A program made the translations under genes and the position numbers. Shown here piece by piece: positions 1 through 64,000 of a stretch of 64,000 bases of DNA (position 1 is its first letter; every line of letters begins with the position of its first letter). Location of the stretch: assembly GCA_030248225.1 (NCBI GenBank), contig JASANE010003362.1, positions 1 through 64,000 on the forward strand, in the 5' to 3' direction. This DNA is from Trileptium ribeirensis. Taxonomy: Eukaryota > Nematoda > Enoplea > Enoplida > Thoracostomopsidae. A model generated the notes under the pieces. It was not told the origin of the DNA. It was given only the letters and a program-made list of their open reading frames with translations, and made no database searches.

Positions 1-2441
1 TCTTCATTGCGTCCTGGACATCAAGAATGTCTCTATAGCTGGCATCCTGGAGGGAGGGCAAGCTATGATAACATACATCTTAGGCGGTAGACTAATACAA
101 AAATCATCTTAGAAGGCAAGGTAATATAAACACATCTCAGGCATAGGTACCCATAGAAAGTAGCGGGGCTACTCTCTAGATTTTAAGCCTGCTTTCCGAC
201 GTTATAACGTCCGGCCGCTAAAGTTGACATGGGCAGAAATTTTCGATTAAACTAAGTTTCGTTTGATTAACTAAACGAAGAAGCCATGGCATAGAAAATC
301 AAAGCGCAATAATAGACAATAAAAAGACATTCAGTGAGCTGTAGAACTTGCGTTTTTTTACAAAATAAGTTACACCTTTTTAATCGCCTAAACGACGGAT
401 CAAAAGCCGTTCGTTTTCTCAATTTTGTTAGTGTTTAAAAAAATTTAAGTTAAGCGAAAGCCTAAGTTAGTTGTAATATCCATCTGTTACTGCTATATGA
501 AATTCTATGGCTAATTGTACGAAGTAGAACCTGCTTCGAGTACTTATCACTAAACGAATGTAGGCTGCGTTGCAGAGACGCTGCATAAATTCATTTACAA
601 ACTACGTGGTTGTACGGCGATATTGAAAGATCATATATTTTGTCAATGCTAAATTAGGATGGCAAGAACATGCGAATACCAGAGCCCAATGTAGTACTAG
701 GGGATACGTAGGTTTCTAGACGATTAATGACTGGATAAACCTAAAAGGGCTTGTGAAGCCAAGAATTTTAATAGATATAATTATGCTGTGGAAGACAAAA
801 TTTTCCCAGGGGACACCACGCTGAAGTGGGAAACCGTTTTTAATGCAACCATCCACTTTGGAGAAACTAGTTTAATAAGGTAAAATAAGGTTGTATGTAG
901 GCGATAACATAACATTTTAAATATATAATACAATACACATGTAAGACCACAAGTCCTCATAGCGGGTTAAAGATATTACCACGTAAGGTGTTGGGTCGCC
1001 CCCGACAGGTGCCTTAACCCCATGAAAGCGCCCCAGGCTCTGAACCTCCTGAGAGGTCAAAGGCCAACCCCCATGGTGCTGGCTGCTCCTCCGGTACCAC
1101 GGGCCTCGAGCATGTATGCGTAAAACATTCGTAAATTGGATATGAACATCTTAAAAATAACGCCAAGTAACCGCCAACTGAAAAAAAATTCTGCGGAATA
1201 GATTTCCAACATTGGTACTACTTAAATTTTCAAAATGCTAGCTTACCCTAGCTGTGTGAGCACATTAATTGAAATAAAAATAAACTTAGCCAGAGTATGA
1301 GTTTAAATAACGATATATGGCTGAGAAATAGTACAGAAAGAAATAAGCTAACCGTGCGTCATAGTACATTCTGTACAAAAACCTTTGAAGAAAAATTTAG
1401 GTAACCGACATGTCTGACAAAACTTAAGTATGCAACTGGCACCGCTCTGACAATGCAGGGCAACTTTATGCTCGTTTGTTGTTTCATCTTGCAGTTAGGC
1501 CATAAATTGCTCCCGACAGAAATGTTACCAGCCGAAATGACTGTAACTAGGTTGCACACAATCCAGCTATCCCATCAGAAATAATTAGGCTGCCATAAGG
1601 CATGAGCTTCTGCCAGTGTGGAATGAGCTCCAGGGGTTATAAATGCGCCAGCATTTAAAAGCACTAACCTAAAAGCAACACAAACAGAATAACTAATGTA
1701 CAGGCATGTTCATCATCATCAAAAAAACCCCGGCCTGATCAGACGGATATATTCACATTTTTTGGAGTTTTGCTTTGCGTGCTTTACACCAATATATAGA
1801 GGGTTTGGTAAATGTTAATGTTATGATTTTATGGATATTAGCTGCTTCGAGGAAACGTTTGTGATATATGTATATGTCCGATATCTCAGCACTGACTACA
1901 CACCTACGCTGGGATAGGGACTTATCAATGCGTAAGAAGAGGGGTAGGATTTCTTGCCGCGTTTCCAATCCCAAGCTAGCATTCAACGTTATATTAAAAC
2001 ATCTTTTATAAGCAACGAAAATTATTAATAATTTTGAGTTCTAGTAAAAGTGCCTTCGTAATTTGAACTTTTACCCAAATGTGTTAAGTTTAGACGGAGT
2101 CAATACAACACTAAAACGTGTACGATTTTCATATAAACAAAGTGTGTTCCCACACCTTATTAAAACTATGTAGTGGTTGGACTCAAAATTTTTTACATAT
2201 TTTGAATAACACGACATCCAGTGTATTAAAATCGTAATCACACGTGCATTAGGTATATATTTTTTCTAGATATATATAAGGATGCACTAATATACAGCTC
2301 ATGTTTGTACCACAACTAGTATATACTGGCAATGCGTCTTTAAAGTCAATTACCCATTTAAAGTTTGAGAATAGGTTGAGGACGTTTCGTCCCCAAGACC
2401 TCTAATCATTTGCTTTACCGAATAAAACTGCGTTTCGAGCA

Positions 2442-2494
<53 letters not shown>

Positions 2495-5047
2495 AGTCTT
2501 TCGCCCCTATACTCAAGTCTGACGATTTGTTTGACACTATAAATGTCCAAACACCTAAAATGTTTGCCAAATAGATATTATATACATAGCACGTTCTTAG
2601 ACCACATAATGTTCAAACATCGAAATTCAGGATTGTCGCCTTAATTTAATCAATGTTCAGCAATTTAAGCTGGTATGGAGGCCATGATTGAACATGACTT
2701 TCATACAAACCGAGGAGCACTGCTCAAATTTTTAGTTATATGTAAGCAATATAAATACATTTTAATAAAACGTCAATAATATAATCGCTCAGTCAAACAA
2801 TACATGCAACGGTTGTCAATTTTAATTCCGAGTATAATATATTACAACATGTTCAGTTCGCACCACAACACTATAGCACAAATCAGCACATATATGTCAT
2901 GTAAATAGTTCAATGGCTAATATGATAGACATTTTACAAAATTACATTTAAAATATGTATCTTTGTAGTGTCCATTTAGTCTTGAATATATGTAAATTTA
3001 GGTATAATTGTACATATTAAAGACATGACTCCTCAAATGAAATTTTCCATGTCGGTTCATTCAATCCAATGACACTGAAGACACTTTTCTCCCGCTTCTT
3101 GAACTCAACAAAATGTTAATTACTTTCAAGTAATGAATTGATCATTTTAAGACACCTTCGTTAACTCGAATAGTTATTACGTACATATATATACTATAAA
3201 TCAATGTAGGGCAACAGCAAGCATTGGCAGCTGATAATTCAACAGGGGTATTGTACCACTGTCAGAAACGATGAGCTTCTGAATTTGTACAAGTAAGTCG
3301 TGCAACACCGAATTGTGTGCTTCCACAGAGACCCGGGGAAGGGCCAGGTACTGCCTCAAGACTTTAGCCCTCGGAAAGTGGGTACACACAGCGACCGATT
3401 TTTTTGCAACCTCAGATCAGTCAAAAAATTACATAATTGATCGACTCGGGTAACACAGAATTACTAAGCTTGACCAATTCCTCAGTACAAATTGCTGGTG
3501 GATGGTGGGGTTGGGCAGCAGAGAGGTGACCTGCGAAGGTATGTTACGTTCTCCGTCGTTTAGCAGAGAAGTGATAGATAAATACTGGCAGACCATTCAC
3601 TGGTATAATGTACGTGAATCTAATTACAGTATAGTTTGACTTGTATAATGGTGAAATTCCCAAGCCACCTATATATCCGTATTCTGTCCAAATAAAATTA
3701 CCTACCGTACCATATTTCACAACTGAACGAATAAATAAACCCGACCGCACTGTTGCAAGCAACGTTCATAAACCATTCTAGAAAATGTTCCTCAATTCTT
3801 TGAGGAACATTGCAAAGCGAACGAATAACAACGCATGTGTAAACAAACATCATACGACAAATACAATCATTACAATGCATCGCGTTACGCGCTGCTGCAA
3901 AATTATGCACGAAAGAAAATGGGCTTGAAAAATTTATGAGCCCATTGGTACAATCCAAATGGAGGCGGCTAGCAACTATTATTTACAGTACTTCGCGGGC
4001 TCCAAAAATTTGGCAACCACACATCTCTGGAGCAACGGAATGATGGTGGCCAAGGGATAGCTAGGAACCAGCAGCCAAGAAGCTTCTCTTACAATGATAC
4101 GAATTTAATATTAATAGAGCAGGTAGCTACACACGTTTCGAGTAAAGGCAGCGTGGATAAATTGGTGATCGGTGTATTGCCATATGTTTGACAAACTAAA
4201 ATCCACTGTATACAAGTCAGTTATTCGCCCCTTTGCTATTTATGGCGACAAATATTGGCCTTGACATGTCCATGTCAACCAAGACATAGAGCGTTGTCTA
4301 TGTTTTGTGGAGAGGAAAATGCCCTATGAGTGAGTTGCGTCTTCGACGAAGCCATGTGAGAAATCATCATGCAATGCGTTACGGAGTAGCTCCGACATCT
4401 CATATATTTACGCGACAGCGGGCTATGTTGCCAAGGCCGCGTCTTACGAGTAGACCCGTCGACACATGCAAAATAAAGTTACTCGTTTGAGTAAACGATC
4501 GAAACGAAAGTCAAAGGAGCGTTGGATAACGTGCTTCCTACACACATATAACAGTGCGCCTGGAGTTCCTACAAAATGACGGAAACCAGCGACGGTATGC
4601 TTTGAGCAGGACTGTAGACGCATACATGCCAATGCAAGTCCAAAACGCTCAAGCTATGATTCATCGATGTCGCTCTGATTTAAAATATATATACAAATTC
4701 TTCCAATCAATCACTGGACCTAAAACGATATTCATTTACAATATAAACGATAATTATTAACGTCATTGTACTATTAATGGTAATGAATCTGTTGTAACGA
4801 GTAGTCGAAATTCGAAATATGGTGTCTGCGATAACGCCATCGGTTGACATACAAAATTTTAGACGGATTAGCACTCAACATATAATGCATCAGGAATTTT
4901 AATTTCTATCACTTCTAGCGTTACGTAGCCAACTCCTTCTGACCCGATTGTTCCAAATGCAACGTAGTGCTCCGTCTGATTAGTTATTTCGACGGAACGA
5001 GTAAAACAAGTGTAAAAGTCTACCCGAAGTCACATCCCTATGTTATG
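1..5047. other. Intergenic DNA 3' of PPP1R11, nothing recognised
   Basis: This is AT-rich sequence with only short chance reading frames. A GC-richer patch at about 960-1110 and another at 4300-4680 look like decayed repeat or coding material, but I could not assign either. The longest sensible minus-strand stretch, about 3201-3410, has no start or family resemblance I recognise. Confidence 0.5.
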
Positions 5048-8000
5048 TTATTTTCCAGTAGCGCCGGCAGTGGGACCAGATGAACCACGACCCTTTGCCG
5101 CATCTGAAGATCCGCTTCCACCGCCACTATCTTGCTGTTTGGGCTTTCGCTTCTCGACATGCCCTCGACAATGACCACACTCGTCATCGCTAGTCTCGCT
5201 GTCGCTCTCGTCCCATTTACGTGGCTTTTGATAAATACAACAGCCTAAAAATGATTTAACCGAAGATTAGGGGTTGCAACTCAGGTGTAAACCAATGTAT
5301 CCACACACTAATAACGGTACTTAGTTTCTCCATCATATGATTGTGTTGAAATAAACACGCAGTCCTGACTTAAAACTTGAATATTTTTAATGAACTAAGA
5401 CTGTTTATCGCGCAAGGTTCAAAACTAATGTCAAGGATATCCAATTTAATCCACATTTTAATACAATAAACCGAGTGCAAGTAAATTAGCACGCTACAAT
5501 TAACTTCTTGTTATATTGCGACGGAATTGATGCAGCTTTTTGAATTTCGCTATCCCGAATTGCACCCAGTCAACGCTGCATCACTAGTGAACCTCTACAT
5601 AAATTGTTTCAACTAGCGCTGGGCAAGGATATCCGGATATAACCCGGGACGCCAGCAAGTTTGCTAATCCGGATATCCTGACGCTGCAAACACTAACCAG
5701 TTGCAAAATTAGTGGCTTCTCGGAGAAAAGCCACAATTCTTTGATTTGAGGTTATCGAGAAGACACTGTTCACAGCGATGCATTCGTATGGCTTTTTGGG
5801 AATGAGATTCCGTTGGTTCCATGTAGCTTTAATTTTAGGCGGATCCTTGTCCGGTTATTTTATTTTGCAAGGTCCGGGTCCGGGTACTGCCAAAACCAGG
5901 ACAGCTTGTCTGCGATACTGGTTTAATGGCGGATTTTGGTTAAAAACCCTCTGCTTCTAGCTCGCTCGATTTAATATACAGTAACATATTATGTTGACAA
6001 TAGTCATGCTCGCCAAAAAGAACCATCTTATGACTGATTATAATGTGAAATTAAATTGTGTTCATATATGAGATGGTTATGTTGGAAAATGTAACAGTCG
6101 CCGAAAATAACTGCTACTAACTCTAAGGATCCTCCATTCTAGGTCATGACCTGGTCAAAAAATTAATTTTCAAAAGTTTATGCTCGCTCGCTGCTCAAAC
6201 GATGCTATCTCGCACTAAAGACGCAGGCAATGTACAACTGTAGCCGTAACTTTTAATATATGCCACATACAAAGTTAGTTGAATTGTACTTACACGTAAA
6301 GGGTAAAACAATTTTACCATGTTGACAAGAAAACTTTCCCAATTATTATTATTACAGAGGATTCAAGTTAAATAATTTGCACTTGATGTTAAACTACTAT
6401 ATAATAGACCAAGCACTTTAAAGCGCGAGGAAAAAAATTCGTACCATTAATTTTATGGGTGCCCTTCGAGCTTACCTTAAATCCAATCCTATCTACCGTA
6501 TAAAAAAAGTAGAACTAGTGTAAGATGTTTAACCAGTAGACGATACGTTAAACGTCAAACATTAGATTATTAGCTAAAGAATACAACAGAGAGAACGTTT
6601 TGGTTTCGTGTTTAAATTCAAATGTTTTCAGTTGCCACCACAGCAAAGCGCCAACAACGATAAGGCAAACAGTGAAATGATCGCTAAAGACTACGAGTCA
6701 TTTCGAGTTATACGTTACCGGCTATATTGTTATATATAACATGTATATGTATAAAACTACAATATATATGTATATTTATCATTTATATGTGTAGTTCAGG
6801 TCCGGGTATTGGTTTTCAAAAATTTCGGGTTCGTGTTCGGTTATTCTATTTTGCAAATTCCGGGTCCGGTTTAAGGTATTAATTGTGAAAAGTTGCAACT
6901 CGACATAGTACACAAAACAATTCAAAACACATCACCTACATTTTGATTTCTTTTTGCCCATGTTTTCGTTATCTACAGTTTCCGCACTCCATTCGACTCT
7001 TCTCGATGTAGGCTGTTCTTCCAAGCGTAACCGAAGTCGTGGGCTGGTTGCCGTGGATTGCTAAAAATACGACAACAATCCTTCGAGACATTTCTAAACA
7101 AAACCAATAGTTGCAGAAACGTGAGTTTGTAAAAATTAGAGTTCGCTTATTTATGCGAAACCTATAGATGGCTCATTCAAATATAAAACGCTTTACAATA
7201 ATTGTTATGTAACTCCTAGAAATAAGGTATATATATATGTTATAAGAATATTTATAGTAGTCTGCTCTTATTGTGGTTGATACATACGTGTAGGCAGACA
7301 ACGATATATTGTAGCACATTATAACAATTATCCATCCCTTGCAATCTGGAGCCGCCAATGACAACTTTCAATAGCTATAAGTACTCTAAATTATTTTTTA
7401 TGACGCGATACCATGTTCATGCTTGAAAGTTTTGACCTATGCAATGTTTGTACATGTCATGCCCCGGTATGCATCTCAGGTTAAGCTAGCTATATCTGAG
7501 AATAGACCGCAGTTTTCTGGATGGTTTAAACAAACGGCTGCCACAAGCAGCCATCTGGAGTAGTTTCAATAATAGAAGGTTACAATGAACAAATAATTCC
7601 TCTTCCTGATGTATTGTGCTGATGGTATACAAGACAATTTGTTGAGTTCAAATTCTAATTATGACACTTATCACAGTACATTTATATAAATGCGCTTTAT
7701 CATATTATCTTGTATAAAAATATAGAGAATTTTAAACAAAACATTTAATCAGAATTTCGAAATCAGCTTGGTTTTTACCTTTTGATAAAACTCGAGTAAT
7801 ATTTTGCGTGAAATCTAAATTCTGCCTAGTCCCTGCCTTATATGTGTATCTCCAATTTTTCTGTAAGGCCCCACTGTAAAAATTTAGGGCTATTGAAGTA
7901 CCCCCTTTCCAGCCACCCGTAAAATCACACCCACTAGACACAAAACACTGAAAAAAATTTTATTACAATATCTTTTCGAAGTTAAAAATTTCATAAATTA

Positions 8001-11000
8001 AGTAGTAATTTGCGTAAATATTCGATTACATACATATCGGCAGCATTTATGAGGCTGTTTATCAGCTATTTCACCGCTTTACATTGAAAACACGGCATAT
8101 TGTCTTTTGACATTTTTTAATTTCCAACCTTCCGTTAAAACAGTGAGCCCATTTCATGGCTCTTTGATAACATCTTCGGCGAATAGTCCATCTAATAATA
8201 TTTATAAATTTAAGCTTCAAGGTTTTGTTTTAATATCTATGCAGAAAAATACAAACATTGCAACAGCGAAATTGCGGGTAAATTATGCCTCAAAAATGTT
8301 TGCACAAAACTTAATATATTATATTAAGTAAAGAAAAACGGCTGACAAAACATCCTCACCACCTTCTTGCGGTGCCGGCTGGGTACAGAAACACTTTGTA
8401 ACTAACGGTGTAGGTCTCTGACGATAAGTGGGCCGACGCCCTTGTCAGAGCATTTCTCAGCCGCATAAAATGGCAATGTTAATTAAAAATTTGGACAAGG
8501 TTTGGGCATTCCCCGTAGGCAACACGCGTTGTCCACGCCCGAACGATGTCAAAAACGGGAGAGGACCACCTACCCGTGGACTGGACGGTTTAAAGAAGCT
8601 AACTACAACTACAACTCGGCACCATCAACATTAGGATCATGACGGGTCAAAGCCGAAAACTTGCCCCATACCCTCGGCATCGACATCGAGTGCGTCCAAG
8701 AAACAAAGTGGAAAGGCGCAACGGCGAGTGAGATTGGAGGAGGATTTAAGCTATTTTACAACGGCGAGCGTACGGCTCACTCAAAAGGACGCTAGCATTG
8801 TAGTCAGCAAAAGCCTTCGGGATAATGTCATCGAAGTCAGGACGGACTCATGTCAGCCAAGATCGATCAGAACACAGTTATTATCCGAGTCGCCTCGTGC
8901 TGCTTATCGCAGAACAACTGCCCGGATAACGAAAAAGGCTAGTTTTGGGAAAGCATTGATGCACATTATAACATTCGAGCCTAGCGAGCCCGCGGTAATT
9001 AGAGTGATCTCAACGGCCAAGTCTTATTAACGAGGGCATGACTACACGCAATGGCATGGTGATACATTTTTCGGCACCCGTAACGACGATGGCAACCGCA
9101 TCTCAGACTACGTCGAAGCGCACGACCTCGTCTACCCAAAAAGTATTGCAAGAAGTAGCCGGCGTATATGATAACTTAGACAAGCGGCGACCGAACGACC
9201 CAAATTGACTTTTGGCTATTGCGCCGGCGACCGATGTAAAGATGATCCCGTCAAACAACATTACTTCCTAACCCGTCTCCTCGACCTGGACCATACAACT
9301 TAACCTTGGACAGAGGCGGAAAACGCGAAGCATGCTAACAAGAAGGATCAAGTGATGGCGCCAACCAAAAGGAAAAGCTCAACTGATGGCTCGACTTAAT
9401 ACAGTCGATGTGGATCTTCAGCCTTGAACAATCAGTGGCAGCTATCTAGGACGACATGGCAAATCTGATTCACAAGACAAAGCCATGAAAAAAGTTCACT
9501 GACAAGCAAACACGATGGTGGAATGAAGAGGTGCAGAAAGTTGCTAAGCAGAACAAAGTCGCTCTTAACATTTGGCGCAAACTCATGACGACGTAGACTA
9601 CCAGCAATACAAGACGGCCATTCGGCAGTGAAACAGCCACTAGCTGCTAGGGCTAAAGCTGCGCTCTACAACCGGCTATACGAAGAACTTGACATGTCTG
9701 AAAAAGTGAACAAGGTCTATCGCCTTGCCAAAACCCCTCACAGTTTGACGCAGGATGTTGGTCAGACCAAGCAGATCAAAGTCCAATATCATCAAATTCA
9801 GGCGGAATCCAGTTAACATCCTCCAGAGCGTTTTGCCGACTGTTTGCAATGAGGAGTTTCCTCACCCAAAAATCCAAAGAGCGTACGCTGTGATTGGACC
9901 CTTACCAGCTATACCTGTCTGTTTTAGAAGCGGAAAGAGCCATCAGGAAAGTGAAAAACGGCAAGGCCACTGTGCTCACATCCGTACAGAAGTATGAAAG
10001 ATCCTTGTCCACCGTGGATTTGACGTCCTTGCTGGTCTCTTTTACCGAATTGTCGACGAAGGCGTAGCCCGAGCTGTTTTGGCAACAGCCACTACTCTAC
10101 CAATCTGGAGAGGCAAATGAGACGCCAGGGAATGCTACAACTACAGACCAATTCACCTTCTTTGGCACTCAAAGAAAATTGTTGCGCGTCCTAAGCGCCA
10201 TGCTTCGTAGGGACGTCAGCATAGCGCCAAACCATTGTAGTTTTTTCAAGGGTTGTGGCACGGAGGCTATCCGCACAGCAAGACTTGTTCGGAGGAACAC
10301 CGGTAGAAGCACATGCCCATGTACATGATATTTCTCGACCTAAATAAAGCGTTCTATCGAGTCCACACGAGCTCATCTGGCGTTCTTTTTGATCACATAA
10401 TGTGCCTGACGATCCAGCTGCTCTACCAAAACGTCAACAATAGCAGTGTCCGAACTACTGTGGGCACCCCGCTACCGTTCGCCATCAATGTCGGCGTCCA
10501 CCAAAATTCAGTTCTCTCGTCATTCATGTTTGTACTCTGCGAGGATACGGCGACAGCGGACATCCAGGCGCCCCACTGACGGTCACTATTTTACACACAC
10601 GATGTATTTCTAGCAGAATAAAAACGCCATGAACACATATGGAAGAGGTGATTAGATGAGAACATAATGATGCTGGATACGAACAAGACCGATTACATAA
10701 TGTTAACCTCAAACAGCTGAAACGATCAGAATCAACAGGGAAGACCTCCAGAAACTGAGGCAGTTTAAATATCTCAGCTCCATAATCAGCAGCGACGGCG
10801 AAACTCTCGAAGACGTATGGGCTCGCGTAAACGTCTCATTGATCAAGCAACGCGGGGTAACAGTACGTATTTTCCTAACGCCGGACAAAATCAGACTTAA
10901 GGCCAAAGTAGTGTAATCCGACCAAAAAATGTACTATGCTATATGGATCGGAATGTTGATAAATCCACCTGCTCAACGAAAATGTGCGCCGGCGACTGGT

Positions 11001-12337
11001 AGTAAAGCTTATCATAGAAAAATATGTAAAAAGGAAAGCTACGCTGGTACAGCCACGTAATGCAAATCAACCATAACTTGGTAACCCACACAGCAATGCA
11101 CCTGAACCCTCACTACCGACGGTCACGAGGACAGCTTAGGAAACGATGGCTGGATCGAATCATCTAAGACATGCACAGTGTAAAAGTTGCGAGAGAAGAC
11201 GTCCACATCCGCGCCAAATGGAGACGACCTTGCCAAAAGCGGACACCGCTGATGTTTGGGGTTAACTTAACGAAGAAGAAGATATTAAGTAAAGAAAAAT
11301 GACATTTAACTATAACATATATATAAATACTAATTTAGTAATGTTTATGTACTAGTTTACTGTTTCAGAAAAATAATGGCACAACATCAAAAGTATTTGT
11401 TGGGAGCAGTAAATTTGGAGTAATTCCTAGAACCCTTTACCCCGAAATAGGTCAATTTTGATGATACGGTATCAACAATTCGATTCAACCCAACAAGGCG
11501 GTTCAGAAAATATCCAGTCCAGCTATATGTATGGCAAAAATTTTTCGTTTTTTAGTTCCCAAATCGTACCCATAATACTCGAAAAAATGTTCGCGATAAA
11601 AATATAATTATATATATTTAGTTATTTAACGAGCTGACCGGTGATGTAAAATCAGCTCAATGAGATTTAGGATTATAAGGCCTAAAGTTAACTTTAACAT
11701 AGGATTTTACATTAATGACAATAACTCCTTAACCCGCCGGAAAAAAGTGTGGCGATCAATCTGCAATTGGCATGAATTTATAGGTTCGAGATTTTGCGAA
11801 AAAGTGACACAATATTTGGCAACAGACGAACTATTTTGAAGTTGAATGCATATAAACAATAGACATTCTTACAAAATTTAAAATATAATACCGACAGCTG
11901 CATTTAAAAATATCTGGGTTCATACGTAATTTATAATGCAAAATGTTGTATATAATCGTATTCTATTAAACTCAAAATTTGTGACACTTCCATATTTATG
12001 GACCACAAGAAATAAACCAGAAATTATTAAAACTTCTTGTCTCACAAGTTCAAATAAAATTTCTGGGTGTATCATTGTTTACATAGTCATTTTTATCTGC
12101 TGAGACAAGAAATTTCTGGCGACTAATTTATCCGTCTAAGATTTCGAAATATGAAAGACAAATCCTAAATTTAACTCTGCTATTCCGCTGAATCTGCTAT
12201 TAACGCACACTTGATGATCCACCCAACAGTTAAAACCGCTTGGTACAAGATTTGATTGAATATACCTGAGTTGTTGCAGTCGTTTGTTCTGGAATGCTCA
12301 GCGTAGACGACGGTTGCACAACACGAGTACGACTCAT
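5048..12337 (-). CDS. PPP1R11: Protein phosphatase 1 regulatory subunit 11 (inhibitor-3), three exons
   Basis: This is a small, heat-stable type inhibitor of protein phosphatase 1; vertebrate PPP1R11 has also been described as a RING-like ubiquitin ligase. The coding exons are 12266-12337 (24 codons from the ATG), 6940-7060 (121 bp) and 5048-5244 (197 bp, ending in TAA). Donors read GTATAT and GTAGGT, and both acceptors read TTTTTAG. Joining them gives 390 bp, or 129 aa, against 126 aa in human. The diagnostic parts are a basic LRLRL stretch (33-37), the PP1-docking motif RVEW (45-48), a VDNENMG segment, the family signature SKCCCIY.KP (63-72), an acidic Ser-rich patch, and a CGHCRGH cysteine/histidine cluster (87-93). 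The C-terminus is Gly/Ser-rich, as expected for a poorly conserved tail. A possible splice acceptor lies 2 bp before the ATG. The exons are too short to appear as ordinary ORFs. Identification is firm; the 5' UTR is not resolved. Confidence 0.93.
5626..5679. repeat. Perfect 13-bp inverted repeat
   Basis: The arms AGGATATCCGGAT (5626-5638) and its exact reverse complement (5667-5679) flank a 28-bp spacer inside PPP1R11 intron 2. Further copies of CCGGGT/TCCGGG-type words at 5865-5885 and 6797-6880 suggest this belongs to a small non-autonomous DNA transposon. I could not define the element's ends or a target duplication. Confidence 0.6.
8321..8338. repeat. Left target-site duplication of the RTE element
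   Basis: The 18-bp word ATATTAAGTAAAGAAAAA immediately precedes the first base of the LINE, and the identical word follows its last base. Confidence 0.9.
8339..11281 (+). mobile_element. Degenerate RTE-type LINE in PPP1R11 intron 1
   Basis: This is a 2.9-kb non-LTR retrotransposon copy, antisense to the host gene. An 18-bp target duplication, ATATTAAGTAAAGAAAAA, flanks it exactly. The APE-type endonuclease is seen in pieces from about 8672 (a VQETKWKG motif, then GGGFKLFYNGE). The reverse transcriptase is seen at 10328-10366 (FLDLNKAF) and about 10490-10545 (a GVHQNSVLS motif in place of GVRQG..LS). The catalytic motif at about 10592-10618 reads YTHDVFLAE, so the aspartate pair is broken. 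Near 11000-11165 a C-terminal RLRWYSHVM ... RKRWLDRI stretch is typical of RTE elements. There is no long tail; the copy ends in a short GAA-type repeat. Many stops and frameshifts show it is dead. Confidence 0.88.
11282..11299. repeat. Right target-site duplication of the RTE element
   Basis: This is an exact copy of bases 8321-8338, lying directly after the GAA-rich 3' end of the LINE. Confidence 0.9.
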
Positions 12338-13800
12338 AGCTAATACGTAATAATGTATATTATTGCTGACCAAGCACAAGTTCTAAACTAATATCCTGTC
12401 TTATATATCGTCAAGTAGTGATTTCAGAGTGTTTAATATTTAATTTGGAGAAACATACACAGCTATAACGAACTAAACATCAGCAATCTTGTCTGAATAG
12501 TTGAAAGGTTATGCTCGCTTATTGCGCATTTAGAGACTTACATTGTGAAAGTTCATGGAGGGTAAATTGCTCACGCAAATGACACCAATAAGCCGATCGG
12601 AGACATTGCTGTTTTCATGTATTTTGGGTCTAATGTCCTCACTTTTCACTCAAATCATATAGCCCGAAAACAATGCGAAGCGAAACATTATATACAGCTT
12701 TATCGAGCTTTTTTCTACAAAATAAGATCAATTTGACTCAGATATCTTCATCGGTTGTCGAGATATAAACAATGCGCAACGTGATTTTCCGGAGGAACAT
12801 GTTGGATCCCGACTTCGCGAATAATGAAATGGCACAAATAGAGATTTCAAATTTTCAAACGAGCCATCGCACGAATCAGCCCACCAAGCCAAAGCTGAAT
12901 TTTGTGTGTCGCCCTAGCAACCCAATAATGAACATTTCATCTCTATCCGGCTATTACAAATTCTTTGCTTCGCTCGTTTCACTCACTACACTCAAAATTC
13001 AATAAGTTATATTTTGAAAAGAGATAAAGGCATGGTTAAATATTTAGTCAGTATGGATGCAAACCAAATAATAAACATACTTCACAAGACTTATTATCAA
13101 GTCCGAAGCATGTATAATCTTTGAAACACATCTGATACTTGAAACAGAGCAAGCAGAATTTCCACTGAGCGTAATAAGAAGAAAAATCGTGAAAAATCAA
13201 AAATTTTTACCTATCGCCGTCACTCATAACTGATCTTCAAGTGGACAGATTTTGACAAAATTATTCTGTTCGATAGCAAAAGAATGTCGACGTGGCCTTT
13301 GGTTAAACGCTAAAATCTCCGACCACGTATTCCTGCCCAAAATGGCAAAAACATCGCCACCGGTGGAACCGACACTATCCGCAAGATACATATATACTCC
13401 ATATGTTGTATTTTATGTCTCTGATACCCATCTCGCAGCCAGCACGGAATTAGACATGGAAATGTAGTGAGGCGCAGGTATGATTCTAATTTCAGCAAGG
13501 CGGCAGTAGCATCCGATCTCCATATTAGATAACATACTTTTCACTTATGCTTAACAGTAGGTGCTAGAAAACGTAGAAATATGAAAAGCAGCAGGCTGAA
13601 TAGATGGGTTGTTTGTGATACGAGCGTACCAACTGTAGTCTTGTTATGCGCAAGCTGGAGCTTTCGCAAATACTTAAACCAGTTATACATGTATTTTACG
13701 TTGGTTCGATTCGATTCAACGGTATGCATGGTGTTTCAGGTGGCCTCATTATCAAAGCAACAAAAAAATTAATCATAATTTTAAGCGAACGGCCATTCAA
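12338..13800. other. Upstream region of PPP1R11, no gene seen
   Basis: This AT-rich stretch should hold the PPP1R11 promoter on the minus strand. I see no clear promoter element and no supported coding exon. The short open frames at 12772-13005 and 13252-13467 have no recognisable motifs. Confidence 0.4.
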
Positions 13801-14007
13801 GTGATAGCCGATGAGCTTCTCTCGTATGAACGACGACTTCTGATACATAAGCTACAAACATTGGAAACCAGGAGGTTGGGAGCCGACACGATATCCATCT
13901 ACAAAATGGCCCGCGTTATGATAGATCTGCCGCTGTCACAGCTGTTCGTTCTCGGCAATGATAATCAATGTCGTCGAAATCATCATTTAATTGCTCTCGA
14001 TATTTAA
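13801..14007 (+). pseudogene. CR1-like LINE 3'-end fragment
   Basis: The translation contains a SYERRL..HKLQTLETRRLGADTISIYKM arrangement. It matches the conserved segment just after the reverse transcriptase thumb of CR1/Jockey-type LINEs (YEERL..LGL.TL..RRLRGDLI..YKI). Only this piece is left, about 68 codons, with no RT core around it. The same segment recurs, better preserved, at about 27360-27430. Confidence 0.6.
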
Positions 14008-14774
14008 CTGTGTATTACCTTCCTTTAACGCTGTCGCAATCGCAAATAGACTACCAAGCTGCCAATTGAGCCTACACCATAAGTAAATTTGTTCATGACT
14101 TAGGTTAGCTACCCCAGCTTTGACGTTTCTGGCTCGCTGCCTTTGATATCGTATTTCTTTTGATTAAAAGCTGCAATCAAATTCACATGCCGAAGAGCCG
14201 GCGAAGTACCAATTCAAATTCACCACACAGATACCCAGTTATTAGTAAAGTGTATATCTGATTATTGTATAACAGTATAGTATCCAGTCCGTACAACTGA
14301 AACTAAATAAATTATTTTTGTTTGGTTCGGAATCGGAACTGCAATGGCCATAATTCCAATAGAACCAATATCCCAATACTACGCAGGTACTTTATTGTTG
14401 CCTTGCATCATCATGTAACCAATACATCAGGTTTTCAACTAAAAGATCCCTTCTTGCTACTTCTGTTTTTGTACAATGTCTGATGAGCTGTTTAAAATGG
14501 TTCATTCTTCTGTCACGCATATGTCACAGTTGTCGCCGACTCGTTGATGTTCTGTCAGTCTTCGAGTCAGCAAGTACTGTAAATTTCCCTATGTTCGAAA
14601 TCGCGATAACGCAGTTTTCTCGAAACGTGACAGAGTAGCCTATTTTTATGATGGTACAAACTTGGCGTCCGAGTATCTGGGATTTCTTGGCTGTTCCCAG
14701 TTGGTTTTGAAGTGTTGCTTGATCACTGCTTTCGCCGCACTGAGATCTACGGCTCATTGATTTGCCCCATATCA
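14008..14774. other. Non-coding, nothing recognised
   Basis: The sequence is AT-rich up to about 14460 and more balanced afterwards. No motif or repeat could be assigned with confidence. Confidence 0.4.
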
Positions 14775-15160
14775 CTGCTTAGCGCGCCAGTCTATCAGCG
14801 GTTTCATTTTCGGCAAAGTACACCTGTCCGGGTATTAACTGAAATGCCACCAAGCATGTTTTGTGGCAAGTTGAAAATTTCCTTACAAATGTCCGCAGGG
14901 ACACTCTCTGTCTGCAGGTACTGCCCTGCTGGCGACTTCTATAGAGCGTATTTCGAGTCAGTGATTATCTAAACTGTGCTTTCGTCGGCATATCCTGGAA
15001 CGACCTTGACAAGTGCCAGGTAGAGTGCAACTAATTTTGTTTGTAGCTGGAAGTGATATTCTGGCTGATTTGGAATATTTTTTCGCCCGGCTGTCGTCTG
15101 AAACTTCTAACACTCCACAGCAGCCATTGAAAACGCTATTCACGGCTGATCGGTCGGAAA
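14775..15160 (-). pseudogene. Broken RNase H-like fragment
   Basis: On the minus strand three RNase H landmarks occur in the right order, in shifting frames. First comes QTKLVALYLAL (about 15000-15050, the position of the family's AEL.A...AL helix). Next is IITDSKYAL (14943-14968, the catalytic TDS). Last is PGQVYFAENETADRLAR (about 14780-14840, in place of PGH....NE.AD.LA). Stops and frameshifts separate them. It could be a retroelement RNase H or a decayed copy of a cellular RNase H1. The pieces are short, so the call is tentative. Confidence 0.45.
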
Positions 15161-15588
15161 CATTGGGTGTAACATGCGTAACACTTCTAACGTATCGCTA
15201 GGATTTCCTGTTGATCTATTTTCTCAACTTCACGACACAGGATTGTGCGGAACTCTGCCTGTCCTGAATCTAATGATGCTTCTTGTGTGGCAAAAGGTTT
15301 GAAAGGTTCATGGGGAATGCACCGAAGCCATAAACTAACACACCAACTGAATATGCAGCTAAAAATCATATCATCAATCCTCTAAAGTGGAAAGCCGGAT
15401 AAATTAAGGACGTAAATAAAACACAACTCCAGAACACACGTAACCTAATTGACGTTGGATACGATGGTTTTTTTTGCTTGGACTGCAGCACGAATATTTC
15501 ATGCCGATTTACTAGTTTTCAGAGGGTTAAGAGTTCCCAGCCCAATTTCCAAGATAATGTCTGTCTCCCGTTATTTGTGCTATAGTTC
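15161..15588. other. Non-coding, nothing recognised
   Basis: No gene or repeat could be supported between the RNase H-like fragment and the hAT-type element. Confidence 0.4.
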
Positions 15589-15596
15589 CCTTCAGG
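15589..15596. repeat. hAT copy 1 left target duplication
   Basis: The 8-bp word CCTTCAGG directly precedes the terminal CAGGG of the element. Confidence 0.85.
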
Positions 15597-16762
15597 CAGG
15601 GAGTAACCGGAATTCCGGTTCCGGTTCCGGCGAAAATCGTGTTCCGGTTGCGGTTCCGGCAAAGGGCAAAAATCATACCGGAACCGGAATTCCGGCTTAA
15701 AAATTTTGTTTGAAATTTTCCACGTTTTTTCTTCATCGTGTAATCCAAACATATGTAACATATATTATACAATGATCAAGCTATACAACCAAGCAAAAGA
15801 AAAGATTAACTAACCAATTTGCCGTGTGAAACGTAAGTAAGGCACATAATTAGAGCAGGATTTTTTCATAATAACCTGCAGGAGTTTGTTAAATCAAAGC
15901 CAGGTCGATGCTTGTAGCAGCTATTTTACACATCCAGAAGTTTGTGCGGTACGTTTCAATTAAACCGGTCCAATTCGGTAACAGAGTATGGCTAACGCAA
16001 AAGTACTTAGGGTATGCTTGGCTAACATAAATAGCTTCAAGAACCCGCCAATGCGCTTGTAAACTTGGTAAATCAGTCTAAATTGAAGTAAACTAACACT
16101 ATCTGCAACGCAGCTAGAAACTGCTTTCTTGGCAATGAACAGTATTTATTGAAACTGTGCGAGCAGTATCACAGTGTGTCTCATTTATAGCATTCTGATT
16201 AGAAAGTTATCATCATTATGATCTAACCGACGGGCACTGTTTGTCCAACGCTAGCCTAAACAGTGTCTCTGGCCACTGATCAGAAAATCACCTTCTATCT
16301 ATTATTTTCTCTTAGAATCATATAAACCAATAATTTCAAGTTTCCTACAGAAGAACATGTAACAAACGTATGTGTAGTAAAGGGAGGCGACTGGAGACAG
16401 AGCGAAAGTATGTATTCTACGGTCCAAGCTTTGTAAGCACATTCGATTTGACGCAGTATACGCAATGGTGTATAGTGGAAGACATTTTTTACTCTGAATG
16501 TCCAAAAACCGACATATTTGATCGATAAATAAACATTAGTAGCTTCCTCAGTCTAAAGTTTCCGAAAGGCAATAATACCATCGCAATACATTAAGTTTAA
16601 TGTAAAAGTTATTTTTAATGCATTTTAAATCCACTATACCTTCATTTCTTCCATCATCTGTTTTACTATATATAAATTTCGAAGACCAGGTTCCGGTTCC
16701 GGTTCCGGATCCGGTTTAAATGGACGGTTCCGGTTGCTGGTTCCGGTTCCGGTTATTCCCTG
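15597..16762. mobile_element. Non-autonomous hAT-type DNA transposon, copy 1
   Basis: This 1,166-bp element begins CAGGGAGTAACCGGAA and ends with the near-exact inverse TTCCGGTTATTCCCTG. An 8-bp target duplication, CCTTCAGG, flanks it on both sides, as hAT transposons make. Both ends carry subterminal clusters of GGTTCC/GGAACC words, probable transposase binding sites. No transposase coding region is present, so it would need help in trans. The interior is AT-rich. A related copy lies at 28079-30131. Confidence 0.88.
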
Positions 16763-16770
16763 CCTTCAGG
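16763..16770. repeat. hAT copy 1 right target duplication
   Basis: The 8-bp word CCTTCAGG directly follows the terminal CCCTG and is identical to bases 15589-15596. Confidence 0.85.
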
Positions 16771-17220
16771 GTATTCAGAATGATGTATACATGTTTTTTG
16801 GTACGTTGAATACGATGACGTGGTCATTTAGGATTCCACATGACTGTACTATGCCGTTTCAGAAGTTTTAACGTGTTTAAAGTAGACGTCGACACTTCCC
16901 ATTTGACGAAAAAAGCCTCGCCTGCCGCAGTTATTTGGTTATGCTTCGTTTTCCACAGCTTCATTTCGCCTACTACAGGTTTTATGACATGCAGAATGAG
17001 TGGTATTCCTTAACTCCTATCAGCCCATCATTATAAGGCTTCAAAAATTCCAGAGGCTTTAGGACGGTATATACATAAAAATGGTAAGCGTTTTACCCGT
17101 GATTACAGATAGTGACAGCAAAAAATGAAGCCATGTTGCTTTTTCGAAATTATTTGCGAGAAGCTAGTACTTATACGCGGAGCAGTACAGAAAACACCTG
17201 GTATTGTTATTTTAAGGTAT
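16771..17220. other. Non-coding, nothing recognised
   Basis: This short spacer lies between the hAT element and the first LTR-like repeat. No gene or motif was found. Confidence 0.4.
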
Positions 17221-17430
17221 TTTTGTATAGAGGTAGGGTTGGACTGGAAATTTCTATGACGACTATCAGTATTTAAAATGGGGAAGGGATTCGTCACCGA
17301 AGATTCGAAGATTGATGGGAACGAGGTGTGAGCAGTAGAATGCCGGTGGGAAACGATGTGCCCGGGTCCGTTTATATATGCGACTATTTCTTGCGTGGTA
17401 CTGCGACACTATCTGGCACTGAGGCGTGAC
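17221..17430. repeat. LTR-like direct repeat, left copy
   Basis: This resembles 21945-22138 in the same orientation. Shared stretches include GGGATTCGTCACCG, GAGGTGT(G)AG..AGTA.AATGCCGGTGGGA and a terminal G(A/C)GGCGTGAC. The two copies lie 4.7 kb apart and bracket a degenerate minus-strand gag-like region, which fits decayed LTRs. No terminal TG..CA, primer binding site or target duplication could be fixed. Confidence 0.5.
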
Positions 17431-17821
17431 TACTCTACACACTAGTAGTTAAGAAATTTTTAAATCACTTACGTCAGTAAAAATGTTTATTCTGATAAAA
17501 TGATTAAACGTATATTTTAGCGCACACTCAGTTAAGCACAGTTCTTTATGATTTCGGTATAAGAGGCTGCTCCTATTCTACCTCCAGTTTTTTTGGGAAC
17601 TATTTGTAATCCCATGATACTTCTTCTGATTCCTCACTAATACCTATTAATATTTAGGTTATGTATTACTTTACTATTTCTCTTTTGATATTAATGCAGA
17701 ATGCCCCGGACGGAAGCACTCCGCAATTTTATTTAAGTACCTGTTCCTTAGATTTAAGCTGAATAACGAACCTTATCTTATGTAAGTGACACCCGGACAA
17801 AATGCACACAGCTTTATATTA

Positions 17822-18041
17822 TGAACTGGGTGTTGACGGACGTACACCGCACCAGTTGGAACTTTGTCTCTCTCGATCCTCCGGCACCCGGACCGAATGC
17901 GACAACAGGTGGTTATGATGAGAGAACGGATCTCAACATCGGCCGTTCGATTCCACGCGCATTACTCGCCATGGGTTTTTAATTAACGAAGTTAATTCCT
18001 GCACTATGCTCGCCCCGAGGATTCTCACTGGACTAACGGCC
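17822..18041. repeat. Direct repeat A, copy 1
   Basis: Paired with 18705-18900. Both contain GAACTGGG, ACCAGTT.GAACTTT, TCCTCCGGC, GCGACAACAGGTGGTTATGA and ATCTCA, then CTCACTGGACTAACGGC or a close variant. The period is about 880 bp. The pair looks like retroelement leader or LTR debris. Confidence 0.65.
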
Positions 18042-18704
18042 ATGATTGACACATCCAGTTAACTGCCTTCACTATTTTCTAGTAATTTATATGCCACTTT
18101 ATTTTACACCCTACGGCTTAATTCTTTTAAGCCTATACCCTAGATTTTATTAGGAAGTTAATATTATTAAATAATAATATGAGGTAATACTGTTTTACTT
18201 ATGTGTGAAGTGCCTCTCATTCCTGGAACCCAGCGCCACAGTCGTGGAATTCAAAACGATAAGCCAAAAACTATAAAATGCTTCACTTCAAGCAATTATC
18301 GTGTCTGTCAAAACAATCAGCAAAGAATCTTTTTAAACCCGTAAATCGTCACATATAAGCTCATTTAAGCTAAACATAATTGTTTACGCACCAAAAAATA
18401 CAATGTCACCGCCATATATGTATGTATCTAAGATACAAAACAATTTAACATAGCCTCTTAAGAGGTTGACACAGATTCAACGGTCGGCTGGTGTATTTCG
18501 CAATTATATAAGTACATGAACCTACACCTTAGACTTACGGTAATAATAATCCTTATTGCCAAAGCAGTTACCTCCGGTCCCCTGGCGTACTGCGTTAAAA
18601 CAGAGCGACATCTGTTCAATATTTTGGTTGTCTAGTAATTTAATAATCCTATTTTGAAGTTGGTACTGTTACACATGGTCGGCTGGCGTATTGCGTTATA
18701 TTTA

Positions 18705-18900
18705 AGAACTGGGTGGCGACGTACGTCCACCACACCAGTTAGAACTTTTTCTCTCGGTCCTCCGGCGCCGGATAAGAATGCGACAACAGGTGGTTATGAG
18801 GAGAGGAGGGATCTCAAAAATCTCCGTTTCTCCCTGGGTTTCTCACGAAATTAATCCCTGTACTATTCTCACCCCGGAGATCCTTACTCGACTCACGGCC
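18705..18900. repeat. Direct repeat A, copy 2
   Basis: This is the second copy of the 17822-18041 repeat. It is preceded by GGTCGGCTGGCGTATTGCGTTATATTTAAG at about 18678-18707, a TATA-like context that also appears in variant form at about 18482-18515 and 18576-18600. Confidence 0.65.
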
Positions 18901-19129
18901 GACGTTTGATAATATTACTAGCAGATGGATATATGCTATTATACCACTCAACGAGAAGACCGTTACTTAAGACCGAACAGCTTTCATTTGTGAAATATTA
19001 CTAACTACCTATGTATATATTGACCGATTGCATGTTGCGCTATGTTATGCGCTTGCAGCATTTCTTTTCTCAACGCCTCGATCAACTGTTGGTTCGTCGC
19101 TCTTTGATCGCTGTTTTACTGACCTCCAT

Positions 19130-19480
19130 TATCGGGTTGATTCACTGGCACCGTTACTTGTTGCGGTTTTAGACTTGATTTGCATACGGTGTTCCTGTTG
19201 CCAACGCTGCTCCAGGGTTGATACCCGAATTGATTCCAATGAATGGAATTTCATTGTATTGAGGGGCCACTGGTGTTGTACCATAATATCCATATTCTTC
19301 ATTCTGTATTGCACCGCGTGTTGTTCTTTGGATTGGGTTCCATGTACTCACCGTTTGAAACGCGCCACAATTCGTTGTCACATACAGTGCTGGTGCTTGG
19401 TTGCACGTGTTCGCCATTTGGATTGCACCGAAATTTGTTATCGTGTGTGGCATTTGTACATGATTCCCTGCCTTCACCGA
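19130..19480 (-). pseudogene. Gln/Asn-rich repetitive ORF remnant
   Basis: The minus-strand frame at 19169-19477 is rich in Asn, Gln, Thr and Gly. It shows loose repeats (TNFGAIQ ... TNCGAFQ ... GAIQ) similar in flavour to the heptad tract at 20135-20980. It is probably a piece of the same decayed ORF, separated from it by the LINE fragment at 19565-20110. No known domain is recognisable. Confidence 0.35.
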
Positions 19481-19564
19481 TTGAATCGCATCCGTTCATT
19501 GATTATTTGTATCGACTCCTGTCTGGTTTGTGCTATTTTTGCCAACTTTAGGAGGTTAACCGGC

Positions 19565-20110
19565 TGTCCATGTGGCAGCTTTCTGAGATTCGACGCATCA
19601 GGCAGCGTCATGATCGATCTACTGCTGAAATAATGGTCAGAGCGTTTATAATCTTACGGCTGGATTATTGCAATTCCATCTATTGTCGTCTTCCTGATGT
19701 CACTGTCAAACCACTGATTAGAATTCTGCACGCTGCTGCTCGCACAGTGACAATCACTCGACGTTATGAACATATCACACCTGTTATACGTGATCTTCAC
19801 TGGCTTCCTGTGCGTCAGCGAATTGTCTTTAAGATGGCTTGTATTGTCTTCAAGTGTCTCAGAGGAGATGGTCCTCGTTATTTAATAAAGAATCTACAAC
19901 TATGTGACAGCGAACGTCTTTTTTCTCGGCGTCAACTCGTAATTGCTGACAGATCACTAAACTCCTTTGGTCCTGCAATATGGAACGAGCTCCCTGTGCC
20001 TCTTAGGTCCTGCGACTCTCTACTGGTGTTTCGGAAGGAGCTCAAAATTCTGCTCTTCCATGTCGCCTACAACTAGCCTCTTTCATCGCTGAGCAGCATG
20101 CAATGAACAT
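19565..20110 (+). mobile_element. L2/CR1-type LINE, C-terminal RT fragment
   Basis: A clean 168-codon frame (19570-20076) covers the thumb and C-terminal region of an L2/CR1-type reverse transcriptase. Visible landmarks are LVRAF-like MVRAFI, RLDYCNS, AAARTVT..RR.EHITPV.RDLHWLPV..RI.FK, FGPAIWNELP and LRSCDSLL.FRKELK. The 5' end is truncated, so palm and endonuclease are missing. It appears to interrupt the minus-strand repetitive ORF on either side. The absence of stops suggests a younger insertion than its neighbours. Confidence 0.85.
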
Positions 20111-20134
20111 GATTCCAGCGTATCATTCAACTTA

Positions 20135-20980
20135 ACTTAATTTGATCTTTGTTTGCACTTTATTGCATTTGTTTTGCACTGTATTGCATTTGATTTGCAC
20201 CGACTTGATCTTGATTTGTCTCGAATTTTTCTCGGTTTGTATTGAATAGCGTTTGGCTCGTATCGATTCGTTTCCACCGAATTGATATTGATTTGCGTTA
20301 TATCGCTTTTGGTTTGCACCGATTTGATCGCCAATTGTGCCCAAATGGTCTCGGTTTGCGCTATACCGCATTTGGTTTGCATTGAATTCCGTGTGGTATG
20401 TATCGATTTGTTCTGTGTTTTCACCAAATTGATCGTCATTTGTGTCAAATTGATCTCGGTTTGTGTTGAATCGCGTTTGGTATACACCGGTTTGAACCGC
20501 TTTCGTTTTCGTTTGCACCGAATCAGTTTTTGTTTGCATTGAACTGTTTTTGGTTTGCGTCGAATTGGTCTCGATTTACGTAGAATTGTGTTTGCTTTAC
20601 ATCGCATTGGTCTGGGTTTACACGGAATCGTGTTTCATTTGCGCCGGTTTGGTCTTCAGTTGCACCGATTCGTGTTTGGTGTAGGCCAATTCGTTCTTTA
20701 TTTGTACTGAATCGACTTTGGTTTGCATTGAATTGGTCTCGGTATTCGCCAGATCGCATTTGATTTACCCCAATTTCTTTTTGATTTGCACCGGTTCATA
20801 TTTGGTTTGCACCGTTTCTGTTTTGGTTTGCACCGGTTTGACCGTACTTTGCGTCAATTCGGCCTCGGTTTGTATTGAATAGCGTTTGATTTGTGTCGAT
20901 TTATTCTTTGTTTGTACCGAATTACACGTAGTTTGCGTCGTATTGATCTCGGTTTGCGCTATATCACATTTGGTTTGTAC
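20135..20980 (-). repeat. 21-bp minisatellite with heptad coding character
   Basis: About 40 diverged copies of a 21-bp unit (plus strand TTTGCACCGAATTGGTCTCGG) fill this block. Because 21 bp is seven codons, the minus strand reads as heptads of the type G-A-N-Q-T-R-F in overlapping frames, with stops. It abuts a non-repetitive gag-like minus-strand frame at 20964-21230. The tract is most likely the expanded repeat part of a retroelement structural protein gene, now decayed. Confidence 0.75.
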
Positions 20981-21740
20981 CGATTGCCTGCTCGTCTTTA
21001 TTGTCCGTGCTTAGTTGTTGTTGTTGCTCTAGTAATTGCTGGATCTCGACTGTGCTCCGTCTTGCATTGGCTGTTTCTTGATCATCGATTGTATTTGTTA
21101 TCGGATGTACTTGCTCCGATTCTTTGTCGTTGCTCGGCACCATATATGGTTGGCCTAAGCCGAATGTCCCGTAGCATTCCTTGTCTTGGATTATAATCTT
21201 CGGTCGTTGATTATTTTGGTATTGTACCATTGTTCGTGATCGATTTAGTTGAACTGCATCAATTTCTTAGATTATAATTCTTACTTCCTCGTCGGTAATC
21301 TGCGACTATTTTTTTTCAGTTGTGCCAATGGGATCTCTGATTCGTCTTGATCTATATTTTTTCATACTTGTTGAAGTTTTCTGTCAGGGTCGCGTCATTT
21401 TTTATAAATCATATTTGTCTGCCTTTTTGTTACTGTAATTTTCGCATTATTTGCCGGAGTTCTTCTTCCGGATCTTCCGTTATTGCAATTAGTTCATCGT
21501 CGCTTGCTTTTTCTTGAAACGTTACCGCATATGTTTCTTGCAACATTTTTTTATTATTTTGTTGATCTTTTCTTTTTGGCTCTGGTGTATTCAGGTTAAA
21601 TTTCCGCATTATCTCTTCGAGTGCTTTCGTTGTACTCGGATTTATTGTTGTTTCCTGGACCTTTTCACTTGATAGTAGCTCTCTTCTTCCGACGTTCGTT
21701 GGTTTTGTCCTCAGTTCATTGGAGTGGCATTATGTTCTTT
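20964..21740 (-). pseudogene. Degenerate gag-like ORF
   Basis: Two open stretches lie on the minus strand. The first, about 21740-21430, is 93+ codons of charged sequence with an EIMRKFNLN...PEEELRQIMRKL pattern. The second, 21230-20964, is Gln-rich and includes a QQLLEQQQQL-like run. They sit between the two LTR-like repeats and run into the heptad tract. The composition (charged helix, Gln-rich, repetitive) fits a retrotransposon gag or other structural ORF, but there is no zinc knuckle or named domain. Confidence 0.4.
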
Positions 21741-21944
21741 TAAAATTTTACCAGGCTTGCGTAAAACGTCCTGATTACGCGGCTTAATTGTTTCTATTAC
21801 GATATAGGTAATTTCTATCTTGCTTATGCCCTATTTAGAAATAGGGTTGAATAGGGCTCACACACAGACGGAATTTAAAAAATTTGACCCCTGCAACACA
21901 CAATCTCCACTACGTTTCTCTACGTTCTGATTATTTTTTCGTTT

Positions 21945-22138
21945 CGATGGGTGTAGGGGTTGGTAGGGGATTTTTCCTTATGTCGGCTATCGGTAATAAA
22001 AGGGGACGGGATTCGTCACCGCAGGATTGTGTGGTTCGAGGTGTAGCCAGTATAATGCCGGTGGGACGCTTGGTATGGTGCGCGTCTTTCTTTTCGTGCG
22101 CGGAGTTACTGCCTTATATTTCGCGATGCGGCGTGACC
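21945..22138. repeat. LTR-like direct repeat, right copy
   Basis: This is the counterpart of 17221-17430 (see that entry). It holds a CCTTATATTT stretch that could be a promoter relic. Confidence 0.5.
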
Positions 22139-24915
22139 TTGCTCGGCTCTAATTGCTCGAGTTCCAGATAAGTGGGCAACATACACGTATATAGAACGTT
22201 TATTACAAAGTGATAAAATATTAGGCACTGTTATCACCACCGTGTAACTTGCGGCACTACTTATGATCACCGTATTAAACGCGTAGCACTCATCCTCGTA
22301 CTCGTATTGAAAAGCCGCGGCACTATTCTTTAATACCGTATTTGGCTCTGAGGGGGGTTGAGGAGGTCCTGTCTGTGTGTGCCTGTCGCACCTGGATCTC
22401 GATAACGGTTGGGCGGATTTTGGTGCAAGATAGCTCAGTCGATTTAGGTGCAGTGACGGAGCCCGATTTTTGAGTTTTTTCCCGTGGGAAAAGTTATGGA
22501 GCAAAATGACGCCATTTTGGCCCATTTTCGGGCACCCCCTCCAGTTTTTGCGCCTTTTTTCAATAAGTAAACGATGTATCCGCAAACTAATCAGCCTATT
22601 CCATGTAGCTTTACCAGGGCTTTCCAATGATATATAACAAGTTTTTCAACTACTCCCCAATCTGGATTCTATAAGCCTAGAGTTGGCGCCAAATTTCATA
22701 TTTGGTGAAAAGTCGTGGGAAATGCACCTAAATGTGTGTATTTTGTTGCTTTTAGTGTCTTATGTGGTGTTTTATGGGCCAACAAGCTCATTGCGATTGT
22801 CAAAAATATTGTGCGGCAAATATTTTTCACACTTCTACTTCATAGTTGGTATGAAAAATGAGATTTTTCTCAAGTGTCAGTTTGAATTCTTTAACGTTCT
22901 TTTCACGGTCAATTTAGGGTTTTATTGAATTAAATTGTTAGTGGATTGTTTTTGTACTCGTCGTATGATGTTTTGTTTACTGCATACGTTGGCTATCAAA
23001 AGAAGCGGGCGTAACTATGATTCATCACTCACGGTTATATATAATGCTGCACCTGCGTACTGTGTGTAGGCTTTGTTTGTGTGTGCTTTCTACAACAGAC
23101 TTGTTCTCACCACTCGAATTCTGGCTCGCAAGCGAGCTTCACTAGTGTTAAATAAGACGACCCCGAACGGCTGCCAGACCACGTTATTAAAACTGTACAG
23201 TAGCGGTCGACTACTATCCATTTGAAGTTTGCTCAATCCGTAGGCTCCAGAACGGCTGGCACAACTGATGATTAGGTATAGAGTACTGGATATTGTGGTC
23301 GTTCGAAGCCAACCACTTACTCGCCCGGTCTTCTCAAGAATAGTACTACTTGCTCCATCGACCCCAAACGGCTGCCAGAGTTCACAAGTAGCACTACTAA
23401 TTTATTCGACACCCACCTGCACTCTCATCCTGGTTACCACTCACTCGACACAAAGGGCCGAAATTTTTAAGATATTACTAATCTCAGACTATGCCAATCT
23501 ATCGCCCCTAGTAACTTATTTATCACTTCGTAACGTTTTACTTGGAAAAATATTACTAAGTAACTTAATAACTGATTTACCATTACTTATTTGTTCCGCC
23601 GCTCATAATTGTTCCAGGTTTTCAGTACAGAATACACAATGTTCTTCCAGTTTGTAACACACTGGCCTGCACTTCTGTTTCGGCAACTCTCTCCAAATTC
23701 GCGTTCTTCGCGCACCAAGATGTTAACAATCAATTAGGTGTTATGATCGATTCCGGAAACCCGACTATAAGCGTTTCCTTAATTCGGTACTGGAAGAAGG
23801 ACCGAGTATAAGTTCCTTCTAGTGAAAATATGTAACTGGTATACGCAATTGTTTGCGTTACTAACAATTAAAGATATAAAAATAAGCTAGAAATTCAGTA
23901 CAAATCTCATAACACTCTCCCTATACTTGCCATATCCTAAATCAATAAGCTGCAAAACGTTAAACTCCGAAATCGTTAGCAAATTACGTCAGCACTACCA
24001 ACTATGAGCTAGGTCATCCAGTGGAAACAAACAATAATATTAATTAAAACATGGAACACAGAAGTAGGATTAAATGACGACTTGTTGCATCAAGCTATCA
24101 AGCTCTCAACTACGACTCAAGAAAAAATTAAGTTAAGTTCTTAACTGTACCTATCTGATAAGAAAAACAACGAAAATATGCAAATTAGTAAAATAAAACA
24201 ATTTTCATAAATTTTAAAACTTTTGAAAACCCATGATTTTAGGACCCATATAATAGAGAATTTAGTGAAAAGGGGTTTTGAAACTAAAAATATGGGAATT
24301 AGACATCGGGACTCCTGAGCCTACGAGACCCCCGACAGTAATAAAAATTGTGAAAAAATTGTTTTTGGTTTCTGGGTTTTTTGTGATTGGGTGGTTTTAG
24401 GCCCGGCCTTGGCGCAAATCTAAAAAAAGTGGGGGTGGGGGACAGTTACTGGCAAAGACATATAATCTATAATCACGTGCGTTTAGTACAGAGCAGTAAA
24501 ACTTTTAGCAGTCAAAAATGGGGGACGATTACTTAAGTGTCAAAAAGTGGTGGGGATTTGCCCCCCTATAATTGAATCTATGGGGCCCGGCAATCCCTTG
24601 CGTAGCCTACCGTACCCCTAACATTTATTTGGATTTAAAACAAAAACATGGAAGACAACGAAAAAAGGAAGCGAGTAATAAACAAAAATCTAGGAAACAT
24701 GACGCTGTACCTCCATCCGGTACATAAGCAACAGAAAAATGCGGCTTAATAACAACTAGCTATTTAATTTTGACAAAAACGAATATATATAAATTATAAC
24801 TTATTTTAACAAATATTACTTTATTGTTACATGAGTCAACTAATTTTCACATGGGCCTAGCCATAGTTTCGTGATGAAGATAAAATGTAGAATGGAAACG
24901 ACACAAAAATCGCGC
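22139..24915. other. Non-coding with a diverged short repeat
   Basis: No gene is recognised. Three diverged copies of a GACCCCGAACGGCTGCCAGA-like word occur at about 23158, 23241 and 23358. The minus-strand frame at 22106-22627 and the plus-strand frame at 23268-23657 have no motif and look like chance. Low-complexity G-rich runs (GTGGGGGTGGGGGAC) occur near 24430. Confidence 0.4.
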
Positions 24916-24916
24916 T

Positions 24917-24991
24917 CATGTGAAATTAGTACCGACCATATCCTTTCCGGAGTCCTCGAGCATGTGCTCTACTGACTGCGCTATCTCTGCT
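24917..24991 (-). pseudogene. tRNA-like pseudogene or SINE head
   Basis: The minus strand reads GATAGCGCAGTCAGTAGAGC, a good tRNA D-arm/A-box (TAGCTCAGTCGGTAGAGC type). A weak B-box-like GGTCGGTACTAATTTC follows about 40 bases later. The anticodon arm does not fold properly. A tRNA-derived SINE or tRNA pseudogene is the best reading. Confidence 0.45.
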
Positions 24992-26592
24992 CGACATTCC
25001 AGCAAAAATATGCTGCATTGGATATCACCCACTTACACGAGGGATACCACTTCTTTATAAAGCATATATGTTGACGATTCACATGTGTCATCGCAAAGGT
25101 GGCTAACTCTCAGCGTTGAGTTTGACTGCAGTAGGTACACAGTAAATTAAAATACCAAAGTTTTAGGACAATTTTCCGGAACCTCTTTGAGTGCATAGTT
25201 AGCCATAAATATTTGGTACTATAGTATAAAGTATGCGGTACTATAGTACCGAGTATTTATGTCCAAATTTCTTTTGCAGAAATTTTGTGAAATTGTACTA
25301 AAAAATGGCACCCTGACAGTGTGATACAGTACCACGTTTGTTTACGGTGAAGAGATGACAATAACTCGGAAATAGTTTAAAAGAGAAAGGATTTTAATTT
25401 CCAACTCACTTTAAACTGAGACGGCTACCAGAAAAGATTCCGTATCGTTGCTATGTTTTTACAATTGGAAGAGCGGCTTCTAAACGACTTTGTTTCCCCT
25501 AGCCGAATTTTTTATTCACGTGTTTTGCGGACTTATAATGTTTACAGAGTACATTGTATGGCTAGTGCTGCTTTATCTAGCCTATGCGTTCGGCGCCAGC
25601 GACGCTGTCAGCGGGGCGTTCGGCCACTTGACAGCCAAGGCCTTGGGGATAGACCTCGGAACCTCAGGGGGTAACCCCCGCCCTAATAACCATGTACGTG
25701 TTTAGTCGAGTAATCGGGCGAATAGTCCCTAGATAACGGAGTGGTTTATCTGCACCGCTTGTACCCGTACAACATAGATTAAATTCCTACCGACGGCCTT
25801 AGTTTGTGAAATAAAACTAAAGCACAGCATTTCGGACGTTATAAATGACTTGGAAAGAACAGCTTAGCTGTGGTATTAATATTCAGCTAAGCATAAGTTT
25901 AGTTAAGATCACCTTAGATTAGACTATGACTCAGAGTTTACCTAATATATCGAGGATAGCACAAACAGTAAAAGCTGACATCCTCAAATTATTTTGGGAC
26001 GGTATAAAAGTTGCTGCAGCATAATAGATAATAGCGGAGTCAACATAACAATATTTTAAGCGAAACGTTCAATATTCCTCTAGAAGAAAACTTATGCTCG
26101 TGCATGTATCGTAATGTATATGTCATTAAAATGTTTTGGCTTAATTTGAGTGAACTCTTTGTTTGCAATCCAGACATCATATCATGTCCTTATACTTCAT
26201 GAATTCAAGTCAAACAAATAGGTGTACTTTTTATGACGTAGCTAGCGACTCTGCTGCATTTTATTGACGTGGATTTTCCTTATAATTGTTAGGGATTTAC
26301 CAGTCTACCATGGGGTTCCCGGTCCAAACCTGTCTCAAAACCCCAAAGATTCCCCAAAACCCGGGATGGAACATTTTTTGTTTATTATACTCCTCCCTCC
26401 CTTCTGCGTCCGTTGTTTTGGCTTTTGTTTTTGCATTTTTCTTTGTTTCAATGCTATTTTACATAATTAGCATTATTTAAGTTTATTAGCTAACATGTGT
26501 TAGCTTGTGAATTCTTCAGTTTAATCAGTTTAGTTTTCGCTGTGGAGCAGTAAGCGGCTTTTACGTCTAGTTACATAACTACTTCCGTCTTT
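24992..26592. other. Non-coding, nothing recognised
   Basis: The sequence is AT-rich apart from a GC-rich patch at about 25590-25690. There a 71-codon plus-strand frame (25490-25705) starts with a hydrophobic stretch but resembles no family I know. Confidence 0.4.
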
Positions 26593-28070
26593 GTGTATTG
26601 TGTTCAACATAATAGTTTTACCGTATACGGTTGTATGATTACTGTTTGCTATACCTCGGGTACAGGTATAACGGGAAATTTATGGTACTGGATAAAGGAT
26701 TTTATTACAGGTCGTACACAACAAGTTAAAATTAGCAATATTTTTTCTCCAACATATAACGTGACTTCTGGCGTTCCGCAAGGTTCCGTTATAGGACCTC
26801 TTTTGTTTGTTTTATATATAAATGATATTGTTGATTGTGTTCAATATTCTCGTGTTGCTCTTTTTGCAGATGATGTAAAAATATATCATAGTGTAGCTAA
26901 TAACCAAGACGTACAGGACTTTCAAAATGATCTGAGAGCTATATCCAGCTGGGCAAAAAAGTGGCAACTTTCTATTGCAATTACTAAATGTCAATATCTA
27001 CGCGTTGGTGATTTTACAATATATCCACAGTACTCTATAGATGACATTAATTTATGCTCTATTAACCATATAAATGACCTTGGTATCATTTTAAGTTCTG
27101 ATCTTAAGTCTGAACTGCAAGTCGAGTCAGTATATAAAAAGGGTTGTCAAATTGTTAATACATTGTTTAGATGCTTTCCTAGTTGCAATATTGAAAATTT
27201 AATTGCGGCTTACAGGAGCTGCCGGTTGTTGAATACTGTTCTCCTGTATGGTCCCCTCATCTTCTGTGTGAAATCGATAAAATTGAGTCCATTCAGCGAC
27301 TATTTACGCGAAGACTTTTCTATAAGTTTGGCCTTGAAAATAGTGGGTACATAGATCGAATAAGTAGACTCAAATTGGAGCCACTTCAACTCAGGAGATT
27401 GGTTGCTGATTTGGTTATGTGTTACAAAATAGTACATGGAGATGTTGGATTGGTGCGCGAAGATTTTTTTTATGTTTGCAACTGACCCTAGAACACGGGG
27501 TCATCCATTGAAGCTTTACTTTCCGCGCAGTCAAACTAATGTGTTGAAAACTGCTTTCGCCAGTAGAACCATTCCTGTATGGAATTCGTTACCTGAAACT
27601 ACAAATAATGGGTTACCTATAGTTGCAGCGGGAAATGTTCAACTATTTAAGAAAAGACTTAAATCTCTAAATCTAAATAGTTGGTTAAATTTTGATAGAC
27701 ACTTACTATAAATTATCGTAATAAACTCCAGTGGCGTAACTGCTAGTGGCTTGCTGCCCTTTTACGTCACGGAATTTGATCCTCAAACATTGTCTGTTTT
27801 TGGATGTTATATTTTCACTTCCGCTTTAATACATTGCTTTGCTGTTATGTGTTGTTGCTACTAATATTTTATATGATTATGCTGTTTTTATTTGTTTGGT
27901 ATTAATAGTATGTTTACCAAATTTATAAATTGGTTATTTCTATTGATGATAATATATATGATACTGTCTGTTTTAGTTTGGTATAGTGTTATATTTTTTT
28001 TTGTAATAAAGTGGAAGTTGGAGAGAGTATCCGCATGAAGCCTAACTGAGGTTTCTTTTTCCAACTCTCC
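26593..28070 (+). mobile_element. CR1-type LINE, 5'-truncated, frameshifted
   Basis: The main frame (26593-27354) holds the reverse transcriptase core: GITGNL..WIKDF..GRTQ.VK, GVPQGSVIGPLLFVLYINDI and the catalytic FADD (about 26862-26873). The last is intact and followed by the thumb. A frameshift near 27216 moves the continuation (VVEYCSPVWSP...IQRLFTRRL) to another frame. It then carries on as IDRISRLKLEPLQLRRLVADLV.CYKIVHG, and a second shift near 27430-27480 precedes TRGHPLKL ... IPVWNSLP. The 3' UTR contains AATAAA near 28005. The endonuclease is missing. Confidence 0.85.
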
Positions 28071-28620
28071 CAAATTTACAGGGAGTAACCGGAATTCCGT
28101 GTTCCGTGAAAATCGTGTTCCGGTTGCGGTTCCGGCAAAAGGCAACAACCATACCGGACCCGGAATTACGGTTTAAAAGTTTTGTTTAAAATTTTCGTAT
28201 TTTTGCTTCATCTGTGGTCCAAACATATATATAATATATACGCAATGATCAAATTCCACTACAACCAAACAAAAGAAAAGCTAAATTGAGCAAATTGCCG
28301 TGCGAAACGTAAGTAGGACACGTAATTTCGGCACTCCTTGGGTTGGGGGGGAATCTGGGAATCGTCGTACAGCGATGATTTTGGTATCATTCGACTCAGC
28401 TCGACGAGCCGAGTTCAACGGTACCAAATTTGACCATATTCCAACAACTTTGAAATTTTTCAAATTTTGCCCTCAGTACTAAGGGGTACGTTGAAAAATC
28501 GAGAAAAATTTTTTATGAGCAAAATAGACATAAGTAGCAGATATACACGCAGAATGACGAGACAAATTCAAGCGTGCCTTATTTATCATATTTTCACTCT
28601 TTAGCTAGTTATGGCTGAAA

Positions 28621-28776
28621 AAGCCTAAGCCTTAGACTAAGCCTAAGCCTAAGCCTTAGACTAAGCCTAAACCTAAGGCTAAGTCTTAGACTAAGCCTAA
28701 GCCTAAGCCTAAGCCTTAGAATAAGCCTAAGTCTTAGACTAAGCCTGAGCCTTAGACTAAGCCTAAGTCTAAGCCG
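28621..28776. repeat. Degenerate TTAGGC-type (telomere-like) array
   Basis: About 155 bp of GCCTAA hexamers (reverse complement TTAGGC) are broken by variants such as GCCTTAGACTAA and AACCTAAGG. TTAGGC is the canonical telomere repeat of many nematodes. The array is interstitial, lies inside a transposon copy and ends directly at a perfect GC hairpin. Confidence 0.75.
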
Positions 28777-28794
28777 GGGGGCTCCGCCCCCCGG
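28774..28794. repeat. Perfect 9-bp GC hairpin
   Basis: CCGGGGGGC / TCC / GCCCCCCGG forms a perfect 9-bp stem with a 3-nt loop, immediately following the TTAGGC-like array. It may be the end of a mobile unit that carries the array. Confidence 0.85.
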
Positions 28795-30507
28795 ACTCCC
28801 CGTACTAAGCTGTTCTCCCACTAAACCTAATCACGATATGACCAATGCCAAAAATCCATCCATTTAAACGCATAAGAATTTCATTTAAAAATATCAGTTT
28901 TCGCTTGCATTGCCAGTATCGGGCTCCATATGTCGTTACCCTGACTACCTACGGATTTGTACCATACACCGTTCGATAGCGCATGGGATCTTCTATTTCA
29001 TGTCCAAACTTGAGCCAAATCGGTCCATCCAATGAAAAGTTATGATCAAAAATGTAAAAAAAACCAAAATCCACATTTTTAAAAAAATTCCGACCCCTGA
29101 AATTAGGGCCCCTTGCTGAAGCCCCCTTAAGAGTTAGAGCCCTGAAACCTTCTCCATTGGAAAGAGCGGGGAACATTACCCCCCGGGGGGTTAGGGGGGA
29201 AGAATATTAAAGCGAAGCTTTAGGAAAAAATTGCCAGAAAAGCCTCCATATCCCCCAAAAATTTACTGATTCAGATGTCTGCGCGCTATGTTAGAATTAA
29301 GCCGGTGCAATTCGGTAACAGAGTATGAGTTATGTAGAAGTATTTAGCTGTAAGCTTGACTAACATAAATTACGTAAAGCACCAGTCAGTGCGCTTGTAA
29401 ACTTTGTAAATCAATCTACATTGAAGTAAAGTAACGGTGTCTGCAACGCAGCCAGAAACTGCGTTCTTGGCAATGAACTGTATTTATATATTGAAAATGT
29501 GCGAGCAGTATTAGTTTGTCTTATTTTTAGCTTTCTGATTAGAAAGTTATCATCATTATCATCTAACTGACGGGCACTGGTTGTCCAACACCAGCCTAAA
29601 CAGTGTCTTTGACCACTGATCAGAAAATTACGTATAGTATATATATACACCTTCTATCATTTTCTCTTAGAACCATATAAACCAATAATGTCAAGTTTCT
29701 TACAGAATAACGTGTAACAAACGTATATGTAGTAAGGCGACTGAAGACAGAGTCAAAGTGTTTATTCTATGCTCCATGCATTATTCAGTTTCACATTCAG
29801 TTTGACGCAATATACGCGAGGGTGTATAGTGGAAAGAATTTTTTGCTCTGAGGGTCCAAAAACCGACATATTGTTCGATAAAAAACACTATTAATTTCCC
29901 AGTCTCTTTAAATTTCCAGAAAGGCAATAATACCATCGCAATAGATTAAGTTTAATGCAAAAGTTATTTTAAATACATTTTAAATCCGCTGTACCTTAAT
30001 TTCTTCCTTTATATATCTGTTTTACTATGTACAAGTTTCGAAGACCAGGTTCCGGTTCCGGATGCGGTTTAAGTGGACTGTTCCGGTTGCTAGTTCCTGT
30101 TCCTGTAAATTTCGGTTCCGGTTATTCCCTGCTCGGGGTTATCTATCTTTTGGAGATTAACGATTACTTGGCTAACCGACTCTTATTTTTCGAACTTTAT
30201 TTCTACAGCTTATTTGCTTTAAACGGCCGGTTTACCACCCAATGGATTTATGGTTTCTTGATTATATTAAGGATTTCTGATTGTGTCATACCGGATGCGA
30301 ACATTAATTATTCCATGCGTTGTTGAGAATATTTCGAGTCAAAGTTCATTCAGCCCTGTTACAAAGTTAAACATTATTACAACCTAACTTCATAAATAGG
30401 TATATTATCTTGGTAATAATTACGTTATTCTTATTATTTTCCCAAGTGAAACTTGAGTTAGCACGAACGTAACTTTTTTATAATCGTATTGGAAATAACG
30501 CGCCAGC

Positions 30508-30775
30508 TGATCCTTCCGGCAGCGGGAAAGCTAACATAAGGAAACTAACTAGCCTAATTCTAAGAAAGAGGTTAAGGTAATCAAATAAACGTACGAGTCG
30601 AACCGTCCGGCGGCTACGTACCAACCCAAAAGGAAAAGTAATAGACATCAATTACTCAGGATATATCAGTGAACCGTCCGGCACTGGTAGCAGTAAGGAA
30701 ACTAAATAGTGTAATTCTAAGGCAAAGGTTAAGGTGCTCAGATAAATGTACGGATTGAACCGTCCGCGATCTCGC
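30508..30775. repeat. Tandem repeat, two copies, about 158 bp
   Basis: Unit 1 (about 30508-30665) and unit 2 (about 30668-30775, shorter) share TAAGGAAACTAA, TAATTCTAAG, AGGTTAAGG and GAACCGTCCG in the same order. No coding content was seen. Confidence 0.65.
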
Positions 30776-31039
30776 ACAAACCTCACAAGAGGATTTAGCC
30801 AATACATACCCTAACTACAAGTACTAAATAACTTACTCAAAATAATAGTGCTCTCAAAAGTGAGTTTGAGAGAAAATATTTGGTACAAGGCTTAGTCACG
30901 GAAATCGAGTTTCGTCAGAGTGCCACAAGTTTTTTATTCACGGAGTGTCGAGAATAATTGGAGTTAAGATATTAGAGTGGCGTAACTAAGTATACTGGCG
31001 ATGATCAAATACTCGGAAGTCATAAGACAAGGTGCTTAC

Positions 31040-33290
31040 ATAGTAAATTACGTGAAACCAAACCGCAATGTCAATCGAATCGCCGATGCTCAAAGAACTA
31101 CCCCATACGGAAACAGATCCTTCTGGATATATACAACACGTCCGGGGTGGTTCCAGGGGTATGGAAACATGATATTATAATACCGATCACAAAAAAGGAA
31201 AGACCCCAAATCCATCGATTCGTATAAGCCAATCAGCCTCACTTCTATATGTGTAAAACTAACCGATGGGATATTGGCTGGAACAACAGGCAATCATAAA
31301 CCCGTGCCAAGCTGGAGTCCAACGAAAAAGGTCAACTGAGGAGCAAGTGACGAGATTAACACAAGCAATATATGACGGATTTCTTGAGAGACCACCAAAG
31401 AAATCGGTTGTAACCATGCTGGACTGCACAAAAGCCTATGACCGAGTCTGTCGGGAAAGGCTAGTAGGTAAGATGAACGCTATGAAGGTGCCAAGACGTA
31501 TCCTTCTCTGGGTAAAGAACTTCCTGGAAGATCGGAAAGCGAGAGTGCGGATAAACCGACAAACCAGTAAATAGAGGCGATTCCAACAGGGGTTACCGTA
31601 GGGTGCGGTATTGTCTGCGGTACTATTCCTCAACGCGAATGACCTGCAATATACGGTAGCAGGAGTAAACTATAGCGGATTCGCTGATGACATCGCACTG
31701 TGTGCAACGGGGCACGACCGAGAATAATTAAGGGACCAAATGCAAGAAGCACTTGACGTAGTTGCACGTTGGGCAGCGAATAACAGGATCTCGATGAACG
31801 CCGTTAAATCGTAGAGTGTCTTCTGTACAACGAATAACAGCATGAGGGAATCCGGGTGAAGAATGACACAATCCCCAATCTCCATGAAGCTGCATTCTTA
31901 GGAGTAGCATTGGACTCCGGTTCAAGGGACATGTTGATAATATCGTTAAGAAGATGAATAGAGGGGCGGCAACGTTGCAGCATCTCGCTGCGAAGCGGTG
32001 GGGAGGCGAGCAGGTGACGCTAAAGCGCGCCTGGCAGGTCATCCATAAATCACCTATGCTCTATGGCGCACCAGGGTGGATGCCGTGGCTCTGCAGAAGC
32101 AATCTCGCAAAGCTTCAGATGCCAGAGGAAGCCAGCCCGCCTTATCTTTGGTCTCCCACGCACATGCACTATGGATTGTGAGCGACCTGGTGCCAGCGAC
32201 CCTACTGGGGCGAACACTGATGCTTAAAGCATATGAAAACTCCATGAGAATGCCAGAAGAAAACCCGCTACGACAAGTGGCCTCACTCCAAATGGTAAAT
32301 CGCTTTAAACGACGGCGGGGATGGAGGAATGCCAGCCGAACTTAATGCAGCCGCATATTCGGTGAAGTGTGTAGGCAACCTCTTCAAAAGTCCGGATGGA
32401 ACCATGGCAGACAGAGGTGACAGCATCGGTCCACACTGCGCTAGGAACCCCGGTGAAAAAGAGCTACGATATTGAAGGTGGCGAGCAGCCAATGACAAAA
32501 TAGAAAGGACACGGCCAATTTGACGTCGAGATCTACACCGATGGATCAGTGGAAAGAGGTTGCGATATGCTCAGCAGTAGCCATGGCGGAAGAACCCCAA
32601 GTATAGTCCTGTCTCATCCTCACGGACAGCCAATCAGCGCTAACGGCACTGAAGAACCTCGATCCAATTAAGGCTGACGGGAGGCTGCGTGAAGCGTATG
32701 AGGCCATCCGAACAATCAACGACAGGAGAAGGATATTGCAGTGCGTACCGGGCCACTGCCAGGTTGACGGCAATGAACGAGCGGATGAAAAAGCAAACGG
32801 AGGTCGGTCACTGGAACAGGGGACGGTTCTCAACGATTGGGAAGCTGCTCGTAGATGCATGGAACTAGAGAGTAAATAACCAAGGCAGTTGGAAGGAAGA
32901 CTGGCCGATGTCTATGGAGGTGGAATCAAAAGGCAGTTTTCAACGCGCACGGATGAAGTAATAGCTTGGCAGCTGAGAACAGGACATTGCACAGCAACAA
33001 AATACTTCAAGAAGCGACTTAACATTGTCCAGGACGGCACTTGCGACATGTGTCGTGTAAAAGAGGACAAGGATCATGTCTGGAACTTCCCTGCAGATAA
33101 CACGTTTGGCTCGAGATGTTTGGGGGCCGAGTAGACCAAATGTGCTTGCGGCAGATGAGTAACTGGCTCTACAGTATGTACGTCGGGTACGATCCCACTG
33201 GTTTACCTGACGTAATGCTGCCGATACCAACAACAACCACAAGAAGTAACGACACCAGTGAACCAAATCTATAACGGAGGACAAGAAAAC
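31040..33290 (+). mobile_element. Degenerate R1/I-type LINE with RNase H
   Basis: The reverse transcriptase pieces are readable in shifting frames: an IIPI..KKG segment (about 31170), QAGVQRKRSTEEQVTRL (31311-31365), LDCTKAYDRVCRERLV (31420-31470), a GLPQGAVLS motif (about 31590) and SGFADDIALCATG (about 31676-31712). The catalytic aspartates are still present. About 800 bp downstream a YTDGSV motif (about 32533) marks an RNase H domain. Then come WQLRTGHCTATKYFKKRL and a CDMCRVKEDKDHVWNF zinc-finger-like segment (about 32965-33090). Stops and shifts throughout make it a dead copy. The endonuclease is missing. Confidence 0.85.
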
Positions 33291-33399
33291 AACGAGCTAA
33301 GAACAATTCATTAAAAATTTTATCGAGGCTTTTATTAAGTTGGCGACTAAAGAAACGCCGCAAACACCGAACACAACGAAACAGTCATTGGTCAGACGA

Positions 33400-35090
33400 T
33401 TATGGTCAAAATGGTGAATGAGGTTCGAAATCTGCAACCGTACAAAGGCGACACAACTTTCGAGAAATTTCGAAAAGAACTCGAAAAAGCGTTAGCTCAA
33501 GACGGCATCGATGTCGATCAAGAAAAACTGACTACAGAAAGCCAAAATGAAAGAATATCGCGGAAAACCTAAAGAATATTTAGAAGTATTGACACTCGAA
33601 AAAGATAAAGAACTTAGCAACTGTATCCAATGGTAAAGAATTTTAAAGAAAGATTCGACGTGCCAAACACATTGGCGAACCACATGAAAAGTTTGCAAAG
33701 TTTACGGCAAACGGGTGCGGTTAAACATTTCGTTGATGATCTACGGTTTTATGCAGAACGACACCTGACTGTGAAGGGAATAGTCGAAGAAGTCATCAAG
33801 TCCGCACTGATAACGGGATTAAAGAACGAAATCCGAAATCGGTTGTGCGCGACAAAAGAAGATACCGTTGCAACGTCAACGGAGAAAGCCGAAGCAGTCG
33901 ACAACTTGCACCAACAAATGAATTAAGGGCTACAAAGCACGGGTGAACAGCGACCAAAGTATCGAGAGATCCAATCGAATCAAACGAGTACAAACCAAAC
34001 AAGATCGAACGTGGGACAACAGATGTGGCGACCGAGAGCACAAAGAATATATACAAACACAATGGCGCCCACAACGATGGAATAATCAACCAATGCCAAC
34101 ACCACGATTACAAATACAACCAACATTACAACCGTGGATAATGCCGACACCGATAACAGATATACAAAATTATCAGCAACCGATACAACCATATTATGGA
34201 TAAATAGGAATGCAACAAACAACCTAGCAAACCGTAAACCCAGTGCAAACAACACAGCAAACAATACAACCGCAAACAAACTGGCAACAACAGGAAAGAA
34301 CGCCAGAACCAGTGACAAATCAACAACAGCAAAATCGACAAACACTGACGAATCAAACGCCACCATGGTGCAATAACTGCGGAAAGCTTAGTCATACAAC
34401 AGAACAATACTTCCCGAAGAATGGAGAACAAAACGCAAGGAGAGTAATGCGAACAGAGAACCAACATTAGAATCAAAGCCAATATAGAGTGGTACTAAAT
34501 CGATCGAATCCACAAAATGAAAGACCGAACAATCAACCGACGAGATCGGGCGGAGTGGATCAAAGAAAAAACACCCAAAAAGAATCAGAGAAAATAGAAG
34601 ACACATCGGGGGAAGAAAAGACAGAAAAGTTCGTGAGAGTGGGTCAAGTCGCATTACGAGAAAAATAACAACAAATAATGAAGGCAAAAGTACAAGAAGA
34701 CCCAAAGCGGAATGATGATTTCTTGGAAACATTAGCGGCGGCAGATGACCTTTGTCAATCCTTGAAGAAATCAATGACGAATAGCACAAGCAATTATCAT
34801 TCGCGGAAGTAGTAAGAAAAGTGAAAGAAAAAGAAGGCGACGGACCAAGCGCCGGATTATATGAATTCACTAATCGATTGACACGAAAAGTGGACTCCCC
34901 ACAACAAAAAGAATTGGCAAAAGAAACTAGAAAAAACAGGGTACCCAAAAATGCTCAAGAGCTCCAAAAAACGAGCCACAAAACGCAAAAGACGGCCGAA
35001 CAAGATCTTCTCAACGTGAGTCAGAAAGTAGACGTGAAAACTCAGAAAGACGCGAATACAGTCAACCAGGATCGCGAATTCCAGAAGGTG
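33400..35090 (+). pseudogene. Retrotransposon gag relic
   Basis: A frame starting at about 33401 (MVKMVNEVRNLQPYKGDTTFEKF) and a second at 33630-33926 (VKNFKERF...LRQTGAVKHFVDDLRFYAERH...) resemble the capsid region of LTR-retrotransposon Gag. A Gln/Asn/Thr-rich stretch follows. Next is a zinc-knuckle remnant at about 34366-34412, where C..C....H....C has its last cysteine replaced by tyrosine. A charged tail runs to about 35090, where the sequence changes abruptly. No pol follows. It is broken by several stops. Confidence 0.7.
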
Positions 35091-35472
35091 CATATTCGAT
35101 GGCCAATTTTATGCTTTGCTGCACAATATAGCTGTGTCAAGCACTCATATTTCACCATCTTGTCCATAAGCCGGGCTACTAGTTATTGTTAAAAATTCAG
35201 TTTATTGCAGCAGTGTGTCTCAACTGAAAGTAGGGTATGATATTTCTTTCAAACCAGGTAATCCCCATATTTCAAGATTCCTACCGAATAGCACAACGCT
35301 GCATATAACTAGTAGCATTGTGAAACGGAAAAATCGGCTATTTTACGCTCTGTAAGTTACTGTTACTTTGTACACGAATGATTTTTCATCCGGGATGCGA
35401 ACTGTGTTAATATTGGCCATTCTGCTGAGAATTGTTACCTAATAATAGTAATAATAAAGCCTAATTAAATGA

Positions 35473-35480
35473 TTTTGCAG
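35473..35480 (+). promoter_or_regulatory. 3' splice site 14 bp before the TMED10 start
   Basis: TTTTGCAG precedes the TMED10 ATG by 14 bp. It could end a 5' UTR intron or, if the organism is a nematode, accept a trans-spliced leader. The sequence alone cannot separate these. Confidence 0.55.
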
Positions 35481-35494
35481 ACATATATATTACA

Positions 35495-38400
35495 ATGCAT
35501 TTCCATATTATTTTGGTATTGTTATGTAGTTTATTTATGCCAGGCGTAAGTGGCCTCGGATTTTATTTACAGCCAAATGTTAAACGTTGCATGAAAGACG
35601 AAATTCACAAAAATATCGGAGTGACTGGCGAATATGAATTTAGTCCCGCGCCAGGTCTTAAAGCGGATGTGACGGTTAGTGATACGTATGTCTATGTAAA
35701 CAATGAATCTCTAAGATATTTAAATTGTTCATGTGAATAGTGGGCTCCCCAAATTGAGGGGTGGTGGGCCCCCTGGTATTTTAGGTTCCCCCTGGTTTAG
35801 AACAGGTACCCCCGGTTCACGCCCTCTGGCAAAATTTTGGGCTCCCCTGGTTCACCGCCTCTTGGAAAAATTTTTGTTTCCAATCGGTCCAAAGTACAAA
35901 AAATTTGATCAAAATTTGTCCTAAAATTAGCAAATTTTGTCAAAATTTGCTTCAAAATCGCTTTTACTCTCCACCAAAAGCGTTTGGCTGTGTTTATGAC
36001 ACTATTTTTAACCGTTTTTCTCTTGTAAAGATGCCCCCTTGTAAAATCGGACGCCCCCAGTTCGGAACAAGGGGCCCCCTGGTTCATGCCCCTGGCAAAA
36101 TTTTCAGCGAATGGAGAGCACAGGAATATACATCAAGTTTCTTTGCATGTATGATAGTGTCATGAGCATAGTATTATTAAAGTCTCCAAGTGATATATGC
36201 AGTGTCGATGCTGATCTCCCGTTCCGTGAAAATTTCAGCCAAAGCTGTAGGAGCACAAGCCCTGAAGCGATGCCATTTCTGACACAGAAAATCTGTTTAT
36301 ATACCTTCCACCAAGCTCGTGCACAATTTGAGGATGGGTACCATGAAGCAACGGGTTTTTAACGTCTTGCCCATAAAACCTATGCTGTCAGAAGGGCTAG
36401 AAGATGGGATCCCATCACTCTAAGACCTGCGCTCTAACCCCCGTGCCACGCGGTCATGTGCATAGTATGCCCTGCTATCAGACTTATTAAGTATCTGGAT
36501 TTCACGTAGTAGATTTGAGAAAGCAGATTCTAAAGCTCAAGGTCGACCCTTCATGAACCGTATCCGATAGCAAGCCAGACTCGGCTCTTTAGCTAATAAG
36601 TCGCGTCAAAAAGTTTGTCAAAACGTTTATGATTGATGGCAAAGGTTAATTTATTATAATTTTTGTGAAGTTTTCGCTTGATACTAAAATTTGGCTGTAA
36701 TTTTGCATTTGTTATGTGAATGGGGGCTTTTTAATCTGGGTAAAAAAATTTGACAGCGGATACCAAATCTTTACCAACAGTACCGACCAATGGGCTGTTT
36801 ATTGTGTTACACTTCAGTAGTTATATATAAATTATGTTTGCTGATTTAGAAAAGAGTTTTTAAGAACCTATCTGGGTTTTTGTCGACATACAATTTATGC
36901 TCGGTCCGGCTCTCATAGAAAAAACTTAAGCTCTGCATTAAACATCACGTGGAATGTTCGGCTTAGCTCCAGAATGTAACAATACCACTATCTCGTAGTT
37001 CTATTGCGTTCTAAAATGTAATGTATTTTATGTTTTAAATTTAATTTGGCAAGTTCCGCATTCTGTCTGATCAGTTTCAATATTTACTGTGTTGGCAGTA
37101 GGTACTGCTGTATGTGAAGAATTTGTCCCGCAGAAACTATTAAAACAATGAAACCCTATGCTAAATATGCAGTGTGATAACGGTAATTAGTCATGCATCA
37201 AATAGTATATTCCAAAAACAAAAAAACTTTGAAATTGCGGCGGAGTCGCAGTACATTGTACCTTATTTTATCTCTTTAAGCTACTGTTTTTACCATCATT
37301 TCTACAGATGATTCGAGAAATATATACTGACTACACTTTATATTGACATATAAGTCATATTGACTTTACACTTTTCGTTACAATATTTTTATCCAGACAA
37401 ATATACGACATTGCTGCTGCACAGTTTTGGCATGGCATCCGTTTTGATGTATGAACAAAAGGTTAAAAACTTTATTCGTCCAGGTTAAATTTACAAAATT
37501 TCAATGAACGTATTTATTTTGCGCTAGAGACAGCGTCGTGTGCTATAAGGTTATTTACTGTGCTATACTATGCTATGTTAGTTTCTTTGTTTTACGCTCG
37601 AAGTTTCCATTTTGTGAAAATTAGTGGCCGTTGTTGAGTGTGACCACCGTGTTTCCCTTAATGTGTTTGTAATGTATTATTATTTTCTGAGACTTTGAGG
37701 TGAGGCCGGGAATTTTAATTTCAGGTTTTGTGTTGTTAAAAAATTTTATTTAATGCTGATTTCTTCATGTGTTAGTTAGCAGAATCGCCTATGCCACATT
37801 CCTTCGCTCGCCCTGCGAGTAACCTTTATGTGTCTTTCCTGCATATTCTACTACTTATATATATATGATCTTATAATGAAATTTCCACAATAAACCCTTT
37901 TTAGTGTCATCGATTTTATTTCAGTGAAATTTTTGTCGAGACATATATACAAAGCATTCCTCCGGTGTTCTTCTTAAATAACTTTTACCCCAACATGGTT
38001 TTATGATATGATATAACTTCGTTTGTATCCTGACATTTGCACTATTTTGGAGTATCATTGTAAACAGCAAGCCTAAAGTCAGCCTAAATTTGATATTATA
38101 TATCACAATGTTTTGTGTTTAAAATTTTATTTTTCTTTTTTAGGTGACCGATACCCGTGGTCACACGTTGTACAACCGGGTGGACTTCGCCGAGAATACA
38201 GGCAAATTTGCGTTTACCGCCGATGAATATGACATTTTTGATATTTGTTTCATGTCAAAAGTGCCGCAGGGTAAGTTTTGGAACTTCTTGGCAATGGTTA
38301 TTTTAAGATACAAGGTTGTTAGGTTGGAAAAAATAAAAATACAGCAGTACTGGTTTCTCTAAATACGGGGAGGAGCTCCTGGTCGCATTTTTGGCTTCCT

Positions 38401-41400
38401 TCGCTTCATGATCTCTTCAGTGTGTTTTCAAGACCCACTAAAATTAGCGAATTTTTCTCGAATGGCAACAAGTTTTTCTTATTTTGTTTGAAAATTAAAT
38501 ACAATTACTAGCATTAATTATATGTGCTGTACAAATATTATTTGTTAAGAATGAACCGCAGACGTCCGTAGTTTTTTTGTATATTTACGGTGCTTTGAAA
38601 TGTCTACTGGATGCGACAAATGCAGCTTACAAAAACCGTCCACCCAGTTTAAAATGTAAAAAAAATTTCATTATTAAGTAAAATCAACGTACCGTATGAT
38701 ATATTATCCTCTCTCTTGATTACTGTGCAACAGCAAATGTTTTACAACGACTAAGTTCAAGAACGGATAGGCGAATATTCTTAATTTTCCATCGATTGTG
38801 TTGAACAATCGGAACGCAATAGTAACATGTGAGGATATTTTCCCAATTTTTGGTGAGCTATTTATAATTGTTGAAATAGTACTCTGCGTTGCTGCAGTAA
38901 TTCAGAATCAGAAAGCCTACAAAAAATTGGAAAATTACAATACGTAGAAAAATTTGGGAATGTCCTCGGAATATAGCGGCTATAAATTACAAAGACCGGT
39001 AGAGGCCATAGAAATAATCAGTGTTTGCTGTAAAATTTAAAAACGGACATTGCCAAAGGTCACTATTAATCTCTAAATTTCTTTTATTAAAAATAAAAAT
39101 TTTCTATCGCTACAGTACTTTATGTATTTTGAATATTCTGTTTCATTTTTCACCTACCTGTGTGTTCAAACAGAGCCGGCATGGCTATACTTTAAGATTA
39201 ATATTCCTCTAGTGACTGCACAATATGTAGTTAGTGACTGCACAATATGTAGTTAAGGAAACTGACGCCGTCTTTCGCCTCAGCGGTATATCCAGAAGCC
39301 GACGTTGCCTCGCCTGATTTATCTAGACTTTAGATATATTTAGTTGGCGCATTTGGTATATAATTTATTACAGGAATGCACGCACCGCCACGTGAAATCA
39401 AACTAACAATGAAGCACGGCGTCGAAACTAAAAATTATGAAGAGGTACTTGTAACGTATGTAATTTTTGACAGAACCGGCAGTCTGACCAAACCATATAT
39501 ATATGCTGTTTTGTTCAGGTGAATGTCGCTGAAGTTTTACCAACATCTAGCGGGAAAATTGTTTTGTCTCTTAATTTAATAAAGTCTGCCTGTATTTGCT
39601 GATTCCGCTAAGTTTTCCTAAAATTTGTACTAAAAGGGGACTTATTGTGCGACCATCAGTCGTGCAGCTGTTACATTATACAGCAGGAATTGTGGAAATT
39701 CTGGTTTGTATGGTTCTAATAAATACTGACCTCACTTCTCCATGCGTTGGAAATTTTTGCAGGAGACATGGAATGGGGTTCCCTGGCTTTAAGTATTTTG
39801 AAATGTATAAATTTTCAAAATTATTTATTTTTCTGAAAAAAACGCTAAAATTGTTAATAAATGCCACTGGAAACGGTGTAAAAACATCTTTATTGAGGTT
39901 AAAACCGACTTTTCAATCATTCTTTGCTGAAATAAATTAAATTTTTAACTTCAGAAAGGAATTTTTGTAAACAATTTTGCCAAATTTTACGTGAACTTAC
40001 TGGGTTGTTTTATTGGGCGGAAGCAAAAAGTTTTGCCAGGGGGCCCCAACCGAGTGCACCCGTTTTTTGCCAGGGTTCACCGACAATGCCAGACTCAATC
40101 ATTCTCCCCAATTTGGAGAAGCCACCTGACCAGATCTGCTTCTCAACAGGTATGCTTTACATGACGCAAGTCGCGATAATGCTCCAGACGTTTAATTATA
40201 TTACCCCTTATCAGGAATATAATTGTTCCCTGTTACATTTCACAGACAATACTTCGCACCGTTTTAAATAAATCCTTGAGACACATTGGGGAAGTAGCGA
40301 AAAATATTCGAAATATATGTGGCGGTGTCATATTAGCTCTCATAAATTTCAACTTAAGTAATGCCTGAGTAAGTCGTACCTTGTTCAGCATATCAAGTTA
40401 AACTAGTTAAAGTTTTTTCTCCAGTTAAACAAATTTTTTACCACAATTTCGGCTCCGTTTGATTCTTTCCGAAACTGAGCGCCATTATCACCAAAACGGA
40501 ATGCTTGCCACCACTTATATCGTTAGCTCGGGAGCAGAATTATCAGGAACCGGAACTGTGAACTTTGAGAGAAACCAGAAACTGTTTTATAAATATGTAG
40601 TATATATAACAAATAAGAGGAAAAATATATGTTTGATATAGAAATTACTTGAAAGTGGTCGTCATGCTGTTCATGATATATTGATGACGTGTTACTGTTG
40701 CCCAGGAAGCTGAAACATTGCGACGGATGATTAATTTGTCGATCGACATGGTGTTTAACGTTTTTGCGGTTAGCCATTACGTTGGATATTTCCACCACTG
40801 TGTAACCCGTTGTACACTGCGCCACACTCGCTGATTATTCCATCCAAATGCTGATCGTAGGTTATAGAATTACACCCCGTTTTCCGTGCCACGGTTTCTA
40901 TTTTTATCTTAGAAGCACCTAAAATCCTTGGAAACCTGTCTGAACAGAAAAAGTTAAAGTGAGTGTTAAATCGGAATCAGTTTTTATGTATTATGAAATG
41001 AATTCAAATAATGACATGACTAAATGTATAAAAGAGTTTGTAAAATATTTTGAAACTTTATACACACAGATGTTGATGCGCTGCACACTGTGCTGTAACT
41101 ATACCGCCTAGCGTACAACAAGATAAATATGGATAGCTTACTAGCTGTTTTGTTTGTTGATGGACATGTTTTTTATATCCACCATTACGTAATGTATAAA
41201 TAGGATATACAGTTCTGATTTCGCCAAAGGCAAAAATGTGCCGGAATTATGATACGTTATATACGTTGTTTGCTGCATTTTTGACACAAACATGTATTAA
41301 CGTAATATGTACAATGCTCATCTTCAAAATAAGATTTAAATCATTGCTTCAAAATGTAAGCCGGATAAATACATCCTGTATCGTTTCGTTCATCAAGCAA

Positions 41401-43227
41401 ATACATCCTCTAGGATATGTCCAAATCAATCCAATAAGATAACTAATTTTTTAAAATTATAGCTTGCAAAAGCTGAAAAACTGAAGCCTCTGGAAATTGA
41501 GCTCCGCCGTTTGGAAGATCTGAGCGAAAGTATCAGTAATGGCTTTTCATATATGCGACAGCGGGAAGAAGAAATGCGCAATACAAATGGTACGATTATT
41601 TTCGGTTATTTGGACGTTTTAGGATTAAGCGAAGAATTTTTATGTTGTTCTGTGTCACAATTTAACACTATAAGTTGCTGAATTGCTTGTGTGTAGCTTT
41701 CGAATCCTTGATTGTTGTGTTCTTGATCCATTCTGTCTTGTATTACATGTGTAATTATATGTAAGTAAACTTAAGCTGCGTTTATCGACCATCCTATTTT
41801 ATAATAGTCAATAGCGAATCGCAACACCTTATTATGGAACAATTGCAGAAATTTTATCGGTTTTTCGCTAACAGAAAATTGGCAAAATCCTAAACCAATA
41901 CCAAAAATTACAAATTATATTCCAACATATGTTTCACGATATTCAATTGACAGGAAAACTGTTATCTAATACCTATGAATTTCTCGTTTGTATTTGTCTC
42001 TATTTGTGAACAAATTTGTCTCTAAACATAATACTGACGTAACAAATTAATCGGTCTTGTAGTTTAGCTCACAGTGTTCGAGAACAAGGTCGGTTTAATT
42101 TAAATCCTGTAGAATTTCGTTCGTAAATTATCGGCAATTTTCGCCGAAATTTCGCGAGCTCCAATTTATCAGATTTTTATCGCAGATCTGTGTGTTCGCA
42201 AAGGGTTTTGCACCGAATTAGGGTAAGGAAGAAACGTTAGAGAACATTTTCAAACATGAATAGCAAAATAGGATGGTTGGTGGGGTAGGTTAAGTTTACT
42301 GGCGTATTAGTTGACGCAAAGGTCAGCACCATTGAACAGTATAGCGTTTCGTCAGAGAACTAAAACACAATAACTAAGGATTCATTGCTGTAAAAGCATG
42401 GGCATTACTAAACAATTTTATTTTTTATGCTGGTTTCCAATTTGTATCATTTATATTTTGCGGAATTGTACACACTTTTACAGCGCAACATTGCTACGGG
42501 TTTTATTCATCTGTTTGCTGTTGCTTTATAATATGTTAAATCGGAATTTCCCCGCTGAAAACACTACGGAGCATTTGAATACCGCTTGATACACACAAGG
42601 AAGCAAACGATGTGAGAGCTAGCTCAAGATCTGGTAGGCATATAAGTGAAATTAGTTTATGAGAATAATTTATTCAATGGGATTAGTAATCTCAACCCCG
42701 CGTCGCGGTTCCGCTATAGAGGCTTACATCTTATGTCCACCTGCTGAACCTATTGACCACCTTTCACGTCTTGGAAATTTGGTTCCGAGGACATATTTTC
42801 GTCTTGGACGGACGCAAGATATGTACATTATATACCATTATTATATTATATATACACGTGTGTGCAAGCAAAATAATGCCCCCTTAATAGACTTTTCCAA
42901 TCACCCCTCCCAATTTTTGGTCAGACGTTCACAACAAAGGAACTTGTTGCGAGAAGCCCTTCGCAACCCTGAAATTTTCATTACGACCACATCGATGCTT
43001 CTAGCATGGGAATTGAACCTGCAAGACGTCCCATTGATTAAGTTGTGTCCTTTTACTTTAAATAAAATGTTTTTATTCGGTTATTGTTGTTTATTTCTAT
43101 TTTAGAATCCACCAATTCACGTGTCTTATACCTCAGTATCTTCAGCATGTGTTGCCTTTTGGGTCTTGCAACGTGGCAGGTGCTGTATTTGAGAAGATAT
43201 TTCAAGGCTAAAAAGTTGATCGACTAA
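35495..43227 (+). CDS. TMED10: TMED10 / p24-delta cargo receptor, five exons
   Basis: This type I membrane protein cycles between ER and Golgi in COPI/COPII vesicles as a p24-family cargo receptor. Coding exons are 35495-35674, 38144-38270, 39374-39444, 41463-41589 and 43106-43227; all introns are GT..AG. Together they make 627 bp, 208 aa (human 219). Residues 1-20 are a signal peptide ending VSG. A GOLD domain follows with its two cysteines (NVKRC, FDIC), then [14 protein letters not shown] and a coiled coil ([22 protein letters not shown]...QREEEMR). A membrane helix spans about 175-197. The cytosolic tail keeps the dibasic KKLID end, while the usual FF motif is YF. Reading frame and splice phases agree at every junction. 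Introns are 1.1-2.5 kb and hold repeat debris. Confidence 0.96.
35740..36115. repeat. GGCCCCCTGG-rich repeat in TMED10 intron 1
   Basis: Blocks of GGCCCCCTGG/CCCCTGGTTCA(C/T) words flank an AT-rich middle with repeated CAAAATTTG. Similar words (GTTTTGCCAGGGGGCCCC) recur inverted at about 40025-40090 in intron 3. It is probably a non-autonomous transposon, but the ends are not defined. Confidence 0.45.
36400..36458 (-). pseudogene. tRNA-like remnant (SINE head)
   Basis: The minus strand reads GACCGCGTGGCAC.GGGGTTAGAGCGC, a tRNA A-box, then AGGTCTTAGAG and GATGGGATCCCATC. The last looks like a T-arm stem whose loop has been deleted. It lies in TMED10 intron 1, antisense to the gene. Confidence 0.5.
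39211..39254 (+). repeat. Exact 22-bp tandem duplication
   Basis: The 22-bp unit AGTGACTGCACAATATGTAGTT (39211-39232) is repeated exactly at 39233-39254 in TMED10 intron 2. The exact match implies a recent duplication. Confidence 0.9.
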
Positions 43228-46200
43228 ATAATTTTTGCCTAGATATTGTGATGCCGCTATCGTTAATATTTTATCTTACATCCAATACAATGTGCGAAAA
43301 CTCGTTCTGCATATAATTTCACAGTGTTGACACAGCAACACAAAACTTAGTAAGCAGAAAATGCTCAGTTTTATGATATTGGTTAATGGCAGGCGCAAAA
43401 CAACTTATTCATAATATGTCTGTGGTGTGTTGAAAATTCTTAGTCAATGTTGATTAAATTTAGAGAATTTATAGCTGTTCTTAACGCTTCTAATAGTACA
43501 TGTTAATTTTGCAAAAATTGGATACAAAGCGAAACCTTGAGGTACTGTACTGATTGTAAAATCCGCAAGACTTTCTTGTGCGCACGAAATGCATGCTAGA
43601 TCTAACTTATGGGAACGGACAAAATACTAATTGATGAGCGTCGTCTCAAAATAGTCTCGTGTTTTCAAAACAAGTTTTAGTTAAAATTCAAGCAGTTTTA
43701 TGTATGATGTTACATCATAAAATGTCACTATTGCTATCCTTGTATACGTGTTTGCTGTTTAGCTGCATATATCCCGTTCATCATAGTATAGTTGATATAA
43801 TGAGTTCGTAATGGCTGTGTCTGTAGAAAAAAACAGGTTTCTATATTAAAATATAAGATTAGGCTCGATTATTTACATGTGTTGTTCAGTTTTCATACAA
43901 GTGCTGTTCCCTTTTTAACTTGCTCTTCCTGTTCGTGAAGAAATGTAAAATTTTGGAGTCGTACATGGTGTACCCGTTGCCGTGATGACTCTGCTCCACT
44001 ATAGAAGGAATGTGGTGGTACTGCTGATATTTAGTTTATCTTTAGTAATATTTATTGAATGAACTATATATAATTTAATTTTGATCACATACTTGTGAAT
44101 AATTTTATTATACTTTTTGCAACGATTTTACATTTTCGTGATAAAATCATGAAATGTTAGTTAGCTTTTTAATGAGTCAAGGTAGCGACTGATAATTGCA
44201 TGGTTTTGATAGAAAAAGTTGACATAATATGTTTCAGGGGATAATTTGGGTGCAAAATGTTAGGGAGGAGGAGAAAGGAGTCTCGTAGGTCGGGCCGAAT
44301 GTCGTGGCGGATCCATTAGGGTGGGCATTATTCACACCGCAAAATACTTCATTAGGTGCAATCGTGTCCTATTGTGTATACATTCTATATTCTATACGTA
44401 TTACTATAGTATGCACGATAGAATACATATATAACAGCATAACGGAGACCTAGAAGCTACACTAAATTCACGACGAATAGCCAAATACAATCGCAAAAGC
44501 ATGTGTTGTAAAAATTATACATATACATGTTTGTAAATAGTCTCGGGTGGAAAGGAGCATACTCTTGAGGCCTTGGCGGACTCGTTTAAAGGTCGCCTCC
44601 ATCCGCAACCTGTAAAAAAATAAAAAAACCCGTCGCTTTGATGTTTTCAATTAAAACGATACTTCGAAATTACTCCGATAACGTGAAATTTTAAAAAATC
44701 AAAAGTTTTGTGCTTTGCTGATGTTTTGACAGTACTCTAACACGCAGTTTTTAATAAAACTTATTCATATGATATCTTGCTGGTTTGACTATGACGTTAG
44801 CTCGCTAATACATGTATAATTCCTAAAACACGGTTGACTTTGTGAATAGTAGTTTTGATTTAGTAATTTTGTACTGTACATACATGCAACTGCTAGGCTG
44901 AGTGCTCTGCTCAGCCTATATTGTATGATGAATTTCTGTATATACAGGCTCAACGAATTAGTTTAGAACGGTAAGTTATCTTATATAGGATTGATGCTGA
45001 ATATAAATAGGAAAGGTTTTTTATTTTAGCCCTAGGCCGAGTTTTGACGATTTTGAGGATACCATTCTATTCAGCTCAATGAGTTGGCTCAGAAAATGTG
45101 CATTTCGGGCACTATATGACATATTTTTTAGTTCCTTCTTGGTATATATACAAAATCTTCGAATGAAGTGTTTTCGATAAATTTTCGATCAGATTTGACG
45201 AGCTAAGTCAAATGGTGGTAAAATCCGTGCGATCGGTTCATAAGTTAACGACTTATGCTTAGGTTTGATTTCACGGAAATGGCAATAACTTTGGAACTGG
45301 ATGGACTATATATTGTCTGGGAAATAAACAATCGAAAAAGAAATTGCCATAAAAGTGACCGAAATAAAACTTATTATTATGAGTCAGCTGAACCCAATGG
45401 ACCAAAATTATCGATGTATCTTCAAAATTGTCTAAAGGGAGGGGGAGACTAAAGGAAAAGGTTCAATTATATTATTATTCAAATTAGATTAGATTCAAAT
45501 ATTCGATTGTGTATATATAATAGTTTTAAAATATTTAAACAATATGACTTTGATATATATATATTAGTATTAAATTATTTAAACAACATGACTTTGATGT
45601 TGATCGTATAGCGTATTTTAGATCATTTTTTGGGTTTGGTAGCTACCTGTTATATAAAATTAATATTAAGCTGCTTTAAAGGTATTATGTTTGCTACCAT
45701 TTTTAATTACACGCAGAGATTGCTGCTAATTTATTTTTGAACATTGTAAGTGAAAAAATGTATTCATTTAACCCATTCGCGTGGATATATGTTTTTGCTT
45801 TATTTTGTGTATCATTCCAGTAGTAGTTTGCATAAATTTGGCAAGATATTGGGAGAATTTTCGCGGTATGCAGCTAACAGTAATGATTTAACATGGGATC
45901 CGTTTTAACGTTGCGCCATGAGTATCAATTTGGATTTCACACCAGCCGAGATTCAGTGTTTGGACCGCACAATCATTGTTAGAAATTGATCCGAGCGGCC
46001 ACGGCATAGATATTATTGAATGAAATCAAAGAGAGCATTAATGGGCTCGAATATTCAAAGTCCTGCGGCCTTAAAGATCATGCAGACTATTGAAAGGCCT
46101 CACAAGCTTGGAATTTTGTATTCCCAAAAATGTTGTATGCATTTTAATTTAAGTATATATGTGTACAAAATATTTCACAAGTCAGTACGTCAATTTCACA

Positions 46201-48600
46201 CGTAATGAATTTTATGTCAGCGGCGAATGGGGGTGAATAGTGACATTTTGAAATGAGAATGGTGGCTTGTGTGCGAAACTATTTTTGATCCTTTTGAACG
46301 TTTTACTTTATTAGCTATGCCTCGCCATCGATGTGCGCTTAGCAAGCCATTTCTCAATAATACTGTCTTATACCACAGTGTTCCACATTATTTAGCGGTT
46401 AGTTCTGCCCCATGCCCCCTCCCGCATACTCGGCGCAATTTTGCAACATGAGGTTTCTGGTTTTCAAAATTAGCTCCGGCCATTGTCAGCATCAGGTTTC
46501 TTGATGTGCAAAAAAGTCAATAACTTTTGGATGCGTTTAAGGTCATGTTTACTGGGGCCTGGGAATGTTATGCTGCAGTAAAAATTGAAACGTAAATTTA
46601 GAAGCATTAAATTTTGCCTCATATAAAATCTGTTAAATTAAATGTTATTTCCTGTTCTTTAGCGATTGTTCTGATGGAAGATGGTCAATTTCATACTGCG
46701 CTTAACTTAAGGAGTTTTCAATCTTTTTCCTTCTTCGATATACTGTATATACTTATATACTGTGTGATAGCACAAAAAATAAAATGTGAAACAATCTGTT
46801 TCGATCAGATATCAGTTCAAGGTGAAATGCTTGAAATAGGTTCGTATGTGTGGTTACAATTATACCTAAAAGCCTAAATTAGGCTAGTCGTCGTATTTTG
46901 TTCAATTATTAATTTACGTATGCATATTTTAAGCATGGTTTTAAGTTTTTCATTAATGTTTTGTGCACTATGCTTTTTTGTGTTGCTGTTGAGTCAAAAT
47001 GTAAGGAACTCTGCTGCAATATGTTTCGTTGGATAGCGTTTTGAGTACTTATATGACCTCTGACTGATGTTAGATATAAGCCGTGGACGTGGATTATTAG
47101 ACGCGCCCACTCGTTTACATAGGCGTAGCCAGGGACGAACTCTTGGAAGTGCCTAATAATTAATAATGCCCGCTATCCGTAACTTAACTTAAGGCATTCC
47201 TGCTTCCCAGCGCCACAGATTGAAGGGGCCTACTTCCCTAGGGCCCTCTTTGTCGACATCCTTGTTCGTTCGTTTAAGAGCCGAAGTTAATGGTCATGAC
47301 ACACAGGTAGAAAACCGGAGAGAAACATGGCAATGTTACTTGTTGCTTTACCCTATCCGCCTTGTAGTATATCACGCAAGCCTTGGTATTGAAGCTACAT
47401 GTCACACTTAGTTGTGTTTGACGTAAAACAGATTACGATACTCGAATTATAAGCCATTCAGAATATTATGCATAAGTCGTCGCGGATTCAGAGTCACATT
47501 TGAATAGCAGAACATACTTGTACGAACGATATAAGTATCAATTTTTAATGTTTCGGCTTAGTCGTCGTGGATGGGCGTAACCACGAGGTCAAATGTGGAG
47601 CTGTCCGATATGTATGAGTAGAAGTTTTATTGATAATTATTGCTAGTCTTATAATTACGCTACTGCGGTGGTGCTTTGGATATATTGGAGAAAAATTTAT
47701 AAAGTACATAACGTATTGTTTTAAATAATGTGTTGGTCTTTATGCATATTTAATATAATTGTTATTATTAAGATGATATAGGTATATTTATTATGTGGTC
47801 GTTAACTCGAGAGTTTAGTTAAACCCACGCTGTCAAAACAGTTAGTCAAATTTAACTTGGCGGAATCGGTCCCAATCTGACTCAGTCACTATGAGTCTAA
47901 CTTAGTTTGAGTCGATTTTGACTTAAAATCTGACCCTTACTGAGTGAGTGATTGGTTTAGTTTTTTAGCAAAAATGACACTCAGTGTTAGTGAGGCAGGT
48001 TAATACCGAATCGGTTGTATCAAATGACTTAGCTGTTTACTTCAATCCGTCTTTGTGCTCATTCCGTAAGTGATATGGTGACTTTTTCCATTATATATGT
48101 CGACATATTTGAGGGTTAAAATGTCCCTAATATCAAAGTTTGCATTATTTCATGAATTCGGTCGGACATCCCTGTTTTAAATCCGGCCAAACCGTATGTT
48201 GAGGTTGACCTTGCGCAAGAACAGTTTTTATAGCTATAAAATCATATATTTATAGTGTAGATTCGAAGTTCTGTCCGCTTGAATACATATAGGATGCGGT
48301 AGTCATATTTTCGAATAAAATGTGAAATGACGTTTTCCAGTAAATATACTACAATGTCTACAACAGTATCGTGTTGTAAATGTTAGCGGCTGTATCATGT
48401 CGCAGTATATATATATAGCAGAACCAACCTCCACTAGTTTAGTTCTTTGTATTGTACGCCCGAAATCCGTGTTTTTATATATATACAATAAGTACAGTAG
48501 AAGGTTAATACTTGTAAGCCTTGAATGGAACCAGTGTAAATAAATATCATAGCCAATGTACCTTTTAGGGGCGGAAGTGAAATGCATGCTATACTGTTTA
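43228..48600. other. AT-rich intergenic DNA, no gene recognised
   Basis: The region contains only short chance frames. Small features are a diverged direct repeat ending TTTAAACAA(T/C)ATGACTTTGAT at about 45535 and 45575, and a GACTCAGT-type low-complexity tract at about 47870-48000. A short segment at 47180-47220 has the words GCATTCCTGCTTCCCAGCGCCACAG, similar to 18216-18240. Confidence 0.5.
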
Positions 48601-48660
48601 CGCTAAGCCTCAGGCTTAGCCTAGGCTGCAGTTCTTATATGGGCCCAATTGGGGGGGGGT

Positions 48661-49015
48661 TGCCGCTTTTCGAACCAGCTCCCAAAGCTGTTATTTCTGT
48701 AACAATATATGATAAATGTCTGACCCCTAAAGGAAACATGGGCCATTTATGAATCCATAGAGCGTTTTGCAAATAGGTATAGTTTTTCACCTAGACTTGA
48801 GTTTATTGACGATGTATACCAAACAGTGTTCTCCGGGTAATATATTACCTAAATATATCCAATTTGTGTCTATAAGATATTATATTTGTTATTATGTGAT
48901 GTTACTTTAATAAAAATATTTCATGGCTGTGCGTACTAAGGAGTGGTGTCTTCTAATGTGTACTAGGACCAGTTCTGGCCCTAAGGGATCCCAGCTGCAC
49001 CACTCTCAGTATTCA
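48661..49015 (+). mobile_element. Candidate LTR with adjoining primer-site-like sequence
   Basis: The segment begins TGCCGC just after a run of nine G (48651-48659, PPT-like) and ends TTCA. It carries AATAAA at 48909-48914. Three bases later comes TGGCGCCCGGACAACCCC (49019-49036), which looks like a tRNA primer binding site. A PPT on one side and a PBS on the other is unusual for a single LTR, so one of them may be chance. No second copy of the LTR was found in the window. Confidence 0.3.
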
Positions 49016-50175
49016 TTGTGGCGCCCGGACAACCCCGGCTTACACGATTCCCCGGTGGACCCTAGTCTGACCGATGGGAACCGCTTAGCTTAGTAGGCCG
49101 CCGGCGGGTTTACCAGGGTGTTCGGCCTGGCCCCTATAATGGCCCACGTGTCTAGTGGCATGCAGGTCCCCCTGAGGGAGGGTCATCCCTTAAGCCTGCT
49201 CACAGGTAATAGGGCGGACCCGTCTTTCCCTCATCTCCGATTATCGAATCTTATGCCCTATGTCGGGCCAGCTTTTCGAACTGTGGAGCCCAATTTTATA
49301 AAGATTTTAGTGAACTTAACGAATATTCCGTAGCCCTTGGGCTCGAGTACGCGGAGTTTGGCCGGGTCCCTTAGCTCAACTTGGAGTCGGACACGCTGAG
49401 CCTGCTCGGGCTATTATGTATAAGACGTTGGCGTTAAAGCTCAGGAACTCGCACCAAGACTTATTGCTAACAACAAGCACATGGGGCGCGGGTGCATGCA
49501 GAGTTGGAGGAGCGCTGAGGGTAGGCGGACCAACATTGAATTTTAGCAAAGCCCGAACAGATGCCTTGGCGGAGAGCGACGACATGGCAACAAGAGAACG
49601 GCAGGACGGGAGCGAGCGTCGTTGGGGTTGCGTATTGGAGGAGAACAGGGATCTCCGTTAACTAACACTGAACGCCTTAGTAGGGTCATGCAATTCTTGC
49701 TGCAGGGGCCTGAATTTAAATCGATCTATTCCGCCTACTAAGTTTCACACGCAAAACCTTTTTATTTCATGGATTTCCCTTTTTTGACAAAGAATTAAAA
49801 CATAGGCACGCATTTACAAAACAAAATTCACCCACTCGGGTGCATAAAAACATTGTATCATTTACATCAAGGGCGAGCCAGAACCCGAGCCCATGTGCGC
49901 GGTCCTGGGCCCAACTGATACTGTAACGATTAGTTCAAATGTGGTAGAAATTTGACACCCCTTTTAAATTTGTCTTCTCTACGCCCCCGTTGGCTGACGA
50001 AATAATGTCCCATGAGCTCCATTTGGGCTCTTTTCGAAACGCGGAGCCCTCGACCCGAAATTTAGTACTAACGTCCTTGCCTACTGTTCACTTCCACGTT
50101 AATTATCCAAGACTCCTAACATCTTCAGTGCCGCCCTAAGCTTGATCTCGCGTTTGCCTTTATTCAATTTTAGAA

Positions 50176-50341
50176 GCGCGGGCACAGCACTTACGGGCGC
50201 GCGAGGCGTCCAACGGACGCCCCAACACCCGTAAGGGCTGTCCCTATTCCTATGCCTAAGCGTGGAAGTTTTAAATCTCTGGGAGGTGCCTCGAGCGGAA
50301 CTCTTCCACGCGTCCGCAATCGAAGAGTCCACCCGAGATAA
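50176..50341. repeat. GC-rich direct repeat, copy 1 of 2
   Basis: This matches 50686-50850 at a 510-bp offset. Shared parts are GCGCGGG.ACAGCACTTACGGG, CGCGAGGC.TCCAACGGAC.CCCC and, after a variable stretch, CTCTTCCAC..G..TGC...CGAAGAGTCCACCCG. Confidence 0.75.
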
Positions 50342-50685
50342 CCAGAGCTCCCCAGACTCAGCTCTCGAATTTTCCTTTTTGGTTAGAAACTTTGACCGGC
50401 GACTTCCTAAGCGCGAAAATTTTAAAACCCTGAACTCCACGATATAATCCTCAAAGCACCTACTCGACATTTTAGCGGCGTGCCATTCAGAAAACACTAC
50501 TAAAATTTTCGACTGCGTAACATGGCAATATGCTGTGAAACACAGAATAGTTCACCCACTGGGCAAAAACTATAAAAACGACCCAGGAGGTGGGGAACCA
50601 GTCGAGTGCGGGAGGACCTTCCCCAATTTTTGCAATTTAGACGCGATCCCGACTACAATTTGTCCAACGCTCAACCCACTTCTCC

Positions 50686-50850
50686 AGCGCGGGTACAGCA
50701 CTTACGGGAGCGCGAGGCATCCAACGGACTCCCCAGCACCGGGAAGGGCTGGCCCTGGTCCTAAGCTCGAGCGAAAATTCAAAAACATCGGAAAACCCCG
50801 GGCGGAGCCTCTTCCACACGGCTGCATGCCGAAGAGTCCACCCGGGCTAA
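50686..50850. repeat. GC-rich direct repeat, copy 2 of 2
   Basis: This is the second copy of 50176-50341. Tandem repeats of this size are common in retroelement U3 regions and leaders, but that role is inferred from context only. Confidence 0.75.
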
Positions 50851-52269
50851 ACGAAAACCAAAAACAACGAAAAACGAAGCAACGGGAAATAAAAGAAAGC
50901 TTGGCGACAACCGCCAACACGACCAAATTTTAAAAAACAAGGCTCGACTGGTCCCGATTTAAAGCGAGTGGTCTCCTTTTATACGACTGTACCCCCCGAG
51001 CCTCTTAACCCCGCCACCGCATACCAACTTCGAAATTTCAAACTTTATGAAATCGTAGGCGAATCACAAATATAAACGTACAGCAACGTAAGCAACCAAA
51101 CTATGTGAAATATATAGACAACAAATAATATGTACAAACAAACAAATAAGCGACAACAAATATAACAATGTCTTGCCCTGCAAAACAATTAGCAATAAAC
51201 ACCAAAGAAACGACGCCGACAACATACAACAGAATGACAGTGGCATACGTGGCCAAGCTCGGCCCGTAAACAACAAAACCGCCCCCTGGTCGGTGCGGCA
51301 AAACTTTTAGGAGCAAGATATAACGGCGCTCAGGGCGCCGTTTGCTCATTGGTATATCGCCACATTTTTGCCGATATCTCGGGATCAAAAAAACAGTAGG
51401 CTGCCGGGGGCAGGACCAGAATCATGCCCTGGCAGGCCGGCTACTGATGAGAAATTGATATTTAAGGTATCTCCCACGAGAGGCCCGCTAGAGGCCAGTT
51501 TGCACGCCCAAAATGGAAAATTTTGGGGTCCCAATTAAGTTTGGAGGATCCTGAGCAGACCCGCGGGGGTGGGCGGCCCCGGTTTTCAGGTAAACGGTTA
51601 GGGTGAGACCCGATAAGTGTCCCGGGCTCCAAAAATCTGGGAGTTTGGATTATTTTAGGTACCCTTTTGGGTTTAGAAAATGGGAGGCTTAAGCGCCTGT
51701 TCGGGGGTCCCTAAGTATTTAGGGGATCCAAATTTTTAGACCCGCCGGGACGATTTGACACCCCAGCAGAGTCCTTAAGAGGGCTCAGTCACCCCCATTC
51801 CCATAAAATTTGTGGGTAGCCCAAAAATTAAATTTTCGCGTCGCACCCTAAAATGGCGCCTTAGAAATTCTGTATCCTAAAATAGTCTGTTTTGATTTTC
51901 TCCGACCAAGGATTTTGATCACTTAAAACCCTGCTTGGGGCTCATCCGGATATTCCTCGACCTATTAAAATATATAACGAGCACCAATACACAGCAGCTA
52001 TCGCGAGATACTGATTATTCGGCGTGTGCGCTGGGATCGGCCAAGGGCGACCAGTTTTTGTATAATACCAAAAATCTCTGAAACGTCCGTTGGTCCCCGG
52101 CCTCGCCGAACGCACACCCGCTCTACGCTCTAAATACAATAAAATATATATCCGATAATGCACAAACGTCTTAGATACACCGTGCAACATCAATTTATTT
52201 CCCGAGGATCGACCGGACACCCCTACTAATGATCCTGTTTCTGTATTCGGTGCCAAAATCACCCCGGGC

Positions 52270-52395
52270 ACCGTCGGGTGGTGGAGTGTGACCGTACCAG
52301 TACAATACAAAGTACATACAATTGTTTATTTCATAACAATAGCAACGATATCAATAGCATGATTTTATACAGGGGTCACACTCCGCCGGTATCCG
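52270..52395 (-). repeat. Short inverted-repeat module with TATA box and poly(A) signal
   Basis: On the minus strand a 94-bp core (52380 to 52287) runs from TGTGACC to GGTCACA. Imperfect extensions bring the arms to about 14 bp or more (GG.GGAGTGTGACC). Inside are TATAAAA near its start and AATAAA about 30 bp further on. A purine-rich stretch (GGAAATGGAGGGAATGGA) lies just upstream, about 52385-52402. It could be a promoter/terminator unit of a compact LTR or a small MITE. Confidence 0.45.
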
Positions 52396-52599
52396 GTCGT
52401 CCATTCCCTCCATTTCCTATGAATTTTATGTGGTTTTTTGCAATCTCAGTTCCCTGAAATTCGGGCTGTTACATCTCTTAAAATTTTTTGGATTTATTAG
52501 ACTCCTTACTTAGGGTAAGAGTGTAAATCAGATGGAAAATGAGTTTGTGTGAAATTTCACCGTTAAATCCGTAGATGTACAGCCCGTCATTTGATTTAG

Positions 52600-52835
52600 T
52601 CGGAAAAATTTTGAGATTGTTATGAAATTTAACGTAGAATTTAAGAAAAAATTTCCAAAGGTTTTAAGGTCATGCGTGAAAATTTAAGAAAATTTACGGA
52701 GAATTTGGAGAAAATTTGCTAGATTTCCAGAATTTCCGTAATATTTAGTACATTTTGGGTAAATATTCGATGAATTTTAGTAAAATTTGATAAGTTTCCG
52801 TGAATTTGTATGAAAGGTTGTAAATTTCAGGGCAG
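52600..52835. repeat. AAATTT-rich low-complexity tract
   Basis: Diverged short repeats of GAAAATTT/GAATTT type (for example GAAAATTTAAGAAAATTTAC) fill this stretch. No coding content. Confidence 0.6.
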
Positions 52836-53473
52836 AAGGGTGACCTGATGTCTCTTTACGCCAAGAAAACGTGAAAAACGTCGCTCCTTCTCCCTTATTT
52901 TCCGGAAATTTTCGAAGTTTTCCCTTATGGGCTAAACTGTTAAAATTAGGTTTAAATTCATGTAGAATCTTTTATTATGCTATCTCACGTTGTTTCTTCT
53001 ATACAGCTTGTCCATTATACAAATTACACATTTTATGTGATTATCAAATATATGTACATACTTTTTAGGTGGCACGTACCTCCAAGGGTTTCGTGTGAGT
53101 TGGTCACTCCCAGGAAAGGGTCCGGACTGCCAGGGTGCCTGACCCGGGAGCTCCCAGTAAAATCGCAAATGTTTTCAAAGTTTCCTTGGATCTGTAGCTT
53201 TGATAGAAAGAGAAAATTGATTTCATTTATCCTGCGTTTCGGTACTAGATTAGTTTGGTTTGGGTTGTTTCCTACTAGCAGTGCTTCCGATTCAGCCAGC
53301 TCCAAATAATATTCCCTACGAAATTCTGCATCGCTGTGTTCTGCGTACTCTCGCTACCGCTCGCTGCCACTAGACCTAGTTGGGCTCCTTCGTAATTTCC
53401 GGTTTGCCTACGCAATAACCTATCATCTTACAGTGCCGTCCCCGCTCTATTTTCGCGCGTTTTGGTGTAGCCC
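52836..53473 (-). other. 3' region after the last accessory ORF of the retroelement
   Basis: This lies directly downstream of the 53474 stop on the element's strand. A charged open stretch ends at 53033 (ATG-started part 53033-53305; open further up to a TAG near 53360). It contains EYAEHSDAEFRREYYLELAESEALL and has no recognised domain. The 3' LTR should lie here or further down, but I could not fix its ends. Confidence 0.3.
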
Positions 53474-54733
53474 TCAGTGTGTTAAGCGCCTTAGCTCGGC
53501 GTCCCTAACTAAACGGCTCACCCACTCATGCAAGTTACGCCGACAATACTGCGACACCATCGGCTCGTCAAACTGAGGCCTTTCTTGCCATTCCATGTGT
53601 GGTTCGTCCCGTTCCCACGCGTCTGCACTGTGGAACGCGACCGGCCAGGAAGGCATATACACGTTATGGAAGGTGTCGTGCTGCCGTCGGTGGTTGGCCA
53701 TCAGTTGCTTGAGCTCGGCCGTCCAGGACAAAGCGTCCTGATTGGTGGCAGCCCATCGGGGTGCCGGTGGCGCTATAACGATGGCGGTGTTGGCTGCAAC
53801 TCGGCGAGAGAGTACGCCCAGGTGCCGCTTAAATTTGCGAAAGGCGGCGTTCGGCAAGGCGGCGTGGAGCTGCTCCATTGGTGCCTTGCGATAGACGTAT
53901 TGGAACCCGCCGAGTATGATGATGCAGTTGGTCTGCGGGGTTAGAATCGCGTTGGCCAACTGCAATAGGCGCACCATGGTTGATCCAGGCCACCCATTGA
54001 CGATCCACTTGTTCTCGGTGGCCATTTCTAGTATTGGCAACGCCAGGGCGTCACCTATTATGACTGTCTTGGGCCAGCGAACGTGACCGGTAGCACGGTA
54101 ATCCCGTACTTCCTCGAGTAGTCGGCCCATGACGTTGTGGCAGCGCGTTGGGGCTTCCTGCTGCTGCAGCTGTTGGTTTGTACGCCCAACGCCCCAGAAA
54201 CTGTCCGTTGTGGCTTCCAACAGTTGTTGGTCGTCTGTAAGTCGCAGAATTCGCGCATATTCCGGTATGGCGAACTTGCTAAGCAGGATCGGCCGCATTA
54301 TGTGCTCGAGGAGCGGCTTGAGACGGGCTTGGGTGACACCGTCAATGAGCTCGTTCTTGAGTTCCCGAGCTCGCGTTTTAAGTTGCAGCGGGGTGCCGGT
54401 CATGAGTAGCAGTTCTCGGACGGCATCGGTCAGTTCCAGCAGCGAGAGCACCTGTACCTGGTAGTGTTTCTCGACGGTCGACAAGGTGTTGCCGTCGTGT
54501 GCGAATGGGGTTGGTGCCTCGTGCATGTTTGACAATTCCGGCCATTCGGTACCGTGGGATAGGAATGTCACGTATGGCTTAGTTAGGTCCACACGGTAGG
54601 TCGGAATCGCTGGGAGCTGGAACCACGTCGATTCTGGAGGGGCCAATGGCCCACTCAACGATACGCGTCCGCTGGATCGCCTCCGAGTCTGCTCGGCTTC
54701 GTCGCTGCATTGCGGTTGCGTGGTGTCGGCCAT
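53474..54733 (-). CDS. NADAR-SGNH fusion protein, accessory ORF 2
   Basis: The likely start is the ATG at 54731-54733, because a strong 3' splice site (TTTCTTCTTGCAG) ends exactly before it; another in-frame ATG lies 18 bp upstream. The protein is then 419 aa. Numbering from the upstream ATG, residues about 60-218 form a NADAR (DUF1768/YbiA-like) domain. Its marks are LSN followed by PF.HDG (73-87), TVEKHYQ (92-98), MRPILLSKF (152-160), LLEATTDSFWGVG (177-189) and HNVMGRLLEEVR (205-216). Known NADAR proteins cleave N-glycosidic bonds in riboflavin intermediates or remove ADP-ribose from guanine. Residues 226-420 look like an SGNH hydrolase fold (VIIGDA at 230-235, IIILGGFQ at 277-284). Block I reads GDA instead of GDS, so the nucleophile is absent. 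It is a paralogue of the frame at 54938-56185. Confidence 0.85.
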   Translation of the reverse strand: MADTTQPQCSDEAEQTRRRSSGRVSLSGPLAPPESTWFQLPAIPTYRVDLTKPYVTFLSHGTEWPELSNMHEAPTPFAHDGNTLSTVEKHYQVQVLSLLELTDAVRELLLMTGTPLQLKTRARELKNELIDGVTQARLKPLLEHIMRPILLSKFAIPEYARILRLTDDQQLLEATTDSFWGVGRTNQQLQQQEAPTRCHNVMGRLLEEVRDYRATGHVRWPKTVIIGDALALPILEMATENKWIVNGWPGSTMVRLLQLANAILTPQTNCIIILGGFQYVYRKAPMEQLHAALPNAAFRKFKRHLGVLSRRVAANTAIVIAPPAPRWAATNQDALSWTAELKQLMANHRRQHDTFHNVYMPSWPVAFHSADAWERDEPHMEWQERPQFDEPMVSQYCRRNLHEWVSRLVRDAELRRLTH

Positions 54734-54746
54734 CTGCAAGAAGAAA
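54734..54746 (-). promoter_or_regulatory. 3' splice site abutting the accessory ORF 2 start
   Basis: The minus strand reads TTTCTTCTTGCAG directly before ATG, a textbook pyrimidine tract plus CAG acceptor. It implies that this ORF is made from a spliced subgenomic mRNA. Confidence 0.75.
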
Positions 54747-54895
54747 CGCACATAAATATTCGGGTTGTCGTTGCGTTGGGTCGCTCTATTTCGCTAATCG
54801 CTCGCTGGTTATTTCTTTCTTGTCCTGCTTTACCTATGCGTTTCCTTATAGCGCTACTACCCTAAGCGTTTCCTTTATTTCTCCAAATAGGCTAT

Positions 54896-54908
54896 TTCTT
54901 CCCCCCCC
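54896..54908 (-). other. Purine run between the two accessory ORFs
   Basis: The minus strand carries GGGGGGGGAAGAA in the 204-bp gap between the accessory ORFs. It resembles a polypurine tract, such as the internal tracts some retroviruses use for plus-strand priming. A position between coding frames rather than next to an LTR makes this only a possibility. Confidence 0.3.
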
Positions 54909-54937
54909 TATTTGTTTGGGTTGGTACGGCCTCATTC

Positions 54938-56185
54938 TTACCAGGGTTCAGCCTTCTTATATAAATGGGCTTCGCCCATGCGCCAAAATATGTCCGTACG
55001 GCGAATCAGTTCTTCCGTCCAATCGCATAGTTCTGGCCAAAACGACGGCGAAACTACTGGCTCGAGCCATCGTTGGCGTTCTTCGCCTCGATTAAACGGA
55101 CCAATCGCGTCCCAGGCTTCAACCCCTTTTAGCGCCGCGGGCCATTTCGGCATGATGACGCTCGTGAGCGCCTGGTGCCCGTCCACCATCCTGGTCCTTC
55201 GCTCGGTCAGTTCATCGAACCACGCCGTGCTGTCGTACCGGAAATCATCCCAGTGTGGCGCTGGCCCGGTGATGACGATGGCCGAGTCTGCCCGGAGCCG
55301 TCGCTCGAGCACCATGAGGTGGCGTTTGATCCGCTTGAGGTAGGCGCCTGGCGAGAGTGCCTTGTTTGGCAAGTTCCAAACATCCCGGTAGCCGCCGATG
55401 ATGACGACGCAGTCTGTTTGCGGCGTTAGGAACGCGAGCGCCCAGTGGATCAACGAGATCATGCCGAGTCCGGGCCGTACGAACGTGATGCGATTGTAGT
55501 CGTCGGCCACGTCCAACAGCGGCAAGGCACGCTCGTCGCCGACGATGATAGTCCGCGGCCACCGCACAAAACGGTCGCGGTGGAACGACCGGATGTCGCA
55601 TAGTAGATGTCCCAGCGCGTTGTGGTATGCCGGTTGGTCGGCCCCGCACTCGCTCCGGTGGACACCCGTACCCCAAAAGTTGTCAAAGGTGTCGTTGAGG
55701 AGCGGCTTATGGCCCGAATCATATAGGTCGTCCCAATAATCGAGGTCCTGGAACTTAGCCAGGAGAATTGGGCGCATGACGTGGACCTGGTATGATCGGA
55801 GCCATCGTCGAGTGTTGGCCGGCAGCGAGCGGAGGAGGGCTACGCTGCGTAGTTTAACCTCCGTCGGTGACATCCGTTGATCCAAAATAGGGGCGATCGC
55901 CGAGACGAACCCCAATAGATCCAATATGGTGATGTAGAAATGCTCGGTGACGCTGCCGAGCTGGCGACCGTTGTGATTAAAGCCACCACCGTGGAGATAG
56001 TGTTCGTTGGCCAGCGTGTATTGATTGGATCGCTTGACCTCGACCGCCTCCCAGAAGCGTGAGCTGCTCATGTGGCTTCGGGGAACGGCCGGGTAACGGT
56101 GCCCATCGCACACTGCAGGCTCATGGAGCACTCCTTGTGGCAGGCGGGGCGCATGGAGATCGTTCTGGCTGTAGCTGCGACGCAT
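54938..56185 (-). CDS. NADAR-SGNH fusion protein, accessory ORF 1
   Basis: This protein is 415 aa, from the ATG at 56183-56185, which lies directly after a TTTTAG acceptor. The NADAR domain (about 55-200) keeps LANEHYLHGGGFNHNG (58-73), VTEHFY (79-84), HVMRPILLAKF (135-145), LLNDTFDNFWGTG (162-174) and YHNALGHLLCDIR (187-199). The conserved Glu of EHFY and the D..FWG residues are therefore present. The second half (about 210-400) is SGNH-like: TIIVGDER (212-219) and CVVIIGGYRDVW (259-270). The block I serine is replaced by Glu, and the block III Asn by Arg. The stop is 204 bp before the ORF 2 ATG. The two frames share domain order and motifs such as MRPILL.KF, RWP.T.I.GD..ALP and LTPQT.C, so one arose by duplication. 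Function is inferred only. Confidence 0.85.
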   Translation of the reverse strand: MRRSYSQNDLHAPRLPQGVLHEPAVCDGHRYPAVPRSHMSSSRFWEAVEVKRSNQYTLANEHYLHGGGFNHNGRQLGSVTEHFYITILDLLGFVSAIAPILDQRMSPTEVKLRSVALLRSLPANTRRWLRSYQVHVMRPILLAKFQDLDYWDDLYDSGHKPLLNDTFDNFWGTGVHRSECGADQPAYHNALGHLLCDIRSFHRDRFVRWPRTIIVGDERALPLLDVADDYNRITFVRPGLGMISLIHWALAFLTPQTDCVVIIGGYRDVWNLPNKALSPGAYLKRIKRHLMVLERRLRADSAIVITGPAPHWDDFRYDSTAWFDELTERRTRMVDGHQALTSVIMPKWPAALKGVEAWDAIGPFNRGEERQRWLEPVVSPSFWPELCDWTEELIRRTDIFWRMGEAHLYKKAEPW

Positions 56186-56195
56186 CTAAAATGGA
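56186..56195 (-). promoter_or_regulatory. 3' splice site abutting the accessory ORF 1 start
   Basis: The minus strand reads CTTCCTCCATTTTAG directly before the ATG; the last ten bases fall in this interval. Together with the matching site before ORF 2, it points to splice-dependent expression of both accessory proteins. Confidence 0.65.
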
Positions 56196-56320
56196 GGAAG
56201 CACAGGTAAATTTACATGATATGGATGAAAATTAGGTCTGCCTTAATTTTCACCCTTGTTCTGGGTTTTGTGGGATTTTTTGGGTTCTACCTCGGGGTAC
56301 GTGCCGTTATGTCGGGTAGT

Positions 56321-59300
56321 TTAGTCCACTTGCGGGTCCGACTCATCGGACTCAGATTCCTCATGGGGTGGTGGTCGAGGTATGCGCTGTCGCCAAGCGG
56401 CAGGGTGCAGTTCTTGACTGGAGGGGTAGCGGGGGAACGTGGTTGGTGGCAAGGTTCCGCCGGGAGAGCGTTCTCCTGTTAAAAGTGGTCTTGGGGTCAG
56501 TATTGGCGCGCTGGTCATTGAAGTGGTGACACTTGTGGATTGTGCGCGTGTGGCGGAGGCTAGTCTAGTTGAGGTTCCCGCAGTATCGGCAGCGGTTGTC
56601 TCTGGTTCCTGAAAAGTCACGCGTCTAGGCCTACGTAAGGCGTCCTCTACTTCCTCGTCCGATGCTGCGCCATACGGCCTAAAGACCCGGTCTCTAGCTT
56701 GTCGATGTAAAAGGTGCCTAGTTGGGGCTGTTGCCTGCGTGGTACTGAGTCGCATTATTCCTGAGGAGGTGGTAGTGGCTGTGGTACGTACCAACTCGGT
56801 GATAGTTACTGTGGACGGTCCCGGTTGTTCAGTGCTTGTAAACTGGATAGTTGAACTGCCTCGAGCCGACACTATCTGTTTTCGTTGGGTGGCCCGTCCG
56901 ACAAGGCCCTTTCCTCGCTCTTCTGACGGTGTTCGTGTGCTCCTTTGCTGGCTCGGCGGTGCTCGGGCGCGAGGAGGGGTACTTAGTGTTACTGCGCGCC
57001 CAGTTCCTCTCCGAGGTGCCGGTGCTTCGCTACTTGAACTTGCAAGTGTGAATTCACTAAATGAGTCAGAGGCACCCGGTTGCGTGGTAGGAGTCCTAGA
57101 GCTGGTGCTGGACGTTTCCTGTCCTGCCTGAGCGCGTCGTTCGGCAGAGGACGGTTCCTGCGAAGTTTGGCTAGTTAACTCGTCGTCTGCCTCAGCTGCT
57201 CTTATGTCTACTGTCGTGCCCTCTCCGGAGGTTTCCGACAGGTAACTGGACATTGGTGACCCTAGTGGTGGCTGAGTCATGGGTGCCTCGCGGAAGACCC
57301 ATTGATGCGGAGACGTAGGCCAATTAGCGGCTACTGGTGGAGCACTATAAGGGCGCATTGTGGTATAGTCTCCTATGGTTTGGGTTGACATTTCCATTGG
57401 CACTCGCAATCGCGATGCCATAATGTGTTCGGCTGGTCGTGATTGAAATAGCGGGTGGTCCTGCGCGGCGAGCATGATTGCGTAGCGTAGATCCCCTGAG
57501 GTGTATGGTCCTGGTACGACGATTCCTCCCGAAGCTCCGCGTGGCGTGGTGGATAGCGTGATGTCTGCTGGGTAGAAATGTTGTCCCTCGAGTATTCCAA
57601 CACCTACTGTTGGTACACCAAATGGGACTTCCTCGCTGGTAGCCACTATTCTTTCCATCGTGGTCACGGGCACTGTATGTTGACCGTACTCTACCTGCGT
57701 ATCTCGGCTACCAGGTTCTGGTATGTATGAGAAGGCTTCCTGACTAGTAACCTGCTCCTGTGATATTGGTGGCCATGATGGTTCTATTTCCCTATCCGGA
57801 TCAGTTAGTGGGATCCGATTTCTGACCGTCCTTGGATTTTGAGGCTCGTAGTCGTCTGTCCGGTACTCAATATGTTCCATCGCTGCTTGCTCGGCTTCGA
57901 TCTCAGCGTAGGTCCGACGGTATAAATTAGGGTCATTAGGGTCACCCATTTCTATGCTTTCCGTATCGGAACTGTCACTGACTGCTGTTCTTACGGTGCG
58001 CACTGCTACTTCGTCTACCGGCTCTATCTCGGTGACGAAATCCCTATCAGCGATAATACGTTGGGTCGCCTCAGTCAAACCTCGCTCTAGTACGGAAGCG
58101 TGTACTTGGCCTAACCAATCGCCTACGTTAGGTACTGGGTCTAATGCCCTAAAGCATGGTTTAGTTCTATTAATATGTACGACATGGGCTATACCTTCTG
58201 GGTTAGAGTGCATTCGTACGCGCATACACGGCGGGGTGATCCCTAATATCTCGTATGGGCCACACCATCGAGGCGTGAGTTTCCTGGATGTTCCTGGTGT
58301 GGTGTCATGTCTATAAACCCAAACTAATTCCCCGGTGTGATAGCGTGGTTCGCGAGTTCGTCTATCGTATCTTAGGCGATTTAATTCTTGTGCGGCTTTC
58401 ATTGATTGGTATGCACGCTCCCTAATAGAAGCCATCCAGCGCTGCGCGTTGGCCCTATAGGAATGTGCTCCTGTGTATCCAGTGGCAGCACTTTGCGTGT
58501 CGTATTCTCCGGGCAATCTAGGGTAAAATCCATGCATTAGCAAAAAGGGTGGGTATTTCGTTGCTGTGTGTACCGAAGAATTGTAGGCCATGATGCAGAA
58601 TGGTAGGGATACATCCCATGAGTGGTGATCATTTTGTGGTACACTCACTCGTAGCAAGTAGAGTAGTGTCCTATTGAATCTTTCAATTTCCCCATTTGCT
58701 TGAGGGTGGTAGGCTAAACTCATGTGTCGAAAGATTTGCATTTCCTGGCATAGTTCTTCGAACATGTGCGCTGTGAAGGCACCTCCTCGGTCAGAATAGA
58801 GCTCCCTGGGAGCTCCGTACCTATTAACTACCTCATATAGGAATATGTGGGCAGCTGTATGAGCATCCTGGTGCCGCATTGGCACTGCTATTGCAAACTT
58901 TGTGAACTGATCTATGAATGCAATAACATAACGATTGCCTGCCTGTGACCTAACTTGAATATCCAGTATGTCCACAAATACACGGTACATTGGTTGATTT
59001 GCCAACGGAACCCTACCCAATCCTGTGGTTATCCGAGAAATTGGGTCCTTCGCGGACTGGCATAGAGTGCACCGCCTGATCCATTGCTGTACGTGTTCGG
59101 ACATACCTTTCCAGTAATAAAACTGTTTTAATTTTGCTATAAGCCGGTCACGGCCAGGGTGTCCTCCATATAAAGTATTGTGTTCATGTTTAAGTATTTG
59201 TTGTACAAGCGTGATAGGGACGCATAATTTGTAATTTATATCTCCGGGTTGTAACGGATGCATGTATAATATTTTGGTATCCGCTGCCAATTCAAAATAA

Positions 59301-62300
59301 TGTGCGCGCATTTCTATTCTGAGCGCCCCCAATTCGGCTTTAGGCCGAGTTTTGTTGTAAAGATACCACCAAATTGGACCCAGTTCTGGGTCATTTCGTT
59401 GAATATATGGTAAGAGGCGTACTAAATTAAAATCTGGGAGATCTGAAAAGAATGGTAAATATATATTCTCATGTGTGTCCTGAGCGTCCTCAATTCGGAC
59501 GGTTGGTAATATCTCGGTTTCATAATGCATCATTAACTTCATGAGCCTATCAAATTCTTGTTCTGTGGGTAGCGTGGTTGCTCTTAAGCCCATGGTCTCT
59601 GATTCGGTGCGGAACGGTCTTTTAGGTCCCCGAGCCTGAGGTCTGCCGTCAGGACCCGAGATAGTGGTAGTACGGACCGACATCACTGGGGTTTCTCCTG
59701 GATCCATCCTAATTGGGATGGCACTTAACGTTGCTGCCTGCTGGGTCAGCGTAGCCGGGGGTACTGTAGTTATTTGCGTGTCAGGGACTAGCTGTGATGG
59801 GATTGCTTCGGGATTGGGTTGACCTGGAGGAGCCATCGGGCTCCCTGTTATAGGTGTCGGTGCACCGGTCGCAAGCGGTGTAACAGTGCGTACGGGGTAC
59901 GGCAGGTGCGATTGATCCCATGCTGCGCAGGTTGTTGGCGGGCGTGGTCCGGTGGGTCGTCCCCGACCCATCATAAGGACTTCGTACGTATCACCTATTT
60001 CCTCGATTACAGACGGGTCGTATCTAGGGTCGCGTGACAGAGCATCTGCATTGCCATTTTCCTTACCTGGTCTATATGATATTTCGAATCCCCCAAATTC
60101 AAGTAATAGCTCGCTCCGCCATTGGGACAAGCGTGAGTTTCTGGGTGGTTTGTCAAACAGGGTTTTAAGTGGTTTGTGGTCGGTTTCAACATGGAATTTG
60201 TGCCCTACTAAGTAATGCTTGAAATGTAATGCGGCCCATCTAATAGCGAGAGCTTCAGTTTCTATTGCGGGATACCTGCGTTGATAATCAAGGAGGGCCT
60301 TACTAGCGTATGCAATGGGTTTGATTCCTTGCTTAGTCTTCTGGGATAATACTGCACCCATTGCATATCCGGAAGCGTCCGTTTGCAGGATAAACGGTTG
60401 CGTGAAATCAGGGTGAACTAGGACCGGTTCATCTAGTAGTGCTTGTTTCAATTTCTTAAAGGCTTCCTCGCACCTAGGGGTCCATTTGAATTCCATGTCT
60501 TTGCGTTTTAGCTCATTTAACGGCTCACAGATGTCCGAGTAATTTTGGATGAATTTATGGTAGTATCCTACAAGCCCTAAGAAACTTTGGAGTTGTTTCA
60601 ACGTTTCCGGACGTTTGAATTCTTCGATGGCTATCGCCTTTTCTGGGTCTGGTTTGACACCTTCGGTACTAATTATATGTCCTAAATATTTGAGGCTGCC
60701 TCGTCCGAAGTGACATTTTGAGGGTTTGAGTTTTAAGTTTGCCTTACGGAAACGATCGAAAACCCGAATCAGGTCTGCCAGATGGGCCTCGAATGATGGT
60801 GAGAAAACTAGGATGTCATCGATGTATATTAGGCATTTTTCCCACTCAAGCCCTTTCAAAATCATTGACATGCAGCGTTGAAAGGCTCCGGGGGATGAAT
60901 TTAACCCGAACGGTAGGACATTATACTCATACTGTCCGTGTACCGTCACAAAAGATGTCTTATCTTTGGTTTCGGGATCTAGTTCTAACTGCCAAAACCC
61001 CTTATTTAGGTCCAAACTGGACATTAATTTCGTATTCCTGAGACATCCTAGTATATCATCTATGCGTGGCAGTGGATATGCATCTTGCTCTGCTACGGTG
61101 TTGACCTTCCGAAAGTCGACACAGAGTCGGAGAGAGCCGTCGCTCTTAGTTACATAGACTATTGGTGATCCCCAAGGTGAGCTCGATGGGGCTATGAGGC
61201 CTGCGTCTAACATGCTATTTAGTTCTTCCCTGAGTGGTTCGCGTAAGGAATGCGCTAGCCTATAAGGTGCTTGTTTGATTGGCTTTGCGTCCCCGGTTTC
61301 TATGCGATGTCGATGTTCCGTGTATCGTCCAAGGTCAAAGTCATGTGTGCTGAATACGTCCGCATTTTCAGCAATTGCAGTTTTCAGCTGTTTTAGTTCG
61401 AAAGGCGATAACAGTGTCTTATCAAAATCTATTTTACTCAATACTGTTTGAGCGCGTTCGTGATCAATGGAGCGTTTGCCGGCCTCGATGTGCTCGATAA
61501 TCCTCTCAGGGTGGGTAGTAATATGGTTAAGCTGTTTAGCTTCCTTATGTTCTTCGTACCGTATCAAATTCTGATTGGTATCCTTAAGGAATTGTATTGT
61601 GGGATTGCTCATAACCTCTATGTGCCCGATAGTTTGGCCTGAGTATATGGTGACCGGGGTATTACCAAAATTGATCACTGCGATTGGTATAGTTCGCTGA
61701 CTCCTGAGCACTAATGCGTGTGCCATTGCAATGTCCGTCATTTCGGGAGCGGGGACAAATAGAGCGGGTCCTACGCCTGTGTCAGCAATTTCGGGGATGG
61801 CGTTGATAAACGTTTCTGTATTTGGTTCGATAGTGGTGAGTTTTCTGCACATCACCGCTATTAAGGGTGGGTCATAGCGCTCTAAACCGGCGAAGGGTAT
61901 TTTGGCTTCTTCCTCATCTATGCCAATTTCTAGACAGCGCTCGCGAAAATTTATAATGCACTTAGGCAATTGCGACAAGAAATTTGTTCCTAAGATGCAA
62001 TGATACGGAGCGGTTTGGGTAACGAAGAATTCTGTTTGCACCTTAATAGGTCCAATTGATAAGGGTACACTTATGCTACCGTCCAGTGCTAATTCCTGTT
62101 TGGTGGCCGATACTATCCGCGTCGAGTCGTCTGGGCGGGGCTGAAGGCCTAGCTTATTTACCAAATGCTGTGATACGATAGAGACGTCCGCGCCTGTATC
62201 GATCAACGTGAGTACCGGTGTCCGGTAAATGAAAGCATTGATTAGCAACGGGGCGTCTACGTGCTGCATGGCATTGACCTGCCGGTGGTAAGATACTGTG

Positions 62301-64000
62301 CGATGTCCCCTACGTTGAGCACGCTCGGATACTGCAAATAGTTCCGTAGGTTCCACCAAGACAACGTCCTCGTCCTCACTAGGGTTATTTAGTCGAGCCG
62401 ATCGACGAGGGCTCAATGTCCGCAATTCCAGGTGTTCCGTGGACGCGGCTGGGGCTGAAACTGTCGGTCGGACTGCGTCTGGAGTACCATACTCGTTCCC
62501 GGTTTTGATGTTCAACTCAAGTCTCTTCAGGTTAGTTTGGCTACATGGTCGTTGCTGCCACCAGCGTTGTAAGCGTCCCCGTATGCATTTCGGGCAGAAA
62601 CCTGTTTTCTTCTTAAAGTAAATTATCGCCCCTATACCTACAATTACTAGCACAACGAGCATCCACAGGTAAGGAGCTACGCCCGTTGTCGTAATGTATG
62701 GGAAGTCGATCACCTTCTTCAACTGCTCGTCGGCTATCCGTTGGACCTGTAAGTTGGTAGCCTTGGCGTGTTCCAATGAGCTCCAAGTGATGGGTTGAAG
62801 AGGAATATCTGGGAAGTCATGTATGGTGATGTTAGGTCCGATGTTAACGGTGACCTCCTGAGCATCTAATGTACTGGCGAGCATTAGTGGTCCGACCACT
62901 AGTTGGGTATAGTCGCTATGTGCCAGCCACAACACCCCATTTTCCGGTATCTGGATGGTTTCTCCGCGCGTAACGTGACTGAGGTGCTTTTGCTTGGAGA
63001 CCACTGCTTTGGGCTCAGCGGTTCGAATTAGTACCCCTTGCGCGGTGGTGTACACGTCAGTATGGTTGACCATTGGTCCAACCAATGCGCTGTTCCTGCA
63101 AATGCGGCGCGTGTCATCTGGAGCATCTTCGCCCATGATGATCCAATCCAAACAGCGTGAAGAATGGTCAGTGGCTAAAGCGTGAACCTCGCAAAAAGCA
63201 ATGCCAGGTCGCGTGTTGCATGCGTGCAGGTTCAACACCTCATATCGGGCCTGTTCCACTCGCGTGGCATATTCTGGCAGAGGTAGTCTCATGTGTGCGC
63301 TGCGCTCTGGTACGTTCCAACCGACGTTGTATATCCGAAAATAAGGCCGGACGTCGTCCGACGTAACTAGCGGTACCCTTAGGATGAATGCAAACTTGAA
63401 CGTGCCCAGGTCAATATGCACTGGGTAAATTTGTCCAAATTGGTAGGCTAGCGCTGGTTCGCGTGTTAGTATAGTTTGTTCTATCCTTGGATCCTTTTCG
63501 AATAGACGCTTTAGTGTCGCGGCATCCACTACCTTGGGTGATAGCTGTCCGCTCATCATGGCTTCCATGACAGCGTCAACTGACGAGCGCAGGCTAGTGC
63601 GGAACATGTGGTTTACCAATTCGCGATGTACCTCTGTCACGTAGCGTTGTTCCTGGCATCTAACCTGTTCTATCATGCCAACCACTTCCTGCATTTCGTG
63701 GTGCAAGAAGGAGTAAAGTTCCTCATTGGCGCGTGTTAATTTCAAAATTGCTCGCGCGTTGCCCTGGGCCACACTGTAAGTGTTTCGCATTTCCTTGGAT
63801 AATGCTATCACCTGTTTATTCAGGTCCTTTAGGTGCACTGCATTTGTAAAAGCTACCCCTACTCCTAAAAATCCTGTAACTACGCCTGCAGCTCCAGCTA
63901 GGGCAGCGAGAAATCTTTTCTTACGAGCCCTTGGCTCTTCACAAAAATGAACGTTCGCTTCGCAATATTCACGCATTAGGGCCATGTAATAGCTTGTATC
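56321..64000 (-). CDS. Polyprotein: fusion-glycoprotein-like segment, protease, RT, RNase H, integrase, long tail
   Basis: The frame is open to the window edge; numbering here starts at the first visible Met (63985), giving 2,554 aa. Residues 19-24 RARKKR form a furin-type site, followed by a Gly/Ala-rich hydrophobic stretch (25-50), a heptad region (51-108) and a membrane helix (437-457). After it come the CPKC pair (464-467) and an aspartic protease (LIDTGAD, 594-600; ILGTNFL, 664-670). RT spans about 900-1075 (LPFGLNSSPGAFQ, YIDD at 1054-1057). RNase H has D1203, E1244, D1269 and D1314. Integrase has H1602, H1609, C1639, C1642 and a DX35E triad (D1672, D1732, E1768). All catalytic residues are intact. 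A Pro/Thr-rich linker (about 1338-1470) separates RNase H from integrase. The tail (about 1960-2554) is rich in Ser, Thr and Pro and lacks cysteine. Envelope upstream of pol in one frame is not the normal order. Confidence 0.93.
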   Translation of the reverse strand, partial: DTSYYMALMREYCEANVHFCEEPRARKKRFLAALAGAAGVVTGFLGVGVAFTNAVHLKDLNKQVIALSKEMRNTYSVAQGNARAILKLTRANEELYSFLHHEMQEVVGMIEQVRCQEQRYVTEVHRELVNHMFRTSLRSSVDAVMEAMMSGQLSPKVVDAATLKRLFEKDPRIEQTILTREPALAYQFGQIYPVHIDLGTFKFAFILRVPLVTSDDVRPYFRIYNVGWNVPERSAHMRLPLPEYATRVEQARYEVLNLHACNTRPGIAFCEVHALATDHSSRCLDWIIMGEDAPDDTRRICRNSALVGPMVNHTDVYTTAQGVLIRTAEPKAVVSKQKHLSHVTRGETIQIPENGVLWLAHSDYTQLVVGPLMLASTLDAQEVTVNIGPNITIHDFPDIPLQPITWSSLEHAKATNLQVQRIADEQLKKVIDFPYITTTGVAPYLWMLVVLVIVGIGAIIYFKKKTGFCPKCIRGRLQRWWQQRPCSQTNLKRLELNIKTGNEYGTPDAVRPTVSAPAASTEHLELRTLSPRRSARLNNPSEDEDVVLVEPTELFAVSERAQRRGHRTVSYHRQVNAMQHVDAPLLINAFIYRTPVLTLIDTGADVSIVSQHLVNKLGLQPRPDDSTRIVSATKQELALDGSISVPLSIGPIKVQTEFFVTQTAPYHCILGTNFLSQLPKCIINFRERCLEIGIDEEEAKIPFAGLERYDPPLIAVMCRKLTTIEPNTETFINAIPEIADTGVGPALFVPAPEMTDIAMAHALVLRSQRTIPIAVINFGNTPVTIYSGQTIGHIEVMSNPTIQFLKDTNQNLIRYEEHKEAKQLNHITTHPERIIEHIEAGKRSIDHERAQTVLSKIDFDKTLLSPFELKQLKTAIAENADVFSTHDFDLGRYTEHRHRIETGDAKPIKQAPYRLAHSLREPLREELNSMLDAGLIAPSSSPWGSPIVYVTKSDGSLRLCVDFRKVNTVAEQDAYPLPRIDDILGCLRNTKLMSSLDLNKGFWQLELDPETKDKTSFVTVHGQYEYNVLPFGLNSSPGAFQRCMSMILKGLEWEKCLIYIDDILVFSPSFEAHLADLIRVFDRFRKANLKLKPSKCHFGRGSLKYLGHIISTEGVKPDPEKAIAIEEFKRPETLKQLQSFLGLVGYYHKFIQNYSDICEPLNELKRKDMEFKWTPRCEEAFKKLKQALLDEPVLVHPDFTQPFILQTDASGYAMGAVLSQKTKQGIKPIAYASKALLDYQRRYPAIETEALAIRWAALHFKHYLVGHKFHVETDHKPLKTLFDKPPRNSRLSQWRSELLLEFGGFEISYRPGKENGNADALSRDPRYDPSVIEEIGDTYEVLMMGRGRPTGPRPPTTCAAWDQSHLPYPVRTVTPLATGAPTPITGSPMAPPGQPNPEAIPSQLVPDTQITTVPPATLTQQAATLSAIPIRMDPGETPVMSVRTTTISGPDGRPQARGPKRPFRTESETMGLRATTLPTEQEFDRLMKLMMHYETEILPTVRIEDAQDTHENIYLPFFSDLPDFNLVRLLPYIQRNDPELGPIWWYLYNKTRPKAELGALRIEMRAHYFELAADTKILYMHPLQPGDINYKLCVPITLVQQILKHEHNTLYGGHPGRDRLIAKLKQFYYWKGMSEHVQQWIRRCTLCQSAKDPISRITTGLGRVPLANQPMYRVFVDILDIQVRSQAGNRYVIAFIDQFTKFAIAVPMRHQDAHTAAHIFLYEVVNRYGAPRELYSDRGGAFTAHMFEELCQEMQIFRHMSLAYHPQANGEIERFNRTLLYLLRVSVPQNDHHSWDVSLPFCIMAYNSSVHTATKYPPFLLMHGFYPRLPGEYDTQSAATGYTGAHSYRANAQRWMASIRERAYQSMKAAQELNRLRYDRRTREPRYHTGELVWVYRHDTTPGTSRKLTPRWCGPYEILGITPPCMRVRMHSNPEGIAHVVHINRTKPCFRALDPVPNVGDWLGQVHASVLERGLTEATQRIIADRDFVTEIEPVDEVAVRTVRTAVSDSSDTESIEMGDPNDPNLYRRTYAEIEAEQAAMEHIEYRTDDYEPQNPRTVRNRIPLTDPDREIEPSWPPISQEQVTSQEAFSYIPEPGSRDTQVEYGQHTVPVTTMERIVATSEEVPFGVPTVGVGILEGQHFYPADITLSTTPRGASGGIVVPGPYTSGDLRYAIMLAAQDHPLFQSRPAEHIMASRLRVPMEMSTQTIGDYTTMRPYSAPPVAANWPTSPHQWVFREAPMTQPPLGSPMSSYLSETSGEGTTVDIRAAEADDELTSQTSQEPSSAERRAQAGQETSSTSSRTPTTQPGASDSFSEFTLASSSSEAPAPRRGTGRAVTLSTPPRARAPPSQQRSTRTPSEERGKGLVGRATQRKQIVSARGSSTIQFTSTEQPGPSTVTITELVRTTATTTSSGIMRLSTTQATAPTRHLLHRQARDRVFRPYGAASDEEVEDALRRPRRVTFQEPETTAADTAGTSTRLASATRAQSTSVTTSMTSAPILTPRPLLTGERSPGGTLPPTTFPRYPSSQELHPAAWRQRIPRPPPHEESESDESDPQVD
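56324..58108 (-). other. Ser/Thr/Pro-rich C-terminal extension of the polyprotein
   Basis: About 595 residues follow the integrase C-terminal domain. They lack cysteine, have no chromodomain and no zinc knuckle, and become increasingly Ser/Thr-rich before ending in an acidic patch (EESESDESDPQ). It may be disordered or heavily phosphorylated. Whether it is a displaced structural (gag-like) protein cannot be judged from composition. Confidence 0.6.
62615..64000 (-). other. Class I fusion-glycoprotein-like segment of the polyprotein (N-terminus off-window)
   Basis: This part has the layout of a class I viral fusion subunit: basic cleavage site, hydrophobic N-terminal peptide, long helical heptad stretch, Cys-containing ectodomain with NHT and NIT glycosylation sequons (307 and 385), then a single membrane anchor followed by KKK. 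The upstream surface subunit and signal peptide would lie beyond 64000. Errantiviruses and baculovirus F proteins have similar architecture, but I assign no family because only organisation, not alignment, supports it. Confidence 0.7.

What the first reader, a model, noticed from the sequence alone, without database searches (positions are those of the whole stretch)
53474..56185. Two tandem NADAR-SGNH fusion genes carried by a retroelement
Sequence: two intact paralogous frames, each with NADAR landmarks (HYQ/HFY after a conserved Glu, MRPILL.KF, D..FWG.G, HN..G.LL..(V/I)R) followed by an SGNH-like half, sit downstream of an integrase on the same strand. Known: NADAR proteins act on N-glycosidic bonds, including reversal of guanine ADP-ribosylation in DarT-type systems. 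Inference: the element carries accessory enzymes that may remove ADP-ribose marks or process NAD-derived molecules used in host defence. I know of no described animal LTR element with such a pair.
Basis: partly seen in the sequence, partly recalled or inferred. Interest (0 to 1): 0.95.

Follow-up and report, generated by a model that had tools for sequence, protein, structure and literature searches.

The report
Retroelement family with paired NADAR genes
A large retrovirus-like genome element, present in about a hundred or more copies in one eukaryotic genome, carries two related accessory genes built on a NADAR (ADP-ribose-handling) domain that evolution has kept although a key catalytic residue is missing, which suggests a non-standard job for this domain in a mobile element.

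Summary
The two frames are real and intact, and their N-terminal halves are NADAR domains. They are not host genes: they lie inside a 24.7-kb LTR element (contig 48,959-73,665) with gag zinc knuckle, protease, RT, RNase H and integrase. It is multi-copy: the 100 scored matches to P1, the window's included, are 85-100% identical. P2 sits beside P1 in 47 of 49 copies, integrase upstream in 9 of 9 stretches. Purifying selection is strong (dN/dS by counts 0.095 and 0.134). Both start codons abut a 3' splice site, a feature of only 6 of 2172 ATGs in the window, these two included, so each is probably made from a spliced RNA. The lysine that NADAR hydrolases need is absent in all 49 P1 and 32 P2 copies counted. 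The SGNH-like half is weakly supported and lacks Ser, Asn and His. Active ADP-ribose-removing enzymes are therefore not supported as written; a binding or RNA-handling role is likelier. NADAR in Gypsy/LINE elements and GDSL ORF3s in LTR elements are published; this tandem pair is a new variant.

The parts
53474..54733 (-). P1 (downstream copy): NADAR + SGNH-like protein, 419 aa from the ATG at 54733 (the GTG-started frame reaches 54751)
54101..54547 (-). NADAR domain of P1 (Pfam match)
   Evidence: hhalign
53477..54109 (-). C-terminal SGNH-like half of P1
   Evidence: PF13472 E=0.056 only; low-confidence alternating helix/strand order
54938..56185 (-). P2 (upstream copy): NADAR + SGNH-like protein, 415 aa
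55586..55918 (-). NADAR domain of P2 (Pfam match, below curated cut-off)
54941..55591 (-). C-terminal half of P2, homologous to that of P1 (37% identity)
54734..54753 (-). 3' splice-site-like sequence ending in CAG directly before the ATG of P1
   Evidence: in copies
56186..56205 (-). 3' splice-site-like sequence ending in TAG directly before the ATG of P2
   Evidence: in copies
56321..64000 (-). Polyprotein frame, open to the window edge (a frame in the same phase runs on in L128 to about contig 69,328)
61970..62224 (-). Retropepsin-like protease
60671..61150 (-). Reverse transcriptase (two Pfam pieces)
60107..60484 (-). RNase H
58703..59221 (-). Integrase zinc-binding and core domains
62603..63985 (-). 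Fusion-protein-like segment before the protease: RKKR site, hydrophobic stretch, predicted membrane helix; no family match
52409..53473 (-). 3' untranslated stretch between P1 and the 3' LTR
48959..52408 (-). 3' LTR (partner at contig 70,229-73,665, outside the window)

Best explanation
Shown: P2 and P1 are accessory genes of a multi-copy Gypsy-type LTR element of about 24.7 kb, placed between integrase and the 3' LTR, diverged from one another by an old duplication, and conserved as proteins between copies. Inferred: each is translated from its own spliced RNA, because a 3' splice site ends exactly at each start codon. Inferred: they do not work as ordinary guanine-ADP-ribose hydrolases or esterases, since residues essential in known enzymes are missing across the copies counted. 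Most likely they are binding or adaptor proteins that use the retained part of the NADAR pocket (both Glu, Asp and Trp in P1) to bind an ADP-ribose/NAD-type or RNA ligand and serve the element's own RNA (export, protection or packaging) or blunt a host ADP-ribose signal, with P1 and P2 specialised apart.
For: Both genes lie between LTRs. The 100 scored matches of P1, the window's own included, are 85-100% identical. P2 adjacent in 47 of 49, integrase in 9 of 9 stretches. dN/dS by counts: P1 0.095, its NADAR domain 0.051, its C-half 0.102 (49 copies); P2 0.134 (34 copies). Splice sites: 3 of 1012 minus-strand and 3 of 1160 plus-strand ATGs have one, two of the former being these starts; AG|ATG kept in 45 of the 48 P1 starts listed and 27 of the 27 P2 starts listed. 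Catalytic positions. Analogues from papers: Cer1 CERV, a spliced product needed for genomic RNA export; SNA-3, a NADAR protein in RNA metabolism.
Against: No RNA data, so splicing is only predicted. P1 keeps both glutamates, Asp and Trp, and its NADAR half is its most conserved part, so an enzyme with altered phosphate binding is not excluded. Structure predictions were too poor to use (mean pLDDT 34.1 and 38.1). The SGNH identity of the C-half is unproven. 5 of 49 P1 and 6 of 34 P2 copies have a stop in the aligned part. The adaptor role rests on analogy.
Confidence: 0.6

Rival explanations
1. Active enzymes: P1 (and perhaps P2) still cleave an N-glycosidic bond, of ADP-ribose on nucleic acid or of a soluble NAD derivative, and so counter host defence.
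For: The NADAR domain of P1 is its most conserved part (dN/dS by counts 0.051) and keeps E88, E173, D177 in 49 of 49 and W180 in 47 of 49; the papers describe guanine-ADP-ribose hydrolysis as a shared activity of the NADARs they tested (PMC11543638, PMC11125620).
Against: The lysine essential in E. coli C7 NADAR is non-basic in all 49 P1 and 32 P2 copies counted; the yardstick's Trp89 is Leu in both window proteins, although P2 has a Trp one residue earlier; P2 has Asn or Cys at the second Glu, and Asn at that position cost the E. coli enzyme its efficient activity.
Confidence: 0.22
2. Non-catalytic sponge: both proteins only bind ADP-ribose-type signals or modified nucleic acid and hide them from host immunity.
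For: Partly kept pocket with loss of the catalytic lysine, fixed across copies; many viruses carry NADAR and are argued to counter NAD-derived signals (PMC9503650, passages).
Against: The lost lysine also contacts the ligand's adenine and pyrophosphate, so affinity may be lost too; no host ADP-ribose defence was looked for here.
Confidence: 0.25
3. Ordinary host genes next to a retroelement.
For: GC3 of P1 and P2 (0.676, 0.709) differs from pol (0.445).
Against: They lie between the LTRs, 135 and 204 nt from the neighbouring frames, and are repeated with the element across the genome.
Confidence: 0.02

Closest known systems
Ectocarpus Gypsy lineage with YbiA-family NADAR (PMC12477816, passages)
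   Same: Gypsy LTR element carrying a NADAR domain
   Different: [quoted passage not shown] here it is in two separate downstream genes with a second domain
Oyster Tx1 LINE ORF1 NADAR (same paper)
   Same: NADAR in a retroelement
   Different: Non-LTR element, ORF1 position
Rotifer LTR-element ORF3 GDSL esterases (PMC5408684, passages)
   Same: Extra enzyme-like ORF after pol in LTR elements, SGNH-type
   Different: There the invariant residues are reported intact; no NADAR is mentioned (0 occurrences)
Cer1 and its CERV protein (PMC10309623, passages)
   Same: No stop between gag and pol, splice acceptor before the initiator ATG, TGGGGGCC next to the 5' LTR (here 9 nt past it)
   Different: CERV shares part of the gag frame and NADAR is not mentioned; sequence homology was not tested
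SNA-3 of nematodes (PMC9303266, passages)
   Same: Multi-NADAR protein, one domain without the catalytic residues, tied to RNA processing
   Different: Essential host gene for trans-splicing; no SGNH part described in the passages read

Membership tests
NADAR superfamily | Profile match to PF08719 | tested here: met
   P1 over the cut-off, P2 28.8 bits against 35.1; hhalign 98.2%
NADAR superfamily | Catalytic/phosphate lysine (K95 of E. coli C7, K50 of P. nicotianae) | tested here: not met
   V47 A1 L1 of 49 in P1; L31 M1 of 32 in P2
YbiA subfamily | Second glutamate (E125) | tested here: inconclusive
   Glu in 49 of 49 P1 (met); Asn in 33 of 33 P2 and Cys in 12 of 12 subfamily P2 (not met)
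DarT-linked NADAR antitoxin | Aspartate at that position and a partner ADP-ribosyltransferase | tested here: not met
   residues as above; no ADP-ribosyltransferase among the Pfam hits of the frames tested
SGNH/GDSL hydrolase | Fold/profile | tested here: inconclusive
   PF13472 E 0.056-0.18 in 5 of 6 P1 C-halves, 0 of 6 P2 C-halves; TesA-type profile 0.2-0.6%, reached by 27 and 195 of 1000 shuffles
SGNH/GDSL hydrolase | Catalytic Ser, Asn, His | tested here: not met
   positions placed by eye and by a 30-column hhalign stretch, so conditional on that placement: Ala/Glu, Phe/Tyr, Met or Thr/Val, largely kept across copies
LTR retroelement (Gypsy type) | Direct LTRs flanking gag and PR-RT-RH-IN | tested here: met
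LTR retroelement (Gypsy type) | Target-site duplication | tested here: inconclusive
   none obvious at the flanks printed; exact LTR ends uncertain
[quoted passage not shown]
   no NADAR among the Pfam hits of the polyprotein pieces
Cer1 family | Shared ancestry of pol | not tested
   no Cer1 sequence was fetched

The most novel reading that the evidence does not exclude
A retroelement has turned a duplicated NADAR-SGNH-like fusion into a pair of non-enzymatic, spliced regulatory proteins that act like Rev or CERV on the element's own unspliced RNA, or hide it from ADP-ribose- or NAD-cap-based host sensing: a new class of retroelement accessory protein.
Probability: 0.2. Interest if true: 0.88.

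Novelty: new variant of a known kind. Interest (0 to 1): 0.74.

Why it matters
NADAR domains recur in phages, RNA viruses, giant viruses and retroelements, but outside DarT operons their role is open (PMC11125620, passages). A multi-copy family with two NADAR proteins kept by selection without the catalytic lysine suggests a function other than textbook hydrolysis and gives many natural variants to test it. It also links accessory-gene capture in LTR elements to splice-controlled expression.

Tried and rejected
Relatives outside this genome: none found among the 7998 candidates scored for P1 or for the P1/P2 profile out of 5.8 billion proteins, in viral contigs by peptide patterns, or with the RT piece in viral and genome contigs. 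A DNA pattern for MRPILL..KF gave 10 viral and 90 prokaryote stretches; these 100 and the eight NADAR loci L120-L127 gave no tblastn match to P1, P2 or the polyprotein pieces at 1e-3. Phage records gave only weak NADAR matches to P1 (best E 1e-3). PADLOC: no hit. PHROGs: an unnamed family, phrog_1017. AlphaFold on two-row alignments was too poor, so no fold search was made. The host-gene reading was dropped. An inverted repeat near 52,290-52,380, first read by eye as a tiny LTR, was dropped once the long direct repeat was found.

Full report
Observation. The two frames are intact, on the minus strand, 35% identical. Both N-terminal halves are NADAR: Pfam 5.1e-13 and 1.7e-6, the second below the curated cut-off; NCBIfam riboflavin N-glycosidase model 7.6e-15 and 6.9e-5, both under its cut-off; hhalign 98.2% with a reversed control of 0.2%; and 0 of 1000 shuffles of each reaching the real score. 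The C-terminal halves are homologous to each other (37%). Their SGNH identity is weak. PF13472 is the only Pfam hit for P1's C-half (0.056); it recurs in 4 of 5 further P1 C-halves but in 0 of 6 P2 C-halves, two of which gave DUF4070 at similar E-values instead. Hits of like E-value to unrelated families appear in other pieces of the element. A 9-sequence TesA-type profile gave no support: 0.2-0.6% probability, with 27 and 195 of 1000 shuffles reaching the real score. The predicted secondary structure alternates as in SGNH proteins, but the models have mean pLDDT 34.1 and 38.1. I call this half SGNH-like, unproven.

Element. Upstream lie protease, RT, RNase H and integrase in one frame, open to the window edge. 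The contig continues: positions 64,001-74,000 (L128) hold a 1776-codon stop-free frame in the same phase by coordinates, with a gag-type zinc knuckle (PF00098, 8e-5). A direct repeat of about 3.4 kb at window 48,959-52,408 and contig 70,229-73,665 (86.05% over 3520 columns; 338 mismatches, 153 gaps) brackets everything, so the element spans about 24.7 kb. Nine nt past the 5' LTR is TGGGGGCC; the Cer1 family is reported to have TGGGGGCCG adjacent to its 5' LTR (PMC10309623, passages). No tRNA match was tested. Between gag and protease is a segment with an RKKR site, a hydrophobic stretch and a membrane helix, which looks like a fusion protein to me but matched no relevant family or solved structure.

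Copies. In the window's own genome (687 Mb, 20,229 contigs) P1 had 2644 first-look candidates; the best 100 were scored, the window's own included, and all are 85-100% identical. About 69 of the 100 show no internal stop by my count of the listing. I examined 49 copies besides the window's: the next 29 of the list and 20 that I chose from its lower part. P2 lies beside P1 in 47 of 49; the other two have 115 and 161 bases of upstream DNA held. Integrase (98.5-100% identical) lies at the expected distance in 9 of 9 stretches obtained, of 10 asked; one lay past a contig end.

Selection. Against the window copy, counts over 49 copies give dN/dS of 0.095 for P1 (first 60 residues 0.197, NADAR 0.051, C-half 0.102). 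For P2, 34 of 49 copies passed the filter (E up to 1e-40, identity at least 70%) and give 0.134 (first 60 residues 0.229, NADAR 0.139, C-half 0.111). 5 of 49 P1 and 6 of 34 P2 copies have a stop in the aligned part. In the 29 closest P1 copies alone there are 1854 synonymous and 280 non-synonymous differences on 300 and 957 sites. Copies share history and multiple hits are uncorrected, so the values are rough, but they lie far below 1. Between P1 and P2 too, third codon positions differ most and second least in both halves.

Active site. In the YbiA/phage yardstick (8 sequences) E48, K55, R79, W89, E125, D130 and W133 are among the invariant columns. Per PMC11543638 (one section read) K95 of E. 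coli C7 NADAR is essential for efficient hydrolysis (Arg is tolerated in vitro), and Ala or Asn at the position equivalent to E125 costs efficient activity. P1 keeps both Glu and Asp in 49 of 49 and Trp in 47 of 49, but has V47, A1, L1 at the lysine. P2 has L31, M1 there and Asn at the second Glu in 33 of 33; a P2 subfamily about 69% identical has Cys in 12 of 12. W89 is Leu in both window proteins, with a Trp one residue earlier in P2, and P2's first Glu is offset by one residue. In the C-half the GD[S] serine position is Ala in 47 and Thr in 2 of 49 P1, and Glu in 34 of 34 P2; the asparagine position is Phe (48 of 49) or Tyr (33 of 33); the histidine position is Met in 36 and Thr in 11 of 49 P1, Val in 28 of 28 P2. 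These SGNH positions are assigned by eye plus a 30-column hhalign stretch. Fixed absence across copies argues for a changed function rather than decay.

Expression. Each start ATG (54733, 56185) directly follows a pyrimidine-rich YAG. By the same crude rule only 3 of 1012 minus-strand and 3 of 1160 plus-strand ATGs in the window do, these two included. AG|ATG is kept in 45 of the 48 P1 starts listed and in the 27 P2 starts listed. GC3 of P1 and P2 (0.676, 0.709) is well above pol (0.445), hinting at a separate origin or different codon pressure.

What is known. [quoted passage not shown] GDSL and DEDDy ORF3s and a paramyxovirus-type env in rotifer LTR elements (PMC5408684, passages); an active SGNH ORF1p esterase in ZfL2-1 (PMC3905857, abstract); spliced CERV in Cer1 (PMC10309623, passages); SNA-3 (PMC9303266, passages). 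Searches for NADAR with retrotransposon, NADAR domain, DUF1768, YbiA with transpos-, NADAR with Gypsy, and NADAR with SGNH/GDSL listed no report of such a pair. Searches listed only 20 of 104 and 40 of 218 papers, listings alone were seen for most, and most subscription papers are not held.

Verdict. A real, conserved accessory module of an LTR element family; new variant of a known kind; enzymatic counter-defence not supported as stated; adaptor or binding role most likely but untested.

Noticed in passing
L120, L123 (same genome): Canonical strong NADAR genes beside a Pox_A32-type packaging ATPase and, in L123, a TATA-binding protein: polinton-like DNA elements (my reading) carrying NADAR and TBP. 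The genome gave 2317 NADAR candidates; 150 were scored and the rows listed are over the cut-off.
   Followed up: partly
window 48959-52408 and contig 70229-73665: The two LTRs are only 86% alike (about 80-100% by 250-column block) although the inner frames are intact; recombination between copies is a possible cause. No target-site duplication was obvious.
   Followed up: partly
window 62603-63985: Fusion-glycoprotein-like segment (RKKR, hydrophobic stretch, membrane helix) lying between gag and protease inside the polyprotein frame instead of after pol.
   Followed up: partly
window 2305-2460: Eukaryotic LSU rRNA fragment on the minus strand, Rfam 99 bits.
   Followed up: no
window 15597-16753 and 28079-30106: Two stretches about 82% alike, a dispersed repeat; an RT-like frame at 26593-27354 by eye only.
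   Followed up: no
window 50175-50341 and 50686-50850: Inside the 3' LTR a unit of about 165 bp occurs twice at 76%; the 5' LTR has a like pair.
   Followed up: no
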